NCBI RefSeq assembly: GCF_028550415.1
Contig: NZ_JAQQKX010000013.1
Location: 83,322-147,321 of the forward strand
DNA: 64,000 nucleotides
Origin: Asticcacaulis aquaticus
GTDB taxonomy: Bacteria > Pseudomonadota > Alphaproteobacteria > Caulobacterales > Caulobacteraceae
Direction: 5' to 3'
The number at the start of each line of letters is the position of its first letter. Positions within the stretch are counted from its first letter, which is position 1. The position numbers and the translations under genes are program-made. Shown here one piece after another: positions 1 to 64,000 of this stretch. The notes below the pieces were generated by a model that saw nothing but the letters and a program-made list of their open reading frames with translations, was not told where the DNA came from and ran no database searches.

Positions 1-75
1 GCCGCCAAGCTCAACCGCGTCAAACTGGCCGTCCTGCTCAGCATGGCTTCCCCCGAATATATAGCCCAGCGTTAG
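1..75 (+). CDS. C-terminal end of a DUF1800 family protein (partial)
   Basis: An open frame enters from the left edge and stops with TAG at 73-75, giving 24 residues. The last residues (VLLSMASPEYIAQR) resemble the typical end of DUF1800 proteins, a short helix with an A/S-S-P-E-Y motif. DUF1800 genes commonly sit immediately upstream of DUF1501 genes, and a DUF1501 gene starts 14 bases downstream, which strengthens the call. The biochemical role of the family is unknown. The rest of the gene lies outside the window. Confidence 0.7.
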   Translation, partial: AAKLNRVKLAVLLSMASPEYIAQR

Positions 76-89
76 TAGGAGTAACTGAT

Positions 90-1637
90 ATGACCGTTTC
101 TCTCGACAGACGTCAGTTTCTCCGTTTCGGTGCCGGCCTCGCCGGCATGACCACAGCCGGTTCGTTCGGCCTGCAATTGGCCGCCGCCGGTTCCGCCGCC
201 GGGCAAAGCGCCTCGGACTACAAGGCCATTGTCTGCGTCTTCCTGTTCGGCGGGAACGACGCCAACAACATGGTGCTGGCGACCGACACGGATTCGTGGG
301 GCCGCTACTTCTCGGCGCGCAATCAGGGGGCTGATCCGATCGCCCTGATGCCGGTAGGTACGCCCGCTACGCCGATAGGCGCGATCAATCCGGTCACGGG
401 CCGCGCGTCGGCGCTCGGTAAGCCTGAACATTGGGGCGGCGTCTTGCCCATCGCGCCGAAAACCACTCAGGCCATTCCGGCTGGCACCACGGCGTCGAAC
501 CGCACCTTCGCCCTGCACCCGCTGATGGCGCCGTGCAAGACCCTGTTCGATCAGGGCCGCCTGGCGGTTATGGCCAATGTCGGCACCCTGATCCAGCCGG
601 TGACCAAGGCGCAGTACAATGCCCGCAGTGTGTCGCTACCCGCTAACCTCTATTCGCACAATGACCAGCAATCGACCTGGCAGGCAGGGGCCGCCGAAGG
701 GGCGCGCATCGGCTGGGGCGGTCAGATGGGCGATCTGCTGATGTCGATGAATGGGACCAACACCATTTTCACTGCCATCACAGCGGGCGGCACGGCGGTC
801 TATCTGTCCGGGCGTAATGTGGTGCAATACCCGCTGTCGACCAATAATTCGCCCGCCATCATCGTCAACGGCACCGCCTCGACCTCGCTTTACGGTTCGA
901 CTGCGGCCCCCGCCGCCCTGAAAGAGATCATCAGCAACACCGCCTCGACCAGCGACTTCGCCAACGACTTCGGCAGCGTCGTCAACCGCTCGGTCGGTGC
1001 GGCCAGCGTGGTCAACGAGGTCTTTGGCCGCAGTGTGGTGACCAGCGTCCCCTCACCGGCCAACTATACCAATCCGGCAACCAATGCGGTGGAAACCAAC
1101 AGCCTCGCCCTGCAACTCCGGACCGTGGCGCGGATGATCGCGGCGGGCCCGTCCTTCGGTCTCAAGCGTCAGGTGTTTATGGTGTCATTAGGCGGCTTCG
1201 ACAGCCACGACACCCAGAACCGCGATCAGTCGAACAACCTCGCCAAGATCGCCCACGCCTTCGCCTATTTCGACCAGACGCTTTCCAATATCGGCGGCGT
1301 CGATATGCGCAACAGCGTGACAACCTTTACAGCGTCGGACTTCTCGCGCACGTTCTCGACCAATGGCGACGGCACCGACCACGCCTGGGGCGGCCACCAC
1401 CTGATCATGGGCGGTGCGGTCAAGGGCGGTGACATGTACGGGCAGTTCCCGACCGTCGGCATGGATGTCAATGGCTTCAGCAATCCCGGCATGGTCGGCG
1501 CATCCTTTATCCCGACGACCTCGGTCGATCAGTACGCAGCGACCATGGGGGCGTGGTTCGGCGTCGGCAATTCCGATCTCAACACCATCTTCCCCAACCT
1601 GCGCAACTTCTCGACAGCCAATCTCGGCTTCGTCTGA
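90..1637 (+). CDS. DUF1501 family protein, Tat-exported
   Basis: A 515-residue protein with a twin-arginine signal: R7-R8-Q-F-L-R-F at the N-terminus, then a hydrophobic stretch ending near residue 38, so export in folded form is expected. The mature part has the DUF1501 pattern: an early FLFGGNDANN segment, a central GGFDSHDTQ segment and a late GTDHAWGGHH segment. The last two resemble metal-binding segments of alkaline-phosphatase-like or sulfatase-like folds, to which the family is distantly related. The start is the ATG 14 bases after the DUF1800 stop, behind a GTAGGAGTAA ribosome-binding site. The pair is probably one operon. The enzymatic function is not known. Confidence 0.85.
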   Translation: MTVSLDRRQFLRFGAGLAGMTTAGSFGLQLAAAGSAAGQSASDYKAIVCVFLFGGNDANNMVLATDTDSWGRYFSARNQGADPIALMPVGTPATPIGAINPVTGRASALGKPEHWGGVLPIAPKTTQAIPAGTTASNRTFALHPLMAPCKTLFDQGRLAVMANVGTLIQPVTKAQYNARSVSLPANLYSHNDQQSTWQAGAAEGARIGWGGQMGDLLMSMNGTNTIFTAITAGGTAVYLSGRNVVQYPLSTNNSPAIIVNGTASTSLYGSTAAPAALKEIISNTASTSDFANDFGSVVNRSVGAASVVNEVFGRSVVTSVPSPANYTNPATNAVETNSLALQLRTVARMIAAGPSFGLKRQVFMVSLGGFDSHDTQNRDQSNNLAKIAHAFAYFDQTLSNIGGVDMRNSVTTFTASDFSRTFSTNGDGTDHAWGGHHLIMGGAVKGGDMYGQFPTVGMDVNGFSNPGMVGASFIPTTSVDQYAATMGAWFGVGNSDLNTIFPNLRNFSTANLGFV

Positions 1638-1805
1638 TCCCTTTCGTTTGTGTTCTATTGTGACAGTGGGTAGAATCCGGGCATAACCTCCGTATTCGGA
1701 TCACCGGCGTACGGGCTGTAACAAATCTGACAAGATTAGCTGTTAGAGCCCCTGTCATTGTCATAAAGCGGCGCACGACGCCGTGGTGGGAAAGAGGAGT
1801 TACCC

Positions 1806-2375
1806 GTGCGGGTCGGTGTGGCGACAGCGGCAATAATGGCGACGGTCCTGCCGGGTCTGGCACAGGCGCAGGTCATGGAACGCGGCGCCGACGGCGAATA
1901 TCGCACGGTCTGCGCGTCTCTGGCGCCCGTCGTCGTGACCGCTCGCGCCACCGCCAAGACGCCCTATGCCGCTGAAATCCAGCGCGCCGCCGACACCTAT
2001 GGCCTCAGCCCCGACCTTTTGATCAGCGTCATCCGTCAGGAATCGGGCTTTAACCCGAACGCCGTATCGCCGCGCGGGGCCATCGGCCTGATGCAGCTTC
2101 TGCCCTCGACAGCCGCCGAACTAGGCGTCGATCCCTACGACCCGGCGGCCAATATCATGGGTGGCGCGGCCTATCTGCGCCGTCAGCTCGATCGTTTCGA
2201 CGGACGTATCGATCTGGCGCTCGCGGCCTATAATGCCGGAGCCGGGGCCGTCGCCCGTCACAAGGGCGTCCCGCCCTATGATGAGACCCGTACCTATGTC
2301 GCCCGCAACCTCGATCGCCTAAGCGACGGGGCGGGTGTGCCCGCCGATCCCCTGCCGACCCAGACCTGTGGTTAA
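1806..2375 (+). CDS. virB1: VirB1-like lytic transglycosylase of the type IV secretion operon
   Basis: A 189-residue secreted SLT-family lysozyme-like enzyme. It would cleave peptidoglycan glycan strands in the periplasm to make room for the secretion channel. Residues 1-21 form a signal peptide. The catalytic glutamate is E79 in IRQESGF, followed by GLMQ (94-97) and AYNAG (140-144), the standard SLT motifs. The start is a GTG behind GAGGAG. An in-frame cysteine pair near both ends (CASL and QTCG) could form a disulfide. It is the first gene of the virB block, 12 bases before virB2, and the 168 bases upstream probably hold the operon promoter, although I see no clear sigma70 site there. Confidence 0.9.
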   Translation: MRVGVATAAIMATVLPGLAQAQVMERGADGEYRTVCASLAPVVVTARATAKTPYAAEIQRAADTYGLSPDLLISVIRQESGFNPNAVSPRGAIGLMQLLPSTAAELGVDPYDPAANIMGGAAYLRRQLDRFDGRIDLALAAYNAGAGAVARHKGVPPYDETRTYVARNLDRLSDGAGVPADPLPTQTCG

Positions 2376-2387
2376 GGATAAAACCGA

Positions 2388-2696
2388 ATGAAAACCGATC
2401 GTTTCACCGCATTCTTCGCCGCCCTGCCTGCGCTTCTTCTGGCCGCCCCCGTCTCGGCCCAGACCGCCGGTCAGAACCCCGCCGGGTCCGGCCCCATCGT
2501 CAACGCCTTGAGCTGGATTCAGGGCACGCTGCTGGGCAATGTCGCCACCGCCGTCGCCGTCATCGCGGTCGCCTGCGTCGGCTTCATGATGCTATCGGGC
2601 CGGATGAACTGGCGCTTCGGGGCGACCGTCATCCTCGGCGTCTTCATCCTGTTCGGCGCCGCGACCATCGTCGCCGGCATCCAGTCGGCGGTGTAG
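2388..2696 (+). CDS. virB2: VirB2/TrbC-type major pilin
   Basis: A 102-residue pilin precursor. The long signal peptide ends near residue 24 (PVSA-Q). The mature part has two hydrophobic helices, about 48-69 and 78-97, joined by a short basic loop (GRMNWRFG), which is the VirB2/TrbC architecture. Such pilins are inserted in the inner membrane and polymerised into the conjugative pilus. It lies between virB1 and virB3, with only three bases before the next start codon. Confidence 0.88.
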   Translation: MKTDRFTAFFAALPALLLAAPVSAQTAGQNPAGSGPIVNALSWIQGTLLGNVATAVAVIAVACVGFMMLSGRMNWRFGATVILGVFILFGAATIVAGIQSAV

Positions 2697-2699
2697 CCT

Positions 2700-2984
2700 A
2701 TGGCCGAGCTGGTCAAGGCACCGGTGTTTCGCGCATTGACGCAGCCGCAGATGTTCGCGGGGGTGACCTATTCGTATTTCATCATCAACGGGGTGATTAC
2801 GACCGAGGCCTTCCTGATTACACGGTCCTTCTGGGCCTTCGGCGTGGCGCTGCTGGTCCACATAATCGGCTATCTGGCCTGTTTGCGTGAACCGCGTCTG
2901 TTCGACCTGTGGTTCACCAAGGTGAGCCGCTGCCCCCGCATCCGGAACTTCAAGTTCTGGCGCTGCAACTCCTACCAGCCGTAA
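2700..2984 (+). CDS. virB3: VirB3 inner-membrane protein of type IV secretion
   Basis: A 94-residue protein with two transmembrane segments (about 24-40 and 43-61) and an N-terminal VFRALTQPQMFAGV motif typical of VirB3. The C-terminal tail after the LFDLW motif is basic and cysteine-containing. VirB3 works with the VirB4 ATPase at the inner membrane, and in some systems the two are fused. Here virB4 follows after 13 bases as a separate gene. The start codon follows the virB2 stop almost directly, so translational coupling is likely. Confidence 0.88.
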   Translation: MAELVKAPVFRALTQPQMFAGVTYSYFIINGVITTEAFLITRSFWAFGVALLVHIIGYLACLREPRLFDLWFTKVSRCPRIRNFKFWRCNSYQP

Positions 2985-2997
2985 GGGCGTTTATTGC

Positions 2998-5415
2998 ATG
3001 AGTGGTTTTCTGGGCTTGGGTGCGAAAGAACAAAGGATCGGCGATCGCCTGCCCTATGCGCACCTGTATAACGACCACACGGTGACGCTGCGCGACGGCT
3101 CGCTGATGCAGGCCCTCTATATCGACGGCTTCGGCTTCGAGACGGCCGACACGACCGATCTCAACAGCCTCCATGCTTTGCGTGAGAGCGCGCTGCGCGC
3201 CATCGGTGACTCGCGTCTGGTCCTGCACCACCATATCCTGCGCCGCAAGGTGTCGGTCGCGACGGCAGGCAGCTTCGACGACCCCGCCGCCTCCCATATC
3301 GACGCGCGCTGGCAGGCGCGGTTGTCGTCGCGCGAACTGTTCGTCAACGACCTGTTCATCACCATCGTCCGCCGCCCGGCGCGCGGCAAGGCCGGTCTGG
3401 CCGAAGTGCTCGGCAATCTGTTCGGCGGCAAGTCGGGCGCGGATCGCGAAGGTCTTGGGGCAGAACTGCGTGAACTCGATGCGGCGCGCGATGCCCTGAT
3501 GGCGGCGCTGGGCCTTTATGGCCCGCGTCTGCTCGGTGGCTACGACAGCCGCGACGGACGCTGTTCCGAGCCGCTCGAACTGCTCTCGGCCCTGTTCCAC
3601 GGTGAGATGCGCCCGGTCCTGCGCCCCGATCCGCTGGCCAAGGACGATGCCGGTCATTACCTCCCCTATCAGCGCCTGAGCGTCGGGGTCGATGCGCTGG
3701 AACTGAAAAGCGCCGGTGCATCCAAGTCCTTCGGGGCCATGATTTCGGTCAAAGAATACCCGCCGCAAGCCGCACCCGGCATGCTCGATGCCCTGCTGCA
3801 CCTGCCTTACGAGATGACCCTGTCGCAGAGTTTCCAGTTCGTCGATCGTCAGATCGGGCTGGAGCGCGTCAATCTGGCGCTACGTCGTCTGCGCGCCGCC
3901 GATGATGACGGGATTACGCTGCGGGCCGGGTTGATGAACGCCAAGGACGAACTGGCCTCGGGCCAGACGGCGCTTGGCGAACATCATCTGACGGTTCTGG
4001 TGCGTGCGTCGGGTCTCAGCCAGCTCGATCAGGCCGCCGCTCAGGTCGCCTCGACTCTGGCCGATACGGGGGCGGTGTCGGTACGCGAGGACATCAATCT
4101 CGAACCGGCCTTCTGGGCGCAGTTCCCCGGCAACGAATCCTATATCGCGCGCAAGGCCCTGATCTCGGTCTCGGCCTTCGCCGGGATGGCCAGCCTGCAC
4201 GGTTTCGCACTCGGCCGAGCCACCGGCAACCACTGGGGCGAGGCGATCACGGTTCTGGAGACGACCGCCGCGACGCCGTATTTCTTCAATTTCCATTCCG
4301 GCGACCTCGGCAACTTTACCCTGATCGGGCCGTCGGGCTCGGGTAAGACCGTCGTGCTCAACTTCCTTGCCGCTCAGGCGCAGAAGGCCAAACCGCGCAC
4401 GGTCATCTTCGACAAGGACCGCGGGTCTGAGCTGTTTGTGCGCGCCATCGGCGGCCACTATGCCGCCCTGCGCGCCGGAGAGCCGACCGGCTTCAACCCG
4501 CTGCAACTGCCCGACAACGCGATCAACCGCGCTTTCCTGCGCGACCTGATCAGCCGCCTGATTTCCGGCGACGGTCCGGCGCTGGCGCCCGAAGACGAGG
4601 CCATCCTCACCGAGGCCATCGACGCCATGTACGCTCAGGCCCCGGCCTATCGTCGCCTGCGTTATTTCCAGGAATTGCTCGGCGGTCTGCGCCGGCCCAG
4701 CCATACCGACCTGGCCGCGCGTCTGGCCCCGTGGTGCGGGCGTGGCGAATGGGCATGGCTGTTCGACAACGAGGCCGATCAGCTCGATCTGTCGGCGCGC
4801 GTCCTCGGCTTCGACATGACGCAGTTCCTCGATACGCCGATCCTGCGTACGCCGATTATGATGTACCTCTTCCACCGCATCGAAGAGCGTCTGGACGGCA
4901 CGCCCGCCATGATCCTTATCGACGAAGGCTGGAAGGCGCTCGACGACGAGTCCTTCTCGGCGCGCATCCGCGACTGGATGAAGACCCTGCGCAAGCGCAA
5001 CGCCATCCTCGGGTTTGGCACCCAGAGCGCCAGCGACGCCCTCGACAGCCGCATCGCTTCGGCGATCATCGAACAGGCCGCGACGCAGATCTTCATGGCC
5101 AATCCGCGCGCCCGCATGGAAGATTACGGCGACGGTTTCGGCCTGAGCGAGCACGAGGTCGGCCTTGTCCGTGCCCTGCCGCCGCACGCGCATGCTTTCC
5201 TCGTCAAGCACGGCAACCATTCGGTCGTCGCGCGCCTCGACCTGTCGGCCATGCCGGACCTGCTCAACATCCTGTCGGGCCGCGAATCGAGCGTACGCAA
5301 GCTGGACGAGTTGCGCGCCGAGGTCGGCGACGCGCCCGAAGCGTGGTGGCCCGAAATCGCAGGGACTCCGTGGCCCGGCAACGTCACGCGTCAAAAGCTC
5401 AAGGTGAGCGCATGA
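2998..5415 (+). CDS. virB4: VirB4 ATPase of type IV secretion
   Basis: An 805-residue cytoplasmic AAA+/RecA-like ATPase that energises pilus assembly and transport. The N-terminal CagE/TrbE region spans roughly residues 1-400. Walker A is GPSGSGKT near residue 444, and Walker B is MILIDEGW near 638. A conserved LGFGTQSASDAL segment follows. Length is normal for the family. The start ATG directly follows the virB3 block. The last codon overlaps the next start (ATGA at 5412-5415), so virB6 is translationally coupled, which leaves no room for a virB5 gene at its usual place. Confidence 0.95.
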   Translation: MSGFLGLGAKEQRIGDRLPYAHLYNDHTVTLRDGSLMQALYIDGFGFETADTTDLNSLHALRESALRAIGDSRLVLHHHILRRKVSVATAGSFDDPAASHIDARWQARLSSRELFVNDLFITIVRRPARGKAGLAEVLGNLFGGKSGADREGLGAELRELDAARDALMAALGLYGPRLLGGYDSRDGRCSEPLELLSALFHGEMRPVLRPDPLAKDDAGHYLPYQRLSVGVDALELKSAGASKSFGAMISVKEYPPQAAPGMLDALLHLPYEMTLSQSFQFVDRQIGLERVNLALRRLRAADDDGITLRAGLMNAKDELASGQTALGEHHLTVLVRASGLSQLDQAAAQVASTLADTGAVSVREDINLEPAFWAQFPGNESYIARKALISVSAFAGMASLHGFALGRATGNHWGEAITVLETTAATPYFFNFHSGDLGNFTLIGPSGSGKTVVLNFLAAQAQKAKPRTVIFDKDRGSELFVRAIGGHYAALRAGEPTGFNPLQLPDNAINRAFLRDLISRLISGDGPALAPEDEAILTEAIDAMYAQAPAYRRLRYFQELLGGLRRPSHTDLAARLAPWCGRGEWAWLFDNEADQLDLSARVLGFDMTQFLDTPILRTPIMMYLFHRIEERLDGTPAMILIDEGWKALDDESFSARIRDWMKTLRKRNAILGFGTQSASDALDSRIASAIIEQAATQIFMANPRARMEDYGDGFGLSEHEVGLVRALPPHAHAFLVKHGNHSVVARLDLSAMPDLLNILSGRESSVRKLDELRAEVGDAPEAWWPEIAGTPWPGNVTRQKLKVSA

Positions 5416-6611
5416 CGCCTTGCCCGTCCATGCCCCTCGACGGCAATTCCGGCATTTCCGGCGCCCTTCTGAGCGTCGATTGCCAGATCAGTAGCGTCGT
5501 TGAAGACAGCTTCGGCCGTCTGTTCGGTACGGACGGCTATCTCGGCGCAGCCCTGACCATCTGTCTGACGTTGTATATCGCGTTTCTCGCCTTCGGTCTG
5601 ATTACCGGGCGGACGCGCCTGACCCTGACGACCATGACGCCCAAGGTGCTGGCCATAGGGCTGGTCCTGACCTTCGTCACGGCGTGGCCCGCCTATCAGA
5701 CCGTGGTCTATAACCTGCTGACCAAGGGCCCGGACGAGATCGCCGCCGCCCTCACCGGTTCGGGCGAAGGGGCAAGCGTGGCGTTTGCCAAGCGCCTCGA
5801 CACCCTGTTCGTCCACTTCGCCGACGCAGCCACCGCGTTCGAAAATACGACGGCGCAGGTGGCCCAGAATAATCAAGCCCAAGCTGTCGCCATGCCGATG
5901 CGCAACGGCAAGTCTTCGGCGTCGGACATGTTATGGAGTTCGGGCCTGATCCTGCTGCTGTCGACCGTCGGCGTGCTGGTCCTGTCGCGCCTGATCCTGA
6001 CCCTGCTGCTGGCGCTCGGGCCTCTGTTCGTGGTCTTCGCCCTGTTTTCACAGACGCGCGGCCTGTTCGAAGGCTGGCTGCGTACCTCGATCGGGTTCGC
6101 GTTTATACCCATGCTGGTGACACTGGGCGGATCGGCGGCGCTGGCGTTGCTTACCCCGCCCATTCTGGCCATTTCCGGAGACCCGTTGCAAACGGTGAAG
6201 GACATTCAGCCCATCGTCATTTTGTTCATGGGATCCGTGATTTACGCCGCTTTCCTCATCATGTTGATGGTGGTCGCGTTCAATATCGTCAAGAACTGGA
6301 ACCCGCTCAAGGCCCGCCCCGACGCGCCCTCGACCGAAACCCAGGTCGCCGCTACCTCCGCCGCGCTTCTGGCCTCCAGCCGCAGCGTCACCACGGTTCA
6401 GGGCAGCAATGCCACAGCTTCGGCCAATGTCTCTGCCGCCCGCGACGGGCGCGCCCAGACGATCGCTACGACGCTCAGCGCCGCCCCCTCCGCGCTCGGC
6501 GGCAACACCGCCATCTCCGCCACTGCGCGCCGTCAGGGTCTGGGACAAAGGTTCCGCCCTGCCACCGCCGCGCAAACGACGAAACCCCTGTCAAAGACCG
6601 TAGGTTCATGA
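5412..6611 (+). CDS. virB6: VirB6/TrbL-type polytopic membrane protein
   Basis: A 399-residue inner-membrane channel component. It has an N-terminal periplasmic segment with two cysteines, then several hydrophobic helices, including clusters near residues 45-65, 80-100, 178-215, 225-255 and 275-300. A low-complexity Ser/Ala/Thr-rich tail of about 95 residues follows. The start chosen overlaps the virB4 stop as ATGA; a longer open frame extends upstream but runs inside virB4. The stop overlaps the virB9 start by four bases, so no virB8 gene sits between B6 and B9 as it does in Agrobacterium-type operons. Confidence 0.88.
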   Translation: MTPCPSMPLDGNSGISGALLSVDCQISSVVEDSFGRLFGTDGYLGAALTICLTLYIAFLAFGLITGRTRLTLTTMTPKVLAIGLVLTFVTAWPAYQTVVYNLLTKGPDEIAAALTGSGEGASVAFAKRLDTLFVHFADAATAFENTTAQVAQNNQAQAVAMPMRNGKSSASDMLWSSGLILLLSTVGVLVLSRLILTLLLALGPLFVVFALFSQTRGLFEGWLRTSIGFAFIPMLVTLGGSAALALLTPPILAISGDPLQTVKDIQPIVILFMGSVIYAAFLIMLMVVAFNIVKNWNPLKARPDAPSTETQVAATSAALLASSRSVTTVQGSNATASANVSAARDGRAQTIATTLSAAPSALGGNTAISATARRQGLGQRFRPATAAQTTKPLSKTVGS

Positions 6612-7393
6612 AGTCCGTTCTGCTCTCCGCCCTGATGCTTACCGCCGCCGGATCGGCGTTCGCCGATGGCCGTATCCGCACCATCGACTATACCGACGGC
6701 GCGGTCGTGCGTCTGGATACCTGTCTCGGCTTCCAGACTATGATCACCTTCGGCGACAGCGAGAAGATCGAGAACGTCGCCATCGGCGACGCTGCCCAGT
6801 GGCAAGCGACGCCGAACAAGCGCGGCAATCTGATCTTCATCAAGCCTTTCACCAAAAGCGCCTATACCAACCTGTCGGTCGTCACCGACCGCCGCGCCTA
6901 TGCCTTCGAACTGAGCGCCAAGGATACGGCGGCGTGCAAGCGCGGCGAAGTCCTCTACGACCTGCGGTTCCGGTATCCGAATGATCCGGTCGAGAACCCG
7001 GCCCCGCCGCCACCCGAAGACATCGCCTCTACCCTGCCGGAAAAGCGCAACACCGCCTATACCTATGCCGGGGAACAGACTCTGGTGCCGCTACGCATGT
7101 TCGACGACGGGCAATCGACCTATCTGATGTGGGCCGAAGGCGTCGCCTTTCCGGCCATCTATGCCCTGACCGACGGTAAGGAAAGCCTGATCAATTTCGG
7201 CTATCGCGAGGGCTATATCGTCATCGAGCAGGTCGGTCCGGCCTTCATCCTGCGCCGTGGCGACCTCAAGGCGACGGTGTTTAATGACGCCTTCGTGCCA
7301 CCGGCGCTCGACGCCTTGTCGCCGCAGCCACGTCCCGTCGAACAACAGCCCAAGCCGAAGAAATCCGGCTGGTTCGGCCGGAAGGAACAGTAA
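6608..7393 (+). CDS. virB9: VirB9/CagX outer-membrane core-complex protein
   Basis: A 261-residue secreted protein with a signal peptide ending after AFA (residue 19). The mature N-terminus carries the VirB9 pattern (IRTIDYTDGAVVRL) and the NLSVVTDRRAYAFEL strand motif. The C-terminal domain (about 145-235) contains RRGDLKATVFNDAF, as in the VirB9 domain that contacts VirB7 and VirB10. The last 20 residues are Pro/Lys-rich. Its start overlaps virB6 by ATGA and its stop is one base from virB10. No VirB7 lipoprotein gene lies next to it. Confidence 0.9.
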   Translation: MKSVLLSALMLTAAGSAFADGRIRTIDYTDGAVVRLDTCLGFQTMITFGDSEKIENVAIGDAAQWQATPNKRGNLIFIKPFTKSAYTNLSVVTDRRAYAFELSAKDTAACKRGEVLYDLRFRYPNDPVENPAPPPPEDIASTLPEKRNTAYTYAGEQTLVPLRMFDDGQSTYLMWAEGVAFPAIYALTDGKESLINFGYREGYIVIEQVGPAFILRRGDLKATVFNDAFVPPALDALSPQPRPVEQQPKPKKSGWFGRKEQ

Positions 7394-7394
7394 G

Positions 7395-8498
7395 ATGCGT
7401 AACACCTTCGATGCCGACCCGAAGTCGCAGAAAGACCCGCGCACCACCTTGCCGCCATCGGACCTCGATGCCGCCACGACGCGTGCCCTGCCCGCCGTCG
7501 CCGCCACCTCGACGCTGAAAGATAGCCTCGTGCTGGCGGGCGGCATCATGGGCGCGGTGTTCCTCGGTGCCCTGACCCTGATCTTCATGGGCAATAATCG
7601 CCGCGATGTGGCGCAGGTCGCGGCCAATACGCCGCCGGTTCAGCAACAACAAGTGCCGCCGCCGGGCCAAAACCCGCCCGGCACCGTCATGGAACTGCCG
7701 CCCGTCGCGCTTCCTGAAGGTCCGATCCAGCCCGTCCCGCCGCAACCCGGTGCACCGCCGCCGGTCGCCGCGCCTGACAACAGCATGCGCGCCAATGCGC
7801 TGGTCTATGATGTCAGCGCGCCGGACCCGGCGCCCGCCGATGCCGCCAACGCCGCCGCCAACAAGGTCGCGCCAAAGGAAAACGTCTTTGACGCCAATAA
7901 TCTGGCCGACGCCACCGGCTTCGACGCTTCACGTCAGGTCCGCGCCACGCGTATCGCCAACCCCGCCTCGACCGTATCGCAAGGCACCCTGATCCCCGCC
8001 GTACTGGAAACCGCGCTCAATTCCGATCTGCCGGGCTATACCCGCGCTCTGGTCGCACGCGATGTAAAAAGTTTCGACGGCCGCCGCGTCCTCATCCCGC
8101 GCGGCTCGCGCCTGATCGGTTCCTATCGTTCGGGCCTGCAAAGCGGGCAGAAACGCCTGTTCATCACCTGGGCGCGCCTGATCCGTCCGGACGGCACCGC
8201 GATCACCCTCAGCGACCCCTCGACCGACAATCTCGGTCAGGCGGGGCAGACCGGCGAGGTCGACAGCCACTTCTTCAAGCGCTTCGGCTCGGCCATGCTG
8301 CTGTCGATCGTCGGCGGCCTGTCCAATTCGCTCGGCGACGGCAATAATTCGACCATCGTCATCGGTACGGCGGCGGGCGCCAACAGCGCGGCGACCGGCG
8401 CTCTGTCCAGCGACTCGAAGATCTCCCCCACCGTCAAGGTGGCGCAGGGCACGCCGATTCAGGTCTTCGTCTCCCGCGACCTCGATTTCTCGCTGTAA
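7395..8498 (+). CDS. virB10: VirB10/TrbI core-complex scaffold protein
   Basis: A 367-residue protein that spans both membranes in type IV systems. Residues 1-40 are cytoplasmic, a single transmembrane helix lies at about 43-63, and a proline/glutamine-rich periplasmic linker runs to about 130. The TrbI-type C-terminal domain follows (LIPAVLETALNSDLPG, then RVLIPRGSRLIGSY). The segment FGSAMLLSIVGGLSNSLG fits the outer-membrane antenna helices. The start is the ATG one base after the virB9 stop; a longer frame upstream overlaps virB9 and is rejected. virB11 starts three bases after the stop. Confidence 0.93.
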   Translation: MRNTFDADPKSQKDPRTTLPPSDLDAATTRALPAVAATSTLKDSLVLAGGIMGAVFLGALTLIFMGNNRRDVAQVAANTPPVQQQQVPPPGQNPPGTVMELPPVALPEGPIQPVPPQPGAPPPVAAPDNSMRANALVYDVSAPDPAPADAANAAANKVAPKENVFDANNLADATGFDASRQVRATRIANPASTVSQGTLIPAVLETALNSDLPGYTRALVARDVKSFDGRRVLIPRGSRLIGSYRSGLQSGQKRLFITWARLIRPDGTAITLSDPSTDNLGQAGQTGEVDSHFFKRFGSAMLLSIVGGLSNSLGDGNNSTIVIGTAAGANSAATGALSSDSKISPTVKVAQGTPIQVFVSRDLDFSL

Positions 8499-8501
8499 GC
8501 C

Positions 8502-9479
8502 ATGGCCGACCTGCTCCCCACCGAAGGCGTCTATCTCAAGGCCTACCTCCAGCCGTTCCGCCAGTGGCTGGACCGCGCCGAAGTGACCGAAGTCATGGTC
8601 AACCGCCCCGGTGAGGTCTGGGTCGAGATCAGCGGTCAGGCCCGGATGCAGCGCTTCGACGCGCCCGATATCGATGATGGCCTCCTTAGCCGTCTGGCCG
8701 CACAGATCGCCCGCATCAGCCATCAGGGCATCAACCGTGAAAACCCTCTGCTGGCGGCCACCCTGCCGACCGGTGAACGCGTGCAGATCGTCGGCCCGCC
8801 CGCCACACGCCGTCACTGGGCCATCGCCATCCGTCGCCATCTGATGGTCAATCGCCCGCTCGCCTCCTACGATCGCGGCCCAATCGCGCCGCCCGCCTAC
8901 GCCAATATGGCCGACGAACAGGCCGCCGCCCGCGCCAACCCGGTCGCCTTCCTCACGGCGGCGGTCGCGGCGCGCAAAACGATCCTTATTTCCGGCGGCA
9001 CCTCGTCGGGCAAGACCACCTTCCTCAATGCGCTGCTGGGGGCCGTACCGGAATATGAGCGCGTCATCCTGGTCGAGGATACCCCCGAAATCGCCGTCAC
9101 CCAGCCGAATGCACTGGGCCTTGTCGCCGTCAAGGGTGAGCTGGGCGAGGCCAAGGTCGCGGTCAACGATCTGCTTCAGGCCTCGCTCCGTCTGCGGCCC
9201 GACCGCATTATCGTCGGCGAAATCCGCGGTGCCGAGGCCGTGACCTTTCTACGCGCCATCAATACCGGCCATCCGGGCTCCTTCACCACGGTCCACGCCA
9301 ACACCCCTCAGGGCGCGTTGGAACAGATTGCCCTGATGGTCATGCAGTCGGGCATGAGCCTCTCGCGGCAGGAAACCATCGCCTATGCCTGCGGCCTGAT
9401 CGACGTGGTGGTGCAGCTATCCAAGGCGGGCGGTGAACGCGGCATCAGTGACATCTGCCTGCCGCGCACCCTGCTCTGA
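8502..9479 (+). CDS. virB11: VirB11 secretion ATPase
   Basis: A 325-residue hexameric traffic ATPase of the GspE/VirB11 family, acting on the cytoplasmic side of the channel. The N-terminal domain has VTEVMVNRPGEVWVE. Walker A is GGTSSGKT at about 166-173. An Asp box (LVEDTPEI), Walker B region (RIIVGEIRGAEA) and His box (GHPGSFTTVHANT) follow in the usual order. It is the last gene of the virB block. The intergenic region after it carries a candidate promoter for the next gene, so the operon seems to end here. No coupling protein gene (virD4) or relaxase follows. Confidence 0.94.
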   Translation: MADLLPTEGVYLKAYLQPFRQWLDRAEVTEVMVNRPGEVWVEISGQARMQRFDAPDIDDGLLSRLAAQIARISHQGINRENPLLAATLPTGERVQIVGPPATRRHWAIAIRRHLMVNRPLASYDRGPIAPPAYANMADEQAAARANPVAFLTAAVAARKTILISGGTSSGKTTFLNALLGAVPEYERVILVEDTPEIAVTQPNALGLVAVKGELGEAKVAVNDLLQASLRLRPDRIIVGEIRGAEAVTFLRAINTGHPGSFTTVHANTPQGALEQIALMVMQSGMSLSRQETIAYACGLIDVVVQLSKAGGERGISDICLPRTLL

Positions 9480-9490
9480 TCATTTCAATT

Positions 9491-9519
9491 TTGACATACA
9501 CATAACGCGCGCGACATAA
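9491..9519 (+). promoter_or_regulatory. Candidate sigma70-like promoter before the dioxygenase-like lipoprotein gene
   Basis: A perfect TTGACA lies at 9491-9496. After a 17-base spacer comes ACATAA (9514-9519), a weak -10 match. The next start codon is about 78 bases downstream. The position in a 117-base gap between virB11 and a plus-strand gene fits a promoter, but the -10 is poor and the call is only a sequence match. Confidence 0.35.
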
Positions 9520-9596
9520 CCGCGTTACCATATCCGCCGTATTCGGTCTCTACCTCTCATCTTGTTCCCCAACAAGAAAGTAACCGAGGACCGCGT

Positions 9597-10520
9597 ATGC
9601 CCCATCCCCATTCCCCTGAAGAACCGTTCCACAAAGACGAAGGCAGCCTTCAGGATCTCATCGCCTCGCTGTCGCGACGCCGGACCCTGGCCATGCTGGG
9701 AACCATGGCCTTTGGATCGAGTTTCGTCGCGGCCTGCGGTGGCGGAGGCGGCGGCAGTTCCAGTACAACCGCCGTCGCCTCATCTTCTTCCACATCCAGC
9801 AGTAGCGCCTCGTCGTCCAGTTCATCGACATCTTCGGCGGCTTCATCCAGTTCCGGAACCTGCACCACCTACCCGACCGAAACCGAAGGGCCCTATCCCG
9901 GCGACGGCTCCAACACCGTGTCGGGCAGCGTCGTCAATGCCCTGACCCTGTCCGGCATCAACCGCTCGGATATTCGTACCTCGGTCGGCAGCGCGTCTGG
10001 CACGGCACCGGGTCTGCCGGTGCAACTGACCATTACGCTGGTCAATTCGGGGACGGGCTGCACCCCGATGGCGGGCTACGTCATCTATCTTTGGCACTGT
10101 ACGCGCGACGGGCTCTATTCGCTCTATTCCAGCGGCGTGACGGCGCAAAACTATCTACGCGGTATCCAGGTGACCGACTCCAGCGGCAAGGTGACCTTCA
10201 CGACGATCTTCCCGGGCTGCTATTCGGGGCGGATGCCGCACATCCACGTCGAGGTCTATCCCAGCCTGTCGAGCGCAACCAGCTACGCCAACAAGATCAA
10301 GACGTCGCAGTTTGCGCTGGATCGCAGCATATGCTCGACGGTTTATAATACCGTCACCGGCTACAGCGCCTCGGTGTCCAATCTGGCCGCGATCAGCTTT
10401 GCCACGGACAATGTGTTCGGCGACAACACATCGTCGCAACTGGCAGCCCAGACCATTGCCCTGACCGGCGACACAACCAACGGCTACACCGGTACGGTGA
10501 CTTTGGGCATGACGCTTTAA
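9597..10520 (+). CDS. Exported lipoprotein with intradiol ring-cleavage dioxygenase domain
   Basis: A 307-residue protein. The N-terminus has a twin-arginine stretch (SRRRTLAMLG, from residue 26) and a lipobox VAAC with C47, so Tat export and lipid anchoring are likely. A Gly5-6 run and a Ser-rich linker of about 35 residues lead to the dioxygenase fold. The domain has TEGPYPGD near 97-103 and the four expected Fe(III) ligands at Y174, Y209, H215 and H217 (PGCYSGRMPHIH). Family members open catechol rings between the two hydroxyls. Extracytoplasmic lipoprotein versions are known mainly from genome annotation and their substrate is unclear. It follows the virB operon but seems to have its own promoter. 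Confidence 0.82.
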   Translation: MPHPHSPEEPFHKDEGSLQDLIASLSRRRTLAMLGTMAFGSSFVAACGGGGGGSSSTTAVASSSSTSSSSASSSSSSTSSAASSSSGTCTTYPTETEGPYPGDGSNTVSGSVVNALTLSGINRSDIRTSVGSASGTAPGLPVQLTITLVNSGTGCTPMAGYVIYLWHCTRDGLYSLYSSGVTAQNYLRGIQVTDSSGKVTFTTIFPGCYSGRMPHIHVEVYPSLSSATSYANKIKTSQFALDRSICSTVYNTVTGYSASVSNLAAISFATDNVFGDNTSSQLAAQTIALTGDTTNGYTGTVTLGMTL

Positions 10521-10616
10521 TAAACCGCACTTCATGCAAAACTTTTAAAGCATTGCATTAAGCGCGGTTTTAAGTTTTTAATTCAGAAAACAAATGCAAC
10601 ATGTTGATTGTATAAA

Positions 10617-11240
10617 TTAAACCTCTCTGTATCGATATATCATCAATCCTGGCACCAGCATAAACAGGGTCGAAGCCAGCCCGAACAATCCCGCGCGCCA
10701 CAGGTCTTCGCGGATAAAGAAACTCAGAAAACCGACGATCATCCATCCGGCGGCGGGCCACAGCAACCAGGTCCGCGCGCTCGACGCCCCCATAACAGCG
10801 GTCACCAGACTGAAAATCATGGCGCTGAATACGATATTATAGGTCGCATTGGCCTCACCGCTCAGGGCTGCGCCCACGCCGATCACCAGAAAGACCAAAC
10901 CGGCAAACCCCCAGGCCATCGAAATGGCGTGCGACCGCCACGATTTGAGCAAGGGTTGCGGATTGAGCCAGCGATCGATGGCAAAGCTACCCACGCAGCC
11001 GAAAATCGTCGGCAGAGGCCCCAGCGTATCCGGCAGCCACGGCGGCAGCAGATTGCCGAGCAGCGCCACGTGCCAGTAAGACATGATGCCCATCATCAGC
11101 CCCCACCACGCCAGCACCGGCCCGGCAGCCGCCGCCAGCACGTCGCCACGCCGCGCCAGTTGCCTCAGACGCGTCAGTTCGTCATCCATCAGCCGCACGT
11201 CTTCGGGCGTCACCGGCGGCAACAGATCATCATATTTCAC
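10617..11240 (-). CDS. Uncharacterised inner-membrane protein
   Basis: A 207-residue protein with about six hydrophobic segments after a charged N-terminus ([24 protein letters not shown]). I do not recognise a characterised family. The GTG start at 11240 overlaps the TGA of the upstream PLP enzyme as GTGA, so the two are probably coupled. A longer in-frame reading to 11756 lies inside that enzyme's gene and is rejected. The coupling suggests a shared condition of expression, but I cannot infer a role. Confidence 0.75.
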
Positions 11241-12307
11241 AGGCTGCCCCTTCCCTCGAATACGGCCTTCAACTGCCCATAGGGCGTTTGCCAGTCGGCA
11301 CCGCGCGCCGTCAGCCACGTATCGTCGTAATAGGTATCGGTGTAGCGTTCGCCGCCGTCGCACAGGATGGTGACGATCGCGCCCGCTTCGCCGCGCGCCG
11401 CCATCTCTTCCATCAGGACCGCACAGGCCCAGATATTGGTGCCCGTCGAGCCCCCCACGCGCCGCCCCAGCCGTTCCGATATCAGGCGCGCCGCGGCGAT
11501 GGACTGCGCATCGCTGATGGCTTCCATACGGTCGATCAGCGACGGCAGGAAACTGGGCTCGACGCGCGGGCGGCCGATACCCTCGATGAATGAGGCGCAA
11601 CGGTCCAGCGTGGTGACGGAGCGGTCGGCGAAATGGCGATGAAAGACCGAGCCTTCCGGGTCGGCCACGCAGAGCCGTGTCGGCAGGCGGCGATAGCGGA
11701 TATACCGCCCCAGTGTCGCCGAAGTGCCTCCGGTCCCTGCCCCGGTAACGATCCACGCCGGGACCGGATGCGGCTCCTCGGACATCTGCGCAAACAGGCT
11801 TTCGGCGATATTATTATTGCCGCGCCAGTCGGTCGCCCGTTCGGCGTAGGTGAACTGATCGAGATAATGACCGCCGGTTTCCGTCGCCAGCCGATGCGCG
11901 GCCTCATAGACGCTCGACGGGTCATCGACGGCGTGGATTTCGCCGCCATGAAAGCGGATAGCGTCGATCTTGGCTTGCGCGACGGACTTCGGCACGACGG
12001 CGATGAAGCGCAGACCCAGCAGTTTGGCGAAATAGGCCTCCGATACCGCCGTCGAGCCCGACGAGGCCTCGATCACCGTCGTGTCAGGCCCGATCCATTC
12101 GTTGCATAGGGCGTAAAGAAACAGCGACCTTGCCAGACGATGCTTGAGGCTGCCTGTTGGATGCGACGATTCATCCTTAAGATACAAAGGGATTCCGGGA
12201 AATCCTTCGACTTCGTGGTGGATGAGGTGTGTGTCGGACGAGCGGTTGAAATCCGCCTCGATACGGCGCACGGCCTCTATCAGCCAGCTACGGGAAACAG
12301 ACGACAT
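11237..12307 (-). CDS. PLP-dependent cysteine synthase/cysteine desulfhydrase family enzyme
   Basis: A 356-residue fold-type II PLP enzyme. The PLP-binding lysine is expected to be K55 in [22 protein letters not shown] matches the substrate-binding loop and [12 protein letters not shown] the phosphate-binding loop. The closest pattern I know is the Cds1-like group (actinobacterial L-cysteine desulfhydrase, about 360 residues), which releases sulfide and pyruvate from cysteine. Cysteine synthase or another beta-replacement activity is possible. It is the first gene of a two-gene minus-strand operon with the membrane protein. A 64-base palindromic repeat lies just upstream. Confidence 0.85.
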
Positions 12308-12333
12308 AACAAACCCTCAAACTCTTTACAGTC

Positions 12334-12397
12334 GCGATATTGATGCCGAAAACCGCTGACACTTTTGGCTGCGCCGAACTTCGTTTCGGCATATCGC
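12334..12397. repeat. REP-like palindromic element, copy 1
   Basis: A 64-base imperfect palindrome: GCGATAT followed by ATGCCGAAA on the left and TTTCGGCATATCGC on the right. The inner part reads CCGAAAACCGCTGACACTTTTGG, then GCTGCGCCGAACTTCG. Its reverse complement shares the CCGAAACGAAGTTCGGCG block with the element at 38924-39009. It lies between the start of the PLP enzyme gene and the 3' end of the beta-galactosidase gene, a typical place for extragenic palindromes. Confidence 0.75.
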
Positions 12398-12435
12398 TTT
12401 CCCCGACAGAAACCGCCGGGGAGAGTCGAGTCAAG

Positions 12436-15645
<3,210 letters not shown>

Positions 15646-15686
15646 TCAAAACACCCCAGATAAGATTCACCTAAAGGAGCCTCAGC

Positions 15687-16562
15687 ATGACCCCACCCAA
15701 TGCCGCCCGTTCGGGCACTTTCGCCATCGGTGGCGATCTGAGCGTCAACCGCCTCGGCTTCGGGGCGATGCGCGTCACCGGCCGCGGCGTCTGGGGCCCG
15801 CCCGCCGACGAAGCCGAGGCTCTGCGCACTTTGCAGCGTCTGCCGGAACTGGGGGTCAATTTTATCGACACCGCCGATTCTTACGGCCCTGAAACGTCCG
15901 AAAAGCTAATTCGTCGGGCGCTGCATCCCTATGCGGATGATCTGGTTATCGCCACCAAGGGCGGCCTCACCCGCTCCGGCCCGGACCAGTGGCACATGAA
16001 GGGCGATCCGGCCTATCTGATCCAGCAGGCTCATCGCAGCCGCGACCTTCTGGGCGTCGAACACATCGATCTGTGGCAACTGCACCGCATCGACCCGCGG
16101 GTGCCGCGCGACGAACAATTCGCCGCCATCCGCCAATTGCTCGACGACGGCGTCATCCGTCACGCGGGCCTGAGCGAGGTTTCCGTTGCCGACATCGACG
16201 CCGCGTCCAGGGTCTTTCCGGTGGCCACCGTACAAAACCGTTACAACCTGATCGACCGGTCGAGCGAGGACGTGCTCGATCATTGCGAGGCGCACGGCAT
16301 CGGTTTCATTCCGTGGTATCCGCTGGCGGCAGGCGATCTGGCGCGGCCCGGCGGGATACTGGATCAACTGGTCACGAAATACGCCGCCTCGCCGTCGCAG
16401 ATTGCCCTGGCGTGGGTGTTGAAACGCAGTCCCGTCATGCTGCCCATTCCCGGTACGGGCAAGGTCAAACATCTGGAAGACAATGTCGCCGCCGCCGGGA
16501 TCGATCTCAGCGACGACGATTTCGCCGCGCTGGATAAGGCCGCACGCAGTCAACGCAGATAG
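15687..16562 (+). CDS. Aldo/keto reductase
   Basis: A 291-residue NAD(P)H-dependent TIM-barrel oxidoreductase. The catalytic tetrad is visible: D and Y in [16 protein letters not shown] in IATKGG and H in LWQLHRID. The C-terminal [13 protein letters not shown] segment is the cofactor-binding motif. Length is typical of the YakC/Tas-like part of the family. The start follows AAAGGAG. The gene is divergent from the beta-galactosidase and converges on the haem oxygenase with a 13-base overlap of 3' ends. The substrate cannot be read from the sequence. Confidence 0.9.
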
Positions 16563-17119
16563 AGATCGACGAGAGCGCGAACGCGGTCAAAGGCCGCCCG
16601 CGCCCCGGCGACGGCTCTTGCCTCGTCGGCCTCGGTCAGGTCCGCGCCGTCCAGCGCCGCCGTAAAGGTGCGCCAATGCAGACCGCGGCCTTCCGTTGCC
16701 CCGGCCAGATGCCGCGCACCATGTTCGGCGCTCAGCCCCAGCCCCTGCGCGTCCTTGAACAGAAAGGCCGCCCCAAGGTTCGAGCCTTCGGCCACATAGA
16801 GCCAGCCCAACCTTTCGGCAAGGTCATCCGGTATGGTTGCCCGATCGGCGTCCGGAGGATCGCACCCCAGGTCCCGCAGGTCGTCGGCCACCTTTTGCCA
16901 CCGCCGCCGCGTGGCCATATCCGGCAACAGCGCCGTCAGGCGCGGGTCGTCATAAAGACCGTCGATATCGCGATGAAAGACATACTGCATCCGCAGAAAT
17001 TTCGCGTAATTGTCCCGTGAGCCGAACGGATTGCCCGCCATTACCGCCGTGTCGAGGCGATCGTGAATCTGGGTCGTGGCGGCTTTCAGGCGCCTGGCGC
17101 GGCTGGGGTCGGGTGTCAT
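16550..17119 (-). CDS. Biliverdin-producing haem oxygenase
   Basis: A 189-residue HemO/BphO-like enzyme that opens haem to biliverdin, iron and CO. The proximal haem ligand is probably H19 in TTQIHDRLD, and the distal helix carries [15 protein letters not shown]. Such small bacterial haem oxygenases supply biliverdin to phytochromes or recycle haem iron. I take the ATG at 17119, because the upstream extension of 16 residues resembles non-coding sequence and the family start falls near the LKAATTQIH helix. No phytochrome gene is adjacent in this window. Confidence 0.85.
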
Positions 17120-17191
17120 GCAGGTACTCGCTACAATATCGCGTCTGTACTGTGACGCGAAACGCAAACGGTTTCAAACCCGGAAATAAAA

Positions 17192-17219
17192 AAGACCCGG
17201 GGCACCACTCCCGGGTCTT
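17192..17219 (-). terminator. Rho-independent terminator after the DszB-like gene
   Basis: A perfect 10-base stem (AAGACCCGGG with CCCGGGTCTT) with an eight-base loop is followed, on the minus strand, by a T-rich run. It lies 67 bases past the stop of the minus-strand DszB/SsuA-like gene. Confidence 0.8.
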
Positions 17220-17286
17220 CTGAGCGATGCGTCGCAGGGGCAACGTCACCGCCTTAAACGGCGTCGGTCACTGAGGGGGATAGGTC

Positions 17287-18357
17287 TCAGGCGACGACGT
17301 TTAATCGCTTGTATTTCTCCTTTATATCCGTCGGTTGGGCAAAGATGTTGAGTACATCGGTGCGCTGCCACGGCGTGAGGTTCAGGCTGTCATCCACCGC
17401 GTGACGCAGCTTCAGCCAGTCGAGCAGGACCTGCAGATCCCTGAGCCGCCAGTCTTCCGCACCGAGCGCGGCGCCGGCGTTGATCAGCGGACCGTAGGCC
17501 TGCGCCGCGTCCGCGACCTCGACCTTGCCTTCCAGCGCGATGTGATTGAGCGCTTCTTTTGGAAATTGCGCGGCCCAGTCCGCTGCCGAGGTCAGTTGGC
17601 GCAACAGCCGGGCAACCACGGCTTCGTTGGCCTCCAGAAACGGGTAGTCGACCGTCAGGGTCCGCAGTTCGACCAGACCCGACAGGGCCGGATCGTTACG
17701 AATGACCTCGGGCGTAAAGCTATGGATAACCTTCAGCCCCGCCGCACGAGCCAGTTCGAGGCCCTTGGCACCGAACAGCAGACCGGCGTCGGCCTGCCCG
17801 CTGAGGACGGCTTCGATTTCGCGCCGCGCGATGTCGCCGAACGGCGTCGAGGGATGATCGGCGACGATATTGTGGAATTCGATATCCGAGGCGCGGAGGC
17901 CGACCGTATCGAGGATAGTTTCCCACGCCCTCAGCGACCGGACACGGGCCGGGGAAAAGGCCCCCGCTTCGCGCGGCAGGGCCAGGGTACGGCCTTTCAG
18001 GTCGTTCAGGCGACCGATACCGCTGCGGCCGGATGCCACCACCAGAACGGTGTGCCAGGTATGGCCGACGGCCAGCAGACGCGACCGCTGATTGAGGCCG
18101 TAGGACCACAGGGCCGTCGCCGCATCGCCTTCGCGAATCAGGTTCGGCAGCGAGTGATCGAGATAGCCCTGACGCACGCTGGGTGTCGAATTTTCACGCA
18201 CCGAGACCAGATTGATCGGTTCCCGCAGGAATTCCCGCTGCAACGCCCCCCGGTTGGCCAAAAGGCCCATGGCCGTCAGGGTCGGGCAGCGCGCATACCA
18301 TACGAGCTGCGACGGCATGGTCGCGGTCGAGGTATCGGTGCCGGGTCTGACGGTCAT
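17287..18357 (-). CDS. DszB/SsuA-like protein without signal peptide
   Basis: A 356-residue protein with the periplasmic-binding-protein fold of SsuA-type sulfonate binders and of the sulfinate desulfinase DszB. Its N-terminus (VWYARCPTLTAMGLL) lines up with the DszB segment around catalytic Cys27, giving C24 here. HSLPNLIREG and a late TPWQRTDVLN also follow the DszB layout. DszB His60 and Arg70 do not seem to be conserved in my manual alignment. There is no signal peptide or lipobox, which argues against an ordinary transporter subunit, and no ABC permease or ATPase gene is adjacent. The ATG at 18357 is preceded by AAGGAT. It is either a cytoplasmic enzyme of C-S chemistry or an unusual binding protein. 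Confidence 0.65.
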   Translation of the reverse strand: MTVRPGTDTSTATMPSQLVWYARCPTLTAMGLLANRGALQREFLREPINLVSVRENSTPSVRQGYLDHSLPNLIREGDAATALWSYGLNQRSRLLAVGHTWHTVLVVASGRSGIGRLNDLKGRTLALPREAGAFSPARVRSLRAWETILDTVGLRASDIEFHNIVADHPSTPFGDIARREIEAVLSGQADAGLLFGAKGLELARAAGLKVIHSFTPEVIRNDPALSGLVELRTLTVDYPFLEANEAVVARLLRQLTSAADWAAQFPKEALNHIALEGKVEVADAAQAYGPLINAGAALGAEDWRLRDLQVLLDWLKLRHAVDDSLNLTPWQRTDVLNIFAQPTDIKEKYKRLNVVA

Positions 18358-18509
18358 GGAAGTTATCCTTCTGAGGGAGGATAGAAACAAGGGACAGATG
18401 CACCATTGGATGGGCGCCTCATATTCCTACTAAATAGATTTTATATTGTCCAAGCCGAATTCGCTTTTCACGTGTGATTTATTCTCAACAGTCAAATCAG
18501 AAAGAGTAA

Positions 18510-18541
18510 TGAAAAAGGGCGCCGCTGGTGCGACGCCCTTT
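18510..18541 (-). terminator. Rho-independent terminator after the RhaT-like gene
   Basis: The stem AAAGGGCG/CGCCCTTT is perfect over eight bases with a 12-base loop, and on the minus strand it ends in TTTTT. It sits 25 bases past the stop of the RhaT-like gene. Confidence 0.75.
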
Positions 18542-18566
18542 GTATAACCGATAAATTCTGTTGGAT

Positions 18567-19646
18567 TTAATGTGCGGCCCCTGATGCTGCCAGCATATTG
18601 CCGATCCCGATGATGACCGTCGAGCCGACAAGGGTCGCGATACCGCCCCACACATAGGCACGGGTCTTGACCGAAGTCCCGGCCCATTCCTTGAGCGCGA
18701 AGCCCCACAGCGTCGAGAAGAGGATGATCGAGGCCATGTGCAGGGTCCACGACGAGAAGCCGTATTCGCCCATCTGGCTTTCGCCCATGGTGTAAAAGAA
18801 GAACTGGAAGTACCACAGGGTCCCGCCTAGCGCCGCCAGACCATAGTTCAGCAGCAGCGGAATCTTGCCCTTGGACTCATTGCCAGGCTTCGGCTTACCG
18901 ACCCACTCGGAAGCCGATTTGTTCTTGAGGATCAGATAGCCCGACCAGATCAGGTTGGTCGTCAGGCCGCCCAGCAACACCATGCACAGGACCGGAAGGC
19001 CGACCCATAACGGGCCCGTCCCGGCCGCCGCCGAAGCTTCACGCACCGGCGCACCGGCGGCCAGCCCGAAGGCAAAGCACGACGACATGACGCCGCAGAA
19101 AATGGCGACCAGAATGCCCTTGGTCAGGTTGAACTCGCTCAGGGATTCGGAAACCTCGGTCACCTCCTCTTCCTTGGCGTGACCGGCCTTGGCGACCAGA
19201 ACGATCCCGACCAGAACGACCAGAACGCCGACCAGAGTCACCTGACCGCTCAGGGTCTGAACCAGTTGCACGATCTTGCCGGTGAAGATGGGCTCACCCA
19301 GCGTGCCGATGACCGTGGTCAGACCGAGCGCCACGGCCATGCCGAGACTCAGGCCCAGATAGCGCATGGTGAGGCCGAAGGTCAGACCGCCGAGGCCCCA
19401 CAACAGGCCCCAGAACACGCACCAGAACCAAACCGAACCCGACGCGCCGCCCAAAACCCCGAACAGATCCGAGGTTTGAAAATAGGCGAAAATCCACGGC
19501 GCGATCAGCCACGAAAAAATCCCGCCGGTCAGCCAGAAGATTTCCCACGACCATAGCTTGATCTTTTTATAGGGCACATAGAACGAGGCCGAGGCGAGAC
19601 CGCCCAGCCAGTGAAAAAAGACGCCGATCAGCGGGTTGGGTGTCAT
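18567..19646 (-). CDS. rhaT: RhaT-type L-rhamnose:proton symporter
   Basis: A 359-residue inner-membrane protein with about ten hydrophobic helices of the drug/metabolite transporter superfamily. The N-terminus (GVFFHWLGGLASASFYVPYKKIKLWSWE) and the late QFFFYTMGESQMGEYGFSSWTLHM segment match RhaT proteins, which import L-rhamnose with protons. The loop after helix 5 is charged (AKEEEVTEV). It stands alone between a terminator and an upstream gap; no rhamnose isomerase or kinase gene is near. A related hexose or deoxyhexose substrate is possible. Confidence 0.85.
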   Translation of the reverse strand: MTPNPLIGVFFHWLGGLASASFYVPYKKIKLWSWEIFWLTGGIFSWLIAPWIFAYFQTSDLFGVLGGASGSVWFWCVFWGLLWGLGGLTFGLTMRYLGLSLGMAVALGLTTVIGTLGEPIFTGKIVQLVQTLSGQVTLVGVLVVLVGIVLVAKAGHAKEEEVTEVSESLSEFNLTKGILVAIFCGVMSSCFAFGLAAGAPVREASAAAGTGPLWVGLPVLCMVLLGGLTTNLIWSGYLILKNKSASEWVGKPKPGNESKGKIPLLLNYGLAALGGTLWYFQFFFYTMGESQMGEYGFSSWTLHMASIILFSTLWGFALKEWAGTSVKTRAYVWGGIATLVGSTVIIGIGNMLAASGAAH

Positions 19647-19756
19647 GAAGGGTTCCCTGAATGTGATATGTATTTCAAATAGTGGTAACCGTAATGCCGG
19701 GTTTGCGCAATCGCGTTTTATGGTGATTGTTTATGCGCGATTGCCTCTCGCCCCCC

Positions 19757-21532
19757 TTACGGCGTCACCTTGAAATATTCGAACTCCACAAAGCCGACGC
19801 GTGTCGCGGTATTCGATGGCGTACCTGTGGGCGACTGCGCGAAAACGCCGATCTGCGCGCCGACCCAGCGTCCTGGCTGCGAGGTGAAACCGGCTCCGAT
19901 CGGGGTAAAGGTCACGCCGTCGAGGCTGTAGCTGAACGTCACCGTCGCATGGGTCGAACGCAGCATGGACGGCCAGTAGAAGGGCTGGTTCGGCGGTGAA
20001 TCGACGACGGTGACCGGTTCGAGGTGCGCCCGCACCCATACCGGGCCGGTGATCTTTTCCGGTGCGGCCATGACGGTTTCCGCCCCGCCTGCGCTGGCTT
20101 TCAGCCGCGTCACCTGCACCAGTCGGACACCCTCGGCGGTATTTTCCAGTCCGACCCAGCCGTAATTATAGCCCAGCACCACCAGTCCGGCGCGCTCACC
20201 AGCCAGATTCGGCATCAGGCTCAGCTTCGTCGTGGCGCTGAACGTCATGCCGGGGAGTTTCTGCGTCAGCAAATTCCCCGCTTCCCACAGATTGACCGAG
20301 GACGAGATCGACTTCAGGCGCAACTTGCCTTTAATGCTGGCATCGGCCCAGTCCTCGTTGGGATTGGCGTTCCATTGCCACCCAAGGTGATAGCCGTTGC
20401 GGAAATCGTCATCGACGACCGGCACGGCCACGGGCTGGGCTGGCACATTCGGCTTTTTGTGTCGCCAGACGGGCTGTCCATAGACCTGTCCCTTCTGGCG
20501 TTCGCCGATGATCGGCCAGCCATCCTTGCCCCAGGTCATCGGTTGCAGCATGACGCGGCGGCCATAGGAATCGGCGTCCTGAAAATGCAGGAACCAATCC
20601 TCGCCCGGTTTTCCGTTTTTGGGGGCTGTATCGACCCACGCGCCCTGATGCGGGCCGTTCATCTCCGTCGTCCCCTGATCGATAACGCTGCGGCCTTCAT
20701 AGGGGCCGTCGATGGTCTTTGCGCGGAAAACGCCCTGCCAGCCGCCCTTGACCGAACCCGACGGCACGAAGACGTAATAATAGCCGGCGCGCTTATAGAG
20801 CTTCGGCCCTTCGGTGGTGAACCAGGACACCAGCCCCTGCGAGGTCTGCACCTTGGGCAATTTGTCGCCTTCGATGATATATTTGCCCGAATCCAGCGTC
20901 TTCGTGCCGTCCGGGCTCATCTTTTTAAGGGTGATGATGTTCTTGATCCCGGCGCGCGACCCCGCGAAGCCGTGCACCAGATAAGCTTGCCCGTCCTCAT
21001 CCCAGAACGGCGCCGGATCGATCGCGCCTTTGGTATTGTCCACCAGCACCGGTTTGGTCCACGGCCCTTTTGGATCCGTGGCGGTGACGAGAAAAATCCC
21101 GAAATCCGGATCGGGATAATAGATCATGAACTTGCCGTCGTGGTGACGGATCGCCGGAGCCCACACCCCGCCGCCGCGCCGGGGCGTCGTATGATGACCG
21201 TCGGGTACATTGCGTTCCAGCGCGTAACCGATCAGGGTCCAGTTCACGAGGTCCTTCGAATGCAGGATCGGTAGGCCCGGTATGTTGGTGAAACTCGACG
21301 CCGTCAGGTAATAATCGTCACCGACCCGGATTGCGTCAGGGTCGGAATAGTCACCCTGAAGCACCGGATTGATATAGGTGCCGTCGCCCTGATCCGGCAC
21401 CCAGATGCCGGCGGGCATCGATGATTCGGGAGACTTCTGGCTGACTTTCGGGGCTTCGGCGGCGAAGGCGGCGACCGGCAAAACCACGCTCGCCGCCAGG
21501 GCGAACGACCGCATCGTCATCATAATGGGCAT
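19757..21532 (-). CDS. GH43 family beta-xylosidase/arabinofuranosidase, secreted
   Basis: A 591-residue enzyme for xylan or arabinan side chains. A signal peptide ends near residue 25. The five-bladed propeller carries the GH43 triad: base D64 in GDYSDPDAIR, pKa-modulating D172 in GAIDPAPFWDEDG and acid E241 in FTTEGPKLYK. The C-terminal half (about 380-590) is a beta-sandwich typical of the xylosidase subfamilies of GH43. The start is behind GAGAGA. It is transcribed away from the HTH-TPR gene, with a 193-base gap in between that holds GTTAGCGGTAAC, a LacI-family-like half palindrome. Confidence 0.92.
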   Translation of the reverse strand: MPIMMTMRSFALAASVVLPVAAFAAEAPKVSQKSPESSMPAGIWVPDQGDGTYINPVLQGDYSDPDAIRVGDDYYLTASSFTNIPGLPILHSKDLVNWTLIGYALERNVPDGHHTTPRRGGGVWAPAIRHHDGKFMIYYPDPDFGIFLVTATDPKGPWTKPVLVDNTKGAIDPAPFWDEDGQAYLVHGFAGSRAGIKNIITLKKMSPDGTKTLDSGKYIIEGDKLPKVQTSQGLVSWFTTEGPKLYKRAGYYYVFVPSGSVKGGWQGVFRAKTIDGPYEGRSVIDQGTTEMNGPHQGAWVDTAPKNGKPGEDWFLHFQDADSYGRRVMLQPMTWGKDGWPIIGERQKGQVYGQPVWRHKKPNVPAQPVAVPVVDDDFRNGYHLGWQWNANPNEDWADASIKGKLRLKSISSSVNLWEAGNLLTQKLPGMTFSATTKLSLMPNLAGERAGLVVLGYNYGWVGLENTAEGVRLVQVTRLKASAGGAETVMAAPEKITGPVWVRAHLEPVTVVDSPPNQPFYWPSMLRSTHATVTFSYSLDGVTFTPIGAGFTSQPGRWVGAQIGVFAQSPTGTPSNTATRVGFVEFEYFKVTP

Positions 21533-21725
21533 CAGGCATTTCTCTCTGTTAATGGGCGTAGGCGCCCTGTCCTTGTTAAGCGCACTTAAGCAACTGTTAG
21601 CGGTAACGTCAATTCCACACCTTGCCCCGGTGTGGTTTGCGAGCGAAGAACGATGTCATTCGGCATTGTCATACCTTATCCGCCCTTCTATACTCGCGGC
21701 AGGAGAATTCGGGGGATCAAGCGGC

Positions 21726-23075
21726 GTGGGCTCATCCAATCGCATCGACGGCTGGAAAGCGATCGGCGGCCATTTCGGGCGCGACCGGACGACCGTCATG
21801 CGCTGGGCGCAGCAGCGTGGTCTGCCGGTGCGACGCCTGCCGGGCGGCAAGACCGGCACCGTCTATGCCCTCAGAGACGAACTGGATCGCTGGGCGGCCA
21901 ATCAGACTAATCTGAACGAGGAGGTGCCAGACGGCCTGACGGAGACTCAGGCTCTCCCGGTCGCCACGCCGGAACGATCGTTCTGGGCGCGAAACTGGCG
22001 GCGTCTGGCCGTCGTGGGGCTGATGGGACTGGCCATCGCCTTTGCGGCAGGCACGATCCTCATGTCGCGTGTCGCCTCGCCCGCCCAAACCCCGGCCCTG
22101 CCGTCCGATCCGGCGGTCAGCGCCCTCTATCTCGAAGCGCGCGACGCCTGGGCCCAGCGTACGCCGGCCTCGCTCACACGGGCCATCAGCCTGCTCACCA
22201 CCATTACCCGGAAAGACCCGGGCTTCGCCCCCGCCTGGGCCGGGCTGGCCGACGCCTATCTGCTGTCGCGTGAATTCGGCATCACCCCCGATGCCGAAGC
22301 GTTCCCAAAGGCGAAAGCCGCCGCCGAAACCGCCCTGCAGCGCAACCCGGAACTGGGGGCGGCCCACCGGGCGCTGGGCTTTATCGCCTACTGGTGGCAG
22401 GACGATCCGCAAACGGCGGGCCGGTTCTTCCGTAAGGCTCTGACGCTGTCGCCGCGCGATGCTCAGACGCATTTCTGGTACGGCAATATCCTTTCGGACA
22501 ACGGACAGCACGTGGCCGGATTGCGCGAACTGAACACGGCCCGCCTGATCGAGCCGGGTTCGGTCGCCATTCAGACCGATCTCGCCTGGGCGCAGTGGTC
22601 GGCGGGCGAAGACGCCGAAGCGCGGCAGGCGCTCAGCCAGCTCATGCAGGTTCGGGCCGACTTTCCCGTCGTCCACGACTGTACCAGCCTGATCAAGCTG
22701 GCCGATGGCGACTATGTCGGTTACGTGCAGGATCTGGGCGAATTCGCCCGCCTGCGCGGCGATCCTGAACTGATCCGCCATGCCACGGCCCTGCGCGACG
22801 ATCTGAAAACCGGTGCGGACGCCGTTCAGCGTCGCCTGATGCAATATGCGCTGGCTGAGATCGCCGCCAAGACCCGCCGCACGCATGTGTGGCCGGTATT
22901 TCTCGCCTCGGTCGCCCAGAACCGTCAGCAGGTGGTCAATCTGCTCAAAGCCGCCGAGACGCGCGGCGAAAAATGGGGCGAGGCCGGTCTTACCGCCCGC
23001 ATCGCCCGTCTGTGGATGGACGACGGCGAAATCGCCGCCAGCCTGCGTCGTCTGAAAGCCGCACCGGTCGAATAG
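21726..23075 (+). CDS. HTH DNA-binding and TPR protein, membrane-anchored
   Basis: A 449-residue protein of a type common in Caulobacterales and Acidobacteria. The N-terminal 60 residues form a winged HTH resembling excisionase domains (IDGWKAIGGHFGRDRTTVMRWAQQRGLPV). One transmembrane helix lies near residues 90-110. TPR-like helical repeats of about 34 residues fill the rest. The GTG at 21726 is preferred because the conserved SSNRIDGWKAIG block begins right after it and GGGGGA precedes it; an upstream extension crosses into the GH43 gene. It could regulate the divergent GH43 gene or the downstream locus. I infer this from position only. Confidence 0.75.
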   Translation: MGSSNRIDGWKAIGGHFGRDRTTVMRWAQQRGLPVRRLPGGKTGTVYALRDELDRWAANQTNLNEEVPDGLTETQALPVATPERSFWARNWRRLAVVGLMGLAIAFAAGTILMSRVASPAQTPALPSDPAVSALYLEARDAWAQRTPASLTRAISLLTTITRKDPGFAPAWAGLADAYLLSREFGITPDAEAFPKAKAAAETALQRNPELGAAHRALGFIAYWWQDDPQTAGRFFRKALTLSPRDAQTHFWYGNILSDNGQHVAGLRELNTARLIEPGSVAIQTDLAWAQWSAGEDAEARQALSQLMQVRADFPVVHDCTSLIKLADGDYVGYVQDLGEFARLRGDPELIRHATALRDDLKTGADAVQRRLMQYALAEIAAKTRRTHVWPVFLASVAQNRQQVVNLLKAAETRGEKWGEAGLTARIARLWMDDGEIAASLRRLKAAPVE

Positions 23076-23233
23076 GCGGCGGACGCGCCGAAAATGCGAC
23101 ACGGGCTGCGGCGCTATTCCACGCTTTGCAACAATTTGCGACATCGCCAATCCAGCGAAAACCTCCATGCTTTCCGAACATTAGGCGGCGCACCTTCCGA
23201 TAGGGGAAAACGCGCCGAACCGGGGTTTCGGAC

Positions 23234-23896
23234 ATGGTGCACTTTACCCGCAGATCGGCGTTCAGCCTCCCCGTCATGGGTGTGGTCGGCGGTATGGCGG
23301 TTCTGTTGTGGCCGCGCGGTGGGCACGCCGCCCCCACCTTTGCACCGCGACCGGCCCTGAAGGGCCTGATGGCCGCCCGGCAAAGCGCCATCTGTCACGT
23401 GGCCGACTACGGCGGCAGCCAGACCCTGATCCTGCTGATTAATGGTATCCCGGTCGAAGCTCATCTCCGCCGCAACGGCCTCTATCAGCCCAAGGACCAG
23501 CGCCGGTCGCGCGCGGCCAAACCGGTCACCCCGGTCGATTTCAACCGCCTGATCGCCGCGGCGGGCGGGCTGGACAAGGGCGTCAACGGCACCCCCAGAG
23601 CGGCCGAATTTTTCGCGCTTTATAACAGCCTGATGCCCGCCGTCACGGCACCGGACCCCTGCCCGGCCGATTTCGCCCACCGGACCACCAGCGAGCGCGC
23701 CACGATCCGTCAGGGACTGGGGACGGCGGCATATACGCGCTACGCCCCCTGCTTCACCCTCGATGGCGACGCGGTGCGCCTCGATTTCAGCGACGATCCC
23801 TTTTTCGATACCTGGACGTTCGAACGCGACGCCCAGGGGCATTTTTACGGCCTGAGCGCACCCGGCGTGCGGGCCATATGGTCATTGGAGGCCTGA
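23234..23896 (+). CDS. Uncharacterised exported protein at the secretin locus
   Basis: A 220-residue protein with an N-terminal signal (basic TRRSAF, a hydrophobic core and GGHAA, ending near residue 33). I do not recognise a family. It has three cysteines (in SAICHVADYG, DPCPADF and YAPCFTL) and an aromatic C-terminus. Its stop is only five bases before the secretin start and both are exported, so the two are likely one operon. A possible role is accessory protein to the secretin, but nothing in the sequence proves it. The ATG at 23234 follows a GGGG-containing stretch. Confidence 0.65.
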   Translation: MVHFTRRSAFSLPVMGVVGGMAVLLWPRGGHAAPTFAPRPALKGLMAARQSAICHVADYGGSQTLILLINGIPVEAHLRRNGLYQPKDQRRSRAAKPVTPVDFNRLIAAAGGLDKGVNGTPRAAEFFALYNSLMPAVTAPDPCPADFAHRTTSERATIRQGLGTAAYTRYAPCFTLDGDAVRLDFSDDPFFDTWTFERDAQGHFYGLSAPGVRAIWSLEA

Positions 23897-23901
23897 ACGC
23901 T

Positions 23902-25530
23902 ATGACGCCCAAACCCCTGATCCGCGCCACCCTGATGGCCGCTCTGCTGTGCAGCGTATCCGCCTGCGCGACCGCCCCTTCCGGCCCGTCGGCGACCGCC
24001 GATATACCCCGCGCCATCGGTATCGATCAGGCGGCGCTGGCCCTGCAAACCGGCGATCATGCCACGGCGCTCAAAGGGTTCGGCGACGCGGCGGCGCGCG
24101 ATCCGTCCGACGCCGCGCGGCAGACCCTGCTGGGTATGACCTATCAGGCAGCGGCACAGGGCGACCCGGAACAGCTCGATCTGGCGCTGGCCGGTTACGA
24201 TCTGGCGCTGCGCAGCGGTCAGGATGCCTTCTGGGCCGCGGCGCTGGCGGGCAAGGCGGCGTTCGACCGCGGCCGCTACGCCCAGGCCCAGAGCTACTAT
24301 GCGCGGGCCGTCATGATGCGTCCCGACGATGCGCGTGCCCTGCTGGGGCTGGCGATGAGCGCCTATATGGCGGGCGATCCGCAACTGGCCGCGCTGAGTG
24401 CCGAACGCGCTGCCGCCCTAAGTAGCGATCCGGCCCTGATGAGCGGGGCGCTGAAAATCGGCGCCCTGTCCTATGCCGCCACAGGCCGCCGCGATCAGGC
24501 CGCCGCCCGATACCAGAAGCTTATCCTTGTCGCGCCGGAACAGGCCGCGCCGGTCAAGGCGCGCATGGAGGAACTGACCCGGACCGAGGCCACCGACCCG
24601 GTACCGGAGGCCGCGACGCGCGATCCCGGCACGCCTGATCAGGTCTCGGTCGATGTCGCGATCATCCTGTCGCAGAACGCCCAGCGCGACTCCATAGGCC
24701 TGAACCTGCTCGACGGCCTGCAAATTCAGTATGGCCGTCAGGACCAGCAGACCCATGCCGGCAGCGATACCGGTGTATCACGCACCATCACCGATACTAT
24801 CACCCTGCCCCAACTGACCTATAACCTCAATCTCTTCAACCGGTTCGGTCAATATTATCAGGTGGTTGCCCGCCCCATGCTCACCGCCTATCGCGGCGAG
24901 CCCTCGGACTTTTTCGTCGGCCGTTCGACCAAGGTCGCCGTCAAGGGCGTCAACTTCTCGCAACTGGAAAACATCGACATCGGCACCCAGGTCAAGGTGA
25001 CGCCGCTGGAGATCACCGCCGAGGGCACGCGTCTGAAGATCGAGGTCACCCGTTCCTTCCTGTCCGGCGAACCGGCGGGGAATTTCAATGAGGCGCTGAA
25101 TACCTGGCGGCAGACGGTCTCGACCACCGTCGAGGTAAAGTTCGGCACAACGCTGATCCTGTCCGGCCTGTCCGAAAGCGTTCGCGACTCCTCGGTCACC
25201 AAAACCCCTCTGCTGGGCGATGCGCCGGTCATCGGTTCTGCCTTCAATCGCCGGGTGACCAATGAACGCCGCGATGCGGTGCTGGTCCTTGTCACGCCCG
25301 CCCCGGCTCAGGCCATCCAAAGCACACCGTGGGCGCGTCCGGCCGATGTGGAGCGCCTGATCGGCCTGTGGGGCACGACGGTCGCACCGGGTTCGGATCT
25401 GGGCGCGATCACGGGAAACCTGTCGCGCTCGCGCCTGTTCACCCGCGCCCGCAAGACCGATGCCCAATTGTCGTGGCCCAGCCTGCCGCACGATCAGGGT
25501 GAAATCCTCAAAGACCTTATCCTGCCGTAA
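23902..25530 (+). CDS. TPR-secretin fusion lipoprotein (type II/III secretin family)
   Basis: A 542-residue outer-membrane secretin-like protein. A signal peptide ends at a lipobox (SVSAC, C22). Residues about 45-235 are TPR-like helical repeats instead of the usual N0/N1 ring domains. The secretin region (about 250-475) has VNFSQLENIDIGTQVKVTPLEI and the signature around KTPLLGDAPVIGSAFNRR, followed by RRDAVLVLVTPA. Secretins form large outer-membrane pores for secretion or pili. No GspE, GspF, pseudopilin or cpa gene is near, so this may be an orphan secretin dedicated to the three exported proteins encoded just downstream. The ATG at 23902 is preferred to one at 23878. Confidence 0.8.
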   Translation: MTPKPLIRATLMAALLCSVSACATAPSGPSATADIPRAIGIDQAALALQTGDHATALKGFGDAAARDPSDAARQTLLGMTYQAAAQGDPEQLDLALAGYDLALRSGQDAFWAAALAGKAAFDRGRYAQAQSYYARAVMMRPDDARALLGLAMSAYMAGDPQLAALSAERAAALSSDPALMSGALKIGALSYAATGRRDQAAARYQKLILVAPEQAAPVKARMEELTRTEATDPVPEAATRDPGTPDQVSVDVAIILSQNAQRDSIGLNLLDGLQIQYGRQDQQTHAGSDTGVSRTITDTITLPQLTYNLNLFNRFGQYYQVVARPMLTAYRGEPSDFFVGRSTKVAVKGVNFSQLENIDIGTQVKVTPLEITAEGTRLKIEVTRSFLSGEPAGNFNEALNTWRQTVSTTVEVKFGTTLILSGLSESVRDSSVTKTPLLGDAPVIGSAFNRRVTNERRDAVLVLVTPAPAQAIQSTPWARPADVERLIGLWGTTVAPGSDLGAITGNLSRSRLFTRARKTDAQLSWPSLPHDQGEILKDLILP

Positions 25531-25559
25531 GACCGCCCATATTTTCAGAGGTTTACATC

Positions 25560-26615
25560 ATGACCCGCGCCTTCGTTTCACGTACCGCCGCCGCCCTGTG
25601 CCTGATCGCCGCCCCCCTTGCCGCCTCAGCGCAGACGCCACAGCCGCGCTCCGACCTGACGGTCGCTGCCGACATCAAACCCATGATCAGCGCCCAGCAG
25701 ATGACCCGACTCAAAGCGGTCAGCAGCCGCTACGATCAGCGGATCGCCACCGCTTTCAAGGGCAAAGAGACATTGCGTCAGACGATGGAGACCGATCTGC
25801 GTGCCATCGAGGCCGAGGCGGCCCCTGCGCGGCGCAAGGCCCTGATCCAGACCTATCGCAGTAAGCACGGCGCCGCTTACAAGCAGGTTCTCCGCGAAGG
25901 CGGCGTTGATCTTAAGGTCGTCTCCGGTGAATTCAGCGCCATCGTCCCGGAACTGGACTTTGAGGTCGTCGACGGGCTGAACCTGAGGGCCGTCCCGCGC
26001 ACCGACGCGACCCGCAAAAAGGCCGCTGCCAAAACCTCGGCACCGCGCCCGACGACTCAGGTCAAGGCTCTGATGGGGGCCGACTATAGCATCGACAAGG
26101 ATCTGAGTTGCGGAGCGATCGCCGGAAGCTCCGTCACCACCTCCGGCGGCTATATGCGCAATTCGACCTGGGCAGCCGAAGCGGGCGGTTGCGAAAACGA
26201 AGGCACGTTCCGCCACCGCTTCACCACCACGGCGAACCAAACGGTACGGGTGGAGATGACCGCCGATCTGGAGACCGAAGCCTATGCGGTCGCCATCCTT
26301 GCCGAAGCCATTGGACGCGCCCACGCTTCGCTCGACGTAACCTCGGCAAGCGGTCGAAGCCTGAGTGAAATCGATGGTTACGATTACGAAGTGCCGTCGG
26401 TGAATTGCTACGCCTTCGCGATGTTCATGTGGGCGACATCGGAAACCTGTGAACGGCAGAACGTCGTCCTTTCGGTCGAGCTGAAATCACCCGGCACCTA
26501 TGTGGTGCGTGGTCACACGGTGACCCGCACCATCGCCGGAGGTGTCGTCACAGGCACCACGGCGGAGGCCCGCATCAAGCAACTGCGCACCACCATCACC
26601 ACGGAACCGAAATAA
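25560..26615 (+). CDS. Exported protein of unknown function, paralogue A
   Basis: A 351-residue protein with a clear signal peptide (cleavage near residue 24, ASA-Q). The first part of the mature chain is helical and charged (MTRLKAVSSRYDQRIATAF, then an ETDLRAIEAEA stretch). A short spacer with KKAAAKTSAPRP leads to a second part with NSTWAAEAGGCENEGTF and several cysteines, likely a beta-rich domain. It is a paralogue of the gene at 27659-28639, with the same domain order. It starts 29 bases after the secretin gene, behind AGAGG, and is probably in the same operon. The function is unknown. Confidence 0.7.
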   Translation: MTRAFVSRTAAALCLIAAPLAASAQTPQPRSDLTVAADIKPMISAQQMTRLKAVSSRYDQRIATAFKGKETLRQTMETDLRAIEAEAAPARRKALIQTYRSKHGAAYKQVLREGGVDLKVVSGEFSAIVPELDFEVVDGLNLRAVPRTDATRKKAAAKTSAPRPTTQVKALMGADYSIDKDLSCGAIAGSSVTTSGGYMRNSTWAAEAGGCENEGTFRHRFTTTANQTVRVEMTADLETEAYAVAILAEAIGRAHASLDVTSASGRSLSEIDGYDYEVPSVNCYAFAMFMWATSETCERQNVVLSVELKSPGTYVVRGHTVTRTIAGGVVTGTTAEARIKQLRTTITTEPK

Positions 26616-26640
26616 TCATCCGCGCGAAAGGACATTCAGT

Positions 26641-27639
26641 ATGTTCAGATATTTAGCCCCCGCCTTTATCATGGCCGCCTGCGCCGGACAGGCTGTCGCC
26701 CTGTGTCCCGGAACTGATGTGCCCGGCGCACCGCTGCTTCCTGCCGTAACTGCAGTCGAATTCTACAATGCCGCTGTTCCGGCCAAACCGCTAAAAGCCG
26801 TCGCCACCACGGAAACCGACCGTATGCAGGTCACCGGCGGCGTAGTCGGTAAGGGCAGCCTGACCCTCAACCTGACGCTTTCATCTGAGGTTGCGGCGGG
26901 GTGCGAACTCAGCTTCAGCCTGTTCGATGCCGCCACGCCTATTAATGGCCAGCGACAGACAGCAACGGAGCAAGTGTTTCCGGCCATTAATGTCCACAGA
27001 AACTACCTCCGTGTGATGTCTAACGGCACCAACAAGGTTCAGGTGACGCTTCCGGTAGGCATACGGCTGGGTAACTCCGCGATCCACCGTCATCGCATCG
27101 GCCTGAGTTCGCTTCGGGTGAACCAGACCCCTGAAACACCGCAGACATTTGAATTTCGCAACAACCCCATCCAGATCAAAGAGATACGACGCATCAGCCC
27201 AACCGCCGCTTCCGTGCGCGATGGCGATCGCGTCGAGATGGCCGTCTATCTGCAGGAACCGCTGGATGTCGCCACCTACGAGTATGACCTTCTGCCTTCC
27301 CTGAGCAGTGAGTACCGCAGCAACAGCCTGCGCGTCGAATTCACCATAAGCCCGTCGGACGCCGCTTATCTGCTGCCGCGTGAGACACGGAGCTATGTGT
27401 ATTTCCGCCCGGAATTCGCCGACGGCAGTTCCCGCACCGGCCTGATGATCGATGTCCCCGAGGCCCCCGCGAGCAAGGAACTGAAGAAGAAGACAGAAAC
27501 ACCGCTGGCTCTGCCCGGACGACTGACTCTGCCAAAGAGCGATCAAACGCCCACGACCATCACCATCACGGCCCAGCTATCGACCTATTTTTCCGGCCCC
27601 GGTGGCCAAACCCTTACCCTGCAAATTCCCGTCAACTAA
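26641..27639 (+). CDS. Exported protein of unknown function between the two paralogues
   Basis: A 332-residue protein with a signal peptide ending near residue 20 (AVA-L). The mature chain is rich in beta-type sequence (SLTLNLTLSSEV, VQVTLPVGIRLG, TITITAQLSTYF), which suggests one or more beta-sandwich domains. There is one Cys pair near the N-terminus and no transmembrane helix. The ATG at 26641 follows AAAGGA; an upstream in-frame ATG lies inside the previous gene. It is set between two paralogous exported proteins with gaps of 25 and 19 bases, so all three are probably co-expressed with the secretin. Confidence 0.7.
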   Translation: MFRYLAPAFIMAACAGQAVALCPGTDVPGAPLLPAVTAVEFYNAAVPAKPLKAVATTETDRMQVTGGVVGKGSLTLNLTLSSEVAAGCELSFSLFDAATPINGQRQTATEQVFPAINVHRNYLRVMSNGTNKVQVTLPVGIRLGNSAIHRHRIGLSSLRVNQTPETPQTFEFRNNPIQIKEIRRISPTAASVRDGDRVEMAVYLQEPLDVATYEYDLLPSLSSEYRSNSLRVEFTISPSDAAYLLPRETRSYVYFRPEFADGSSRTGLMIDVPEAPASKELKKKTETPLALPGRLTLPKSDQTPTTITITAQLSTYFSGPGGQTLTLQIPVN

Positions 27640-27658
27640 ATCCCCGAAAGGAGCCACC

Positions 27659-28639
27659 ATGCGTACCTTACCGCTGATTGCCGCTGCCCTGTTGATCGCC
27701 ACGCCCATAGCGGCACAGGAATCCAAAACGGTTGCCAAAACGCCTGCCGCGTCTGATGATACCAAGGAACAGACCGCCAAGGTTCAGGCCGTCCTTGCCG
27801 ATTTCGATAAGAAGGTCATGGCGGGCTTCCAAGGCGAAGATAAACTGCTTGCGGCTATGCAGGCCGACCTCAAAGCCATCGAGACTCAGAAAGACCCCAA
27901 GGCCCGCGCCGCCGCCATCACCGCCTATCAGAAGAAATATGCCGACTCCTACCGCAACGCGCTGAAAAAGGGCGGAGCGGATATCGGCAGTCTGGCGTCT
28001 GTCCTGTCGCAAATTCTGGGGGGGCGCACCTTCAAGGTGGTGGATGGCACGCATCTGGTAGCCGTAACCGACAACGGTGAGACGCCGCCCGCCCCGCCGC
28101 CGGCGCCCGCCAAACAAACGATTACGCTGGGCAGCAGCGACTTTACCTTCAGCCAGTCCGGATCATGCGCCGGCATCCGCGACTCCGACAGTTCCTATGC
28201 GAACTTTCGCGTGCGAACCTATACCTGGGCCGGAGTCGCCGGGGGCTGCGAAGAAAAAGGCACGCTCAACTATATCTTCGCGGTTGTCGACGGCCTGAAC
28301 CCCACGGCACGCGTGAAGTTCGATCTGACCGCCGAAGCCAGCGCCGCGGCGGCAGGCGGTGCGGCGTGGTCGAAGGGCATCAGCAGCATGACTGTTTTCG
28401 GCGGCCCGACACCGCTTGTCCGTTCCCTCACCATCGACGTGGTCGCCGCTGTCATGTGGGCCGCCGAAGACGACGGAGAAGTGCAGAACGCCGTCATGAC
28501 CGTGACCGCCGGGCGCAACAGGGGCCTCATGATTCAGGGCCAGTCGATCAGTCGCGCCAATGCCGTCGGCCTGGCGGCCGGTACGGAATCGTCCAGCTCC
28601 GTGAAGATACAGGAAGCCTCGGTCGTGGCAAATCCCTGA
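27659..28639 (+). CDS. Exported protein of unknown function, paralogue B
   Basis: A 326-residue protein with a signal peptide ending near residue 19. It repeats the layout of the gene at 25560-26615: a helical part (ADFDKKVMAGFQGEDKLL, then a DLKAIETQ stretch), the strand motif FKVVDGTHLVAV (FEVVDGLNLRAV in paralogue A), a Pro-rich linker and a TWAGVAGGCEEKGTLNY domain (TWAAEAGGCENEGTFRH in A). The shared GGCE motif suggests a conserved structural cysteine. The start follows AAAGGAG. The gene ends four bases before the convergent Rieske gene and has no visible terminator. The function is unknown. Confidence 0.7.
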   Translation: MRTLPLIAAALLIATPIAAQESKTVAKTPAASDDTKEQTAKVQAVLADFDKKVMAGFQGEDKLLAAMQADLKAIETQKDPKARAAAITAYQKKYADSYRNALKKGGADIGSLASVLSQILGGRTFKVVDGTHLVAVTDNGETPPAPPPAPAKQTITLGSSDFTFSQSGSCAGIRDSDSSYANFRVRTYTWAGVAGGCEEKGTLNYIFAVVDGLNPTARVKFDLTAEASAAAAGGAAWSKGISSMTVFGGPTPLVRSLTIDVVAAVMWAAEDDGEVQNAVMTVTAGRNRGLMIQGQSISRANAVGLAAGTESSSSVKIQEASVVANP

Positions 28640-28643
28640 GTCT

Positions 28644-29648
28644 CTATAACCACATCTCGAACGGTCCCAGGGTTTCCGGCGTTAGTCGCTGTCCCTGATA
28701 AAGCGCCGTCAGTTTGTCGCCCAGACGGTCGGCGGGCCCTGCCTTGAAGCGCGGCCCGCCGAAGGTTTCGATATTGTCGCGCAGGTGTTTCAAGGCTTCT
28801 GCGTCCTGTTCAATGACCTTGAATAAGAACAAGCGGATCAGAACTTCGGTCAGCCACGCCGGGCCGCGTTTTTTCGGCGTCGAAAAGCGCGCGAAGGGCC
28901 GCATAACGCCCTCGGCCTCAGGCACGAACCAGATGGTGACACACAGGGTCAGTCCGGACGGGCTTTCCCAGCGCCCCTGAAAGGCCACCGGCGGATAGTA
29001 GCTGCCGGTCGAACGCGCGCGCGGCCCTTCGAGCGCCCGCGACATCCAGCCATGATCGGTGTCCTGCGCATAGACGGCCTCGAACCGGTCCTCGAAAACG
29101 TGCAGGGTCTGCTCGACGCGCTGCCGCCGCGATTTCACGCGGATATAGCCATCGTGGATGAAGTTGGTGTGGAAGGGATCGAGGACATTGTCCAGCGCAT
29201 CGTAGACCCTCGCTGCCTGTGGCCGGATCGCCCACCAGAAATGGTGATGCTCCGCCGCATCGGGCATCGGCGGCAAGGCGGTTGTGAAATCGTCCGGCCC
29301 GCTTTGCAGACGCACGAAGATGACACCGAAGGCTTCGCGCGCATCAACCGTCTCGGCGCTCAGGCGGCGCGTGTCGGGATCGACGCACCCCGGTACGTCG
29401 CGGCAGGCGCCTTCGGCGTCGAAGGCCCAGCCGTGATAGGGGCAAACCAGCCGCCCGGCCTCGACCCGACCTTCCGACAGTGGATAGTTGCGATGCGGGC
29501 AACGGTCACGGAAGGCCACGATGCCCTCGGCGGTGCGCCACAGGACAACGGGATGCCCCGCCACCACGCGCTTGAGCGGCTTACGGCGCACCTGACGGCT
29601 GAGGGCGACCGGCAGCCACGAGGTCTCGATTCCAGCAGGCAGACTCAT
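28644..29648 (-). CDS. Rieske [2Fe-2S] non-haem iron oxygenase
   Basis: A 334-residue oxygenase of the ring-hydroxylating/PaO-like superfamily. The Rieske cluster ligands are C50, H52, C69 and H72 (CPHRNYPLSEG, then CPYHGW). The mononuclear iron site has H160 and H165 in DPFHTNFIH. Related enzymes hydroxylate, demethylate or desaturate specialised metabolites and need an external electron donor, and none is encoded here. It is the last gene of the minus-strand cluster that begins with KAS III, and its start overlaps the stop of the acyltransferase-like gene (ATGA at 29645-29648). This suggests a late oxidative tailoring step. Confidence 0.88.
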   Translation of the reverse strand: MSLPAGIETSWLPVALSRQVRRKPLKRVVAGHPVVLWRTAEGIVAFRDRCPHRNYPLSEGRVEAGRLVCPYHGWAFDAEGACRDVPGCVDPDTRRLSAETVDAREAFGVIFVRLQSGPDDFTTALPPMPDAAEHHHFWWAIRPQAARVYDALDNVLDPFHTNFIHDGYIRVKSRRQRVEQTLHVFEDRFEAVYAQDTDHGWMSRALEGPRARSTGSYYPPVAFQGRWESPSGLTLCVTIWFVPEAEGVMRPFARFSTPKKRGPAWLTEVLIRLFLFKVIEQDAEALKHLRDNIETFGGPRFKAGPADRLGDKLTALYQGQRLTPETLGPFEMWL

Positions 29649-30619
29649 GCGGCACTCCTCAGGAGGTGGGGTTCGGCGCGACCCAGGACAAAGGCGAGCA
29701 GGCTATAGCCCGTCCGACGCCATAGCGGCAGGTGCGCATCGATGACGATCATATATTCGACATAGGGTTTCGCGCCGCGATGGGCCTTGAACCGCCCGGC
29801 CCCCGCCGACAAATTCAACGCCACCCCCTTCGCACAGGCGGCTTCGAAAGCCACGGTCATGATGCTGCGATAAAGGCCGTCGCCGGCCGGACGCGTCCGG
29901 TCGTAACCGACCATCGGCACGGTCAGCATATCGTCATTGCCATGCAGGGCGCAGACGGCGACAATGCCCGTTGCATCCGACAGGGTATGGATTTCCAGAC
30001 AACCCTCCGCCAGAAGCGATTGTATATATTCGAGTTCATAGTCGGGATTGAACCGGCTATAGGCGTCGATATAGAGGCTGCGATAGAGGCTCAGACAGCG
30101 CGTCAGCATGACCTCAGGCAAACCGTTGCGATGGATGTCGTGCCGCAACCCGGATTGCGCCAACCGCACCCGGTCGCGCCGGGCATCGCGGCGGTCGCAC
30201 CAGTCGCGCTTAGGGTCGCCGACGATCCACACCACGCGGAACGGCCAGCGTTTGTAAGCTTGCGCCAAGATGTCGCGATGCGAAAAGGCGTTGAGCGAAC
30301 GGATCAGCACCGCCCGGTCCGCAAAACGCACCTCTTCGGCCAGAACCGCCGTCAGACGGTCTGGGGTGTATAGCGAGGTGCTCAATAATCTGTGGTCGGG
30401 ATAGATGGCCTGGTCGATGCGAAAAAGTCGCCCCACCCTCTCGGCCAGATGGCTGATCATGACCGCCACCCACGCGGACGGCCCGTGCATCACTCGACCT
30501 ATTTCCTCGCGCGCTACGGGGCCGATGGCCGTCGTCAGCGACGTCAGCCAGCAGCGGTTCGGCGCCTCCGGCACCGCCACCGCGCCATCGAACCGGACAC
30601 GGGCATTACGCAGACCCAT
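29645..30619 (-). CDS. Acyltransferase-like (GNAT/FemAB-type) protein of the KAS III cluster
   Basis: A 324-residue protein without signal peptide or membrane helix. The second half (about 165-315) resembles a GNAT-like fold: a GIVAVCALHGNDDMLTVPMVGYDR strand pair, then a GDGLYRSIMTVAFEAACAKG helix and LNLSAGAGRFKAHRG, similar to acetyl-CoA-binding loops in FemAB-like proteins. I cannot identify catalytic residues. Its start overlaps the end of the ATP-grasp gene by 14 bases. An acyl or aminoacyl transfer step is a reasonable inference from fold and context. The exact substrate is unknown. Confidence 0.6.
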   Translation of the reverse strand: MGLRNARVRFDGAVAVPEAPNRCWLTSLTTAIGPVAREEIGRVMHGPSAWVAVMISHLAERVGRLFRIDQAIYPDHRLLSTSLYTPDRLTAVLAEEVRFADRAVLIRSLNAFSHRDILAQAYKRWPFRVVWIVGDPKRDWCDRRDARRDRVRLAQSGLRHDIHRNGLPEVMLTRCLSLYRSLYIDAYSRFNPDYELEYIQSLLAEGCLEIHTLSDATGIVAVCALHGNDDMLTVPMVGYDRTRPAGDGLYRSIMTVAFEAACAKGVALNLSAGAGRFKAHRGAKPYVEYMIVIDAHLPLWRRTGYSLLAFVLGRAEPHLLRSAA

Positions 30620-31724
30620 AGCGGCCTCCGTTATATTCGATGTCGGCGGTCATCCCGGCGGCCAGGCTCTGCCCTTGTCTCACGGCACGCCAGCCGTAAC
30701 CGAGGGTGTCGCGCAAAGCCGCGATGCTCAGTCCGGCAAGGACATCCCGGCCCCGCGCCCGATCGTCCCGCCATGGCGTCAGACGCCCTTCGCGCAGGGC
30801 TTTCGGCAAGCCATAGAGCCACATGGCCGGGCCGACAAAGGCAGGCGTGCCGTCCGTTCGCAGGACCGGCCCAGCTCCCATAAACGCCGCTGCCAGCCCC
30901 GCCGGATCGTGGGCCAGCAGGTGCAGGCCGGACGTGGCGCGCGGGTTGCATTCCAGCAGCCACAACCGTCCGTCGGCGTCCTGCCGCAGGTCGCAGGCTA
31001 CCTGCCCGGTGAGGCCCAGCCCTCCGATCAGGGTCCGGGCCACATCTTCGAGCCTTCCCGACAGGACCGGCTCGACCGGGTCGATATAGTAGCTGGCACC
31101 GCCGCGGGTTCGCCATCCCGACCGGTAGGCGCAAAAGGCCGAGACCTCCCCCGCGTGGGCCAGAGCATAGAAACTCAGGTCTTCGCCATCGATACAGGCC
31201 TGCATCAGCCAGGGATTGGCCGGGTCATGACGCAGCGATTCAAGGCGGGATACGGCCGGGCGGATCAGAACCTGCGTACCGAAGCGCGAAAACTCAGGCT
31301 TGAATACGGACCGAGCGGCGGCGTGGCGCGCCCCTTCATCCGTACCGGTCAGGCGGCGCGTGGCGGGCACAGCGATCCCCAGACCTCCGGCCAGTTCGAG
31401 AGCGTCGAACTTGGAATGCAGGGCGAGCAGCCGGTCAGGCTCAGGCGCAAAGAGCGGCAGGTCCAGAGCCGACCAATGGAAAATTTCCTCGCACAGACAG
31501 ATGATTACATCCATCTTTTCGCCAATTTTCAAAGCCTCTGTCCGGAACCGCGATGCGGCGAAGACCGGCGAGGCATGCGTCTGGAACGCCTGCACCGGCA
31601 ATCGGTCGACAATCGCGCTGCGGTGAACATCGGCGGCGTGGACCTCGTGCCCCTGTCCGCTCAGGGCGCGGATCAGGTCGACCGCCACGGGGGCGCGGAC
31701 ACCGGTGACCAGAATTCGGCTCAT
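30606..31724 (-). CDS. ATP-grasp ligase
   Basis: A 372-residue enzyme of the carboxylate-amine ligase superfamily. The N-terminal pre-ATP-grasp domain starts with a Rossmann-like ILVTGVRAPVAVDLIRAL. The ATP-grasp core includes a FKPEFSRFGTQVLI segment and the Mg-binding LWLLECNPRATSGLHLL motif. Such enzymes join a carboxylate to an amine or thiol through an acyl phosphate. The ATG at 31724 is chosen because it overlaps the upstream TGA as ATGA and begins the Rossmann strand; a longer frame is rejected. In this cluster it may couple an amino acid or amine to the product of the adenylating or KAS III enzyme. Confidence 0.82.
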   Translation of the reverse strand: MSRILVTGVRAPVAVDLIRALSGQGHEVHAADVHRSAIVDRLPVQAFQTHASPVFAASRFRTEALKIGEKMDVIICLCEEIFHWSALDLPLFAPEPDRLLALHSKFDALELAGGLGIAVPATRRLTGTDEGARHAAARSVFKPEFSRFGTQVLIRPAVSRLESLRHDPANPWLMQACIDGEDLSFYALAHAGEVSAFCAYRSGWRTRGGASYYIDPVEPVLSGRLEDVARTLIGGLGLTGQVACDLRQDADGRLWLLECNPRATSGLHLLAHDPAGLAAAFMGAGPVLRTDGTPAFVGPAMWLYGLPKALREGRLTPWRDDRARGRDVLAGLSIAALRDTLGYGWRAVRQGQSLAAGMTADIEYNGGRYGSA

Positions 31725-32899
31725 GACATCCACCGAACATGCCGCCGCTTGGGGTAGCCCTGAGCCGGGTCCCACGCCGTTCGCTGCACGGGCTGTCCGA
31801 ACCTTGCCAAGGCCGCCGCCACGGCGCTGGCGTCATCATCATGGGCGCAGGCAAAGACGATACCGTTCGGCCTGCCGGTCGCCGTCCAGCCTTGATCGGA
31901 CGGTAAACCGGGCGATACCCGTGCCTCGACCTCGCCCGGAAAAACGGTCTGCGCGCCCCAGCGCCAGATATCCTGAACCCGCCCTTCGACGGGCCTGACG
32001 GCACGCAGGGCCGAACCGCAGGCACAGACGGTGTCCTGAAGGATATCGTCCAGCCGCAGGCGAATGACGGCCTGCGACCGGCGGCGCAGATCGGTGACGA
32101 CGGGGCGAAACCGCCCCTGATCACCCAGCGGCTCGGTCTCGACGATCAGGCTGTCCTCATTGAGATGCAGGGTGCCCAACCGGCACGGCGCGCCGAGAAA
32201 GCCTTCCGTCGCCTGATAGATCGGATCGGGCCGGACACCCAGCCGAGCGGCGATGCCGTCGCGTTCGACGACGTTCAGCGTCTCCGCGCCATAAAAGACC
32301 CGGCGCAGCGACGGCAGGGTGCGCAACTTCAGCAGAACTTGCGGCGGCGCGATAAGGATTTCGGGGTCGAAGGCCTCTATTTCGTCCGCGTCGCCGTTCA
32401 GCGGAAAAAAGCGCAGGTCGAACCGTTTCGACCGGTAGAGGTCGTTCGGCGCACGCAGGCACAGGGCGACCCTCCGATAGCGCATCAGTTCGATCGGCGT
32501 CAGCAGCTTGCCCAGCAACTGCCCCATATAGGCGGCGCGCTCGACCGGTGTGGTCACGAACAGGCCCCGCGTGCCACCGGACGTGCCGGTCGAAAATCCG
32601 GCCCGCAGGCCCGGCGACTGGGCGACGCCGGTTTCCGCCGCGGTGGCCAGAGCCTCGGCCTCGGTGTAGGTGACCCCCGACGCAAAGGCGTCGAACCTTG
32701 TGCGAAATGCGGCAATGTCCGTGACCTGAAAATCGGTCAGGGCGTCACCCGTAACCTCGGCATAGGCCGGCACCGCCCGCAGTTCCACGCGTTTTCGCTG
32801 CCACAGCCGCGCCTGATGACGCGCGATCGTGGCGCGCGACCAGCGGCGGCTGATCAGGGCCGTCGTATAGGCCGACAGAAAAGCCCCCGCCTCAGCCAT
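31721..32899 (-). CDS. F390-synthetase-like adenylate-forming enzyme
   Basis: A 392-residue adenylating enzyme, shorter than typical acyl-CoA ligases and close in pattern to the F390 synthetase/phenylacetate-CoA ligase group. The P-loop-like A3 motif is STGTSGGTRG at 103-112. A later YQATEGFLG matches the A5 region and IRLRLDDILQ the A7 region. A CACGS pair-cysteine motif follows, as in that group. It would activate a carboxylic acid as acyl-AMP. The gene overlaps the upstream hydrolase by eight bases and the ATP-grasp gene by four, so expression is tightly coupled. Confidence 0.8.
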   Translation of the reverse strand: MAEAGAFLSAYTTALISRRWSRATIARHQARLWQRKRVELRAVPAYAEVTGDALTDFQVTDIAAFRTRFDAFASGVTYTEAEALATAAETGVAQSPGLRAGFSTGTSGGTRGLFVTTPVERAAYMGQLLGKLLTPIELMRYRRVALCLRAPNDLYRSKRFDLRFFPLNGDADEIEAFDPEILIAPPQVLLKLRTLPSLRRVFYGAETLNVVERDGIAARLGVRPDPIYQATEGFLGAPCRLGTLHLNEDSLIVETEPLGDQGRFRPVVTDLRRRSQAVIRLRLDDILQDTVCACGSALRAVRPVEGRVQDIWRWGAQTVFPGEVEARVSPGLPSDQGWTATGRPNGIVFACAHDDDASAVAAALARFGQPVQRTAWDPAQGYPKRRHVRWMS

Positions 32900-33719
32900 G
32901 CCTCACCCACTTCCCCGCTGTACGCGCGCAATGCGACGGAATGATCTCCACCCGCCCGCGCTTCGATAGCGCGTTGAGCGCCGTCAGCGTCGCACGATAA
33001 GTCGCCGTATGCCCCAGCAGGCCCGTGGTCAGGGCAGGCGGCGGCACATTGTCTTCGACGGCGTCCAGCGACCACGCGGCATCCCCGATAAAGAACAGCC
33101 GTGCTTGGGGCACCCACAATCCCCAATGTCCCTTACAATGCCCGGGCAGTTCGACCGCGATCAGACTGCCGTCACCGCAGAGATCAACGCCGTGCGTGAA
33201 CGGCGCCAAATCGTCACCCAAAGCCTCAGGCGGCAGAACCTCGAAAAAGGTGGCGCGCCGATCTATATCCTCCGGCACGAGCGCACCGAGCAGGCCCTGC
33301 CGGACGCGCGTGAACCGACTGCCCCGTCGGGTGGCCTCCAGACCCGCCCGGGCGCAAAAAATCCGGGCCTGCGTAAATCGCGTCAGCCCCGCGACGTGGT
33401 CGCCGTGGAAATGCGAGACGACGACCGCCGCGATATCGTCCGGCGCGTAACCGTAGGTTTTCAGTTGATCTTCAAGCGGTTGTTCGGGCAGGCTCACGGG
33501 CGTGGCCAACCGGTAGAGCCGTTCGGGAAAGGGTTCGGTCGCCGTAAAAAAGCGTCGGTCATAGCCGGTATCGAACAGGATCGGCCCCCAACTTTCATGC
33601 ACGATCAGGCCCACCAGCGCCGGGAAATCGACCGGACACAAATGGCCGCCGCGACGGCTCATGATTTCCGGGTGTCGACAGGCCCCGACCTGCAAAATGT
33701 GGACCGCCGTCACGCTCAT
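32892..33719 (-). CDS. Metallo-beta-lactamase-fold hydrolase
   Basis: A 275-residue cytoplasmic protein of the MBL superfamily (lactonase/AHL-hydrolase-like branch). The metal motif is SHFHGDH (H103, H105, D107, H108), with H194 in PGHCKGH, D213 in GDAAW and H263 in PSHC, all as expected for a two-metal site. Such proteins hydrolyse lactones, thioesters or similar bonds. Placed between an SDR-type reductase and an adenylating enzyme, it could release or edit an intermediate, for example as a thioesterase. That role is inferred. Its start overlaps the reductase stop (ATGA). Confidence 0.85.
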   Translation of the reverse strand: MSVTAVHILQVGACRHPEIMSRRGGHLCPVDFPALVGLIVHESWGPILFDTGYDRRFFTATEPFPERLYRLATPVSLPEQPLEDQLKTYGYAPDDIAAVVVSHFHGDHVAGLTRFTQARIFCARAGLEATRRGSRFTRVRQGLLGALVPEDIDRRATFFEVLPPEALGDDLAPFTHGVDLCGDGSLIAVELPGHCKGHWGLWVPQARLFFIGDAAWSLDAVEDNVPPPALTTGLLGHTATYRATLTALNALSKRGRVEIIPSHCARTAGKWVRHG

Positions 33720-34690
33720 GAGGCCGCCTCGATGGCGCTTTGGAAGGCGTCATATGCCGGTTTGAACCCTAGCCGCTCGCGCGCCACGCTCAGGTCGAAC
33801 ATCTGCGAAAAGGCCAGGGTCGTCAGACCATAGACGGTCAGCGGCGGTTCCGGCTGACCGGGGAGCCGGCGGCAGACGGCTTCCATACCCGCAACTGCCA
33901 GACGTAACGGCCCGTAGGGTACGGGGACAAATTTGACCGGCAAATTGAGAGCCTGTGCAAATCGCTCGACCATCTCCCTGACCGGCAAGGCATGACCGCC
34001 AGAAATATTAACCGCTTCGCCATTCAACAGGGGCGCGCGTTGTTCGGCCAGCACCAGCGCCTGCGCCACATCACGCACATCGGTCAGTTCCATCAGGGCC
34101 TGGCCGCCTCGCAGAAGCGGAAACCGGCCCCTGCGCATCAGGCGCAGGACGCGCGGCAGCAGCACCGTATCGTCGGGGCCGACAATGGCACGGGGACGGA
34201 TCGACACGCAGGCCATATCGGCGTTGGCCGCATTGAGCACCCGCCGCTCGGCCTCGATCTTGGTGGCGGCATAGGCGTTGAGAGGGCGCGGCGTGACCGG
34301 ATCGCTTTCCCGGAGGCCGATCTGGTCTGCGGCACGCGCATAAACCGAAGGTGAGGAAACGAATACAAATCTCTGACATTTTTCAGCTTTTGCCGCGATT
34401 AACAACGCCTCGGTCGCCGCCACATTGATCGCGTGAAAGGCCGCTTTCGCGCCCCATGGGCTCGACAGAGCCGCCGCGTGGATCACGCTGTCCATGCCGT
34501 CGACCAACGCCTGAGCCGCCCCCGGCGTACACAGATCGGTGGCGACGAATTCCACGCCCGGCCCTTCGAGGCGCGCACCGCGCGTCACGTCGCGCCCCGT
34601 CGCCCGCACGCGATAGCCTTGTCGGCGCAAGACCTCGACGACCGCCAGCCCCAGCCCGCCCGTCGCCCCTGTGACCAGCACCCGCCTCAC
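33716..34690 (-). CDS. NAD(P)-dependent epimerase/dehydratase (3-beta-HSD-like, extended SDR)
   Basis: A 324-residue extended short-chain dehydrogenase. The nucleotide-binding motif GATGGLG is at 8-14, and the catalytic pair is Y140 and K144 (NAYAATK) with the serine in FVSSPSVY. The family includes beta-hydroxysteroid dehydrogenases and OleD-type reductases that reduce beta-keto acids made by thiolase-fold enzymes. Coming directly after KAS III with an ATGA overlap, it may reduce the condensation product. A steroid role is unlikely in this context. Confidence 0.82.
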   Translation of the reverse strand: MRRVLVTGATGGLGLAVVEVLRRQGYRVRATGRDVTRGARLEGPGVEFVATDLCTPGAAQALVDGMDSVIHAAALSSPWGAKAAFHAINVAATEALLIAAKAEKCQRFVFVSSPSVYARAADQIGLRESDPVTPRPLNAYAATKIEAERRVLNAANADMACVSIRPRAIVGPDDTVLLPRVLRLMRRGRFPLLRGGQALMELTDVRDVAQALVLAEQRAPLLNGEAVNISGGHALPVREMVERFAQALNLPVKFVPVPYGPLRLAVAGMEAVCRRLPGQPEPPLTVYGLTTLAFSQMFDLSVARERLGFKPAYDAFQSAIEAAS

Positions 34691-35685
34691 AGACGCAACA
34701 CCATGGCGCCGATGCTCACCCCCGCCGAGGTGCCGAGCAGCAGCGCGGTCGATCCGGGCGTCAGGCGGCCCTCGACCTGCGCCGCGTACAACGCCGACGG
34801 CAAGGAGGCGGCGATCTGGTTGCCATGGTCGGCAAAGATATCGACCACGCGTTCGGGGCGCACCTTCACCAGATGACGGATATATTCGAGGCCCGGCTGA
34901 CTGGCCTGATGGCAGACGATCGTGTCGATCGCGTCGAGCGTCAACCCGGCCTGAGCCATCACCTTATCGAGCACCACCGGCACATGCCGCCCTGCCGCCT
35001 TGAACACGGCGAACGGGTCCATCTGAAACAGCGCCGCCGCGCGCAGGGCCTCGATGCCATCCTCGATGCGCACCTTCGTGCCGCCCGCCCGCAGCACCGC
35101 CGTATCCTTGCCCGTGCTGAACGTGGCAAACACTGAACCGAGGACGGCGGGGCCTTCCGATGACGCCTCCACACAAACCGCTGCGGCCCCGTCACCGAAA
35201 ATGGCCGAGATTTCCGGACGACTGTAATCAAGCCCCGCCGAGGCGATGTCGCTGGCAAAGATGACCGCCCGACGACAGCGACCGGCGGCGATGTAGAGGC
35301 TGACCGTATCCAGTGCCTGAAGGAAGGACAGGCAGGTCATATTGATATCGAAAGCCACAATGCCGGATCGGGCCAGACCCAGCCGGTCCTGCACCAGCGG
35401 CGCCGTCCCGGGGATGGGCTGCTCCATTACACCGCACGCCCCGACCAGCAGATCGAACGCGCCGTCGGACCACCCGGCCTGCTTCAGAGCCTCACGACAG
35501 GCTTCCGCGGCCATGAACGAAGTCGTCTCATCGCGGGCGGCGATACCACGCGACCCTATGCCGAAGCGGGCCTCGGTCCAGCCCCCGGCTTCGCCGAAGC
35601 GGGCATCGAGCGCCGTGGACGGTTGGGAAACGCGCGGGCGATACCGGCCCAGCCCCGCCAATCTCACGCCAATAGGAAATGTCAT
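34687..35685 (-). CDS. Beta-ketoacyl-ACP synthase III (KAS III) family enzyme
   Basis: A 332-residue thiolase-fold condensing enzyme. The FabH-type triad is complete: C118 in DINMTCLSF, H259 in CHQAS and N289 in DHGNQ. Housekeeping FabH usually sits with plsX or acpP, but here it heads a seven-gene biosynthetic cluster, so a dedicated role, such as condensing an unusual acyl starter, is more likely. OleA- or DarB-like head-to-head condensation is another option. It is the first gene of the cluster. The upstream region holds a hairpin that may regulate it. Confidence 0.88.
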   Translation of the reverse strand: MTFPIGVRLAGLGRYRPRVSQPSTALDARFGEAGGWTEARFGIGSRGIAARDETTSFMAAEACREALKQAGWSDGAFDLLVGACGVMEQPIPGTAPLVQDRLGLARSGIVAFDINMTCLSFLQALDTVSLYIAAGRCRRAVIFASDIASAGLDYSRPEISAIFGDGAAAVCVEASSEGPAVLGSVFATFSTGKDTAVLRAGGTKVRIEDGIEALRAAALFQMDPFAVFKAAGRHVPVVLDKVMAQAGLTLDAIDTIVCHQASQPGLEYIRHLVKVRPERVVDIFADHGNQIAASLPSALYAAQVEGRLTPGSTALLLGTSAGVSIGAMVLRL

Positions 35686-35989
35686 TCAAACGGCCCTACA
35701 GTCGACCGGAACGCATGACGTGTTTTCACGCGGATCATGCGCGTTCCCCGGTCTTAGACTGTCCCCGCCTTTGATATAGAAGGCCATGATAGGCCTGTCC
35801 ATCGCAACGCAACGGAAACGTTCTCACGTTTATGTGCGATAGATTCTCACAATTAAGTGGATGGTTACCTTATCCTGCTACCGTATCCGGTATCATATTA
35901 GCGGCGAGCGATATGCCGAAAAGTGCCAAGACGCTTTTTGGAGTTTTCGGCAGCAATATCGTGACAAACTCATCGAGGTAGCGATCTAT
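35686..35989. other. Divergent intergenic region between the KAS III cluster and the GGDEF-EAL gene
   Basis: A 304-base gap. It holds a palindrome at 35712-35741 (CGCATGA with TCATGCG, inner CGTG with CACG), 27 bases upstream of the KAS III start, and a second hairpin at 35915-35951 (GCCGAAAA with TTTTCGGC). The second resembles the CCGAAAA cores of the window's REP-like elements. Promoters for both directions must lie here, but I see no convincing -35/-10 pair. An in-frame extension of the GGDEF-EAL gene covers part of the gap; I regard it as non-coding because it contains the second hairpin. Confidence 0.5.
35712..35741. promoter_or_regulatory. Palindrome in the leader of the KAS III cluster
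   Basis: Outer arms CGCATGA and TCATGCG are perfect over seven bases; inner arms CGTG and CACG flank TTTT, with a three-base bulge. It sits 27 bases before the first gene of the cluster and could be an operator or a leader hairpin. There is no regulator gene next to it. Confidence 0.4.
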
Positions 35990-37978
35990 ATGGCATCGGC
36001 AACACACGACACGCACTTGCTGACGGCGCAAATCCGCGCCGACCAGCTCGCGACCGTGCGGCGCAGCGTCAAGATTTCGATCCCGATCAATATCGTCCTG
36101 TCGCTGATCATAATGACGGTGACGGTCTATTACGGCCACGCCCAGTCCGGCGTCCTGTGGTTCGCCACCGCCCTGCTCATCAACATGGTGCGCGTGGCCC
36201 TATGCCAGGCGCCCTTCCCCGGTACGGCGGCCAAAGGGGCTTTTGCCGGCATGGCAAAACTGTCGGTCGACCGGCACCTGTTCATCGCTTCTCTGGCCGC
36301 GCTGACATCGGGTTCGGTCTGGGCGCTGATGCCAGCCCTGTGCGAAGGCTATACGTCGGCGCAGTCCGGCTTCTATCTGGTCGTCATCTGCGGCATCACG
36401 GCGGGGGCCGTCGTCCACGGCAATGCATACGCCATTATCCCCATATGTTTTATCGTGCCGCCGCTGATGTCGATGGCCGGATGCCTGTTCTATGCGGGCG
36501 GCTTCGACCGCATCGGTCTGGCCTGTGCGACCCTGCTCTATCTGGGGGCGCTGATCCGCTCGGCGCTGGAAAGCGAGGTCATGTTCCGTTACGGCAGCCA
36601 GCGCAAGAACGAAGCGACGACGCTGGCCGGCTCCCTGAAACAGGCCCATGCCCGCACGACCGAGGTCGCCGAGGAAATGCGTCATCGCGCTGTTCACGAT
36701 GCCCTGACCGGTCTTCTAAACCGCAGCGGTTTCGCCGCCGAAGTCGAACGCCGGGTATTGGACAACGCTCAGCCCCTGTGCCTGATGATCCTCGATCTGG
36801 ACGGTTTCAAATCGGTCAATGACGTCTTCGGTCACCGCGCCGGAGACGATGTTCTGGTCGAAGTCGCCCGCCGCCTGAAAACGATCGCCCGCGACGGCTT
36901 TACCATTGCCCGTCTGGGCGGCGACGAATTCGCGGTCCTCTTCGATGCCGATGCCGCCCCTGCCGATGAGATCGCCGGCCGGATCATAACCGCCATAGGC
37001 CAGCCGTTCGACGGCTTCGACGCCGGTCGCGTCGGCGTCAGCATCGGCATCCATCACCCCCGCGACCGCGTCAGCTTCTCCGAAATGATGGTCTGCGCCG
37101 ACACCGCGCTCTATGCGGCCAAGAACGGCGGTCGCAACCGCTTCCACCACTTCGATGCGACGCTCAGCGACCGGCTGGATATGAAGCGCGACATCGAGCG
37201 CGACCTGCCCCGCGCCCTAACCGAGCATCAGTTGCACATGTGGTATCAGCCGATCTTTTCGAACGGCGGCCGCACCTTCAGCCACTTCGAAGCCCTGCTG
37301 CGCTGGGAACACGACAAGCACGGCTGGGTGTCACCGGTCGATATCGTCGAAAACGCCGCTGTTCTGGGCCTGTCGGAACCGCTGCTCAAATATATTCTGG
37401 CCGAGGCCTGCGCCATGACCGCGCGCCTCAAAGCCTCGGGCCTCGATAAATCGTGGATCGCCGTCAATATCTCGCCGCGTGAAATGTCGCGCCTGCCGGT
37501 CGAGACCATGGTCTTCGAGGCCCTGAAACAGGCGGGCGTGTCCCCCTCGATGATCGAGATCGAGATCACCGAAGAAACCGCCATGGACATGCGCGCCGTC
37601 GAAGGCAAGCTGGCCGTGCTGGCCGAAGGCGGCATCCGCCTCGCCATCGACGATTTCGGTGTCGGTTATTCGTCCCTGTCGTCGCTGCGCCATCTGCGCG
37701 TCGACCGCCTGAAAATCGACAAGTCCTTCGTCATCGGCCTGACCGACTCGACCTCGGCGCAGGTCATGGTGCAGGCCATCGTCAATCTGGGGCACTCGCT
37801 CGGCATGGAGGTCGTTGCCGAAGGGGTCGAAAATGCCGAGACTCAGGCCCTGCTGCAACGCTTCGGGTGCCGCAATATGCAGGGCTATCATCTGGGCCGC
37901 CCGATGAGCAAAGACGCCGCTATTGAATGGGCCACGAAAAAACCGACCGACATCCTGCCCGCCGGTCAGGTCGCCTGA
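35990..37978 (+). CDS. GGDEF-EAL cyclic-di-GMP protein with membrane sensor domain
   Basis: A 662-residue inner-membrane protein. About five hydrophobic helices fill residues 20-180. The GGDEF domain has an intact motif (GGDEF, 310-314) but no RxxD inhibitory site at the expected place before it. The EAL domain (motif at 434-436, FEALLRW) keeps NISP, EITE, DDFGVGYSS, KIDKSF and EGVE, so phosphodiesterase activity is likely. The balance of synthesis and breakdown cannot be predicted. The ATG at 35990 follows GAGG; an upstream reading of 43 residues is rejected as unlike the family. It precedes a double-receiver gene by 120 bases. Confidence 0.9.
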   Translation: MASATHDTHLLTAQIRADQLATVRRSVKISIPINIVLSLIIMTVTVYYGHAQSGVLWFATALLINMVRVALCQAPFPGTAAKGAFAGMAKLSVDRHLFIASLAALTSGSVWALMPALCEGYTSAQSGFYLVVICGITAGAVVHGNAYAIIPICFIVPPLMSMAGCLFYAGGFDRIGLACATLLYLGALIRSALESEVMFRYGSQRKNEATTLAGSLKQAHARTTEVAEEMRHRAVHDALTGLLNRSGFAAEVERRVLDNAQPLCLMILDLDGFKSVNDVFGHRAGDDVLVEVARRLKTIARDGFTIARLGGDEFAVLFDADAAPADEIAGRIITAIGQPFDGFDAGRVGVSIGIHHPRDRVSFSEMMVCADTALYAAKNGGRNRFHHFDATLSDRLDMKRDIERDLPRALTEHQLHMWYQPIFSNGGRTFSHFEALLRWEHDKHGWVSPVDIVENAAVLGLSEPLLKYILAEACAMTARLKASGLDKSWIAVNISPREMSRLPVETMVFEALKQAGVSPSMIEIEITEETAMDMRAVEGKLAVLAEGGIRLAIDDFGVGYSSLSSLRHLRVDRLKIDKSFVIGLTDSTSAQVMVQAIVNLGHSLGMEVVAEGVENAETQALLQRFGCRNMQGYHLGRPMSKDAAIEWATKKPTDILPAGQVA

Positions 37979-38098
37979 TCCGAATAGTTGGGGAAGTAAT
38001 CCGTCCACCTCACCAATAATTAAGGATAACAGTGTATCAGGGATGTCGATCGCTTCCGAAAGGGGTTCGGAAGCCACCAGCAAGAAAGCGGGTACGGC

Positions 38099-38866
38099 GT
38101 GGCTGAAGGTTTGGCGTTGATCATCGAAGACAGCATGACTCAGGCGAATATCGTGGGGCGTATGCTTCAGGACGAAGACTGGGATTTTGTCGTCGCCCGC
38201 TCGCTGGCCGAATGCCACGAAGTGCTGATGCACCAGCGCCCGAACCTGATCTTCGTCGATGTGTTTCTGGGCGAAGAAAACGGCCTCGATCACCTGACCC
38301 AGATCCGCGAACGCGCGCTCGACGCGACCATCGCCGTCATGACCGCGGGCAGCCGTCAGGAATCGATCGACGAAACGCTGAAACTGGCGCGTAACTCCAA
38401 AGTCGATTTCGTGCTGCGCAAGCCGTTCTCGCGGCCGCAACTGCGCGCCATCGTCGAGTCGGCTCAGGCCGATGCCGCCGAAGGTCGCCGCCGCAAGCAC
38501 GCCCTCGTCATCGACGACAGCCATACGGTCGCCACCCTTACCGCGCAGATCCTGACCGACAACGGCTACCGCGTTTCGATCGCCCATTCGATGGAAGAGG
38601 CGCTCGACAATACCGATATCGCTCACGTCGACCTGATCGTCACCGATGTCTTCATGCCGGGCATGGGCGGTTTGCAAGGCATCCGCGTCATCAAATCGAC
38701 CTGGGACAATGTCCGCATTCTGGCCATGTCGGCGGGCCTCGCCTCGCGCGTCAGTTCTGACCGCGCGACGTCGGCCGCCGTCGCTGCCGGGGCCGATGCC
38801 GAGATCCAGAAGCCGTTCAAGCCGGTCGAACTGATCAACACCGCCATCCATCTGATGGCGTCCTGA
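38099..38866 (+). CDS. Double-receiver response regulator without output domain
   Basis: A 255-residue protein made of two CheY-like receiver domains. In the first, the phospho-acceptor is D54 (FVDVF) with K108 (RKPF); the first acidic pair is ED rather than DD. In the second, D183 (VTDVFMPGMGG) and K238 (QKPF) are present with an IDD acidic pair. There is no DNA-binding or enzymatic output. Such proteins act in phosphorelays or bind partner proteins. The start is a GTG. It follows the GGDEF-EAL gene on the same strand and ends one base before a strong terminator, so the two may share a transcript and a signalling role. Confidence 0.85.
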   Translation: MAEGLALIIEDSMTQANIVGRMLQDEDWDFVVARSLAECHEVLMHQRPNLIFVDVFLGEENGLDHLTQIRERALDATIAVMTAGSRQESIDETLKLARNSKVDFVLRKPFSRPQLRAIVESAQADAAEGRRRKHALVIDDSHTVATLTAQILTDNGYRVSIAHSMEEALDNTDIAHVDLIVTDVFMPGMGGLQGIRVIKSTWDNVRILAMSAGLASRVSSDRATSAAVAAGADAEIQKPFKPVELINTAIHLMAS

Positions 38867-38910
38867 TTTAGAGCGCGTCCCGATCTGATTGGATCGGGAC
38901 GCGCTCTAAA
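38867..38910 (+). terminator. Rho-independent terminator after the double-receiver gene
   Basis: A near-perfect long stem (TTTAGAGCGCGTCCCGATC with its reverse complement) has a six-base loop, followed by ATTTTTGTTTTAT. It starts directly at the stop codon of the double-receiver gene. The same AGAGCGCGTCCCGATC motif is a familiar extragenic palindrome in alphaproteobacteria, so it may be a repeat used as terminator. Confidence 0.85.
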
Positions 38911-38923
38911 ATTTTTGTTTTAT

Positions 38924-39009
38924 AGCGCATTTGATTCCGAAACGAAGTTCGGCGAAGCCAAAACCGTTACACACTTTTCGGAAACGTAGTTCGGCGCAGC
39001 CAATGCGCT
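38924..39009. repeat. REP-like palindromic element, copy 2
   Basis: An 86-base element framed by AGCGCATT and AATGCGCT. Inside are two direct copies of a CCGAAACGAAGTTCGGCGAAGCC-like unit (at about 38937 and 38979), separated by ACCGTTACACACTTTTCGG. The unit also occurs in inverse orientation in the element at 12334-12397. It abuts the stop codon of the IclR gene. Confidence 0.75.
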
Positions 39010-39801
39010 CTATTTCACGGGCGCGCCCAGACCCTGCGATATCCGGGCGGCGTAGGTCTTCAGAACCTCAAGCGCCGCCTTGCGCGTCACCTGCTGCGAT
39101 CCGTCGATCAACTCAAGGAACGGCACCGTCAGAGTTCCGACCGCGTAGCCGTCCAGGCCGATAATCGGACAGGCCATGTCAGTTACCCCGCGCGTGCGGA
39201 TGCTGGGCATCATCTCATAGCCCTGCGCCCGCACCTTTTCGATACGCGCGCGCTCCTCGTCCGGCAGGGCCGGGTTCTGCGCCAGGACGCGCGCGGCGGT
39301 GGACGGCTCTGAAAAAGCCATCAGGACGTGGCCGGAACAGGTGCGCACCGCATCGATGGTCACGCCGCGCTTGACGACAAAAGCCGTCGGCCCCGGACTT
39401 TCCTGACGCATGATGACAAGGCCTTTGGCGCCGTTCAGCACGACCACATGGCACGACTGCTGAATGGCGTGGGCCAGTTCCAGCATCAGGGGCGCCGCGA
39501 CCAGCGACAGTTCGTGCGTCGGCAAGGCGCGGAACACCGTCTCCAGCACCTTGTGCGTCACCGTGTAACGGTCGGTGTCGGGATTCTTCGCCAGCCAGCC
39601 CCGCCGCTCCATGACGATGATGATGCGGAAAATCTCGCTCATCGAATTGAACCCCAGCCGGGCCGCTATTTCCGACAGAGTCAGGCCGTCCGGCGCCGTC
39701 GCCAGCAGCTCGATGACATTGAACCCTTTTTCCAGCGCCGGAGCGGAATAGGTGTTTTGGGATTTGGGTTGCGCGTCGTCGCGGGTCGAAGATCTGGCCA
39801 T
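39010..39801 (-). CDS. IclR family transcriptional regulator
   Basis: A 263-residue DNA-binding regulator. The N-terminal winged HTH spans about 18-80 (KGFNVIELLATAPDGLTLSEIAARLGF). The C-terminal effector domain includes SCHVVVLNGAKGLVIMRQ and the late RTRGVTDMACPIIGLDGYAVGTL motif of IclR proteins. They sense small organic acids or sugars. The ATG at 39801 is chosen because the family N-terminus starts there; a longer frame upstream overlaps the intergenic region. It is divergent from the RspB-type dehydrogenase gene and may control it. Confidence 0.87.
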   Translation of the reverse strand: MARSSTRDDAQPKSQNTYSAPALEKGFNVIELLATAPDGLTLSEIAARLGFNSMSEIFRIIIVMERRGWLAKNPDTDRYTVTHKVLETVFRALPTHELSLVAAPLMLELAHAIQQSCHVVVLNGAKGLVIMRQESPGPTAFVVKRGVTIDAVRTCSGHVLMAFSEPSTAARVLAQNPALPDEERARIEKVRAQGYEMMPSIRTRGVTDMACPIIGLDGYAVGTLTVPFLELIDGSQQVTRKAALEVLKTYAARISQGLGAPVK

Positions 39802-39928
39802 GTCCAGATACCTAAACCCTCTGACGCAGAATGCAAGATTCGCCCCCTGTGACCCGGGGTGGGAATTCCTCTTGTTTATTTTCTTATGCGGCATTAATAA
39901 CCAAATATAAAATAAAAGAGGTTGCGCC

Positions 39929-40939
39929 ATGAAGGCTGTTATCTGTGAAAAACCTTATGCGCTGGAGATTACGGAGCGGCCCTTGCCCGTTCGGGCGTCC
40001 GGCGATGTCATGATCCGCATCGATCGGATCGGCCTGTGCGGCACCGACTATCATATATTCGCTGGCAATCAGCCCTTCCTCGCCTATCCCCGCGTCATGG
40101 GTCACGAACTGTCAGGCCACGTGGCCGAGGCCGATGCTGATTCGCCGCTGACAGTCGGCGCACGCGTGACCATCAATCCGTACCTGCCGTGCGGCACCTG
40201 CATCGCCTGCCGCAAGGCCAGGCCCAATTGCTGCGTCAATATCAGGGTGCTGGGCGTCCATATCGACGGCGGCATGACCGAATTCGTCTGCGTTCCCGAA
40301 GCCGCCGTCATCCCGGTCGAAGGCCTGACGCCCGATCAGGCGGCGATGGTCGAGTTTCTGTCGATCGGCGCCCATGCCGTGCGGCGCGGCGCGACCGGTC
40401 CTTCCGACCGCGCTCTGGTCGTCGGTGCCGGGCCCATCGGCGTCGGCGTCGCTCTGTTCGCGGCCATGGCCGGGGCCGAGGTCACCCTGATCGACACCAG
40501 CGCCGCGCGTCTCGACTATGCCCGCGACTTTGTCGGCATACCGCATACGGCGGTCGTCAGCGACGACCTGGACGCCTATCTTAAACGCCGCACGGACGGC
40601 GACTATTTCGACATCGTCTTCGACTGCACCGGCAGCGCCAGAGCTATCGAAAAAGGCTTTTCTTACGTCGCGCACGGTGGCCGCTACGTGCTGGTCAGCG
40701 TCGTCAAGGATACGCTCAGCTTTGCCGACCCCGAATTCCACAAGCGCGAAATGCAGCTGATCGGCAGCCGCAACGCCACGGCCGAGGATTTCCGTCACGT
40801 CATCGATTCGATCCGTTCCGGCGCGATCCCGACAGACGTGCTGAAAACGCAGGGTTTTCCCATGCTGGACCTGCCAGATCGCATTGGCGATCTGATCGCC
40901 GATCAGGGCAAGGTTCTCAAGGCGATCGTCACGCTTTGA
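39929..40939 (+). CDS. Zinc-dependent RspB-type sugar-acid dehydrogenase
   Basis: A 336-residue medium-chain dehydrogenase. The catalytic zinc site has C37 and the H59-E60 pair; the structural zinc site has C88, C91, C94 and C102. A Rossmann motif (VVGAGPIGVG) follows near 165. The pattern is nearest to RspB/LgoD enzymes, which interconvert L-gulonate or L-galactonate with fructuronate or tagaturonate. It starts the plus-strand hexuronate cluster and precedes the GntR gene by 114 bases. No uxuB gene lies in the window, so this enzyme may be the oxidoreductase that feeds UxuA. That role is inferred. Confidence 0.8.
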   Translation: MKAVICEKPYALEITERPLPVRASGDVMIRIDRIGLCGTDYHIFAGNQPFLAYPRVMGHELSGHVAEADADSPLTVGARVTINPYLPCGTCIACRKARPNCCVNIRVLGVHIDGGMTEFVCVPEAAVIPVEGLTPDQAAMVEFLSIGAHAVRRGATGPSDRALVVGAGPIGVGVALFAAMAGAEVTLIDTSAARLDYARDFVGIPHTAVVSDDLDAYLKRRTDGDYFDIVFDCTGSARAIEKGFSYVAHGGRYVLVSVVKDTLSFADPEFHKREMQLIGSRNATAEDFRHVIDSIRSGAIPTDVLKTQGFPMLDLPDRIGDLIADQGKVLKAIVTL

Positions 40940-40956
40940 CCACCCGAATATATTGA

Positions 40957-40991
40957 TCAACCAATTTAAGCCACGGGGTTAAATTGGTTGA
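40957..40991. promoter_or_regulatory. Candidate GntR (UxuR/ExuR-type) operator
   Basis: A perfect 13-base inverted repeat (TCAACCAATTTAA with TTAAATTGGTTGA) with a nine-base spacer. Each arm contains TTGGTTGAT on one strand, a half-matching version of the TTGGT-N2-ACCAA boxes bound by FadR-subfamily GntR proteins. It lies 63 bases upstream of the GntR start codon, consistent with autoregulation of the uronate operon. There is no T-run, so it is unlikely to be a terminator. Confidence 0.6.
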
Positions 40992-41053
40992 TATATCCCG
41001 GCAAAGTCTTTATGGTGCGACAAACCTCCCGTTTGTACCCTTAAGGATGCCGT

Positions 41054-41809
41054 ATGGCTACGGAAGATCGCGACCGTCGCTTCTATCAGGTGATCGGCGA
41101 AAGCCTGTCCGAACGCATCCGTGCGGGCGAGTTCAGTCTGGGCGGCCGCCTGCCGCCGGAACGCGAACTGGCCGAAGCCTATAATGTCGGACGCACCGTC
41201 ATCCGCGACGCGCTGGTAATGCTTGAGGTCAAGGGGCTGGTCGAAATCCGTCAGGGCTCGGGCATCTACGTCACCCGGCGCGCCTATGAGGCGGTGGCCC
41301 CCGAAGACGTGACCATCGAAATGCGCCCGCCCGCCGGACCGTTCGAACTGTTACAGGCCCGGCAATGGCTGGAAAGCCATATGGCTCGTCTGGCGGCGCT
41401 CAACGCCACCGAAGCCGATCTGGCCGCCATCCGCGAGGCCTGCGAGGATCATCGCACCGCCGCCTGGGGCGAAGCCAAGGAAAGCATGGATATCCGCTTC
41501 CATATGGCCATCGCCCGCGCGGCACAGAATTCGGAACTGACGGCGCTGGTCGCCCAATTGTGGCACCGGCGCGACCACAACCCGATGTGGCGCTCGCTGC
41601 ACGGTCGCATCCGGGACACGACCTATCGCCAACGCTGGGTGCGCGACCACGAAGCCATCGTCGCCGCGCTTACCCGGCGCGACCCCGAGGCGGCCTATGT
41701 CGCCATGTGGTCGCATATCGAAAACGTCAAGAACTTCCTCATGAACGCGGCGGACGTCGAAGACGACGCCACGCCCGTGCCGCTCGAACGAAAGGATCAG
41801 GCCTCGTGA
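41054..41809 (+). CDS. GntR-family (FadR subfamily) repressor of the hexuronate cluster
   Basis: A 251-residue regulator. The winged HTH (about 8-75) holds [43 protein letters not shown], the GntR signature. The all-helical FCD effector domain follows (about 95-235), with conserved metal-type histidines in RFHMAIARA and in WVRDHEAIV. Context with uxuA and an ExuT-like transporter makes it the likely UxuR/ExuR-type repressor responding to a hexuronate or its derivative. Its stop overlaps the uxuA GTG by four bases. Confidence 0.88.
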
Positions 41810-42987
41810 CCACCCTCCCCTATCTTATGGAACAGACCATGCGCTGGTTCGGGCCCAAGGACCCGGTCAGCCTCCGCGACATCCGTCAGGCGGGCTGCGA
41901 AGGCGTGGTCTCGGCCCTGCACCACATCCCGAACGGCGAGGTGTGGACGGTAGAGGAAATCCTGATCCGCAAGACCGAGATCGAAAACGCCGGCATGACC
42001 TGGAGTGTGGTCGAAAGCCTGCCGATCGACGAGCGCATCAAGACGCAAGGCGCGGGCTTTGAAACCTGCATCGAAAACTACATGACGTCCCTGCGCAATC
42101 TGGCGGCCTGCGGCGTTTATGTAGTGACCTACAATTTCATGCCGCTGCTCGACTGGACGCGGACGAATCTCAGCTTCGCCATGCCCGACGGCGCCAAGGC
42201 CCTCAAGTTCGAACTGGATGCCGTCGCCGCTTTCGACATCTATATGCTGAAGCGTCCCGGCGCGGAAGCCGACTACAGCGCCGATATCCTCGCCGCGGCC
42301 AAGGCCCGCTTCGACGCCATGGACGACGACGCGAAAACCCTGCTGGAGCGCAATATCATCAAGGGCCTGCCCGGCTCCGAAGAAAGCTTCACCGCCGCCG
42401 ATTTCCTCAAGGCCATTCAGGGCTATGCCGGCATCGACCACGCGCGCCTGAAAAACCATCTGGTGCATTTCCTGAGCGAAATCTGCCCGGTGGCCGACGA
42501 ACTGGGCATCAAGATGGTCATCCACCCCGACGACCCGCCCTACACCATGTTCGGTCTGCCGCGCGTCGTCTCGACCGAAGCCGACATGGCCGACCTGTTC
42601 GCACGCGTACCGAATATCTCGAACGGTCTGTGCTTCTGCGCCGGTTCGTTCAGCATCCGCGCGGACAACGATCTGGTCGCGATGATCAAACGCTTCGGCG
42701 AGCGCATCCACTTCACGCACCTGCGCAACACGCGCCGCGAAGACAATGGTGACTTCTTCGAATCGGCGCACCTCGACGGCTCGATCGACATGTTCGAGGT
42801 CGTCAGCGCTCTGCGCGAAGTCTCGGTGACCTATAAGAAGCGCATCCCGATGCGCCCGGACCACGGCCATCAGATGCTGGATGACCTGAACAAAACGACC
42901 AATCCCGGCTATTCCGCCATCGGCCGCCTGCGCGGTCTGGCCGAATTGCGCGGCCTGGAACTGGGCGTCGCCCGTTCGCAGGGATAA
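41806..42987 (+). CDS. uxuA: Mannonate dehydratase UxuA
   Basis: A 393-residue TIM-barrel enzyme that dehydrates D-mannonate to 2-keto-3-deoxy-D-gluconate. It aligns closely with E. coli Uxu[43 protein letters not shown] and [14 protein letters not shown], including the metal-binding cysteine/histidine region near CAGSF and HFTHLR. Two starts are possible: GTG 41806, which overlaps the repressor stop and follows AAGGA, or ATG 41827, which matches the E. coli start. I prefer 41806 for its ribosome-binding site. A perfect hairpin at 42995-43022 follows the stop. Confidence 0.95.
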
Positions 42988-42994
42988 GCTGCCC

Positions 42995-43022
42995 ATGGCG
43001 GAGAGGCCACCCTCTCCGCCAT
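42995..43022 (+). terminator. Strong hairpin between uxuA and the glucuronidase gene
   Basis: A perfect 12-base stem (ATGGCGGAGAGG with CCTCTCCGCCAT) and a four-base loop. No U-tract follows, so this is more likely a mRNA-stability or partial-attenuation hairpin within the operon than a full terminator. Confidence 0.5.
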
Positions 43023-43080
43023 AATGAAAACAGCGGCCCGATTAAAGCCCGATTGAAGCCCGCTACAGGGGGGGACATCC

Positions 43081-44988
43081 ATGACCACGACATCCCGGCG
43101 CACGGCGCTGCGCCTCGGCACGGCCTTTACGGCGCTTCTGGGTCTGGGCGGCACGGCGGCGGCTCAGGAGCCCCCTTTGCTTCCGGTATCGCCCGTAACC
43201 GCGCTGCGGCCCGATATCCTGATGACCGGGGCTATCAACCGTGACGGCGTCGATCTGTCGGGCGACTGGACCTATTCCAAGGATCTTTATCAGACCGGCA
43301 AGACCGATATCCTCGGTTGGGCCGCCGCGCCGCGCGCCCAGCGTTTCCGCGACGTGAACGTCGAAGCGGAAGAAGGCAAAAACAAATATACCTTCTTCGA
43401 ATACGACATGGACCGCGGCCCGCACATGACCCTGCCCGGTGCCTGGAACGCTGCCGAGCCGGAACTGCGCTATTATGACGGTCTGATCTGGTTCCAGCGG
43501 TTTTTCGAGTCGGGGCCGCTGAACGGGCAGCGCGCCTTCCTGCGCTTCGAGGCGGTCAACTACCTGACCGAGGTCTATGTCAACGGGCAAAAGGTGGGCA
43601 GTCACGAAGGCGGCTTCACCCCCTTTACCTTCGAGGTGACCAAGGTTCTGCGCGAAGGTAAAAATCAGATCACGCTCGGTGTCGATTCCACCCATGGCGA
43701 GCACACTGTGCCGCCCAAGGTCACCGACTGGGATATCTACGGCGGCGTGACACGACCGATCCGCCTGATCCGCACACCGGCGACCTATATCGACGATTTC
43801 TATATTCGCTATACCGAAGCGGGCCGCATCCTTGCCACCGTACAGCTCAACGGCCCCGATGCCGCCGGAAAGCCGGTCGTCCTGACCATCGCGGCGCTGA
43901 AGCTCAAGGCCACAGCCACGACCGACATCAGCGGACAGGCGCAGTTCGACCTCAAGGCGCCTAAGGCGCTGAAACTATGGACCCCGGACGCTCCCACACT
44001 GTACGAGGCAGGCCTCACGGCGGGCGAAGACACCCTGACCGACCGGATGGGTTTCCGCACCATCGCGGTGAAGGGGATGCAAGTCCTGCTGAACGGTCAG
44101 CCGGTCTTCCTGCGCGGCATATGCCTGCATGAGGAAGAGTTCGGCAGCAATCCAGCCCGCCGGATCATGACCGAGACCGCCCGCGCCTTGCTTACCGAGG
44201 TTAAGACGGGCCTGAACGGCAACTTCGTGCGCCTGTCGCACTATCCGCATTCGGAGGTCACCACCCGTCTGTGCGACGAAATGGGCCTGTTGGTGTGGAG
44301 CGAAATCCCGGTCTACTGGGCGGTCGGTTTCGGTGACGCGAAGACCTTCGACGTTGCGCGGCGCATGATGACCGAAAACGTCCTGCGCGACCGCAACCGC
44401 GCCTCGATTATCATCTGGAGCGTCGGCAACGAGACGCCATCGACCCCGGCGCGCAACCACTTCATGGGCACGCTGGCCGACGACGCCCGCGCTATGGACC
44501 CGTCGCGCCTGATCTCGGCCGCGCTTCTGGTGCACAAGAAAAAGGTCGACGGCGTACTGGAGGCGACCATCGACGATCCGCTGGTGGCGAAACTCGATAT
44601 CATGTCGGCCAATACCTATACGGCGTGGTACGGCAACGACCGGCTTGAGGACGTGCCGCCACAGCGCTGGAAAGCGCCTGTGTCAAAACCGTTGATTTTC
44701 TCCGAATTCGGTGCCGATGCGTTGGCGGGATATCACCCGGACGACCGTCGCAAATATTCCGAAGAATTTCAGGCCGATTTTTATCGCGCGACGCTCGCCA
44801 ATGCCGATACCGTCCCCTTCCTCGCCGGACTGTCGCCCTGGATACTCAAGGACTTCCAGACGCCCCGACGCGAGCACCCGGTCTATCAGAAGGGCTGGAA
44901 CCGCAAGGGGCTGTTATCGGAAACCGGAGTCCGCAAACAGGCCTTTGCCGTACTGAGCGACTATTACCGCGCAAAGGCGGGTAAGTGA
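43081..44988 (+). CDS. GH2 beta-glucuronidase-like enzyme, Tat-exported
   Basis: A 635-residue GH2 glycosidase. The signal has a twin-arginine (SRRTALRLG) and ends near AAA-Q (residue 28), so periplasmic action is expected. Domains are sugar-binding (about 55-245), Ig-like (250-335) and TIM barrel (345-620). The acid/base is E451 in SVGNETPS, and the nucleophile is E542 in FSEFGADAL. Length and the position between uxuA and a hexuronate-type transporter favour beta-glucuronidase over beta-galactosidase, with glucuronoxylan or glucuronide oligomers as possible substrates. Beta-galacturonidase activity is an alternative. Confidence 0.82.
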   Translation: MTTTSRRTALRLGTAFTALLGLGGTAAAQEPPLLPVSPVTALRPDILMTGAINRDGVDLSGDWTYSKDLYQTGKTDILGWAAAPRAQRFRDVNVEAEEGKNKYTFFEYDMDRGPHMTLPGAWNAAEPELRYYDGLIWFQRFFESGPLNGQRAFLRFEAVNYLTEVYVNGQKVGSHEGGFTPFTFEVTKVLREGKNQITLGVDSTHGEHTVPPKVTDWDIYGGVTRPIRLIRTPATYIDDFYIRYTEAGRILATVQLNGPDAAGKPVVLTIAALKLKATATTDISGQAQFDLKAPKALKLWTPDAPTLYEAGLTAGEDTLTDRMGFRTIAVKGMQVLLNGQPVFLRGICLHEEEFGSNPARRIMTETARALLTEVKTGLNGNFVRLSHYPHSEVTTRLCDEMGLLVWSEIPVYWAVGFGDAKTFDVARRMMTENVLRDRNRASIIIWSVGNETPSTPARNHFMGTLADDARAMDPSRLISAALLVHKKKVDGVLEATIDDPLVAKLDIMSANTYTAWYGNDRLEDVPPQRWKAPVSKPLIFSEFGADALAGYHPDDRRKYSEEFQADFYRATLANADTVPFLAGLSPWILKDFQTPRREHPVYQKGWNRKGLLSETGVRKQAFAVLSDYYRAKAGK

Positions 44989-45149
44989 GCCACCATGCAA
45001 TGACCGACTTGCCAAAGGTTGTAAAAGCAGCCATTACAAAACGCGAAACCGGTGTCATTACGCATATTGCGGACATCGACAAAAGACGACCTGCCTAAGG
45101 CGGGCATGCACACGACATACTGGGAACAACCAAAAAGGGAGACCGCGTC

Positions 45150-46460
45150 ATGAACGCACCCGCCTTCGACGGGACCGTCAGCCCCCGGATGAGCAAATAT
45201 AGATGGGTGATCTGCGCCCTGTTGTTCATCGCCATCGGGATCAACTATATCGACCGCCAGATGATCGGCATCCTGAAGAGCACGCTTCAGGCGGACCTGC
45301 AATGGACCGAAATCGAATACGCCCAGATCGTCTTCTGGTTCCAGTGCTTCTATGCCGTCGGCTTTCTGACCTTTGGTCGTGTGATCGATAAGGTCGGGGT
45401 GCGCATCGGCTATGCGGTGGCCTTCACCATCTGGACCATCGCCTCGATCGGCCACGGCCTGATCCACACGGTGACGCAGTTCGCCATCGCCCGCTCGGTG
45501 CTGGGCTTCGGCGAGTCGGGCAGCTTCCCGTCGTCGCTGAAAGCCGTGTCGGAATGGTTCCCGCAAAAGGAACGCGCTCAGGCTGTTGGTATCTTCAATG
45601 CCGGTACGGCCATGGGGCCGATCATCACGCCGCTGCTGGTGCCTGCCATCACGCTGGCCTGGGGCTGGCGCGCCGCTTTCATCTCCATCGGCATCGTCAC
45701 GGCCGTCTGGCTGATTGCGTGGCTGGCCATGTACCGCCGCCCGGAACAGCATCCGAAGGTCAATGCCGAAGAACTGGCCTATATCCGCTCCAGTGACGCC
45801 GCCGTCAGCGCCGCGCCCGCAGCCAATATTTCGTGGTTCAAGCTGCTGACGTTCAAGGAAACCTGGGCCTATGCGCTGGGCAAGTTCCTGACCGACCCGA
45901 TCTGGTGGCTGTACCTGTTCTGGCTGCCGGACTTCCTCGGTAAGGCCTATGGTCTTGACCTGAAATCCTTCGGTCCGCCGCTGGTTGCCATCTATATCCT
46001 CGCCGATATCGGTTCGGTCATGGGCGGCTGGTCGTCGTCGGCCCAGATGAAAAGCGGCCGTTCGGCCAATGCCTCGCGCAAGACCACCATGCTGATCTGC
46101 GCCTTCCTCGTCACGCCGATCGTCGCCGCGCAGTTCGTCGATAACCTGTGGGCCGCCGTCGGCATTATCGGTCTGGCCGCCGCTTCGCACCAGGCGTGGT
46201 CGGCCAACCTGATGACCCTGCCGTCGGACCTGTTCCCGAAACAGGCCGTGGCCTCGGTCATCGGCATCGGCGGCACCGCGGGTGCCATCGGTGGCATGCT
46301 GATGACGACCTATAACGGCTATATTCTTGAGCTGTTCAAGTCCTATCAGCCGATCTTCATCGTCGCCGGCTCGGCCTATCTGGTCGCCATCGTCGTGATC
46401 CACAGCCTGACGCCGAAACTGGCGCGGGTGGCGGAAGAGCGTATTCTGAAGTCGCACTAA
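45150..46460 (+). CDS. MFS hexuronate transporter, ExuT-like
   Basis: A 436-residue inner-membrane protein with 12 predicted helices, from the anion:cation symporter branch of the major facilitator superfamily. The signature YIDRQMIGILKSTLQADLQWTE near the first helix and FGESGSFPSSLKAVSEWFPQKERA match ExuT/GudP proteins, which import galacturonate or glucuronate with protons. It is the last gene of the uronate cluster, 161 bases after the glucuronidase gene, and is followed by a strong terminator. A related sugar acid could be the real substrate. Confidence 0.87.
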   Translation: MNAPAFDGTVSPRMSKYRWVICALLFIAIGINYIDRQMIGILKSTLQADLQWTEIEYAQIVFWFQCFYAVGFLTFGRVIDKVGVRIGYAVAFTIWTIASIGHGLIHTVTQFAIARSVLGFGESGSFPSSLKAVSEWFPQKERAQAVGIFNAGTAMGPIITPLLVPAITLAWGWRAAFISIGIVTAVWLIAWLAMYRRPEQHPKVNAEELAYIRSSDAAVSAAPAANISWFKLLTFKETWAYALGKFLTDPIWWLYLFWLPDFLGKAYGLDLKSFGPPLVAIYILADIGSVMGGWSSSAQMKSGRSANASRKTTMLICAFLVTPIVAAQFVDNLWAAVGIIGLAAASHQAWSANLMTLPSDLFPKQAVASVIGIGGTAGAIGGMLMTTYNGYILELFKSYQPIFIVAGSAYLVAIVVIHSLTPKLARVAEERILKSH

Positions 46461-46476
46461 ACGACGCAGAGACGAC

Positions 46477-46514
46477 AAAAAAGCGCGGCAGGTTTTCCTG
46501 TCGCGCTTTTTTTT
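46477..46514 (+). terminator. Rho-independent terminator after the ExuT-like gene
   Basis: AAAAAAGCGCGGCAGG pairs with CCTGTCGCGCTTTTTT around a TTTT loop, followed by eight T residues in a row. It lies 16 bases past the stop of the transporter gene. Confidence 0.92.
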
Positions 46515-46553
46515 GCGTCTTGAATCCCCACCCGTCACCCCAATATCGAACCT

Positions 46554-47087
46554 ATGTCCCTGCCCGAAAAATATGGCGTCTTGCCCGACACGCACCTTGT
46601 GCCCGACCTACTGACCCCCGGCTTGAAGGTCGTCTTTTGCGGTACGGCGCTGGGGCGCGTCTTGGCGGAAAAGCGCGCCTATTATGCGCATCCCGGCAAC
46701 TTTTTTTGGCGGACGTTACACGCCATCGGCCTGACGCCGGAGCGGGTGACACCGACCGACTATGCGCGATTGCTCGACTACGGCATCGGCCTGACCGACC
46801 TGTGCAAGGCCCATTACGGCAACGATAGAGAACTGTCGTCGGAGGCATGGGACGCCGAGGCCCTGCGTATGAAGATATTACACTATCAGCCGGAAATCCT
46901 TGCCTTTACGTCCAAGACGGCGGCCAGCGCCTGTCTGGGCAAATCCACCAGTCAGATCGCCCTCGGATGTCAATCGGAGACGATCGGCTTGACGCGCCTG
47001 TATGTCCTGCCCTCTCCGTCCGGTCAGGCTCGTACCTTCTGGGATCAGGCCGTTTGGCAGACGCTCGCTAATGCCGCGTTGGTCTGA
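46554..47087 (+). CDS. mug: Mug-type G/U(T) mismatch-specific DNA glycosylase
   Basis: A 177-residue uracil-DNA glycosylase of family 2. It removes U or ethenocytosine opposite G in DNA. The active-site strand is VVFCGTALGRV followed by YYAHPGNFFWRTLHAIGLTP, and the DNA-intercalating motif is LPSPSGQARTFW (NPSGLSR in E. coli Mug). In the first motif CGTALG replaces the GINPG of E. coli, as in many alphaproteobacterial members. The start lies about 40 bases after the ExuT terminator. The 3' end overlaps the convergent lipocalin gene by 20 bases. Confidence 0.88.
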   Translation: MSLPEKYGVLPDTHLVPDLLTPGLKVVFCGTALGRVLAEKRAYYAHPGNFFWRTLHAIGLTPERVTPTDYARLLDYGIGLTDLCKAHYGNDRELSSEAWDAEALRMKILHYQPEILAFTSKTAASACLGKSTSQIALGCQSETIGLTRLYVLPSPSGQARTFWDQAVWQTLANAALV

Positions 47088-47622
47088 TAAGACTGCGGTC
47101 GTAGCCTAGTTCCGCGGCGCGCGTTTCCAGCTTCACCCACACCTCCGGTGACGGATTGGCCGTGCGGCTCAGTATCCACAGATAACGGCCCGAAGGCTCG
47201 CCCACGATCGACCAGCTATAATCGTCGGCACGATCCAGCACCCAGTAATTGCCAATATAGAATGGTCCGGCAAACGACACTTTCAGCTTTGCATTGCCGC
47301 TGCCCGCAACCACCTTGGCCTTGCCTTCCGAGGTCGTTTTTTCTGCCGTGATCGAGCCCTTGCGGCAGGTATTGACGACCCTGATCTGGCCATCCGGCAG
47401 AGCGCTATATTCGGCCCGCACGCCTTCGCAGTCCTTTTCGAAGGCGTTCTCGTAGCGCGCTACCTCATACCACAGCCCCGAATAGGCCGTGAGATCGACC
47501 GGTTTCGACGGCTGCGGGACGTTGTGATTGCCGACCGGCCCGCCGGGTATCGCCGCACAGGCGGTGACGGCAGCAGCTAACAAAATCAGAGGCAAAAAGG
47601 CGCGTTGCGGTTTCATCGACAT
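47068..47622 (-). CDS. Outer-membrane lipocalin (Blc-like lipoprotein)
   Basis: A 184-residue lipoprotein with a lipobox (AVTAC, C22). The lipocalin signature is present: a first motif with YSGLWYEVARYENAFEKDCEGV, a NYWVLDRADDYSW segment and the WILSRT third motif. Bacterial lipocalins bind lysophospholipids or fatty acids at the outer membrane and often respond to envelope stress. The gene starts about 60 bases after the GINT1-like gene and may be transcribed with it or alone. Confidence 0.92.
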   Translation of the reverse strand: MSMKPQRAFLPLILLAAAVTACAAIPGGPVGNHNVPQPSKPVDLTAYSGLWYEVARYENAFEKDCEGVRAEYSALPDGQIRVVNTCRKGSITAEKTTSEGKAKVVAGSGNAKLKVSFAGPFYIGNYWVLDRADDYSWSIVGEPSGRYLWILSRTANPSPEVWVKLETRAAELGYDRSLIRPTRH

Positions 47623-47681
47623 ATCCCAGCTGAACAGATTTCAAGATTCTGAAACCGCCGGTAAATATTCAATGTGACGGT

Positions 47682-48578
47682 CTATCCCGGTTTATTCATG
47701 CCCAGCGCCTTGCGCAGCTTGAATTGCAGCTTGATGAACGGTTCCGCCGCCGATTTATGGATTTGTTTGACGTCGATGAAGGTCACGCTGTCACGCCCTG
47801 AAAGGGTGTGAAACCCTTCCCTATAACCTTCCAGTAAACCCTCCGCCGTCAGACGACCCACCTCGGTCGCCGAAAAGGTTTCCGGCGTCAGGGTATCGAC
47901 GCGCAGCAGATTGATCGCCGCGCCATAGGTGCCGACGCAATCCTGCATGGGCAAGTGCAAGGCACCGTCCTTGACGAACGGATCGCCGCCGGGGCGCGAG
48001 GTTTCAAAACCGGTCCGCACCGGATTGGCCGCGTGTGACGTCCACGGCCCCATCAGGTCGTCGGCATGAGCTATATACAGTTCCCGCATCGCCTTGCCCT
48101 CGGCGCCCGGCAAGGCGTAGAACATCCACCATTGGCCGTCGTGTTTGACGACCGTGGCGTCGATGGCGGGGATATCGAGCAGCGTCTTGACCGGCGCCCA
48201 GCGATCCGGAAAGCGCGTACAGCGATAGAGCGTCAGCACCCCGCTCTTGTGTGCTTCGGGCAGCATGTAAAGCTCGCCACCGTCCTCGATCAGATAGGGA
48301 TAGGACAGGTGGAACGGCGTCACCAGAGCCTCGCCCCGCCCGATCAGATTGCGCTCCGCATCATACTGATAATAATGGATTTCACCGCGTTTGACGCGAT
48401 AGTCATAGGCTTCGGCAAAGATCGTCAGCACATCGTCGCGGCGCAGGCCGAACGGATCGGCGATAAAGCGGAACGATCCCATGAGCGGCAGCCAAACGAT
48501 CTCGTCGGCCTTTGGCGCATCGGTGGATACATCCTCGATAGAGCGGTCAATAAAGCCAACATGCCACAGATCGATCAC
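47682..48578 (-). CDS. GINT1 N-terminal-like beta-propeller protein, possible glycolipid transferase
   Basis: A 298-residue protein without signal peptide. Its pattern (FRFIADPFGL, then RGEIHYY, HLSYPYLIEDGGELYMLPE, then WWMFY) matches the N-terminal domain of glucosamine inositolphosphorylceramide transferase 1 and related bacterial proteins. That domain is a five-bladed propeller of the GH43/GH117 type. It is next to a GT4 glycosyltransferase gene on the same strand, so a role in glycosylating a membrane lipid or polysaccharide is likely. Members of this bacterial group are uncharacterised as far as I know. Substrate and activity are inferred. Confidence 0.65.
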   Translation of the reverse strand: MIDLWHVGFIDRSIEDVSTDAPKADEIVWLPLMGSFRFIADPFGLRRDDVLTIFAEAYDYRVKRGEIHYYQYDAERNLIGRGEALVTPFHLSYPYLIEDGGELYMLPEAHKSGVLTLYRCTRFPDRWAPVKTLLDIPAIDATVVKHDGQWWMFYALPGAEGKAMRELYIAHADDLMGPWTSHAANPVRTGFETSRPGGDPFVKDGALHLPMQDCVGTYGAAINLLRVDTLTPETFSATEVGRLTAEGLLEGYREGFHTLSGRDSVTFIDVKQIHKSAAEPFIKLQFKLRKALGMNKPG

Positions 48579-48634
48579 GCGTCGCTCCTTAATATCTGAG
48601 CTTGGTGTGCGGTGACCGCAGTCCTATGTCAAGC

Positions 48635-49651
48635 TTAGGCGAGCGCCTCGATGGTCTGACGCAGACGACGGCGACCGGCGTCGAAGCCGAAAGCGTCGAT
48701 GGCGTAGCTTTGGGCCACACGGGCCTGAGACTGCCACGAGGTCCAGTTGGCGAAGACCGAACCGACGGCGGCGGCCAGCGCCGACGCGTCTTCGTTCGCG
48801 AACAGGTGGCCGAACTGACCGGCCTTGAGCACCTCACGCGGGCCTTCGGTATCCGATGCCACGACCGGCACGCCCGCCGCCATGGCCTCAATCACGACCA
48901 GGCCGAAGGATTCCTGACGCGACGGCACGACGAACAGGTCGACACCGGCGAGGAACGCCATCGGATCGGCCCAGCCGCAGAATTCGACGCAGTCGTCGAG
49001 GTTCAGGCTGAAGGCCAGCGCCTTAAGCGCCGGCAGTTCCGGGCCTTCGCCCGCGATTTTCAGGACGAACCGCTGCCCCGACGCGCGCAGCTGCGCCGCC
49101 GCCTTGAGCAGAACATCGAACCCCTTGATGGCGTGCAGACGGCCCATGGCGCCGATCACCGGGCACGGATTCGGCGCATTCTTCACCGGCAGGGCGCGCA
49201 GGTGCGAGAAATTGGCCATGTCGAACACACGCAGTTCCGGAAACTTGGCTTGCGCGCCTTCGCGCACCTTGTCGCTGACGCACAGGGCGGCAGAGACGTC
49301 CTTCAGATGCGGCTTGAACGACGGCGTATGCAGGACCTGCACCGTACGGCGGCGCGTGCCGATGAACGGCATCATGCACAGGCGACCGGCGCGGTTGCCG
49401 TGGGCAATGACCAGATCGGGTTTAAAATCAGACGTATAGCCCGCAAGCTGCATGGCCGCGATCGGATCATGGATGAACCGCGTGTGCAGCGGCTTGAACC
49501 CGCGTCCAGTGGTCATATCTGACAGCATACCGCCGGGTGCGCCGACGCTGAGGACGTCGAACCCTTCGGCGGTCAAGGCCTCATGGTAGTGCTGGGCCAT
49601 CAGCCCGTCACCGCCCTTGACCTTGGTCAGCATGATATTCAGAAGACGCAT
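48635..49651 (-). CDS. GT4 family glycosyltransferase
   Basis: A 338-residue GT-B glycosyltransferase. The N-terminal Rossmann fold starts with KGGDGLMAQHYHEAL. The C-terminal domain holds GAMGRLHAIKGFDVLLKAA and the EX7E donor-binding motif in RQESFGLVVIEAMAAG. It transfers a sugar from a nucleotide donor to a lipid or saccharide acceptor with retention. Family members work on LPS, capsule or glycolipids. It precedes the GINT1-like gene by 56 bases on the same strand, so they are likely co-transcribed. Confidence 0.9.
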   Translation of the reverse strand: MRLLNIMLTKVKGGDGLMAQHYHEALTAEGFDVLSVGAPGGMLSDMTTGRGFKPLHTRFIHDPIAAMQLAGYTSDFKPDLVIAHGNRAGRLCMMPFIGTRRRTVQVLHTPSFKPHLKDVSAALCVSDKVREGAQAKFPELRVFDMANFSHLRALPVKNAPNPCPVIGAMGRLHAIKGFDVLLKAAAQLRASGQRFVLKIAGEGPELPALKALAFSLNLDDCVEFCGWADPMAFLAGVDLFVVPSRQESFGLVVIEAMAAGVPVVASDTEGPREVLKAGQFGHLFANEDASALAAAVGSVFANWTSWQSQARVAQSYAIDAFGFDAGRRRLRQTIEALA

Positions 49652-49913
49652 CGCACTATTTCCCGGTACGCATACTGGAGATGGAAAAGGGGCTGGAGGC
49701 TCCGACGTTTTCGACCGCTCCCCGCAGAGCTGACGATCCGCCTTCCGGAGGAGCCTCCTATTGCGATGACACCGCCGATGGCAGCGACCCTCATCGAAAT
49801 CATAAATTTTCTATATTTTTTTCAAGGGTGCGTTTCCAAATTACACGCTACACGCTTAAGCCCTTGCAGAGTAAAGGAAAACGCCGCTATAGATTCGCGT
49901 CAGAGGGAGCGTG

Positions 49914-50456
49914 ATGCCTGAGAACCGCCTGCTGACGGAGACCTATTTCGCCAAACGCGACGTGCTGCTGCGCTTTCTGACGCGGCTGTGCGGCGACGAG
50001 GCGTCGGCGGAAGACGTTCTGCAAGATCTCTATATCAAGGCGTCGGGCGCGCGCATCGACGGCGAAATTCAGGAGCCCCTGGCCTTCCTGTTCCGTATGG
50101 CCAACAATCTGTACCTCAACCGTCTGCGCGCGGCCTCAAGCCACCGGGCGCGCGACACGGCGTGGCACGATCTCAATCCGCAGACGGCCCTCGAAGGCTC
50201 GGGCATCGATGGGACCGGTGCCGACGCCAGCCCGGACGCGGAGGCCGTCGTCGCCGCCCGGCAGGAACTGCGGGCGGTCATGAAGGCGCTGGAGGCCCTG
50301 CCCCCCCGCACTCAGGACATATTCCGCCTGCACAAGATCGATGGTCTCAGCCAGACCGAAGTAGCGCGGCGGCTGGATATTTCGATCAGTTCAGTCGAAA
50401 AACATCTCAGCGGGGCTCTGAAACACCTGCTGGCCCTCAACCGAAGTCGGCATTAA
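49914..50456 (+). CDS. ECF sigma factor, FecI-like
   Basis: A 180-residue extracytoplasmic-function sigma factor. Region 2 (about 10-75) has ASAEDVLQDLYIK and a LFRMANNLYLNRLRA segment; region 4 (about 120-172) has ALPPRTQDIFRLHKIDGLSQTEVARRLDIS. The pattern and the following fecR and TonB receptor genes identify it as FecI-type, activated when its receptor binds substrate. The ATG 49914 is chosen over the overlapping GTG three bases upstream because its distance to GAGGGAG is better. The 262-base gap upstream shows no Fur box that I recognise. Confidence 0.92.
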   Translation: MPENRLLTETYFAKRDVLLRFLTRLCGDEASAEDVLQDLYIKASGARIDGEIQEPLAFLFRMANNLYLNRLRAASSHRARDTAWHDLNPQTALEGSGIDGTGADASPDAEAVVAARQELRAVMKALEALPPRTQDIFRLHKIDGLSQTEVARRLDISISSVEKHLSGALKHLLALNRSRH

Positions 50457-50550
50457 TACGGTAAGCGATACAAAAATGTACGGTAACGCGAAATAGTTTT
50501 ACGGGTAACCGTCGGCAACGGTGTCAATGGTTCAGAGAGGCAGGTTCAGC

Positions 50551-51555
50551 ATGTCGTTTGACGACATAGACATCGAAGGCGAAGCGGCGGACTGGGTGAT
50601 CCGGTCGCAATCGGGCGCGATCAGCGAATCCGAAATCGTCGCCCTGACGGACTGGATGGACCGCTCCCCGCGCCATGCCGAGGCTTATCGGCGTGTGTCA
50701 TTGCTTTGGTCAGGCCTCAATTCCTCCCCGGATGGCGTGACCGAGCCCGCCGCCGAACCGGTGCCTATGCCCCGGCCAGAATATGGATTTCAGCACCCCC
50801 TTCTGAAACCCGCCTATATGGCCGCGTTCGGCGGCGGCGTCGCGACCCTTATGGCGGCCGTTCTCGCGTTCAATGCCGGTGTGTTCGCGCCCGTTACCGT
50901 TTATGAAACGCCGAAGGGCGAACGCGAAGAGGTCGTGCTGGCCGACGGGACGCACCTGACGCTCAATACCGACACGCGGATTTCCGTTAAGCTCACCGAC
51001 CGGCAACGTCACGTGACGCTGGAAAAGGGCGAGATCGCCGTCAATGTCGTGCATGATGAAGCGCACCCCTTCGTCATCAGGACCGGTAAGGTGACCCTCA
51101 CCGATATCGGCACCGAATTCAACGTATCGCGTCTTGACGGCGAGGTGCGTGTCGCCGTGCGCGAAGGCGAGGTCGAACTGGCGTCGTCCGCTACTCCGGC
51201 CAAACGACTGTTGCCCGGCGACTACGGCGTGCACACCGAAGCCACAGGACGTAACGTCTTTACACGGACGGACCCTCAGGAGGCCTTTGCGTGGACGACG
51301 GCCCATGCTATCTATCGTGATCAGCCGCTGTCCGTGGTCGTCAAGGACCTGAATCGCTATTTCCACAAGCCGATCATCGTCGATGACGCCGCCGGACAGT
51401 TGAGGTTGAGCACCATCATGACCCTCGATTCGCAGGACGCGGTTGCCGGGCGTTTAACAGAGTTCCTGCCGGTCAAAGTCCGCACGACGCATGAAGCCCT
51501 CTATATCAGCCGCCGCAGTTCTGCTGGGCCTGCTTCTGGCGGGAACGGCGTCTGA
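50551..51555 (+). CDS. FecR-type anti-sigma factor
   Basis: A 334-residue inner-membrane protein. The N-terminal cytoplasmic part (WVIRSQSGAISESEIVALTDWMDRSPRHAEAY) is the DUF4880 sigma-binding domain. One transmembrane helix lies at about 89-111. The FecR domain (about 125-215) has TLNTDTRISV and ITDIGTEFNV-like strands (DIGTEFNVS), and a DUF4974-like tail follows. It holds the FecI sigma factor until the receptor signals. I use the ATG at 50551 rather than starts at 50521 or 50527 because the family N-terminus begins there. Its end overlaps the receptor gene by 65 bases. Confidence 0.9.
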   Translation: MSFDDIDIEGEAADWVIRSQSGAISESEIVALTDWMDRSPRHAEAYRRVSLLWSGLNSSPDGVTEPAAEPVPMPRPEYGFQHPLLKPAYMAAFGGGVATLMAAVLAFNAGVFAPVTVYETPKGEREEVVLADGTHLTLNTDTRISVKLTDRQRHVTLEKGEIAVNVVHDEAHPFVIRTGKVTLTDIGTEFNVSRLDGEVRVAVREGEVELASSATPAKRLLPGDYGVHTEATGRNVFTRTDPQEAFAWTTAHAIYRDQPLSVVVKDLNRYFHKPIIVDDAAGQLRLSTIMTLDSQDAVAGRLTEFLPVKVRTTHEALYISRRSSAGPASGGNGV

Positions 51556-53905
51556 CGCCCGTGCGGCTGAAAAAAAGACGGATAAACCCCACGATATAAG
51601 GCTCGATGCCCGCGCCTTGCCTCAGGCCCTGACGGCGCTGGTCATGCAGACCGGTATTTCGATCGGCGGACTCGATCCGGCGCAGTGCAACGCCCGACCT
51701 CGCGCCGTTTCGGGCACGCTCACCGCCCATCAGGCCCTGAAAAAGCTGCTCGACGGCAGTTCATGCGATGTGCAGCGCATTGACGCCCTGACCTATAAAC
51801 TGGTCGCCCGCCTCAGGCCGGCCTCTGCCCCTAAACCAAAACCGGCCCCCAGACCGATATCGGTGGCGACCAGCGCCAACGACGACATCACCATGGTCGT
51901 GGTCCGTCATCCCTCGCGTCAGCTCAGTACGCCCGCCGGAGTCAGCATCGTCGCGCCACCGCTTTTGTCCGGCAACGACACCGACCTGTCGCTGATCGCG
52001 CCACATGTATCGGGCATGACCGTCACTAATCTGGGGCCCGGCCGCGACAAGATCTTTCTGCGCGGCATTTCCGACAGCGTGATGACCGGACGGACACAAT
52101 CGACCGTCGGGCTTTATCTCGACGACACGCCGATCACCTATAATGCGCCGGACCCCGATCTGCTGCTGGTCGATATGGCTCGCATCGAGGTTCTGAAAGG
52201 GCCGCAGGGTAACCTCTACGGTCAGGGCGCCCTGTCCGGCGTCGTGCGGCTGGTGACCAACAAGCCCAGGCTGGCGCAATTCGAGGGCGAGATCGGTGTG
52301 GCCGCAGGTATGGCCAAGGATTCCCGCCCGTCGTGGCGCGAAACGGTTATGCTCAATGTCCCCCTGCCCGGCGATACGGCGGCGGTGCGCGCCGTGCTCT
52401 ATGATGAAAAATCGGCCGGTTTCATCAAGGACGAGGCCCTGACGCGCAACGCCACCAACGACACCCGGCGGTCCGGTGGACGGCTGGCGCTCAAATGGGA
52501 GATCCGGCCCGACCTGACACTGGATGCCGCGGCGACCGTGCAGGACCTGCGCTCCTCCAACAGCCAGTACGTCGTCGGGCGGCGAGGTCCCTATCGTCGC
52601 GCCCTGTCGCTGGCCGAACCGCACGACAATATCTTCCAGAATCTGGCCCTCAGCCTGACGAAAGCACAAACCAGTGGCACCTGGCGACTGTCGGTCAACC
52701 GCCTGAGCCATGAGATTCACACTGGCTATGATGCCCAGCCGGTGGGGCGCTACGTGGCCATCGCTAATTCAGGCATTCTGTACTACGAAGAAGATCAGAC
52801 GATCCGACTGACCAATATCGAGGCCAGCTTTGTGTCGCCGCCGGATCGTCCCCTGCGCTGGCTGGTCGGGGCCTTTGCCGCCCGAAGCGACGAGACCTTC
52901 ACGCCGCACCTGATCGATGTCTATACCAATATCACGCTGTACGACGAAGTCCGTGAGGATATCGTCGATGATGCCGCCATTTTCAGCAAGCTGACCTGGG
53001 ATTTCGCCCCCAAATGGTCGATATCGGCCGGTCTGCGCGCCCAGCGTTCGCGCCATCGTACCGACAGCCGCATCAGCAATGTCCGGCTGGTCGACTATCT
53101 TCCCAACGGTCGGATCACCGGCGATATCTCAGCCTCTCCGGTCTCGCACGAACTGATGCTCAGCTATCAGCCCCATGAACGTCTGCTGATCTACGGCCTG
53201 TCGTCGGATGGTTTCCGCACCGGCGGCTTTAACACGACGACCCTGACAACGACCGTTGTGCCGACGATCTATTCCGGTGATAAACTTCAGAGCCTCGAAG
53301 CGGGCTTCAAGTACAAGAGCCCCGCGGGCCGTGTCCGGCTCGATATGGCCGTGTTTCACATCGACTGGCACGATATCCAGAGCGACCAGTTACGGGCGAC
53401 CGGCCTGCCAAGAACCCTCAATCTGGGGGATGGAAAAAATACGGGGCTTGAAATCGAAGCCGGTTGGCGCGTCCTGCCCGACCTGAACCTGCAATTTCGC
53501 GGGCAGTTCAACGACCCGAAACTCGATAGCGTCAATCCGCTTTATCCGACGATCACCAAGGGCGGCATGCCCTATATCTCGAAGTCGAGCACCAGCCTGA
53601 GCGCGCAATGGAGCCACTCCCTGTTCGGGCATCCGCTGGACCATACCGCCACGCTTTATCACCGCAGCAGTTCGCCGCTCAACTATGGTGTGACAGCGCC
53701 CGTTACCATGCGCGGCTATACCAATCTCGATCTCGCCTCGACCCTGGAATTCAACCGTTACAGTATGGCGCTACGCGTCACCAACGCCCTGGCCAACAAG
53801 AGCAACAGCTTCGCCTACGGCAATCCGTTCGCGCTCGATACGGCCGCCCAGACGACACCGTTGCGGCCGCGCACCCTGTGGCTCTCGGTCAACCGGCGTT
53901 TTTAA
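51491..53905 (+). CDS. STN-containing TonB-dependent receptor
   Basis: An 804-residue outer-membrane transducer. A signal peptide ends near residue 25. The STN signalling domain (about 36-105) passes the signal to FecR. The plug domain follows (about 135-255, with VGLYLDDTPITY and IEVLKGPQGNLYGQGALSG), then a 22-strand barrel ending in the aromatic F needed for insertion. A Pro/Lys-rich linker separates STN from plug. With the FecI/FecR genes it forms a trans-envelope system for a siderophore, haem or other scarce ligand. The ligand cannot be named. The gene starts inside fecR, and its stop touches the convergent hydrolase gene. Confidence 0.92.
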   Translation: MKPSISAAAVLLGLLLAGTASDARAAEKKTDKPHDIRLDARALPQALTALVMQTGISIGGLDPAQCNARPRAVSGTLTAHQALKKLLDGSSCDVQRIDALTYKLVARLRPASAPKPKPAPRPISVATSANDDITMVVVRHPSRQLSTPAGVSIVAPPLLSGNDTDLSLIAPHVSGMTVTNLGPGRDKIFLRGISDSVMTGRTQSTVGLYLDDTPITYNAPDPDLLLVDMARIEVLKGPQGNLYGQGALSGVVRLVTNKPRLAQFEGEIGVAAGMAKDSRPSWRETVMLNVPLPGDTAAVRAVLYDEKSAGFIKDEALTRNATNDTRRSGGRLALKWEIRPDLTLDAAATVQDLRSSNSQYVVGRRGPYRRALSLAEPHDNIFQNLALSLTKAQTSGTWRLSVNRLSHEIHTGYDAQPVGRYVAIANSGILYYEEDQTIRLTNIEASFVSPPDRPLRWLVGAFAARSDETFTPHLIDVYTNITLYDEVREDIVDDAAIFSKLTWDFAPKWSISAGLRAQRSRHRTDSRISNVRLVDYLPNGRITGDISASPVSHELMLSYQPHERLLIYGLSSDGFRTGGFNTTTLTTTVVPTIYSGDKLQSLEAGFKYKSPAGRVRLDMAVFHIDWHDIQSDQLRATGLPRTLNLGDGKNTGLEIEAGWRVLPDLNLQFRGQFNDPKLDSVNPLYPTITKGGMPYISKSSTSLSAQWSHSLFGHPLDHTATLYHRSSSPLNYGVTAPVTMRGYTNLDLASTLEFNRYSMALRVTNALANKSNSFAYGNPFALDTAAQTTPLRPRTLWLSVNRRF

Positions 53906-54753
53906 GGTTTAGTCAGGAAAGCGTCGATGGCCGTGACGGCCTCGGGCTCATCCAGCATGGGCGCATGTCCGCGGTTGGCAATCGTGACGGCGGTGAAATT
54001 CGGATGCGCGTCGCTCATCCGTTGCAGGGTTTCCGCCGACAACAGGTCCGAGCGACCGCCGCGAATGGCCAGAATCGGAATGGCGGACAATTTTCCCCAC
54101 AGGTCCCACAGTTCGGGCGGCGCGACGGCCTCGGACCCCGGCGCCATACCTTCGGCGATGGCGGGATCGTAGGCCGGGACCGGTACGCCGTCGATTTCGG
54201 TAAACGTCCGCCGGGCAAAGGCCATCCAGTCGTCCGCGCCATAGTCGGGAAAGGCCTCGGCATTGATGGTTTGCGTCGCCGCCGCAGCCTCCAGCCAACT
54301 CGTGATCGGCTTGCCCTTGCCGACATAGCCCCGAATGCGCGCCAGCCCTTCTGGGGACAGTTTCGGTCCGACGTCGTTGAGGACGATCGCCTTGATCCGT
54401 TGCGGTACCCAACCAGCCATCAGCATGGCGATCAGCCCGCCCATGGAGGTGCCGATGATCGTCACCTGCGGCAGGTTCAGGTGATCGAGCAGCGCCACCA
54501 TATCCTGCGCATAGACGAGCAGATTATAGCGCGCTTTTTCACTGTCCCAGTTCGACCGCCCCCGGCCGCGCTGATCGGCGACGATGACACGATGTTCCGT
54601 GCTCAGATGCGCCGCCAGCCACTGGAAATCGGCGCTGTTGCGCGTCAGGCCATGCAAACACAGGACCGGATCGCCGCCAGACGGGTTATAATCGCGGGCA
54701 TACAGCGTCAGGGCCTTGTCGGCGCTGAGGTAAAAGACGTCCTTATAGCTCAT
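53902..54753 (-). CDS. Alpha/beta hydrolase
   Basis: A 283-residue hydrolase. The nucleophile elbow is GTSMGGL with S103, an oxyanion HG motif is in LCLHGLTRN, and the catalytic histidine is in NRGHAPMLDEP near 268. A D-type acid is expected in the IRGGRSDLLSAE loop. The cap region between 125 and 190 is helical. Substrate is unknown; esters or lactones are usual. It overlaps the downstream DUF1304 gene's stop region as ATGA and so forms an operon with it, and it overlaps the TonB receptor's 3' end by four bases. Confidence 0.88.
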   Translation of the reverse strand: MSYKDVFYLSADKALTLYARDYNPSGGDPVLCLHGLTRNSADFQWLAAHLSTEHRVIVADQRGRGRSNWDSEKARYNLLVYAQDMVALLDHLNLPQVTIIGTSMGGLIAMLMAGWVPQRIKAIVLNDVGPKLSPEGLARIRGYVGKGKPITSWLEAAAATQTINAEAFPDYGADDWMAFARRTFTEIDGVPVPAYDPAIAEGMAPGSEAVAPPELWDLWGKLSAIPILAIRGGRSDLLSAETLQRMSDAHPNFTAVTIANRGHAPMLDEPEAVTAIDAFLTKP

Positions 54754-55106
54754 CGCAAATGCACCAGAATGAGCGCCACAAAGGCCGGCAGGGCCTGAAC
54801 GTACAGGATCGAGCGCTTGACCGTAAAGCCACCGTAGAGGCCGGCTATGATGACACAGGTGAGAAAGAAGACCTTGATATAGAGACCGTAAAACGGATCG
54901 AACAGCCCCCAGATCAGGCCCGCCGCCAGAAACCCGTTATAGAGTCCCTGATTGGCGGCCAGCTTCGCCGACTCGGCGGCAAAACTTTCACTGAGACCGA
55001 ACACGCGGCGGCCCAACGGCCTGCGCCATAAAAACATTTCGAGGATCAAAAACCCGATATGCTGAAGCGCGACGAAGGCGATGACGATACTGGCGATGGT
55101 CTGCAT
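54750..55106 (-). CDS. DUF1304 small membrane protein
   Basis: A 118-residue protein with four hydrophobic helices. The motif LQHIGFLILEMFLWRRPLGR followed by AANQGLYNGFLA is diagnostic for DUF1304. The function of the family is unknown. The ATG at 55106 is chosen because the family starts there; an extra 18 residues upstream are rejected. It is the first gene of a two-gene operon with the alpha/beta hydrolase (ATGA overlap). Confidence 0.88.
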   Translation of the reverse strand: MQTIASIVIAFVALQHIGFLILEMFLWRRPLGRRVFGLSESFAAESAKLAANQGLYNGFLAAGLIWGLFDPFYGLYIKVFFLTCVIIAGLYGGFTVKRSILYVQALPAFVALILVHLR

Positions 55107-55378
55107 GACCGGCTCCCTGTTTTGTTCAAGACTAAACCCCGACTTTCGCCTGTCAAGCACGCTAAAAATTGAGACGATAAATAAAATATCGGGACGACGG
55201 GTTTTTCCCTTACGCGCGTGAGATTGATCTGATAGCTTGAAATCAATAAAGGCGTGCCGCCATGGACACGCTCAAACAGGGTGCGAAAGGTCGGAAACGA
55301 CCTGATGAATCAGTCCATTCAAAGTGTTTTGAAATCTTCGAAGCCTTGAATAGCGCCCTTACGTCAGAGGAGAGACCG

Positions 55379-57613
55379 ATGGGTGCGACGCGTTGGGTAA
55401 GATATGGCCTGAGTTCCGTTTTGATATCCGGCCTGCTGGTCACCGGCGTCACGGCGCAAACACCTGCGCCTGAACCGACGCCTGTCTTCGCCCCCGACAC
55501 CATCCCTGACGGCGAGGCTGTTTTGCGCGTGATCAAGCGCTCGGCGTCGGCCGAGGTCGCCCGCATGACCGCCATCGAAGCCAACCCGCAGGGCCAGCGT
55601 AACGGCGTCAGCACCAACTGGATCGCGGCGACCTTCTTCGTCGGCGCGATGAAACTGAACGCCGTCGCCGACGTGCCGGATGTCCGCGATTACAGCCTGC
55701 GCACCGCGCGACGCTTCAACTATGCGCTTCAGGGCGACGGTGCGCCGGTCCATCTGCTCAATGCCGACGATCAGGCCATAGGCGACCTCTATCAGGCCGT
55801 CTATCTGCACACGGGCTCACCCGGCACCTTGATGCCGCTCCAGCAGCGGCTCGATTTTACCCTCCCCTATCTGAGCAAGGCGCCTGAGCCGGACAAGCTG
55901 GTCTGGTGGTGGTGCGACTCGCTGTTCATGGCCCCGCCGGTGCTGGCGCGCATGTCGGCGATTACCGGCGACCCAAAATATATCCGCGCCATGGACGTTC
56001 AGTGGTGGCGGACCTATGAGCGTCTGTACGACAAAGAGCAGCACCTCTATGCCCGCGACGAGCGCTTCATCGAGCGCCGCTCGCCCAACGGCAAGAAGAT
56101 CTTCTGGGCGCGCGGCGAAGGCTGGGTGCTGGCCGGACTGGCGCGGGTGCTTGAGGTCATGCCGGAAGATTTTCCCACCCGCCCGCGCTATGTGCAGCTG
56201 TTTCAGGAAATGTCAGCACGCATCATCACGCTTCAGCAGCCGGATGGTCTGTGGCGCGCCAGTCTGCTCGACACCGAAGCCTTCCCGGAGCCGGAAACCT
56301 CGGGTACAGCCTTCTATACCTACGCCCTAGCCTTCGGCATCAATCACGGTCTGCTCGATCGCAAGACCTATTTGCCGTACGTGCTGAAAAGCTGGGCGGG
56401 TCTCAATCACTACGTCCTGCCGAACGGTATACTGGGTCAGGTGCAGTCCGCCGGCGATCAGCCGGTGCCGACCAAGCGCGACGGCACGGCCCTCTATGCC
56501 AGCGGCGGCTTCCTGCTGGCCGGGCTTGAAGTGATGAACCTCGGCGGACCGGTCACCGCCCTGCCTATTGCCTTGCCGAAGCCCGCCACGCTCGACTACC
56601 ACGCCAGCGATATGCGGCCTTCCGCCCCCCTGCCCGCCGACGCCACAGAGGAACAGAAATTCCAGTTCGAGCGCCGCGAGGCCGAGCGCGAAGCCGTCAA
56701 AAAATACGCCTACGACCCGATGGTCGACGACAAGGACTGGGTGTCGCCCGTCGCGGCCAAAACCATCGGCAGCGGTCTGGTCAAGCTGGTCCCGGCCACC
56801 GAAGCCGAACGCAAACCGCGCGCCACGGTGCGTTTCGCGCCGGATCGCTTCGACGACATCCTGTGGGAAAACGATCGCGTAGCGCATCGCATCTATGGCC
56901 CCGCGCTGGAAGCGCGCGAGCCGCCGTCGGGTTCGGGCATCGACGTGTGGTCCAAACGCGTCCGCTGGCCGTTCATGGACCGGCAACTGGCCACCAAGGC
57001 CTATCACAACGATCAGGGCGAAGGCGCCGACGCTTATAATGTCAAGGGGACGCGCGGCGGCGGCGGCTTAGGCATCTGGCTCGACAACAAGCTGTGGACT
57101 TCGCGCACCTTCCGCACTTACAAGATCCTGCAAAACGGGCCGGACGTGGCGAAGTTCAGCGTCACCTACGATCCGTGGCCGGTCGGCGTCGATCGCAAGG
57201 TCTGGGAATCGCGGACCTTCACCCTGCCGCTGGGGACCAATTTCACGCGACTGCAATCGACCCTGTCATCGGACAAGCCCGATGAACTGATCGTGGGGAT
57301 CGGCCTCGGCAAGGGGGCGACCGTCCCCGGCAAGGGCGGCCTGTTTATCGACAAGGCGCGCGGCATCATCACCTACTGGGAGCCGAACGATCCGGACCAC
57401 GGCAGCCTCGGCACCGCGGTGCGCGTCGATCCGGCCTCGGTCGTCGATATCAAGGCCGACGCCGACAATAACCTGATTTTGATCCGCGTCACACCGGGCA
57501 AACCGTTCGTCTACTATATCGGCTCGGCCTGGGATCAGGGGCTCGATTTCCATTCGCGCGAGGAATGGGAAGCCTATGTGAAGGCAGAAAAACTCAGCTT
57601 CAAGCCGGAATAA
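55379..57613 (+). CDS. GH105-type unsaturated glycuronyl hydrolase fused to a DUF4861 domain
   Basis: A 744-residue secreted protein. A signal peptide ends near residue 28. The N-terminal (alpha/alpha)6 barrel (about 35-385) has STNWIAATFFVGAMKL, WWWCDSLFMAPP with the probable catalytic Asp, and SGTAFYTYALAFGIN, as in GH105/GH88 hydrolases that cleave unsaturated uronates from rhamnogalacturonan or xanthan fragments. The C-terminal part (about 430-744), with WENDRVAHRIYGPAL, GVDVWSKRV-like residues and a final WDQGLDFHSREEWEAYV, is the DUF4861 domain. The ATG at 55379 follows GAGGAGA; an upstream in-frame ATG at 55262 would add 39 residues before the signal and is rejected. Confidence 0.87.
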   Translation: MGATRWVRYGLSSVLISGLLVTGVTAQTPAPEPTPVFAPDTIPDGEAVLRVIKRSASAEVARMTAIEANPQGQRNGVSTNWIAATFFVGAMKLNAVADVPDVRDYSLRTARRFNYALQGDGAPVHLLNADDQAIGDLYQAVYLHTGSPGTLMPLQQRLDFTLPYLSKAPEPDKLVWWWCDSLFMAPPVLARMSAITGDPKYIRAMDVQWWRTYERLYDKEQHLYARDERFIERRSPNGKKIFWARGEGWVLAGLARVLEVMPEDFPTRPRYVQLFQEMSARIITLQQPDGLWRASLLDTEAFPEPETSGTAFYTYALAFGINHGLLDRKTYLPYVLKSWAGLNHYVLPNGILGQVQSAGDQPVPTKRDGTALYASGGFLLAGLEVMNLGGPVTALPIALPKPATLDYHASDMRPSAPLPADATEEQKFQFERREAEREAVKKYAYDPMVDDKDWVSPVAAKTIGSGLVKLVPATEAERKPRATVRFAPDRFDDILWENDRVAHRIYGPALEAREPPSGSGIDVWSKRVRWPFMDRQLATKAYHNDQGEGADAYNVKGTRGGGGLGIWLDNKLWTSRTFRTYKILQNGPDVAKFSVTYDPWPVGVDRKVWESRTFTLPLGTNFTRLQSTLSSDKPDELIVGIGLGKGATVPGKGGLFIDKARGIITYWEPNDPDHGSLGTAVRVDPASVVDIKADADNNLILIRVTPGKPFVYYIGSAWDQGLDFHSREEWEAYVKAEKLSFKPE

Positions 57614-57614
57614 A

Positions 57615-57647
57615 AAAAGCCCCGAACTCAATGAGTTCGGGGCTTTT
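57615..57647. terminator. Bidirectional terminator between GH105 and PhoX genes
   Basis: AAAAGCCCCGAACTCA and TGAGTTCGGGGCTTTT form a near-perfect stem with A and T runs on both sides. It lies directly after the GH105 stop and 18 bases beyond the stop of the minus-strand PhoX gene, so it can serve both. Confidence 0.9.
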
Positions 57648-57664
57648 CCTTAGATGCCGATTAC

Positions 57665-60124
57665 TTAAAGGGCAACCACACCGCCGTCATTCTTGGTGAT
57701 GACGATGGTGGCCGAGCGCGGACGGCCCGACGTCGTACCTGCCTGGCTGGCGGGCCAGTTCGAGGTGATCGTCGTCGCGTTACCGTTCTCGCCCGGGTGC
57801 TGGATGTTGACGAACAGGGCGCGACCGTCCGGCGTCGTATCGATACCCGTGATTTCGCACTCCTTCGGTCCAACCAGGAAGCGGCGCAGTTGCAGGCCCG
57901 GCTGGGCACCGACGAAGGTCGACTGGGTCGCCGTCGCGCCGGTCGAGCCGGTGTTGGTGATCGTCTTCGCGCCGCCGTCGCCGACACGGCCCGGCATAGC
58001 CGCCAGCATCATGCAGTTGGTGACGTCGGTATAGGCGCCGTCATCGGTTTGAATCCACAGCAGCGGATTGACCAGACCACCGGCATTGGTCGGACGCGAG
58101 AACCACAGACCGTCCGGGCTGGAGAAGTCGTTGGTGTCGTTCAGGCCGGAGATGTTGATATTGGTGGCGTTGAGGTCCGCCCCGGCGCCGAACAGATAGA
58201 TATCCCACTGGAAAGTGGTCGCTTCCGGGTTGTTCGAGGCTTCCTTCAGGCGGATGATGTGGCCGTTCGGGTTGCCGTAGTTGGCCGTCGTGCCAACCGG
58301 GTCGTTATAGTGACGCGGGTTGGCGGCATCGGTACCGGTCAGCGGGCGCGTCGCGGCATTGTTGTTGGTCAGGGTCAGATAGACCTCGCCATTGGCCGGG
58401 TTGACGGCGGCCCATTCCGGACGGTCCATCTTGGTCGCGCCGAGAACATCGGCGGCCAGACGCGTGTTGATCAGGACGTCGGCCTGGTTGGCGAAGCTAT
58501 AGGTGGTGTTGGCGGCGGTCAGGACGCCGGTGCCGAAGACCAGCGGCAGCCACACGCCGTTGCCGGTGGCGTCGAAGCGCGCCACATAAAGCGTACCGGC
58601 ATCGAGATACTTGTCACCCACGGCCAGACGGTCGGTCGCCGTGGCGTCGGCGACATCCCACGCAGTTGCCGAGACGAACTTGTAGAAATATTCGCCGCGC
58701 GAGTCGTCGCCCATATAGAAGACCGGCTTGCGACCTGCGACGAACGCGGCAGGCCAGGCGCCTTCGTGGCCCATGCGGCCCAGCGCCGTGCGCTTGCGCG
58801 GCGTCGAGGTCGGGTTGAACGGATCGATTTCGACGACCCAGCCGTACTGGTTGGCCTCGTTGCGGTAATCGCCCGTGCCGTCAGCGGCCTTGGTGGTGTC
58901 GACCGTGACGTTCCACTTGGCGAAGTTGCCCTGATCGGCGCTGTTGGCGGCGGTAACCGTGGCCCAGTTATTGGCCCCCGCCGCGCCCTGCGTCACGCCG
59001 TAGCGGTTCAGGGCGACCACGGCCTTGGCCGAACGGTTGGCGTTATCGGCGGAACCGCGACGGAAATAACCGGCCCAGTTTTCTTCGCAGGTCAGATAGG
59101 TTTCCCACTGAGTGCGGCCGTTGGCGCAGTTATTGATCGTGCCGCGACCGGCGACGCCCGTAGGCGAATAGACGGTACGCAACTGCGCGTCGCCGCGCGC
59201 CGGACCGTTGAAGGCCATGATCGTGTTCGGCGTGATGCGACGGTTGAGGGTTGAGGCCTGCACGTAGGACCAGGCCCCCGCGGTTTGCACGACTTCGACG
59301 ACGGCGACGCCGTGGGCTTCGATTTCCTTGACCGCTTCGGCTTCCGGACGTGCGCCCGAAACCGTCGTCGGCCCGTTGGCGTGCAGGTAGGACGCGGTGA
59401 TGTTCTCGTGGTTCATGACCAGAAGGCCGCGCGTCGAATTGGTGGCGTCGCGCGTCGTGCCCGTGGCGGCCAGACCGAAATAGGCCATGCCGTCATGGTG
59501 GTCGCCGGCGCGGTTGGCATAGCCCGTATCCGTGCCGTTATTGGCGAAGGCGGCGGTGGCCGCGTTCAGCGGATCGCCCAGACGATAGAGAACCGACACC
59601 GTATAGCCTTCCGGCACGGTGACGATGTCATTCTTGTTCTTGGCGACGGCAGTAAAGCCGAGTTGCGCCGGGCTGACCGTGACGATGGTGTCCTGCGACA
59701 CGCTGGTCGAGCCGTTCACCGCCGTCAGGCGGAATTCGAGGGTCGTCGCCGCAGCCACCGAGGGGGCGATGAAGGTCGGCGTCAGGGTATTGGCATTGGT
59801 TAGGGTGACGGCGGGGCCGCCGACCTGCGTCCAGGTGACTGTGCTGTTGCGCAGCGCCGACCCGTTCAGCGTAACGACGCGGCCTGAGGTCGAGGCTCCG
59901 GCCTGACCGGCATTGATATTGCCCGCCGCATAGGCCTTTTCGTCGTCGGCATTGTCGCTGCCGCAGGCGCTCAGGCCGAACAGACCGGCGACGGCAGCCA
60001 TCCCGCCCAGAATGTTACGGCGCGAATGGCGCTCGGCGATGATGTCCGACAGGCTCGGATTGGCCGACAGGTTCAGTTGGAAATCGCCGTCGGAATGACG
60101 ACCGGTGAGCTTGTTCTCGGACAT
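57665..60124 (-). CDS. phoX: PhoX-family alkaline phosphatase (DUF839) with Ig-like insertion
   Basis: An 819-residue exported phosphatase that frees phosphate from organic esters. The signal has a twin arginine (SRRNILGG, R35-R36) and a lipobox (LSAC, C54). A PKD/REJ-like Ig domain (about 78-150) precedes the PhoX body. The body shows GDHHDGMAYFG, LLVMNHEN, the CEENWAGYF and MGHEGAWPAAFV segments, and the DGLWFSRP and NIQHPGENG segments that supply Ca2+/Fe ligands in PhoX. The N-terminal SDIIAERHSRRNILGG start is typical for the family. Upstream direct repeats look like a Pho box. Confidence 0.9.
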   Translation of the reverse strand: MSENKLTGRHSDGDFQLNLSANPSLSDIIAERHSRRNILGGMAAVAGLFGLSACGSDNADDEKAYAAGNINAGQAGASTSGRVVTLNGSALRNSTVTWTQVGGPAVTLTNANTLTPTFIAPSVAAATTLEFRLTAVNGSTSVSQDTIVTVSPAQLGFTAVAKNKNDIVTVPEGYTVSVLYRLGDPLNAATAAFANNGTDTGYANRAGDHHDGMAYFGLAATGTTRDATNSTRGLLVMNHENITASYLHANGPTTVSGARPEAEAVKEIEAHGVAVVEVVQTAGAWSYVQASTLNRRITPNTIMAFNGPARGDAQLRTVYSPTGVAGRGTINNCANGRTQWETYLTCEENWAGYFRRGSADNANRSAKAVVALNRYGVTQGAAGANNWATVTAANSADQGNFAKWNVTVDTTKAADGTGDYRNEANQYGWVVEIDPFNPTSTPRKRTALGRMGHEGAWPAAFVAGRKPVFYMGDDSRGEYFYKFVSATAWDVADATATDRLAVGDKYLDAGTLYVARFDATGNGVWLPLVFGTGVLTAANTTYSFANQADVLINTRLAADVLGATKMDRPEWAAVNPANGEVYLTLTNNNAATRPLTGTDAANPRHYNDPVGTTANYGNPNGHIIRLKEASNNPEATTFQWDIYLFGAGADLNATNINISGLNDTNDFSSPDGLWFSRPTNAGGLVNPLLWIQTDDGAYTDVTNCMMLAAMPGRVGDGGAKTITNTGSTGATATQSTFVGAQPGLQLRRFLVGPKECEITGIDTTPDGRALFVNIQHPGENGNATTITSNWPASQAGTTSGRPRSATIVITKNDGGVVAL

Positions 60125-60172
60125 GAAGGAGCCTCTCGGTGAGATTTTATAGTTGAAGCTCCCTACATCACC

Positions 60173-60218
60173 CGGTTTTGTGAAAGGCCTTTACCATCCC
60201 CGTGTCGGTTTTGTGAAA
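60173..60218 (-). promoter_or_regulatory. Pho-box-like direct repeats upstream of phoX
   Basis: On the minus strand the 13-base unit TTTCACAAAACCG occurs twice, exactly 33 bases apart (three 11-base units). The first copy is followed by CGACAC 11 bases after TTTCAC, giving TTTCAC-AAAAC-CGACAC, close to the 11-base-phased CTGTCAC repeats bound by PhoB. The element lies about 50-95 bases before the phoX start. This is a manual match, not a scored motif. Confidence 0.5.
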
Positions 60219-60227
60219 AATAACGCC

Positions 60228-63158
60228 CTATGGCTGCGTCGACTTGCCTTCGCCATCCGGTTTACCGGCGGTTTCAGGCACCACCTTCAGACGCAGCACG
60301 GTCTTGTCCAGCAGATAGAGACGCGCCAGACGCTGGATATCGGCCACTGTGACGGCCTTGTACTGCGCCGGACGGTCGCGGATGAAGTCCTGCCGTCGCG
60401 TATCGGCCAGCAGGTTCGGCAAGGTCGTGTACCAGTAGCCATTGGTGCGCTCGCTCTGCTCAAGCCCCTCCAGCACCGGCAGACGCGCCCGGTCCAGTTC
60501 GTCCTGGGTCACCGGCTTGTCGCGCAGGTCGGCGGCAATGCTGAGGGCCGTCCTGTAGAAGGCCTCATCCATCTCCGGGCGGACCGTCGTCGTCACGCCG
60601 ATATAGCCATAGCCCTTATACACCTCGGAGGGATTGTGGCTGACGGTGACGCCATAGGTCGCGCCCTGCTTTTCGCGCACCTCGTCTTTCAGGCGCGCCG
60701 CATAGATACGCGCCAGAAGGTCGAGCCCCCGGCTGTCGTGGAAATCGCGATAGAGGTCCGTCGTCGGAAAGGCCAGAAAACTCACCGCCTGATCGGCGCG
60801 GCCCTGATGGGTAAAGACGCGGGGCGTCCGGTCGGTCGGCAGCTTCATGCGGTCGGCGTCACGCGCGATGCGATAGGTTTTCGGCAAGGACGGCAGGGTG
60901 CCAAAGGTTCGGCCGACGGCCTCAAGCGCCGCTTCGTGGCTGATGTCGCCGACGATGGTGATCTCTATCGGTACGTCGCGCAGAGTCCGTTCGATCAACC
61001 CCTTCACGTGGTCGTTGGTCACGGCGGCAAAGCTTTCGGCGGTCGGAAAGACCATGCGCGGATCGTCGGCATTGAGATAGGACAGCGCCCCCAGCGACAG
61101 CATGGCGTTGGGATTGCTCTTCATCAGACGCAGGCTGGTCGCCACCGACAGTTTCAGATTGTCGAAATTTTCCGGCCGGTAACCGGGATCGCTGTAATAG
61201 GCCATCAGGACCTGCATCTGCAGCGGGAAATCGATGGTCGTCGTGGTGCCGTTGAGGGTCGCCTCATCGTCGCCCAGCGTATATTTCACACTATAGGTGC
61301 GTCCGCTCAGGCTCTTGCTGATCTCGGAGGACGACAGCTTGCCCAGCCCGCCGCCGGGCAGATTGTACAGCATCACCGGCACCAGCGACACCTTCTCGTG
61401 CGGGGAAAACAGCATCCGCCCGCCGGCCATGCGCACGCTCACCAGAACCCGGCTGCTCTGATAGCGGGTCTGGCGAATATTGACCTTCAGGCCGTTGGCA
61501 TAGGTATATTGCGTCATGCCATAGGCCTTGACGACCTCGGTTTTGACGACCGCGCCCGCCACGCCGAAATCCGGATAGGGCCAGTCCTTCGCGGCTACCG
61601 CCACGAACGGCTCCACCGGCAGGGCTTCTGCCGCCGCATAGGCCGCGGTGATCGCCGCCGGTTCGAACGCTTCGCGCGTCGGGCCGCTGCGCACGATGAA
61701 CGGCCCGTCGCCCCCGGTCAGGAAGGCGATCTGGGTATTGACGGCCTCAACCGTCAGACCGGGCCGTACCTGCGTCCACAGATCGTTGACCTGGCGGGCC
61801 GACATATAGACCCGCCCCTGCAGGACCGCATAGACGATATTCGTCATCAGGGTCGCGTGCTGACGCGACCGGTCCGCCGCCAGCGTATTGACATTGAGCG
61901 TGTCACGGGCAACTTTCATACGGTTCAGTTCTTCCTCGGTAACGCCGAAGGCCTTGAACTGATGATAGAGACGCACCGCCTCGGTGAGGGCTTCGTGCGA
62001 TTTGCCCGGCTTCGGCGTCACGTTCAGCGAGGTCGAATTCACCGTCAGGCGGTTATTGGCATAGACCAGAGCCGCCGCCAGAAAGGGGCTGTCGGCCTCT
62101 CGCGCGCGGCGGGCGAAGCGGTCGTTCAGCACGCTGACGGCCACGTCCTTGGCGATCCCGATGCGGCGCGCCTCGAAGGTGTCGGGCTTGTCCAGCGCCG
62201 GGCGCGACCACCTCAGGGTAAGGGCTTCCGGAAAATTGGGATCGGCAAACACATAGGCGACCGTACCCTTGGGCACATAGGCACCCGGATCGACCGGTGC
62301 CGGTGACGGGCCTTCGCCGCGCCAGTCGCCGAAGGTCGCGGCGATCTTCGCCTCGATCTCCGCCGTCCTGATATCGCCGACGATGATCAGGGTCGCCAGT
62401 TCCGGACGGTACCACGTCCGGTAATAGTCGATCAGAGCCTTAGGCGGCGCGTTTTTGATAATGTCGGTCAGGCCGATGGGGCGTCGCTCGGCATAAAGTT
62501 GCCCTTTGTACGCCAGTGCGCCCACCTCTTCGGCGATCCGCGACGCCGGGGTGGCGCGCACGCGCTCCTCACCCAGAATGACGCCGCGCTCCCGGTCGAT
62601 GGCGTCCGGGGCGAAAGTCAGGTTGGTTGCCGTCTCGCGCAGGATGAAGAAGGCCGTATCCACCGTTTCGGCATCGGTATTGGGCAGGTCGAGCACATAG
62701 GCCGTATTGTCGTAGGTGGTGAAGGCATTGGCGTCGGAGCCGAACTGAAACCCGTGCCGCGCCAGAATTTTAGTCAGCTCGCCTTCGGGGATATTCTTCG
62801 AACCGTTGAAGGCCATGTGTTCGACGAAATGCGCCAGACCGCGCTGATCGTCGCGTTCCTGCATCGACCCGGCGTGGATGATCAGGCGCAGGGCGGCGGT
62901 ATTGCGCGGCGCCGGGCTCTGGAAAATGACATAGGTCAGGCCGTTGGGCAGTCTGCCGATGCGCGGTTCCGGATGCGACGGCAGGTCGCTGGGGCCGCGC
63001 AGCCAGGGCTGCGGCGCACCGGTGGGCTTTTGTTGGGCGGCCCCGGCCTGGGCCCCGACCTGGGCTATGGCATCGGCGGCGCGAACGACCGGCCCGAACA
63101 GGCCCGCGCCTACGACAAGGCAGGCCAGCGCCTGCCGGACGATCGTCATGTATTTCAT
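60228..63158 (-). CDS. M16 family zinc peptidase (pitrilysin/insulinase-like), exported
   Basis: A 976-residue protease with two M16 halves. A signal peptide ends near residue 28. The zinc motif is H110-F-V-E113-H114 (LAHFVEHMAFNGS) in the N-terminal half; the C-terminal half lacks it, as expected, and has the FRLKD/RKQG-type substrate region near REKQGATYGV. Such enzymes degrade short peptides in the periplasm. The ATG at 63158 is preferred over an earlier start because it begins the signal peptide after a GGGGGGAAA stretch. It stands alone between phoX and the MerC-like gene. Confidence 0.92.
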   Translation of the reverse strand: MKYMTIVRQALACLVVGAGLFGPVVRAADAIAQVGAQAGAAQQKPTGAPQPWLRGPSDLPSHPEPRIGRLPNGLTYVIFQSPAPRNTAALRLIIHAGSMQERDDQRGLAHFVEHMAFNGSKNIPEGELTKILARHGFQFGSDANAFTTYDNTAYVLDLPNTDAETVDTAFFILRETATNLTFAPDAIDRERGVILGEERVRATPASRIAEEVGALAYKGQLYAERRPIGLTDIIKNAPPKALIDYYRTWYRPELATLIIVGDIRTAEIEAKIAATFGDWRGEGPSPAPVDPGAYVPKGTVAYVFADPNFPEALTLRWSRPALDKPDTFEARRIGIAKDVAVSVLNDRFARRAREADSPFLAAALVYANNRLTVNSTSLNVTPKPGKSHEALTEAVRLYHQFKAFGVTEEELNRMKVARDTLNVNTLAADRSRQHATLMTNIVYAVLQGRVYMSARQVNDLWTQVRPGLTVEAVNTQIAFLTGGDGPFIVRSGPTREAFEPAAITAAYAAAEALPVEPFVAVAAKDWPYPDFGVAGAVVKTEVVKAYGMTQYTYANGLKVNIRQTRYQSSRVLVSVRMAGGRMLFSPHEKVSLVPVMLYNLPGGGLGKLSSSEISKSLSGRTYSVKYTLGDDEATLNGTTTTIDFPLQMQVLMAYYSDPGYRPENFDNLKLSVATSLRLMKSNPNAMLSLGALSYLNADDPRMVFPTAESFAAVTNDHVKGLIERTLRDVPIEITIVGDISHEAALEAVGRTFGTLPSLPKTYRIARDADRMKLPTDRTPRVFTHQGRADQAVSFLAFPTTDLYRDFHDSRGLDLLARIYAARLKDEVREKQGATYGVTVSHNPSEVYKGYGYIGVTTTVRPEMDEAFYRTALSIAADLRDKPVTQDELDRARLPVLEGLEQSERTNGYWYTTLPNLLADTRRQDFIRDRPAQYKAVTVADIQRLARLYLLDKTVLRLKVVPETAGKPDGEGKSTQP

Positions 63159-63285
63159 ATTTCCCCCCGTCACGCCTATTGGATCAGCCGCGCCCTTATG
63201 CCCGTCTATGTGGCATACCGGCAAAATACAGGCAATCCCATTCGCTGCCCTCTACTGGCCCATTCGCCGGACCAAATTGTGGCGG

Positions 63286-63684
63286 TTATGTATCGGCATG
63301 GCCGCGCCGCCCGTGCGGCCAGCGTATATTGAGGACATGCAGCCCGGCCAGACCGACGGCACCGGCCACGCTCATCACGGTTTCATAGTCGTGAAACGGC
63401 GGCCAGAACGCCGCTGCCCACAAAAGACCCAGCCCGACAAGGGCAAGCCCCGGTCTCAGCGGGTGCCGCCAGCCGCCCGACCGCGCCAGGGCATAGACGC
63501 TGATCGGGGCGGCCAGCACCGCCAGACCCTGATGGATCAGCGGATGGTCGTTGAACATGCCCAGAAACGGCAAGGCGGCAAACGCCACCGGCAAGACCAG
63601 ACAATGGATCAGACACAAGCCCGACAATCCCATGGCCATAAGATCGAAAGCCCGACTGGTGTGGGCGGCGGATGAACCGGACAT
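63286..63684 (-). CDS. MerC-domain membrane protein, likely Zur-controlled
   Basis: A 132-residue inner-membrane protein with four hydrophobic helices. The first helix carries the MerC-type cysteine pair ([14 protein letters not shown]). MerC proteins move Hg(II); in this context zinc transport is more likely. The ATG at 63684 follows CAGGAG with a six-base spacer; a TTG six bases upstream is not used. A perfect TGTTATA-T-TATAACA palindrome centred 36 bases upstream of the start resembles the Zur box of alphaproteobacteria. The role in zinc supply is inferred from that site and the metal-binding cysteines. Confidence 0.8.
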
Positions 63685-63712
63685 AGGCAACTCCTGAAAC
63701 GAACGCTATGTT

Positions 63713-63727
63713 TGTTATATTATAACA
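63713..63727 (-). promoter_or_regulatory. Zur-box-like perfect palindrome
   Basis: TGTTATA and TATAACA are perfect reverse complements around a central T. The pattern matches the TGTTATA-N-TATAACA Zur box of alphaproteobacteria. It lies 29 bases before the MerC-like start codon, where bound Zur would block transcription when zinc is plentiful. Confidence 0.7.
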
Positions 63728-63754
63728 TTACCGAACGCAAGTCTCGATTTGCCA

Positions 63755-63881
63755 TTACAGCACGGCCCGTAGCCTCGCCGCGTGTCCCCGGCAGTCCGCC
63801 TTCACCTCTGGCAGGGTCCTCGGCGACATCCGGTAGCCACGCTGGTCGAGCAGGCTCATCAGTCGTCGCGCCGCCTCATAC
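63755..63881 (-). pseudogene. 3' fragment of an unidentified gene cut by the IS3-family element
   Basis: On the minus strand an open frame runs from the IS end at 63881 to a TAA at 63755-63757, encoding about 41 residues ([20 protein letters not shown] and a basic tail). It has no start and stops being continuous at the IS terminus, so it looks like the tail of a gene interrupted by the insertion. I do not recognise the family. The alternative is a chance open frame, since the region is GC-rich. Confidence 0.4.
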
Positions 63882-64000
63882 TGAACCGCCCCGGCTTTGC
63901 CGGAGGCTCCAACTTCTGAGAAGATGGAGCTACTATGAACAAAACGACGAACAAGTTTTCACCTGAAGTCCGCGAACGCGCTGTGCGGATGTTTCTCGAT
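63882..64000 (+). mobile_element. IS3-family insertion sequence, left end (partial)
   Basis: The element begins with TGAACCGCCCCGG-type terminal sequence (TGAACCGCCCCGGCTTTG, then CCGGAGGCTCC), as in many IS3-family left inverted repeats. The orfA transposase gene starts 53 bases inside. The right end is beyond the window, so target duplications cannot be checked. Confidence 0.75.
63935..64000 (+). CDS. IS3-family transposase OrfA, N-terminal part
   Basis: The frame starts with ATG at 63935 behind GATGGAG and runs off the right edge after 22 codons ([20 protein letters not shown] and two more). The sequence matches the start of IS3-family OrfA proteins, whose helix-turn-helix binds the IS ends. 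OrfA is joined to the DDE catalytic OrfB by a programmed frameshift in this family; that part lies outside the window. Confidence 0.85.

Follow-up and report, generated by a model that had tools for sequence, protein, structure and literature searches.

What might a bacterium make with a condensing enzyme, a reductase, a hydrolase, an adenylating enzyme, a ligase, a transferase and an oxygenase whose genes run into one another? Such a set occupies the minus strand of Asticcacaulis aquaticus from 35685 to 28644 of the window (the whole 64,000-nucleotide stretch analysed here). A sequence-only reading had described seven coupled genes, nearly all overlapping by 4 to 14 bases, and all seven open reading frames are present at this span. 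When the longest frames are taken, the six junctions overlap by 4, 4, 8, 55, 14 and 4 bases, the 55-base overlap arising when the ATP-grasp frame is counted from its first in-frame GTG (31775). The database entry for the ATP-grasp protein has 372 amino acids, which places its start at 31724 and the overlap at 4 bases; therefore all six junctions overlap by 4–14 bases (4, 4, 8, 4, 14 and 4). Each gene thus overlaps the next, and the run is probably an operon, for which promoter-like, terminator-like and Rfam scans returned nothing useful. Our domain searches agree with the seven assignments made earlier, and the families are given below gene by gene.

Core gene 1 (34687..35685; PF08545/PF08541, ACP_syn_III), which opens the run, encodes a KAS III condensing enzyme that matches NF005541 at 6.6e-95 (318 bits, cut-off 402). 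The Cys-His-Asn triad of the FabH superfamily is present, with exactly the residues that had been claimed: C118 is kept in 47/47 family members and H259 and N289 each in 46/47. The closest PDB relatives are CorB and MxnB, at 34% identity to the window protein, with the FabH structure 4ryb almost as near at 32%. A housekeeping FabH role in fatty-acid synthesis was rejected: the same genome holds a separate FabH-like gene (G000:C1:260225-261178), 28% identical to the cluster KAS III, and in the KAS III tree all six FabH rows split from the cluster enzymes with support 100/100. Core gene 2 (33716..34690; PF01370, 1e-37, Epimerase/OleD-like) encodes an extended SDR whose best NCBIfam match is OleD (NF042422; 4.6e-53, 180.7 bits, far under the cut-off of 580) and whose S112, Y140 and K144 are kept in 45/45. 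Core gene 3 (32892..33719; PF00753, Lactamase_B) encodes a lactonase-like hydrolase of the metallo-beta-lactamase (MBL) fold that resembles 4-pyridoxolactonase and AttM at scores far below the cut-offs; its HxHxDH plus H, D, H pattern (H103, H105, D107, H108, H194, D213 and H263), which we take to be the metal ligands, is complete in 45/45.

Core gene 4 (31721..32899) encodes an F390-synthetase-related adenylating enzyme. Judged by its sequence, it is a clear homologue of TIGR02304 lying under the cut-off (2.2e-48; 165.4 bits over residues 21–314, against a curated threshold of 251.9), and no Pfam family, PF00501 (AMP-binding) included, matched at 0.001. Residues S103, G105, Y228, T231, E232, D285 and K384 are invariant in 27/27 chosen relatives, and each is kept in 49–51 of 51 members of a wider set that includes two distant paralogues and one broken copy; presumably they represent the P-loop, YxxTE motif, ribose-binding Asp and C-terminal Lys of adenylate-forming enzymes. 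Among solved structures, only PaaK-like ligases are significantly related to it (6siw, 7e-6); 6siw is an aryl-acid enzyme of nataxazole synthesis. As for the family name, coenzyme F390 synthetase is an expression candidate for phenol degradation in PMC5501837 and a table entry in some other papers.

The remaining three genes vary among the loci compared and are accessory to the core. Gene 5 (30606..31724; ATP-grasp_3/PRK06849-like) encodes an ATP-grasp ligase-like enzyme whose predicted structure most resembles PurK, PurD, biotin carboxylase, PylC and an amino-acid ligase. The product of gene 6 (29645..30619; Acetyltransf_6) is a predicted aminoacyl or acyl transferase; its structural model comes closest in fold to Sbb17, FemX and MprF and has the double-GNAT fold of FemX/MprF transferases, the use of aminoacyl-tRNA being a prediction. 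These nearest folds are those of aminoacyl-tRNA-dependent transferases, among which MprF/L-PGS/A-PGS act on a lipid. Ceramide synthase is not among the solved relatives listed for gene 6, an uninformative absence. Gene 7 (28644..29648; PF00355, 2.9e-23) encodes a Rieske non-haem iron oxygenase in which C50/H52/C69/H72 and D157/H160/H165/D282, presumably the 2Fe-2S and mononuclear iron ligands, are kept in 24/24.

Do these genes belong together? In a locus survey seeded by the adenylating enzyme, with cluster genes called with HMMs, the four core genes (KAS III, OleD-like SDR, MBL hydrolase and adenylating enzyme) occur together in 44 of the 51 loci examined, or 42 of 49 without the repeat E. 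coli records L038 and L094. Ten combinations of gene content and order are seen, three split-gene rows not counted. The core is found with shuffled gene order in Pseudomonadota (including other Alphaproteobacteria), Bacillota and Fusobacteriota, a recurrence across phyla in differing orders that is therefore more than chance. Of 25 genomes surveyed in the genus, 11 have KAS III, MBL hydrolase and adenylating enzyme alike and the remaining 14 have none of the three; the SDR was surveyed in seven of the genus's genomes only. The seven families show correlated pairwise divergences (rho 0.54–0.89). In three genomes whose operon is without SDR and MBL genes, an SDR gene and an MBL gene lie side by side elsewhere; no such unlinked pair is found in four genomes with both in the operon. 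The check for co-occurrence in other genomes that the sequence-only reading had proposed thus comes out in its favour, the genes travelling together as one co-inherited system. Its picture of seven genes as a single unit survives as a linked system and yields, in content, to a four-gene core with accessory genes and no fixed set of seven; nor is the system confined to Caulobacterales, the core being found also in Bacillota, Fusobacteriota and E. coli.

What accompanies the core elsewhere bears indirectly on the product. Other clusters encode lipid- or head-group-type proteins (an OlsE-like fatty-acid hydroxylase, fatty-acid desaturases, PAP2, HpnI-like GT21, GT28 and DUF3419), and clusters of the E. 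coli type have the desaturases, the OlsE-like hydroxylase and PAP2. DUF3419, which belongs to the BtaA family, is encoded in locus L085; a search for solved relatives of a DUF3419 protein found none that was significant.

We propose that the core makes a lipid backbone, likely an acid-bearing chain, and that the interchangeable accessory genes add a polar head group, here a predicted amino acid, a reading that we judge to be evenly balanced between right and wrong. The product is likely a lipid, seemingly undescribed, that would bear an amino-acid-like head group. KAS III would join an acyl thioester to a beta-ketoacyl or malonyl unit, as in FabH, CorB and MxnB, and would not use the OleA/PpyS glutamate route; the OleD-like SDR would then reduce the 3-keto group, and the MBL hydrolase, paired with the SDR, would free the acid from its thioester (or open a lactone). 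The PaaK-like enzyme could re-activate this acid as an adenylate, the ATP-grasp ligase and FemX/MprF-like transferase could attach one or two amino acids, and the Rieske enzyme may hydroxylate the product. In other clusters these last two steps would be replaced by OlsE-like hydroxylase, desaturases and PAP2 phosphatase, or by glycosyltransferases, or by DUF3419 proteins. The order of the six steps is our inference, set beside what we observe, namely the gene order, overlaps, catalytic residues, co-occurrence, unlinked SDR-MBL pair and accessory genes elsewhere.

In the proposed head-group step the cluster resembles the known aminolipid pathways (ornithine lipid OlsBA/OlsE, MprF lysyl/alanyl-PG and betaine lipid BtaAB) through the MprF-like fold of gene 6, the OlsE-like hydroxylase elsewhere and DUF3419 in L085. 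It differs from them in that the backbone would come from a core of its own (KAS III, SDR, MBL hydrolase and adenylating enzyme), with no gene of OlsB, OlsA or BtaA type among the seven. The GNAT and SDR genes led us also to consider the bacterial sphingolipid pathway (Spt, bCerS, CerR), whose bCerS is GNAT-like. There, too, a reductase and an acyl transferase work with a chain-making enzyme (PMC11334938), but membership was rejected, no serine palmitoyltransferase-type gene being present among the seven. The earlier view that the set matches no named pathway holds, in that literature searches on the cluster gave no characterised pathway.

The sequence-only reading had guessed at either a lipid-amino-acid or an aryl-acyl metabolite. 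Given the genes of other clusters and the fold of gene 6, the former stays the best guess, whereas the only positive evidence for the latter is the PaaK-like family to which gene 4 belongs. In a fuller aryl-acid or PQS-like version, the PaaK-like enzyme would activate an aromatic acid that primes KAS III, with the MBL hydrolase acting like PqsE. The PQS/alkylquinolone pathway does unite a KAS III, an MBL protein and an adenylating ligase, which gives the hydrolase a precedent, and the only significant solved relatives of gene 4 are of the right kind; however, the SDR, ATP-grasp, double-GNAT and Rieske genes have no known counterpart there, the accessory genes scanned or annotated include none that makes an aromatic acid, and the desaturases, OlsE-like hydroxylase and PAP2 of E. 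coli-type clusters fit poorly. We consider this version unlikely.

The OleD match of the SDR raises a different prospect, a beta-lactone/olefin pathway in which KAS III, SDR and adenylating enzyme stand for OleA, OleD and OleC (beta-lactone synthetase) and the MBL hydrolase replaces OleB. The two systems would share a logic of condensing, reducing, adenylating and hydrolysing. Yet the position of OleA E117, the catalytic glutamate of OleA/PpyS-type ketosynthases (PMC4578411), holds I in 33/47 and L in 14/47 of the KAS III family and glutamate in none, the column having been matched through CorB/MxnB V94 in an alignment without an OleA row. Gene 4 resembles TIGR02304 and lacks a PF00501 match, the seven include no alpha/beta hydrolase, and the head-group-type genes of other clusters would go unexplained. 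With the glutamate and the OleC and OleB types absent, and the OleD equivalog cut-off missed (180.7 against 580), membership of OleABCD was rejected, and we regard even a pathway of similar type as quite improbable.

We give no more credence to a secreted alpha-pyrone, or a similar two-chain signal or antibiotic, made by a CorB/MxnB-like ketosynthase. CorB and MxnB (of corallopyronin and myxopyronin synthesis) carry V, likewise hydrophobic, where the cluster enzymes carry I or L, and they nest within the cluster family in the KAS III tree (support 95/87 and 96/81), though not beside the window protein and on a long branch (1.41) in a tree that has no KAS III outgroup such as OleA or PqsD. They close pyrones within PKS pathways (PMC4578411; PMC5724707), and scans of the seven genes and of ten other ORFs in the window found no PKS. 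To close a pyrone, an enzyme of this kind would require no SDR, MBL, adenylating or ligase gene, whereas all accompany KAS III here, and FabH 4ryb is nearly as close as CorB/MxnB. That the genes are chance neighbours, a loose set of unrelated fatty-acid genes, is suggested by the membership of every part in a common superfamily and is made highly improbable by the co-occurrence, shuffled order and relocated SDR-MBL pair.

Returning to the lipid with exchangeable head groups, we tentatively suggest, with rather less confidence than in the core-and-accessory reading itself, that the clusters define an undescribed class of bacterial polar lipids. It would have its own backbone machinery (KAS III, OleD-like SDR, MBL hydrolase and F390-type adenylating enzyme) and exchangeable amino-acid, sugar or aminocarboxypropyl head groups, would have spread horizontally over at least three phyla, roughly every eighth complete E. 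coli genome included, and would have supplied the KAS III from which CorB and MxnB were recruited. The KAS III tree would link two antibiotic pathways to the cluster family. In its E. coli form the cluster is present at no less than 80% coverage in 671 of 5426 complete genomes, Nissle 1917 (a probiotic strain) and ATCC 25922 among them, so the inventory of the best-studied bacterium may lack an entire lipid or metabolite.

The seven minus-strand genes at window positions 28644–35685 belong to known enzyme families, and we rate the operon as a variant lipid or metabolite biosynthesis locus whose combination of genes matches no named pathway that we found. All seven ORFs lie where the sequence-only reading placed them, and domain and profile matches return the families it had named. 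When the longest ORFs are taken, successive junctions overlap by 4, 4, 8, 55, 14 and 4 bases. The database entry for the ATP-grasp protein is 372 aa long, which puts its start at 31724 and its overlap at 4 instead of 55 bases; the series then becomes 4, 4, 8, 4, 14 and 4, in keeping with the 4 to 14 bases originally reported. In line with that reading, no described pathway for this family or gene combination was found in the open-access papers searched; a description may exist in other literature.

Within the genus, the adenylating enzyme, KAS III and MBL hydrolase occur in the same 11 of 25 genomes (the window’s own included) and in none of the other 14. The lowest adenylating-enzyme score was 139 bits; KAS III matches scored at least 185 bits (next, 129) and MBL matches at least 97 (next, 44). 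The SDR survey covered seven genomes of the genus. An identical 11-of-25 pattern is one of 4,457,400 placements, an arithmetic that ignores relatedness, which makes the true surprise smaller. Pairwise divergences correlate among the seven families (rho 0.54–0.89; L022, L026, L030, L037, L086, L087, L094, L095 and the Rieske gene of L035 were left out).

For the neighbourhood comparison, cluster genes were called with HMMs of the seven families in 51 loci: 19 genome-contig loci from one scan for the adenylating enzyme, 13 plasmid loci (of 27 plasmid records with a match), one Escherichia coli chromosome, 17 chosen genome regions and the window. The claim that the genes co-occur in other genomes stood for the core (KAS III, SDR, MBL and adenylating enzyme), which is complete in 44 of the 51 loci (42 of 49 once two repeat records of E. 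coli are removed), in a sample that is conditional on the adenylating enzyme and includes near-copies. It held only in part for the accessory genes: among the 42 core loci, ATP-grasp is present in at least 28, Rieske in at least 21 and GNAT in at least 15 (contig ends make these lower bounds), and gene orders differ. ATP-grasp is convergent in Rhizobium-type loci and second in Pontibacillus and Paenibacillus, three genomes of the genus have GNAT and Rieske in convergent orientation, and KAS III comes last in Fusobacterium. As for the incomplete loci, L017, L018 and L020 lack SDR and MBL, L030 is cut by a contig edge, L037 has only the adenylating enzyme and ATP-grasp, and L086 and L087 hold distant adenylating paralogues alone. 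Across the phylum, 60 of 398 genomes have a TIGR02304 match; of 11 inspected besides the window’s own, the core is present in the nine strongest and missing from the two weaker (94 and 84 bits).

Three genomes (G007, G008 and G010) have the operon without SDR and MBL and an adjacent SDR-MBL pair at another site (8360–10122 of L096, 8126–9810 of L097 and 8101–9899 of L098). The unlinked SDR and MBL are 42–43% and 37–39% identical, respectively, to the window genes; the pair is flanked by unrelated genes, with no other cluster genes in the 18–19 kb read. The relocated MBL of G007 is 64–65% identical to that of the G002, G004 and G013 clusters. No second pair was found in four genomes with the pair inside the operon. 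Taken together, these placements suggest that SDR and MBL act as a module apparently required by the pathway.

Among aligned loci (matches above 200 bits), KAS III C118 is kept in 47/47 and H259 and N289 in 46/47; the one row that differs is a fragment of a broken copy from E. coli. Conservation is complete for SDR S112/Y140/K144 and for the metal ligands of the MBL (45/45 each), as it is for the iron ligands, Rieske and mononuclear, of the oxygenase (24/24). In the adenylating enzyme, S103, G105, Y228, T231, E232, D285 and K384 are invariant in 27/27 chosen relatives, and are kept in 49, 50, 49, 50, 51, 51 and 50, respectively, of a wider set of 51. The roles of these residues are those assigned in the respective enzyme families; given their conservation, all seven proteins are probably active enzymes. 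Separately, an E. coli copy (L094) has broken KAS III and adenylating frames, the Paraburkholderia Rieske gene of L035 is split over two frames, and the SDR gene of L079 is in two pieces. Several of these adenylating enzymes are labelled ‘cell division protein FtsA’ in public databases, which looks like a propagated misannotation.

The best solved relatives of the cluster KAS III are CorB and MxnB, to both of which the window protein is 34% identical (32% to FabH 4ryb, 28% to its own genome’s FabH). In a tree of 52 rows, of which 44 come from clusters (L022, L094 and L095 excluded), the six FabH rows all separate from the cluster KAS III with support of 100/100. CorB and MxnB nest within the cluster family (95/87 and 96/81), beside Bacillota and Fusobacterium members, a placement limited by long branches and by FabH being the sole KAS III outgroup. 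MxnB and CorB have been assigned to the FabH clade, and a catalytic glutamate has been proposed for OleA and PpyS, with mutation evidence in PpyS (Kresovic et al., 2015; PMC4578411). Whereas OleA and PpyS have this glutamate, MxnB and CorB have V94 there (same source) and all 47 cluster KAS III have I or L.

The mechanism that we infer from the operon’s parts, in which the core would build an acid-bearing lipid chain and accessory genes would add a head group, is least secure in the adenylating enzyme’s substrate and the role of the MBL hydrolase. Accessory genes of related clusters, assigned by Pfam and NCBIfam, are mostly lipid-chain and lipid head-group enzymes. L072 has an OlsE-like (ornithine-lipid hydroxylase) FA hydroxylase, two FA desaturases and PAP2; L074 also has an FA hydroxylase and desaturases (Pfam), Burkholderia stagnalis (L034) an OlsE-like hydroxylase, and L084 a GT28-type glycosyltransferase. 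An HpnI-like GT21 adjoins the Fusobacterium cluster; the OlsE and HpnI matches score far under curated cut-offs. L085 contains two DUF3419 genes (7076–8209 and 10530–11618), a Pfam family that includes BtaA. The ATP-grasp family is absent from its genome (G011), from G053 and from four genomes of family f50, which fall together with E. coli in the KAS III phylogeny. Sulfotransferase and TetR genes lie divergent from the core, the sulfotransferases upstream, in two Paracoccus plasmid loci (L036 and L091); an NRPS and a carrier protein are also close by in L036. A split acyl-ACP-phospholipid acyltransferase upstream of the Novosphingobium cluster (L040) may be unrelated to it. Scans of the other flanking genes gave either no match or an unrelated housekeeping gene (RNB nuclease, NUDIX protein, HSP90, fused RNase PH/Ham1 protein).

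The E. coli cluster comprises the four core genes, a PAP2 phosphatase, a sterol-desaturase-type hydroxylase and an acyl-CoA desaturase; it occupies the interval from narI to the tRNA-Tyr/purU region, and the same set occurs on a plasmid record. Among 5426 complete E. coli genomes, 672 match the cluster (671 at ≥80% of its length), including Nissle 1917, ATCC 25922 and ABU 83972.

In the window, three plus-strand genes in tandem (25560–28639), whose products look secreted and have no Pfam match, are convergent with the operon; beyond them lie a secretin with TPR repeats (23878–25530) and an adjoining TPR protein (21405–23075). In Asticcacaulis sp. YBE204 (L015), the families of these three genes and the secretin gene are likewise found next to the cluster. 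Elsewhere, the window encodes glycoside hydrolases (12436–15606, 43081–44988 and 55262–57613): two GH2 family proteins, one beta-galactosidase-like, and one GH88 protein.
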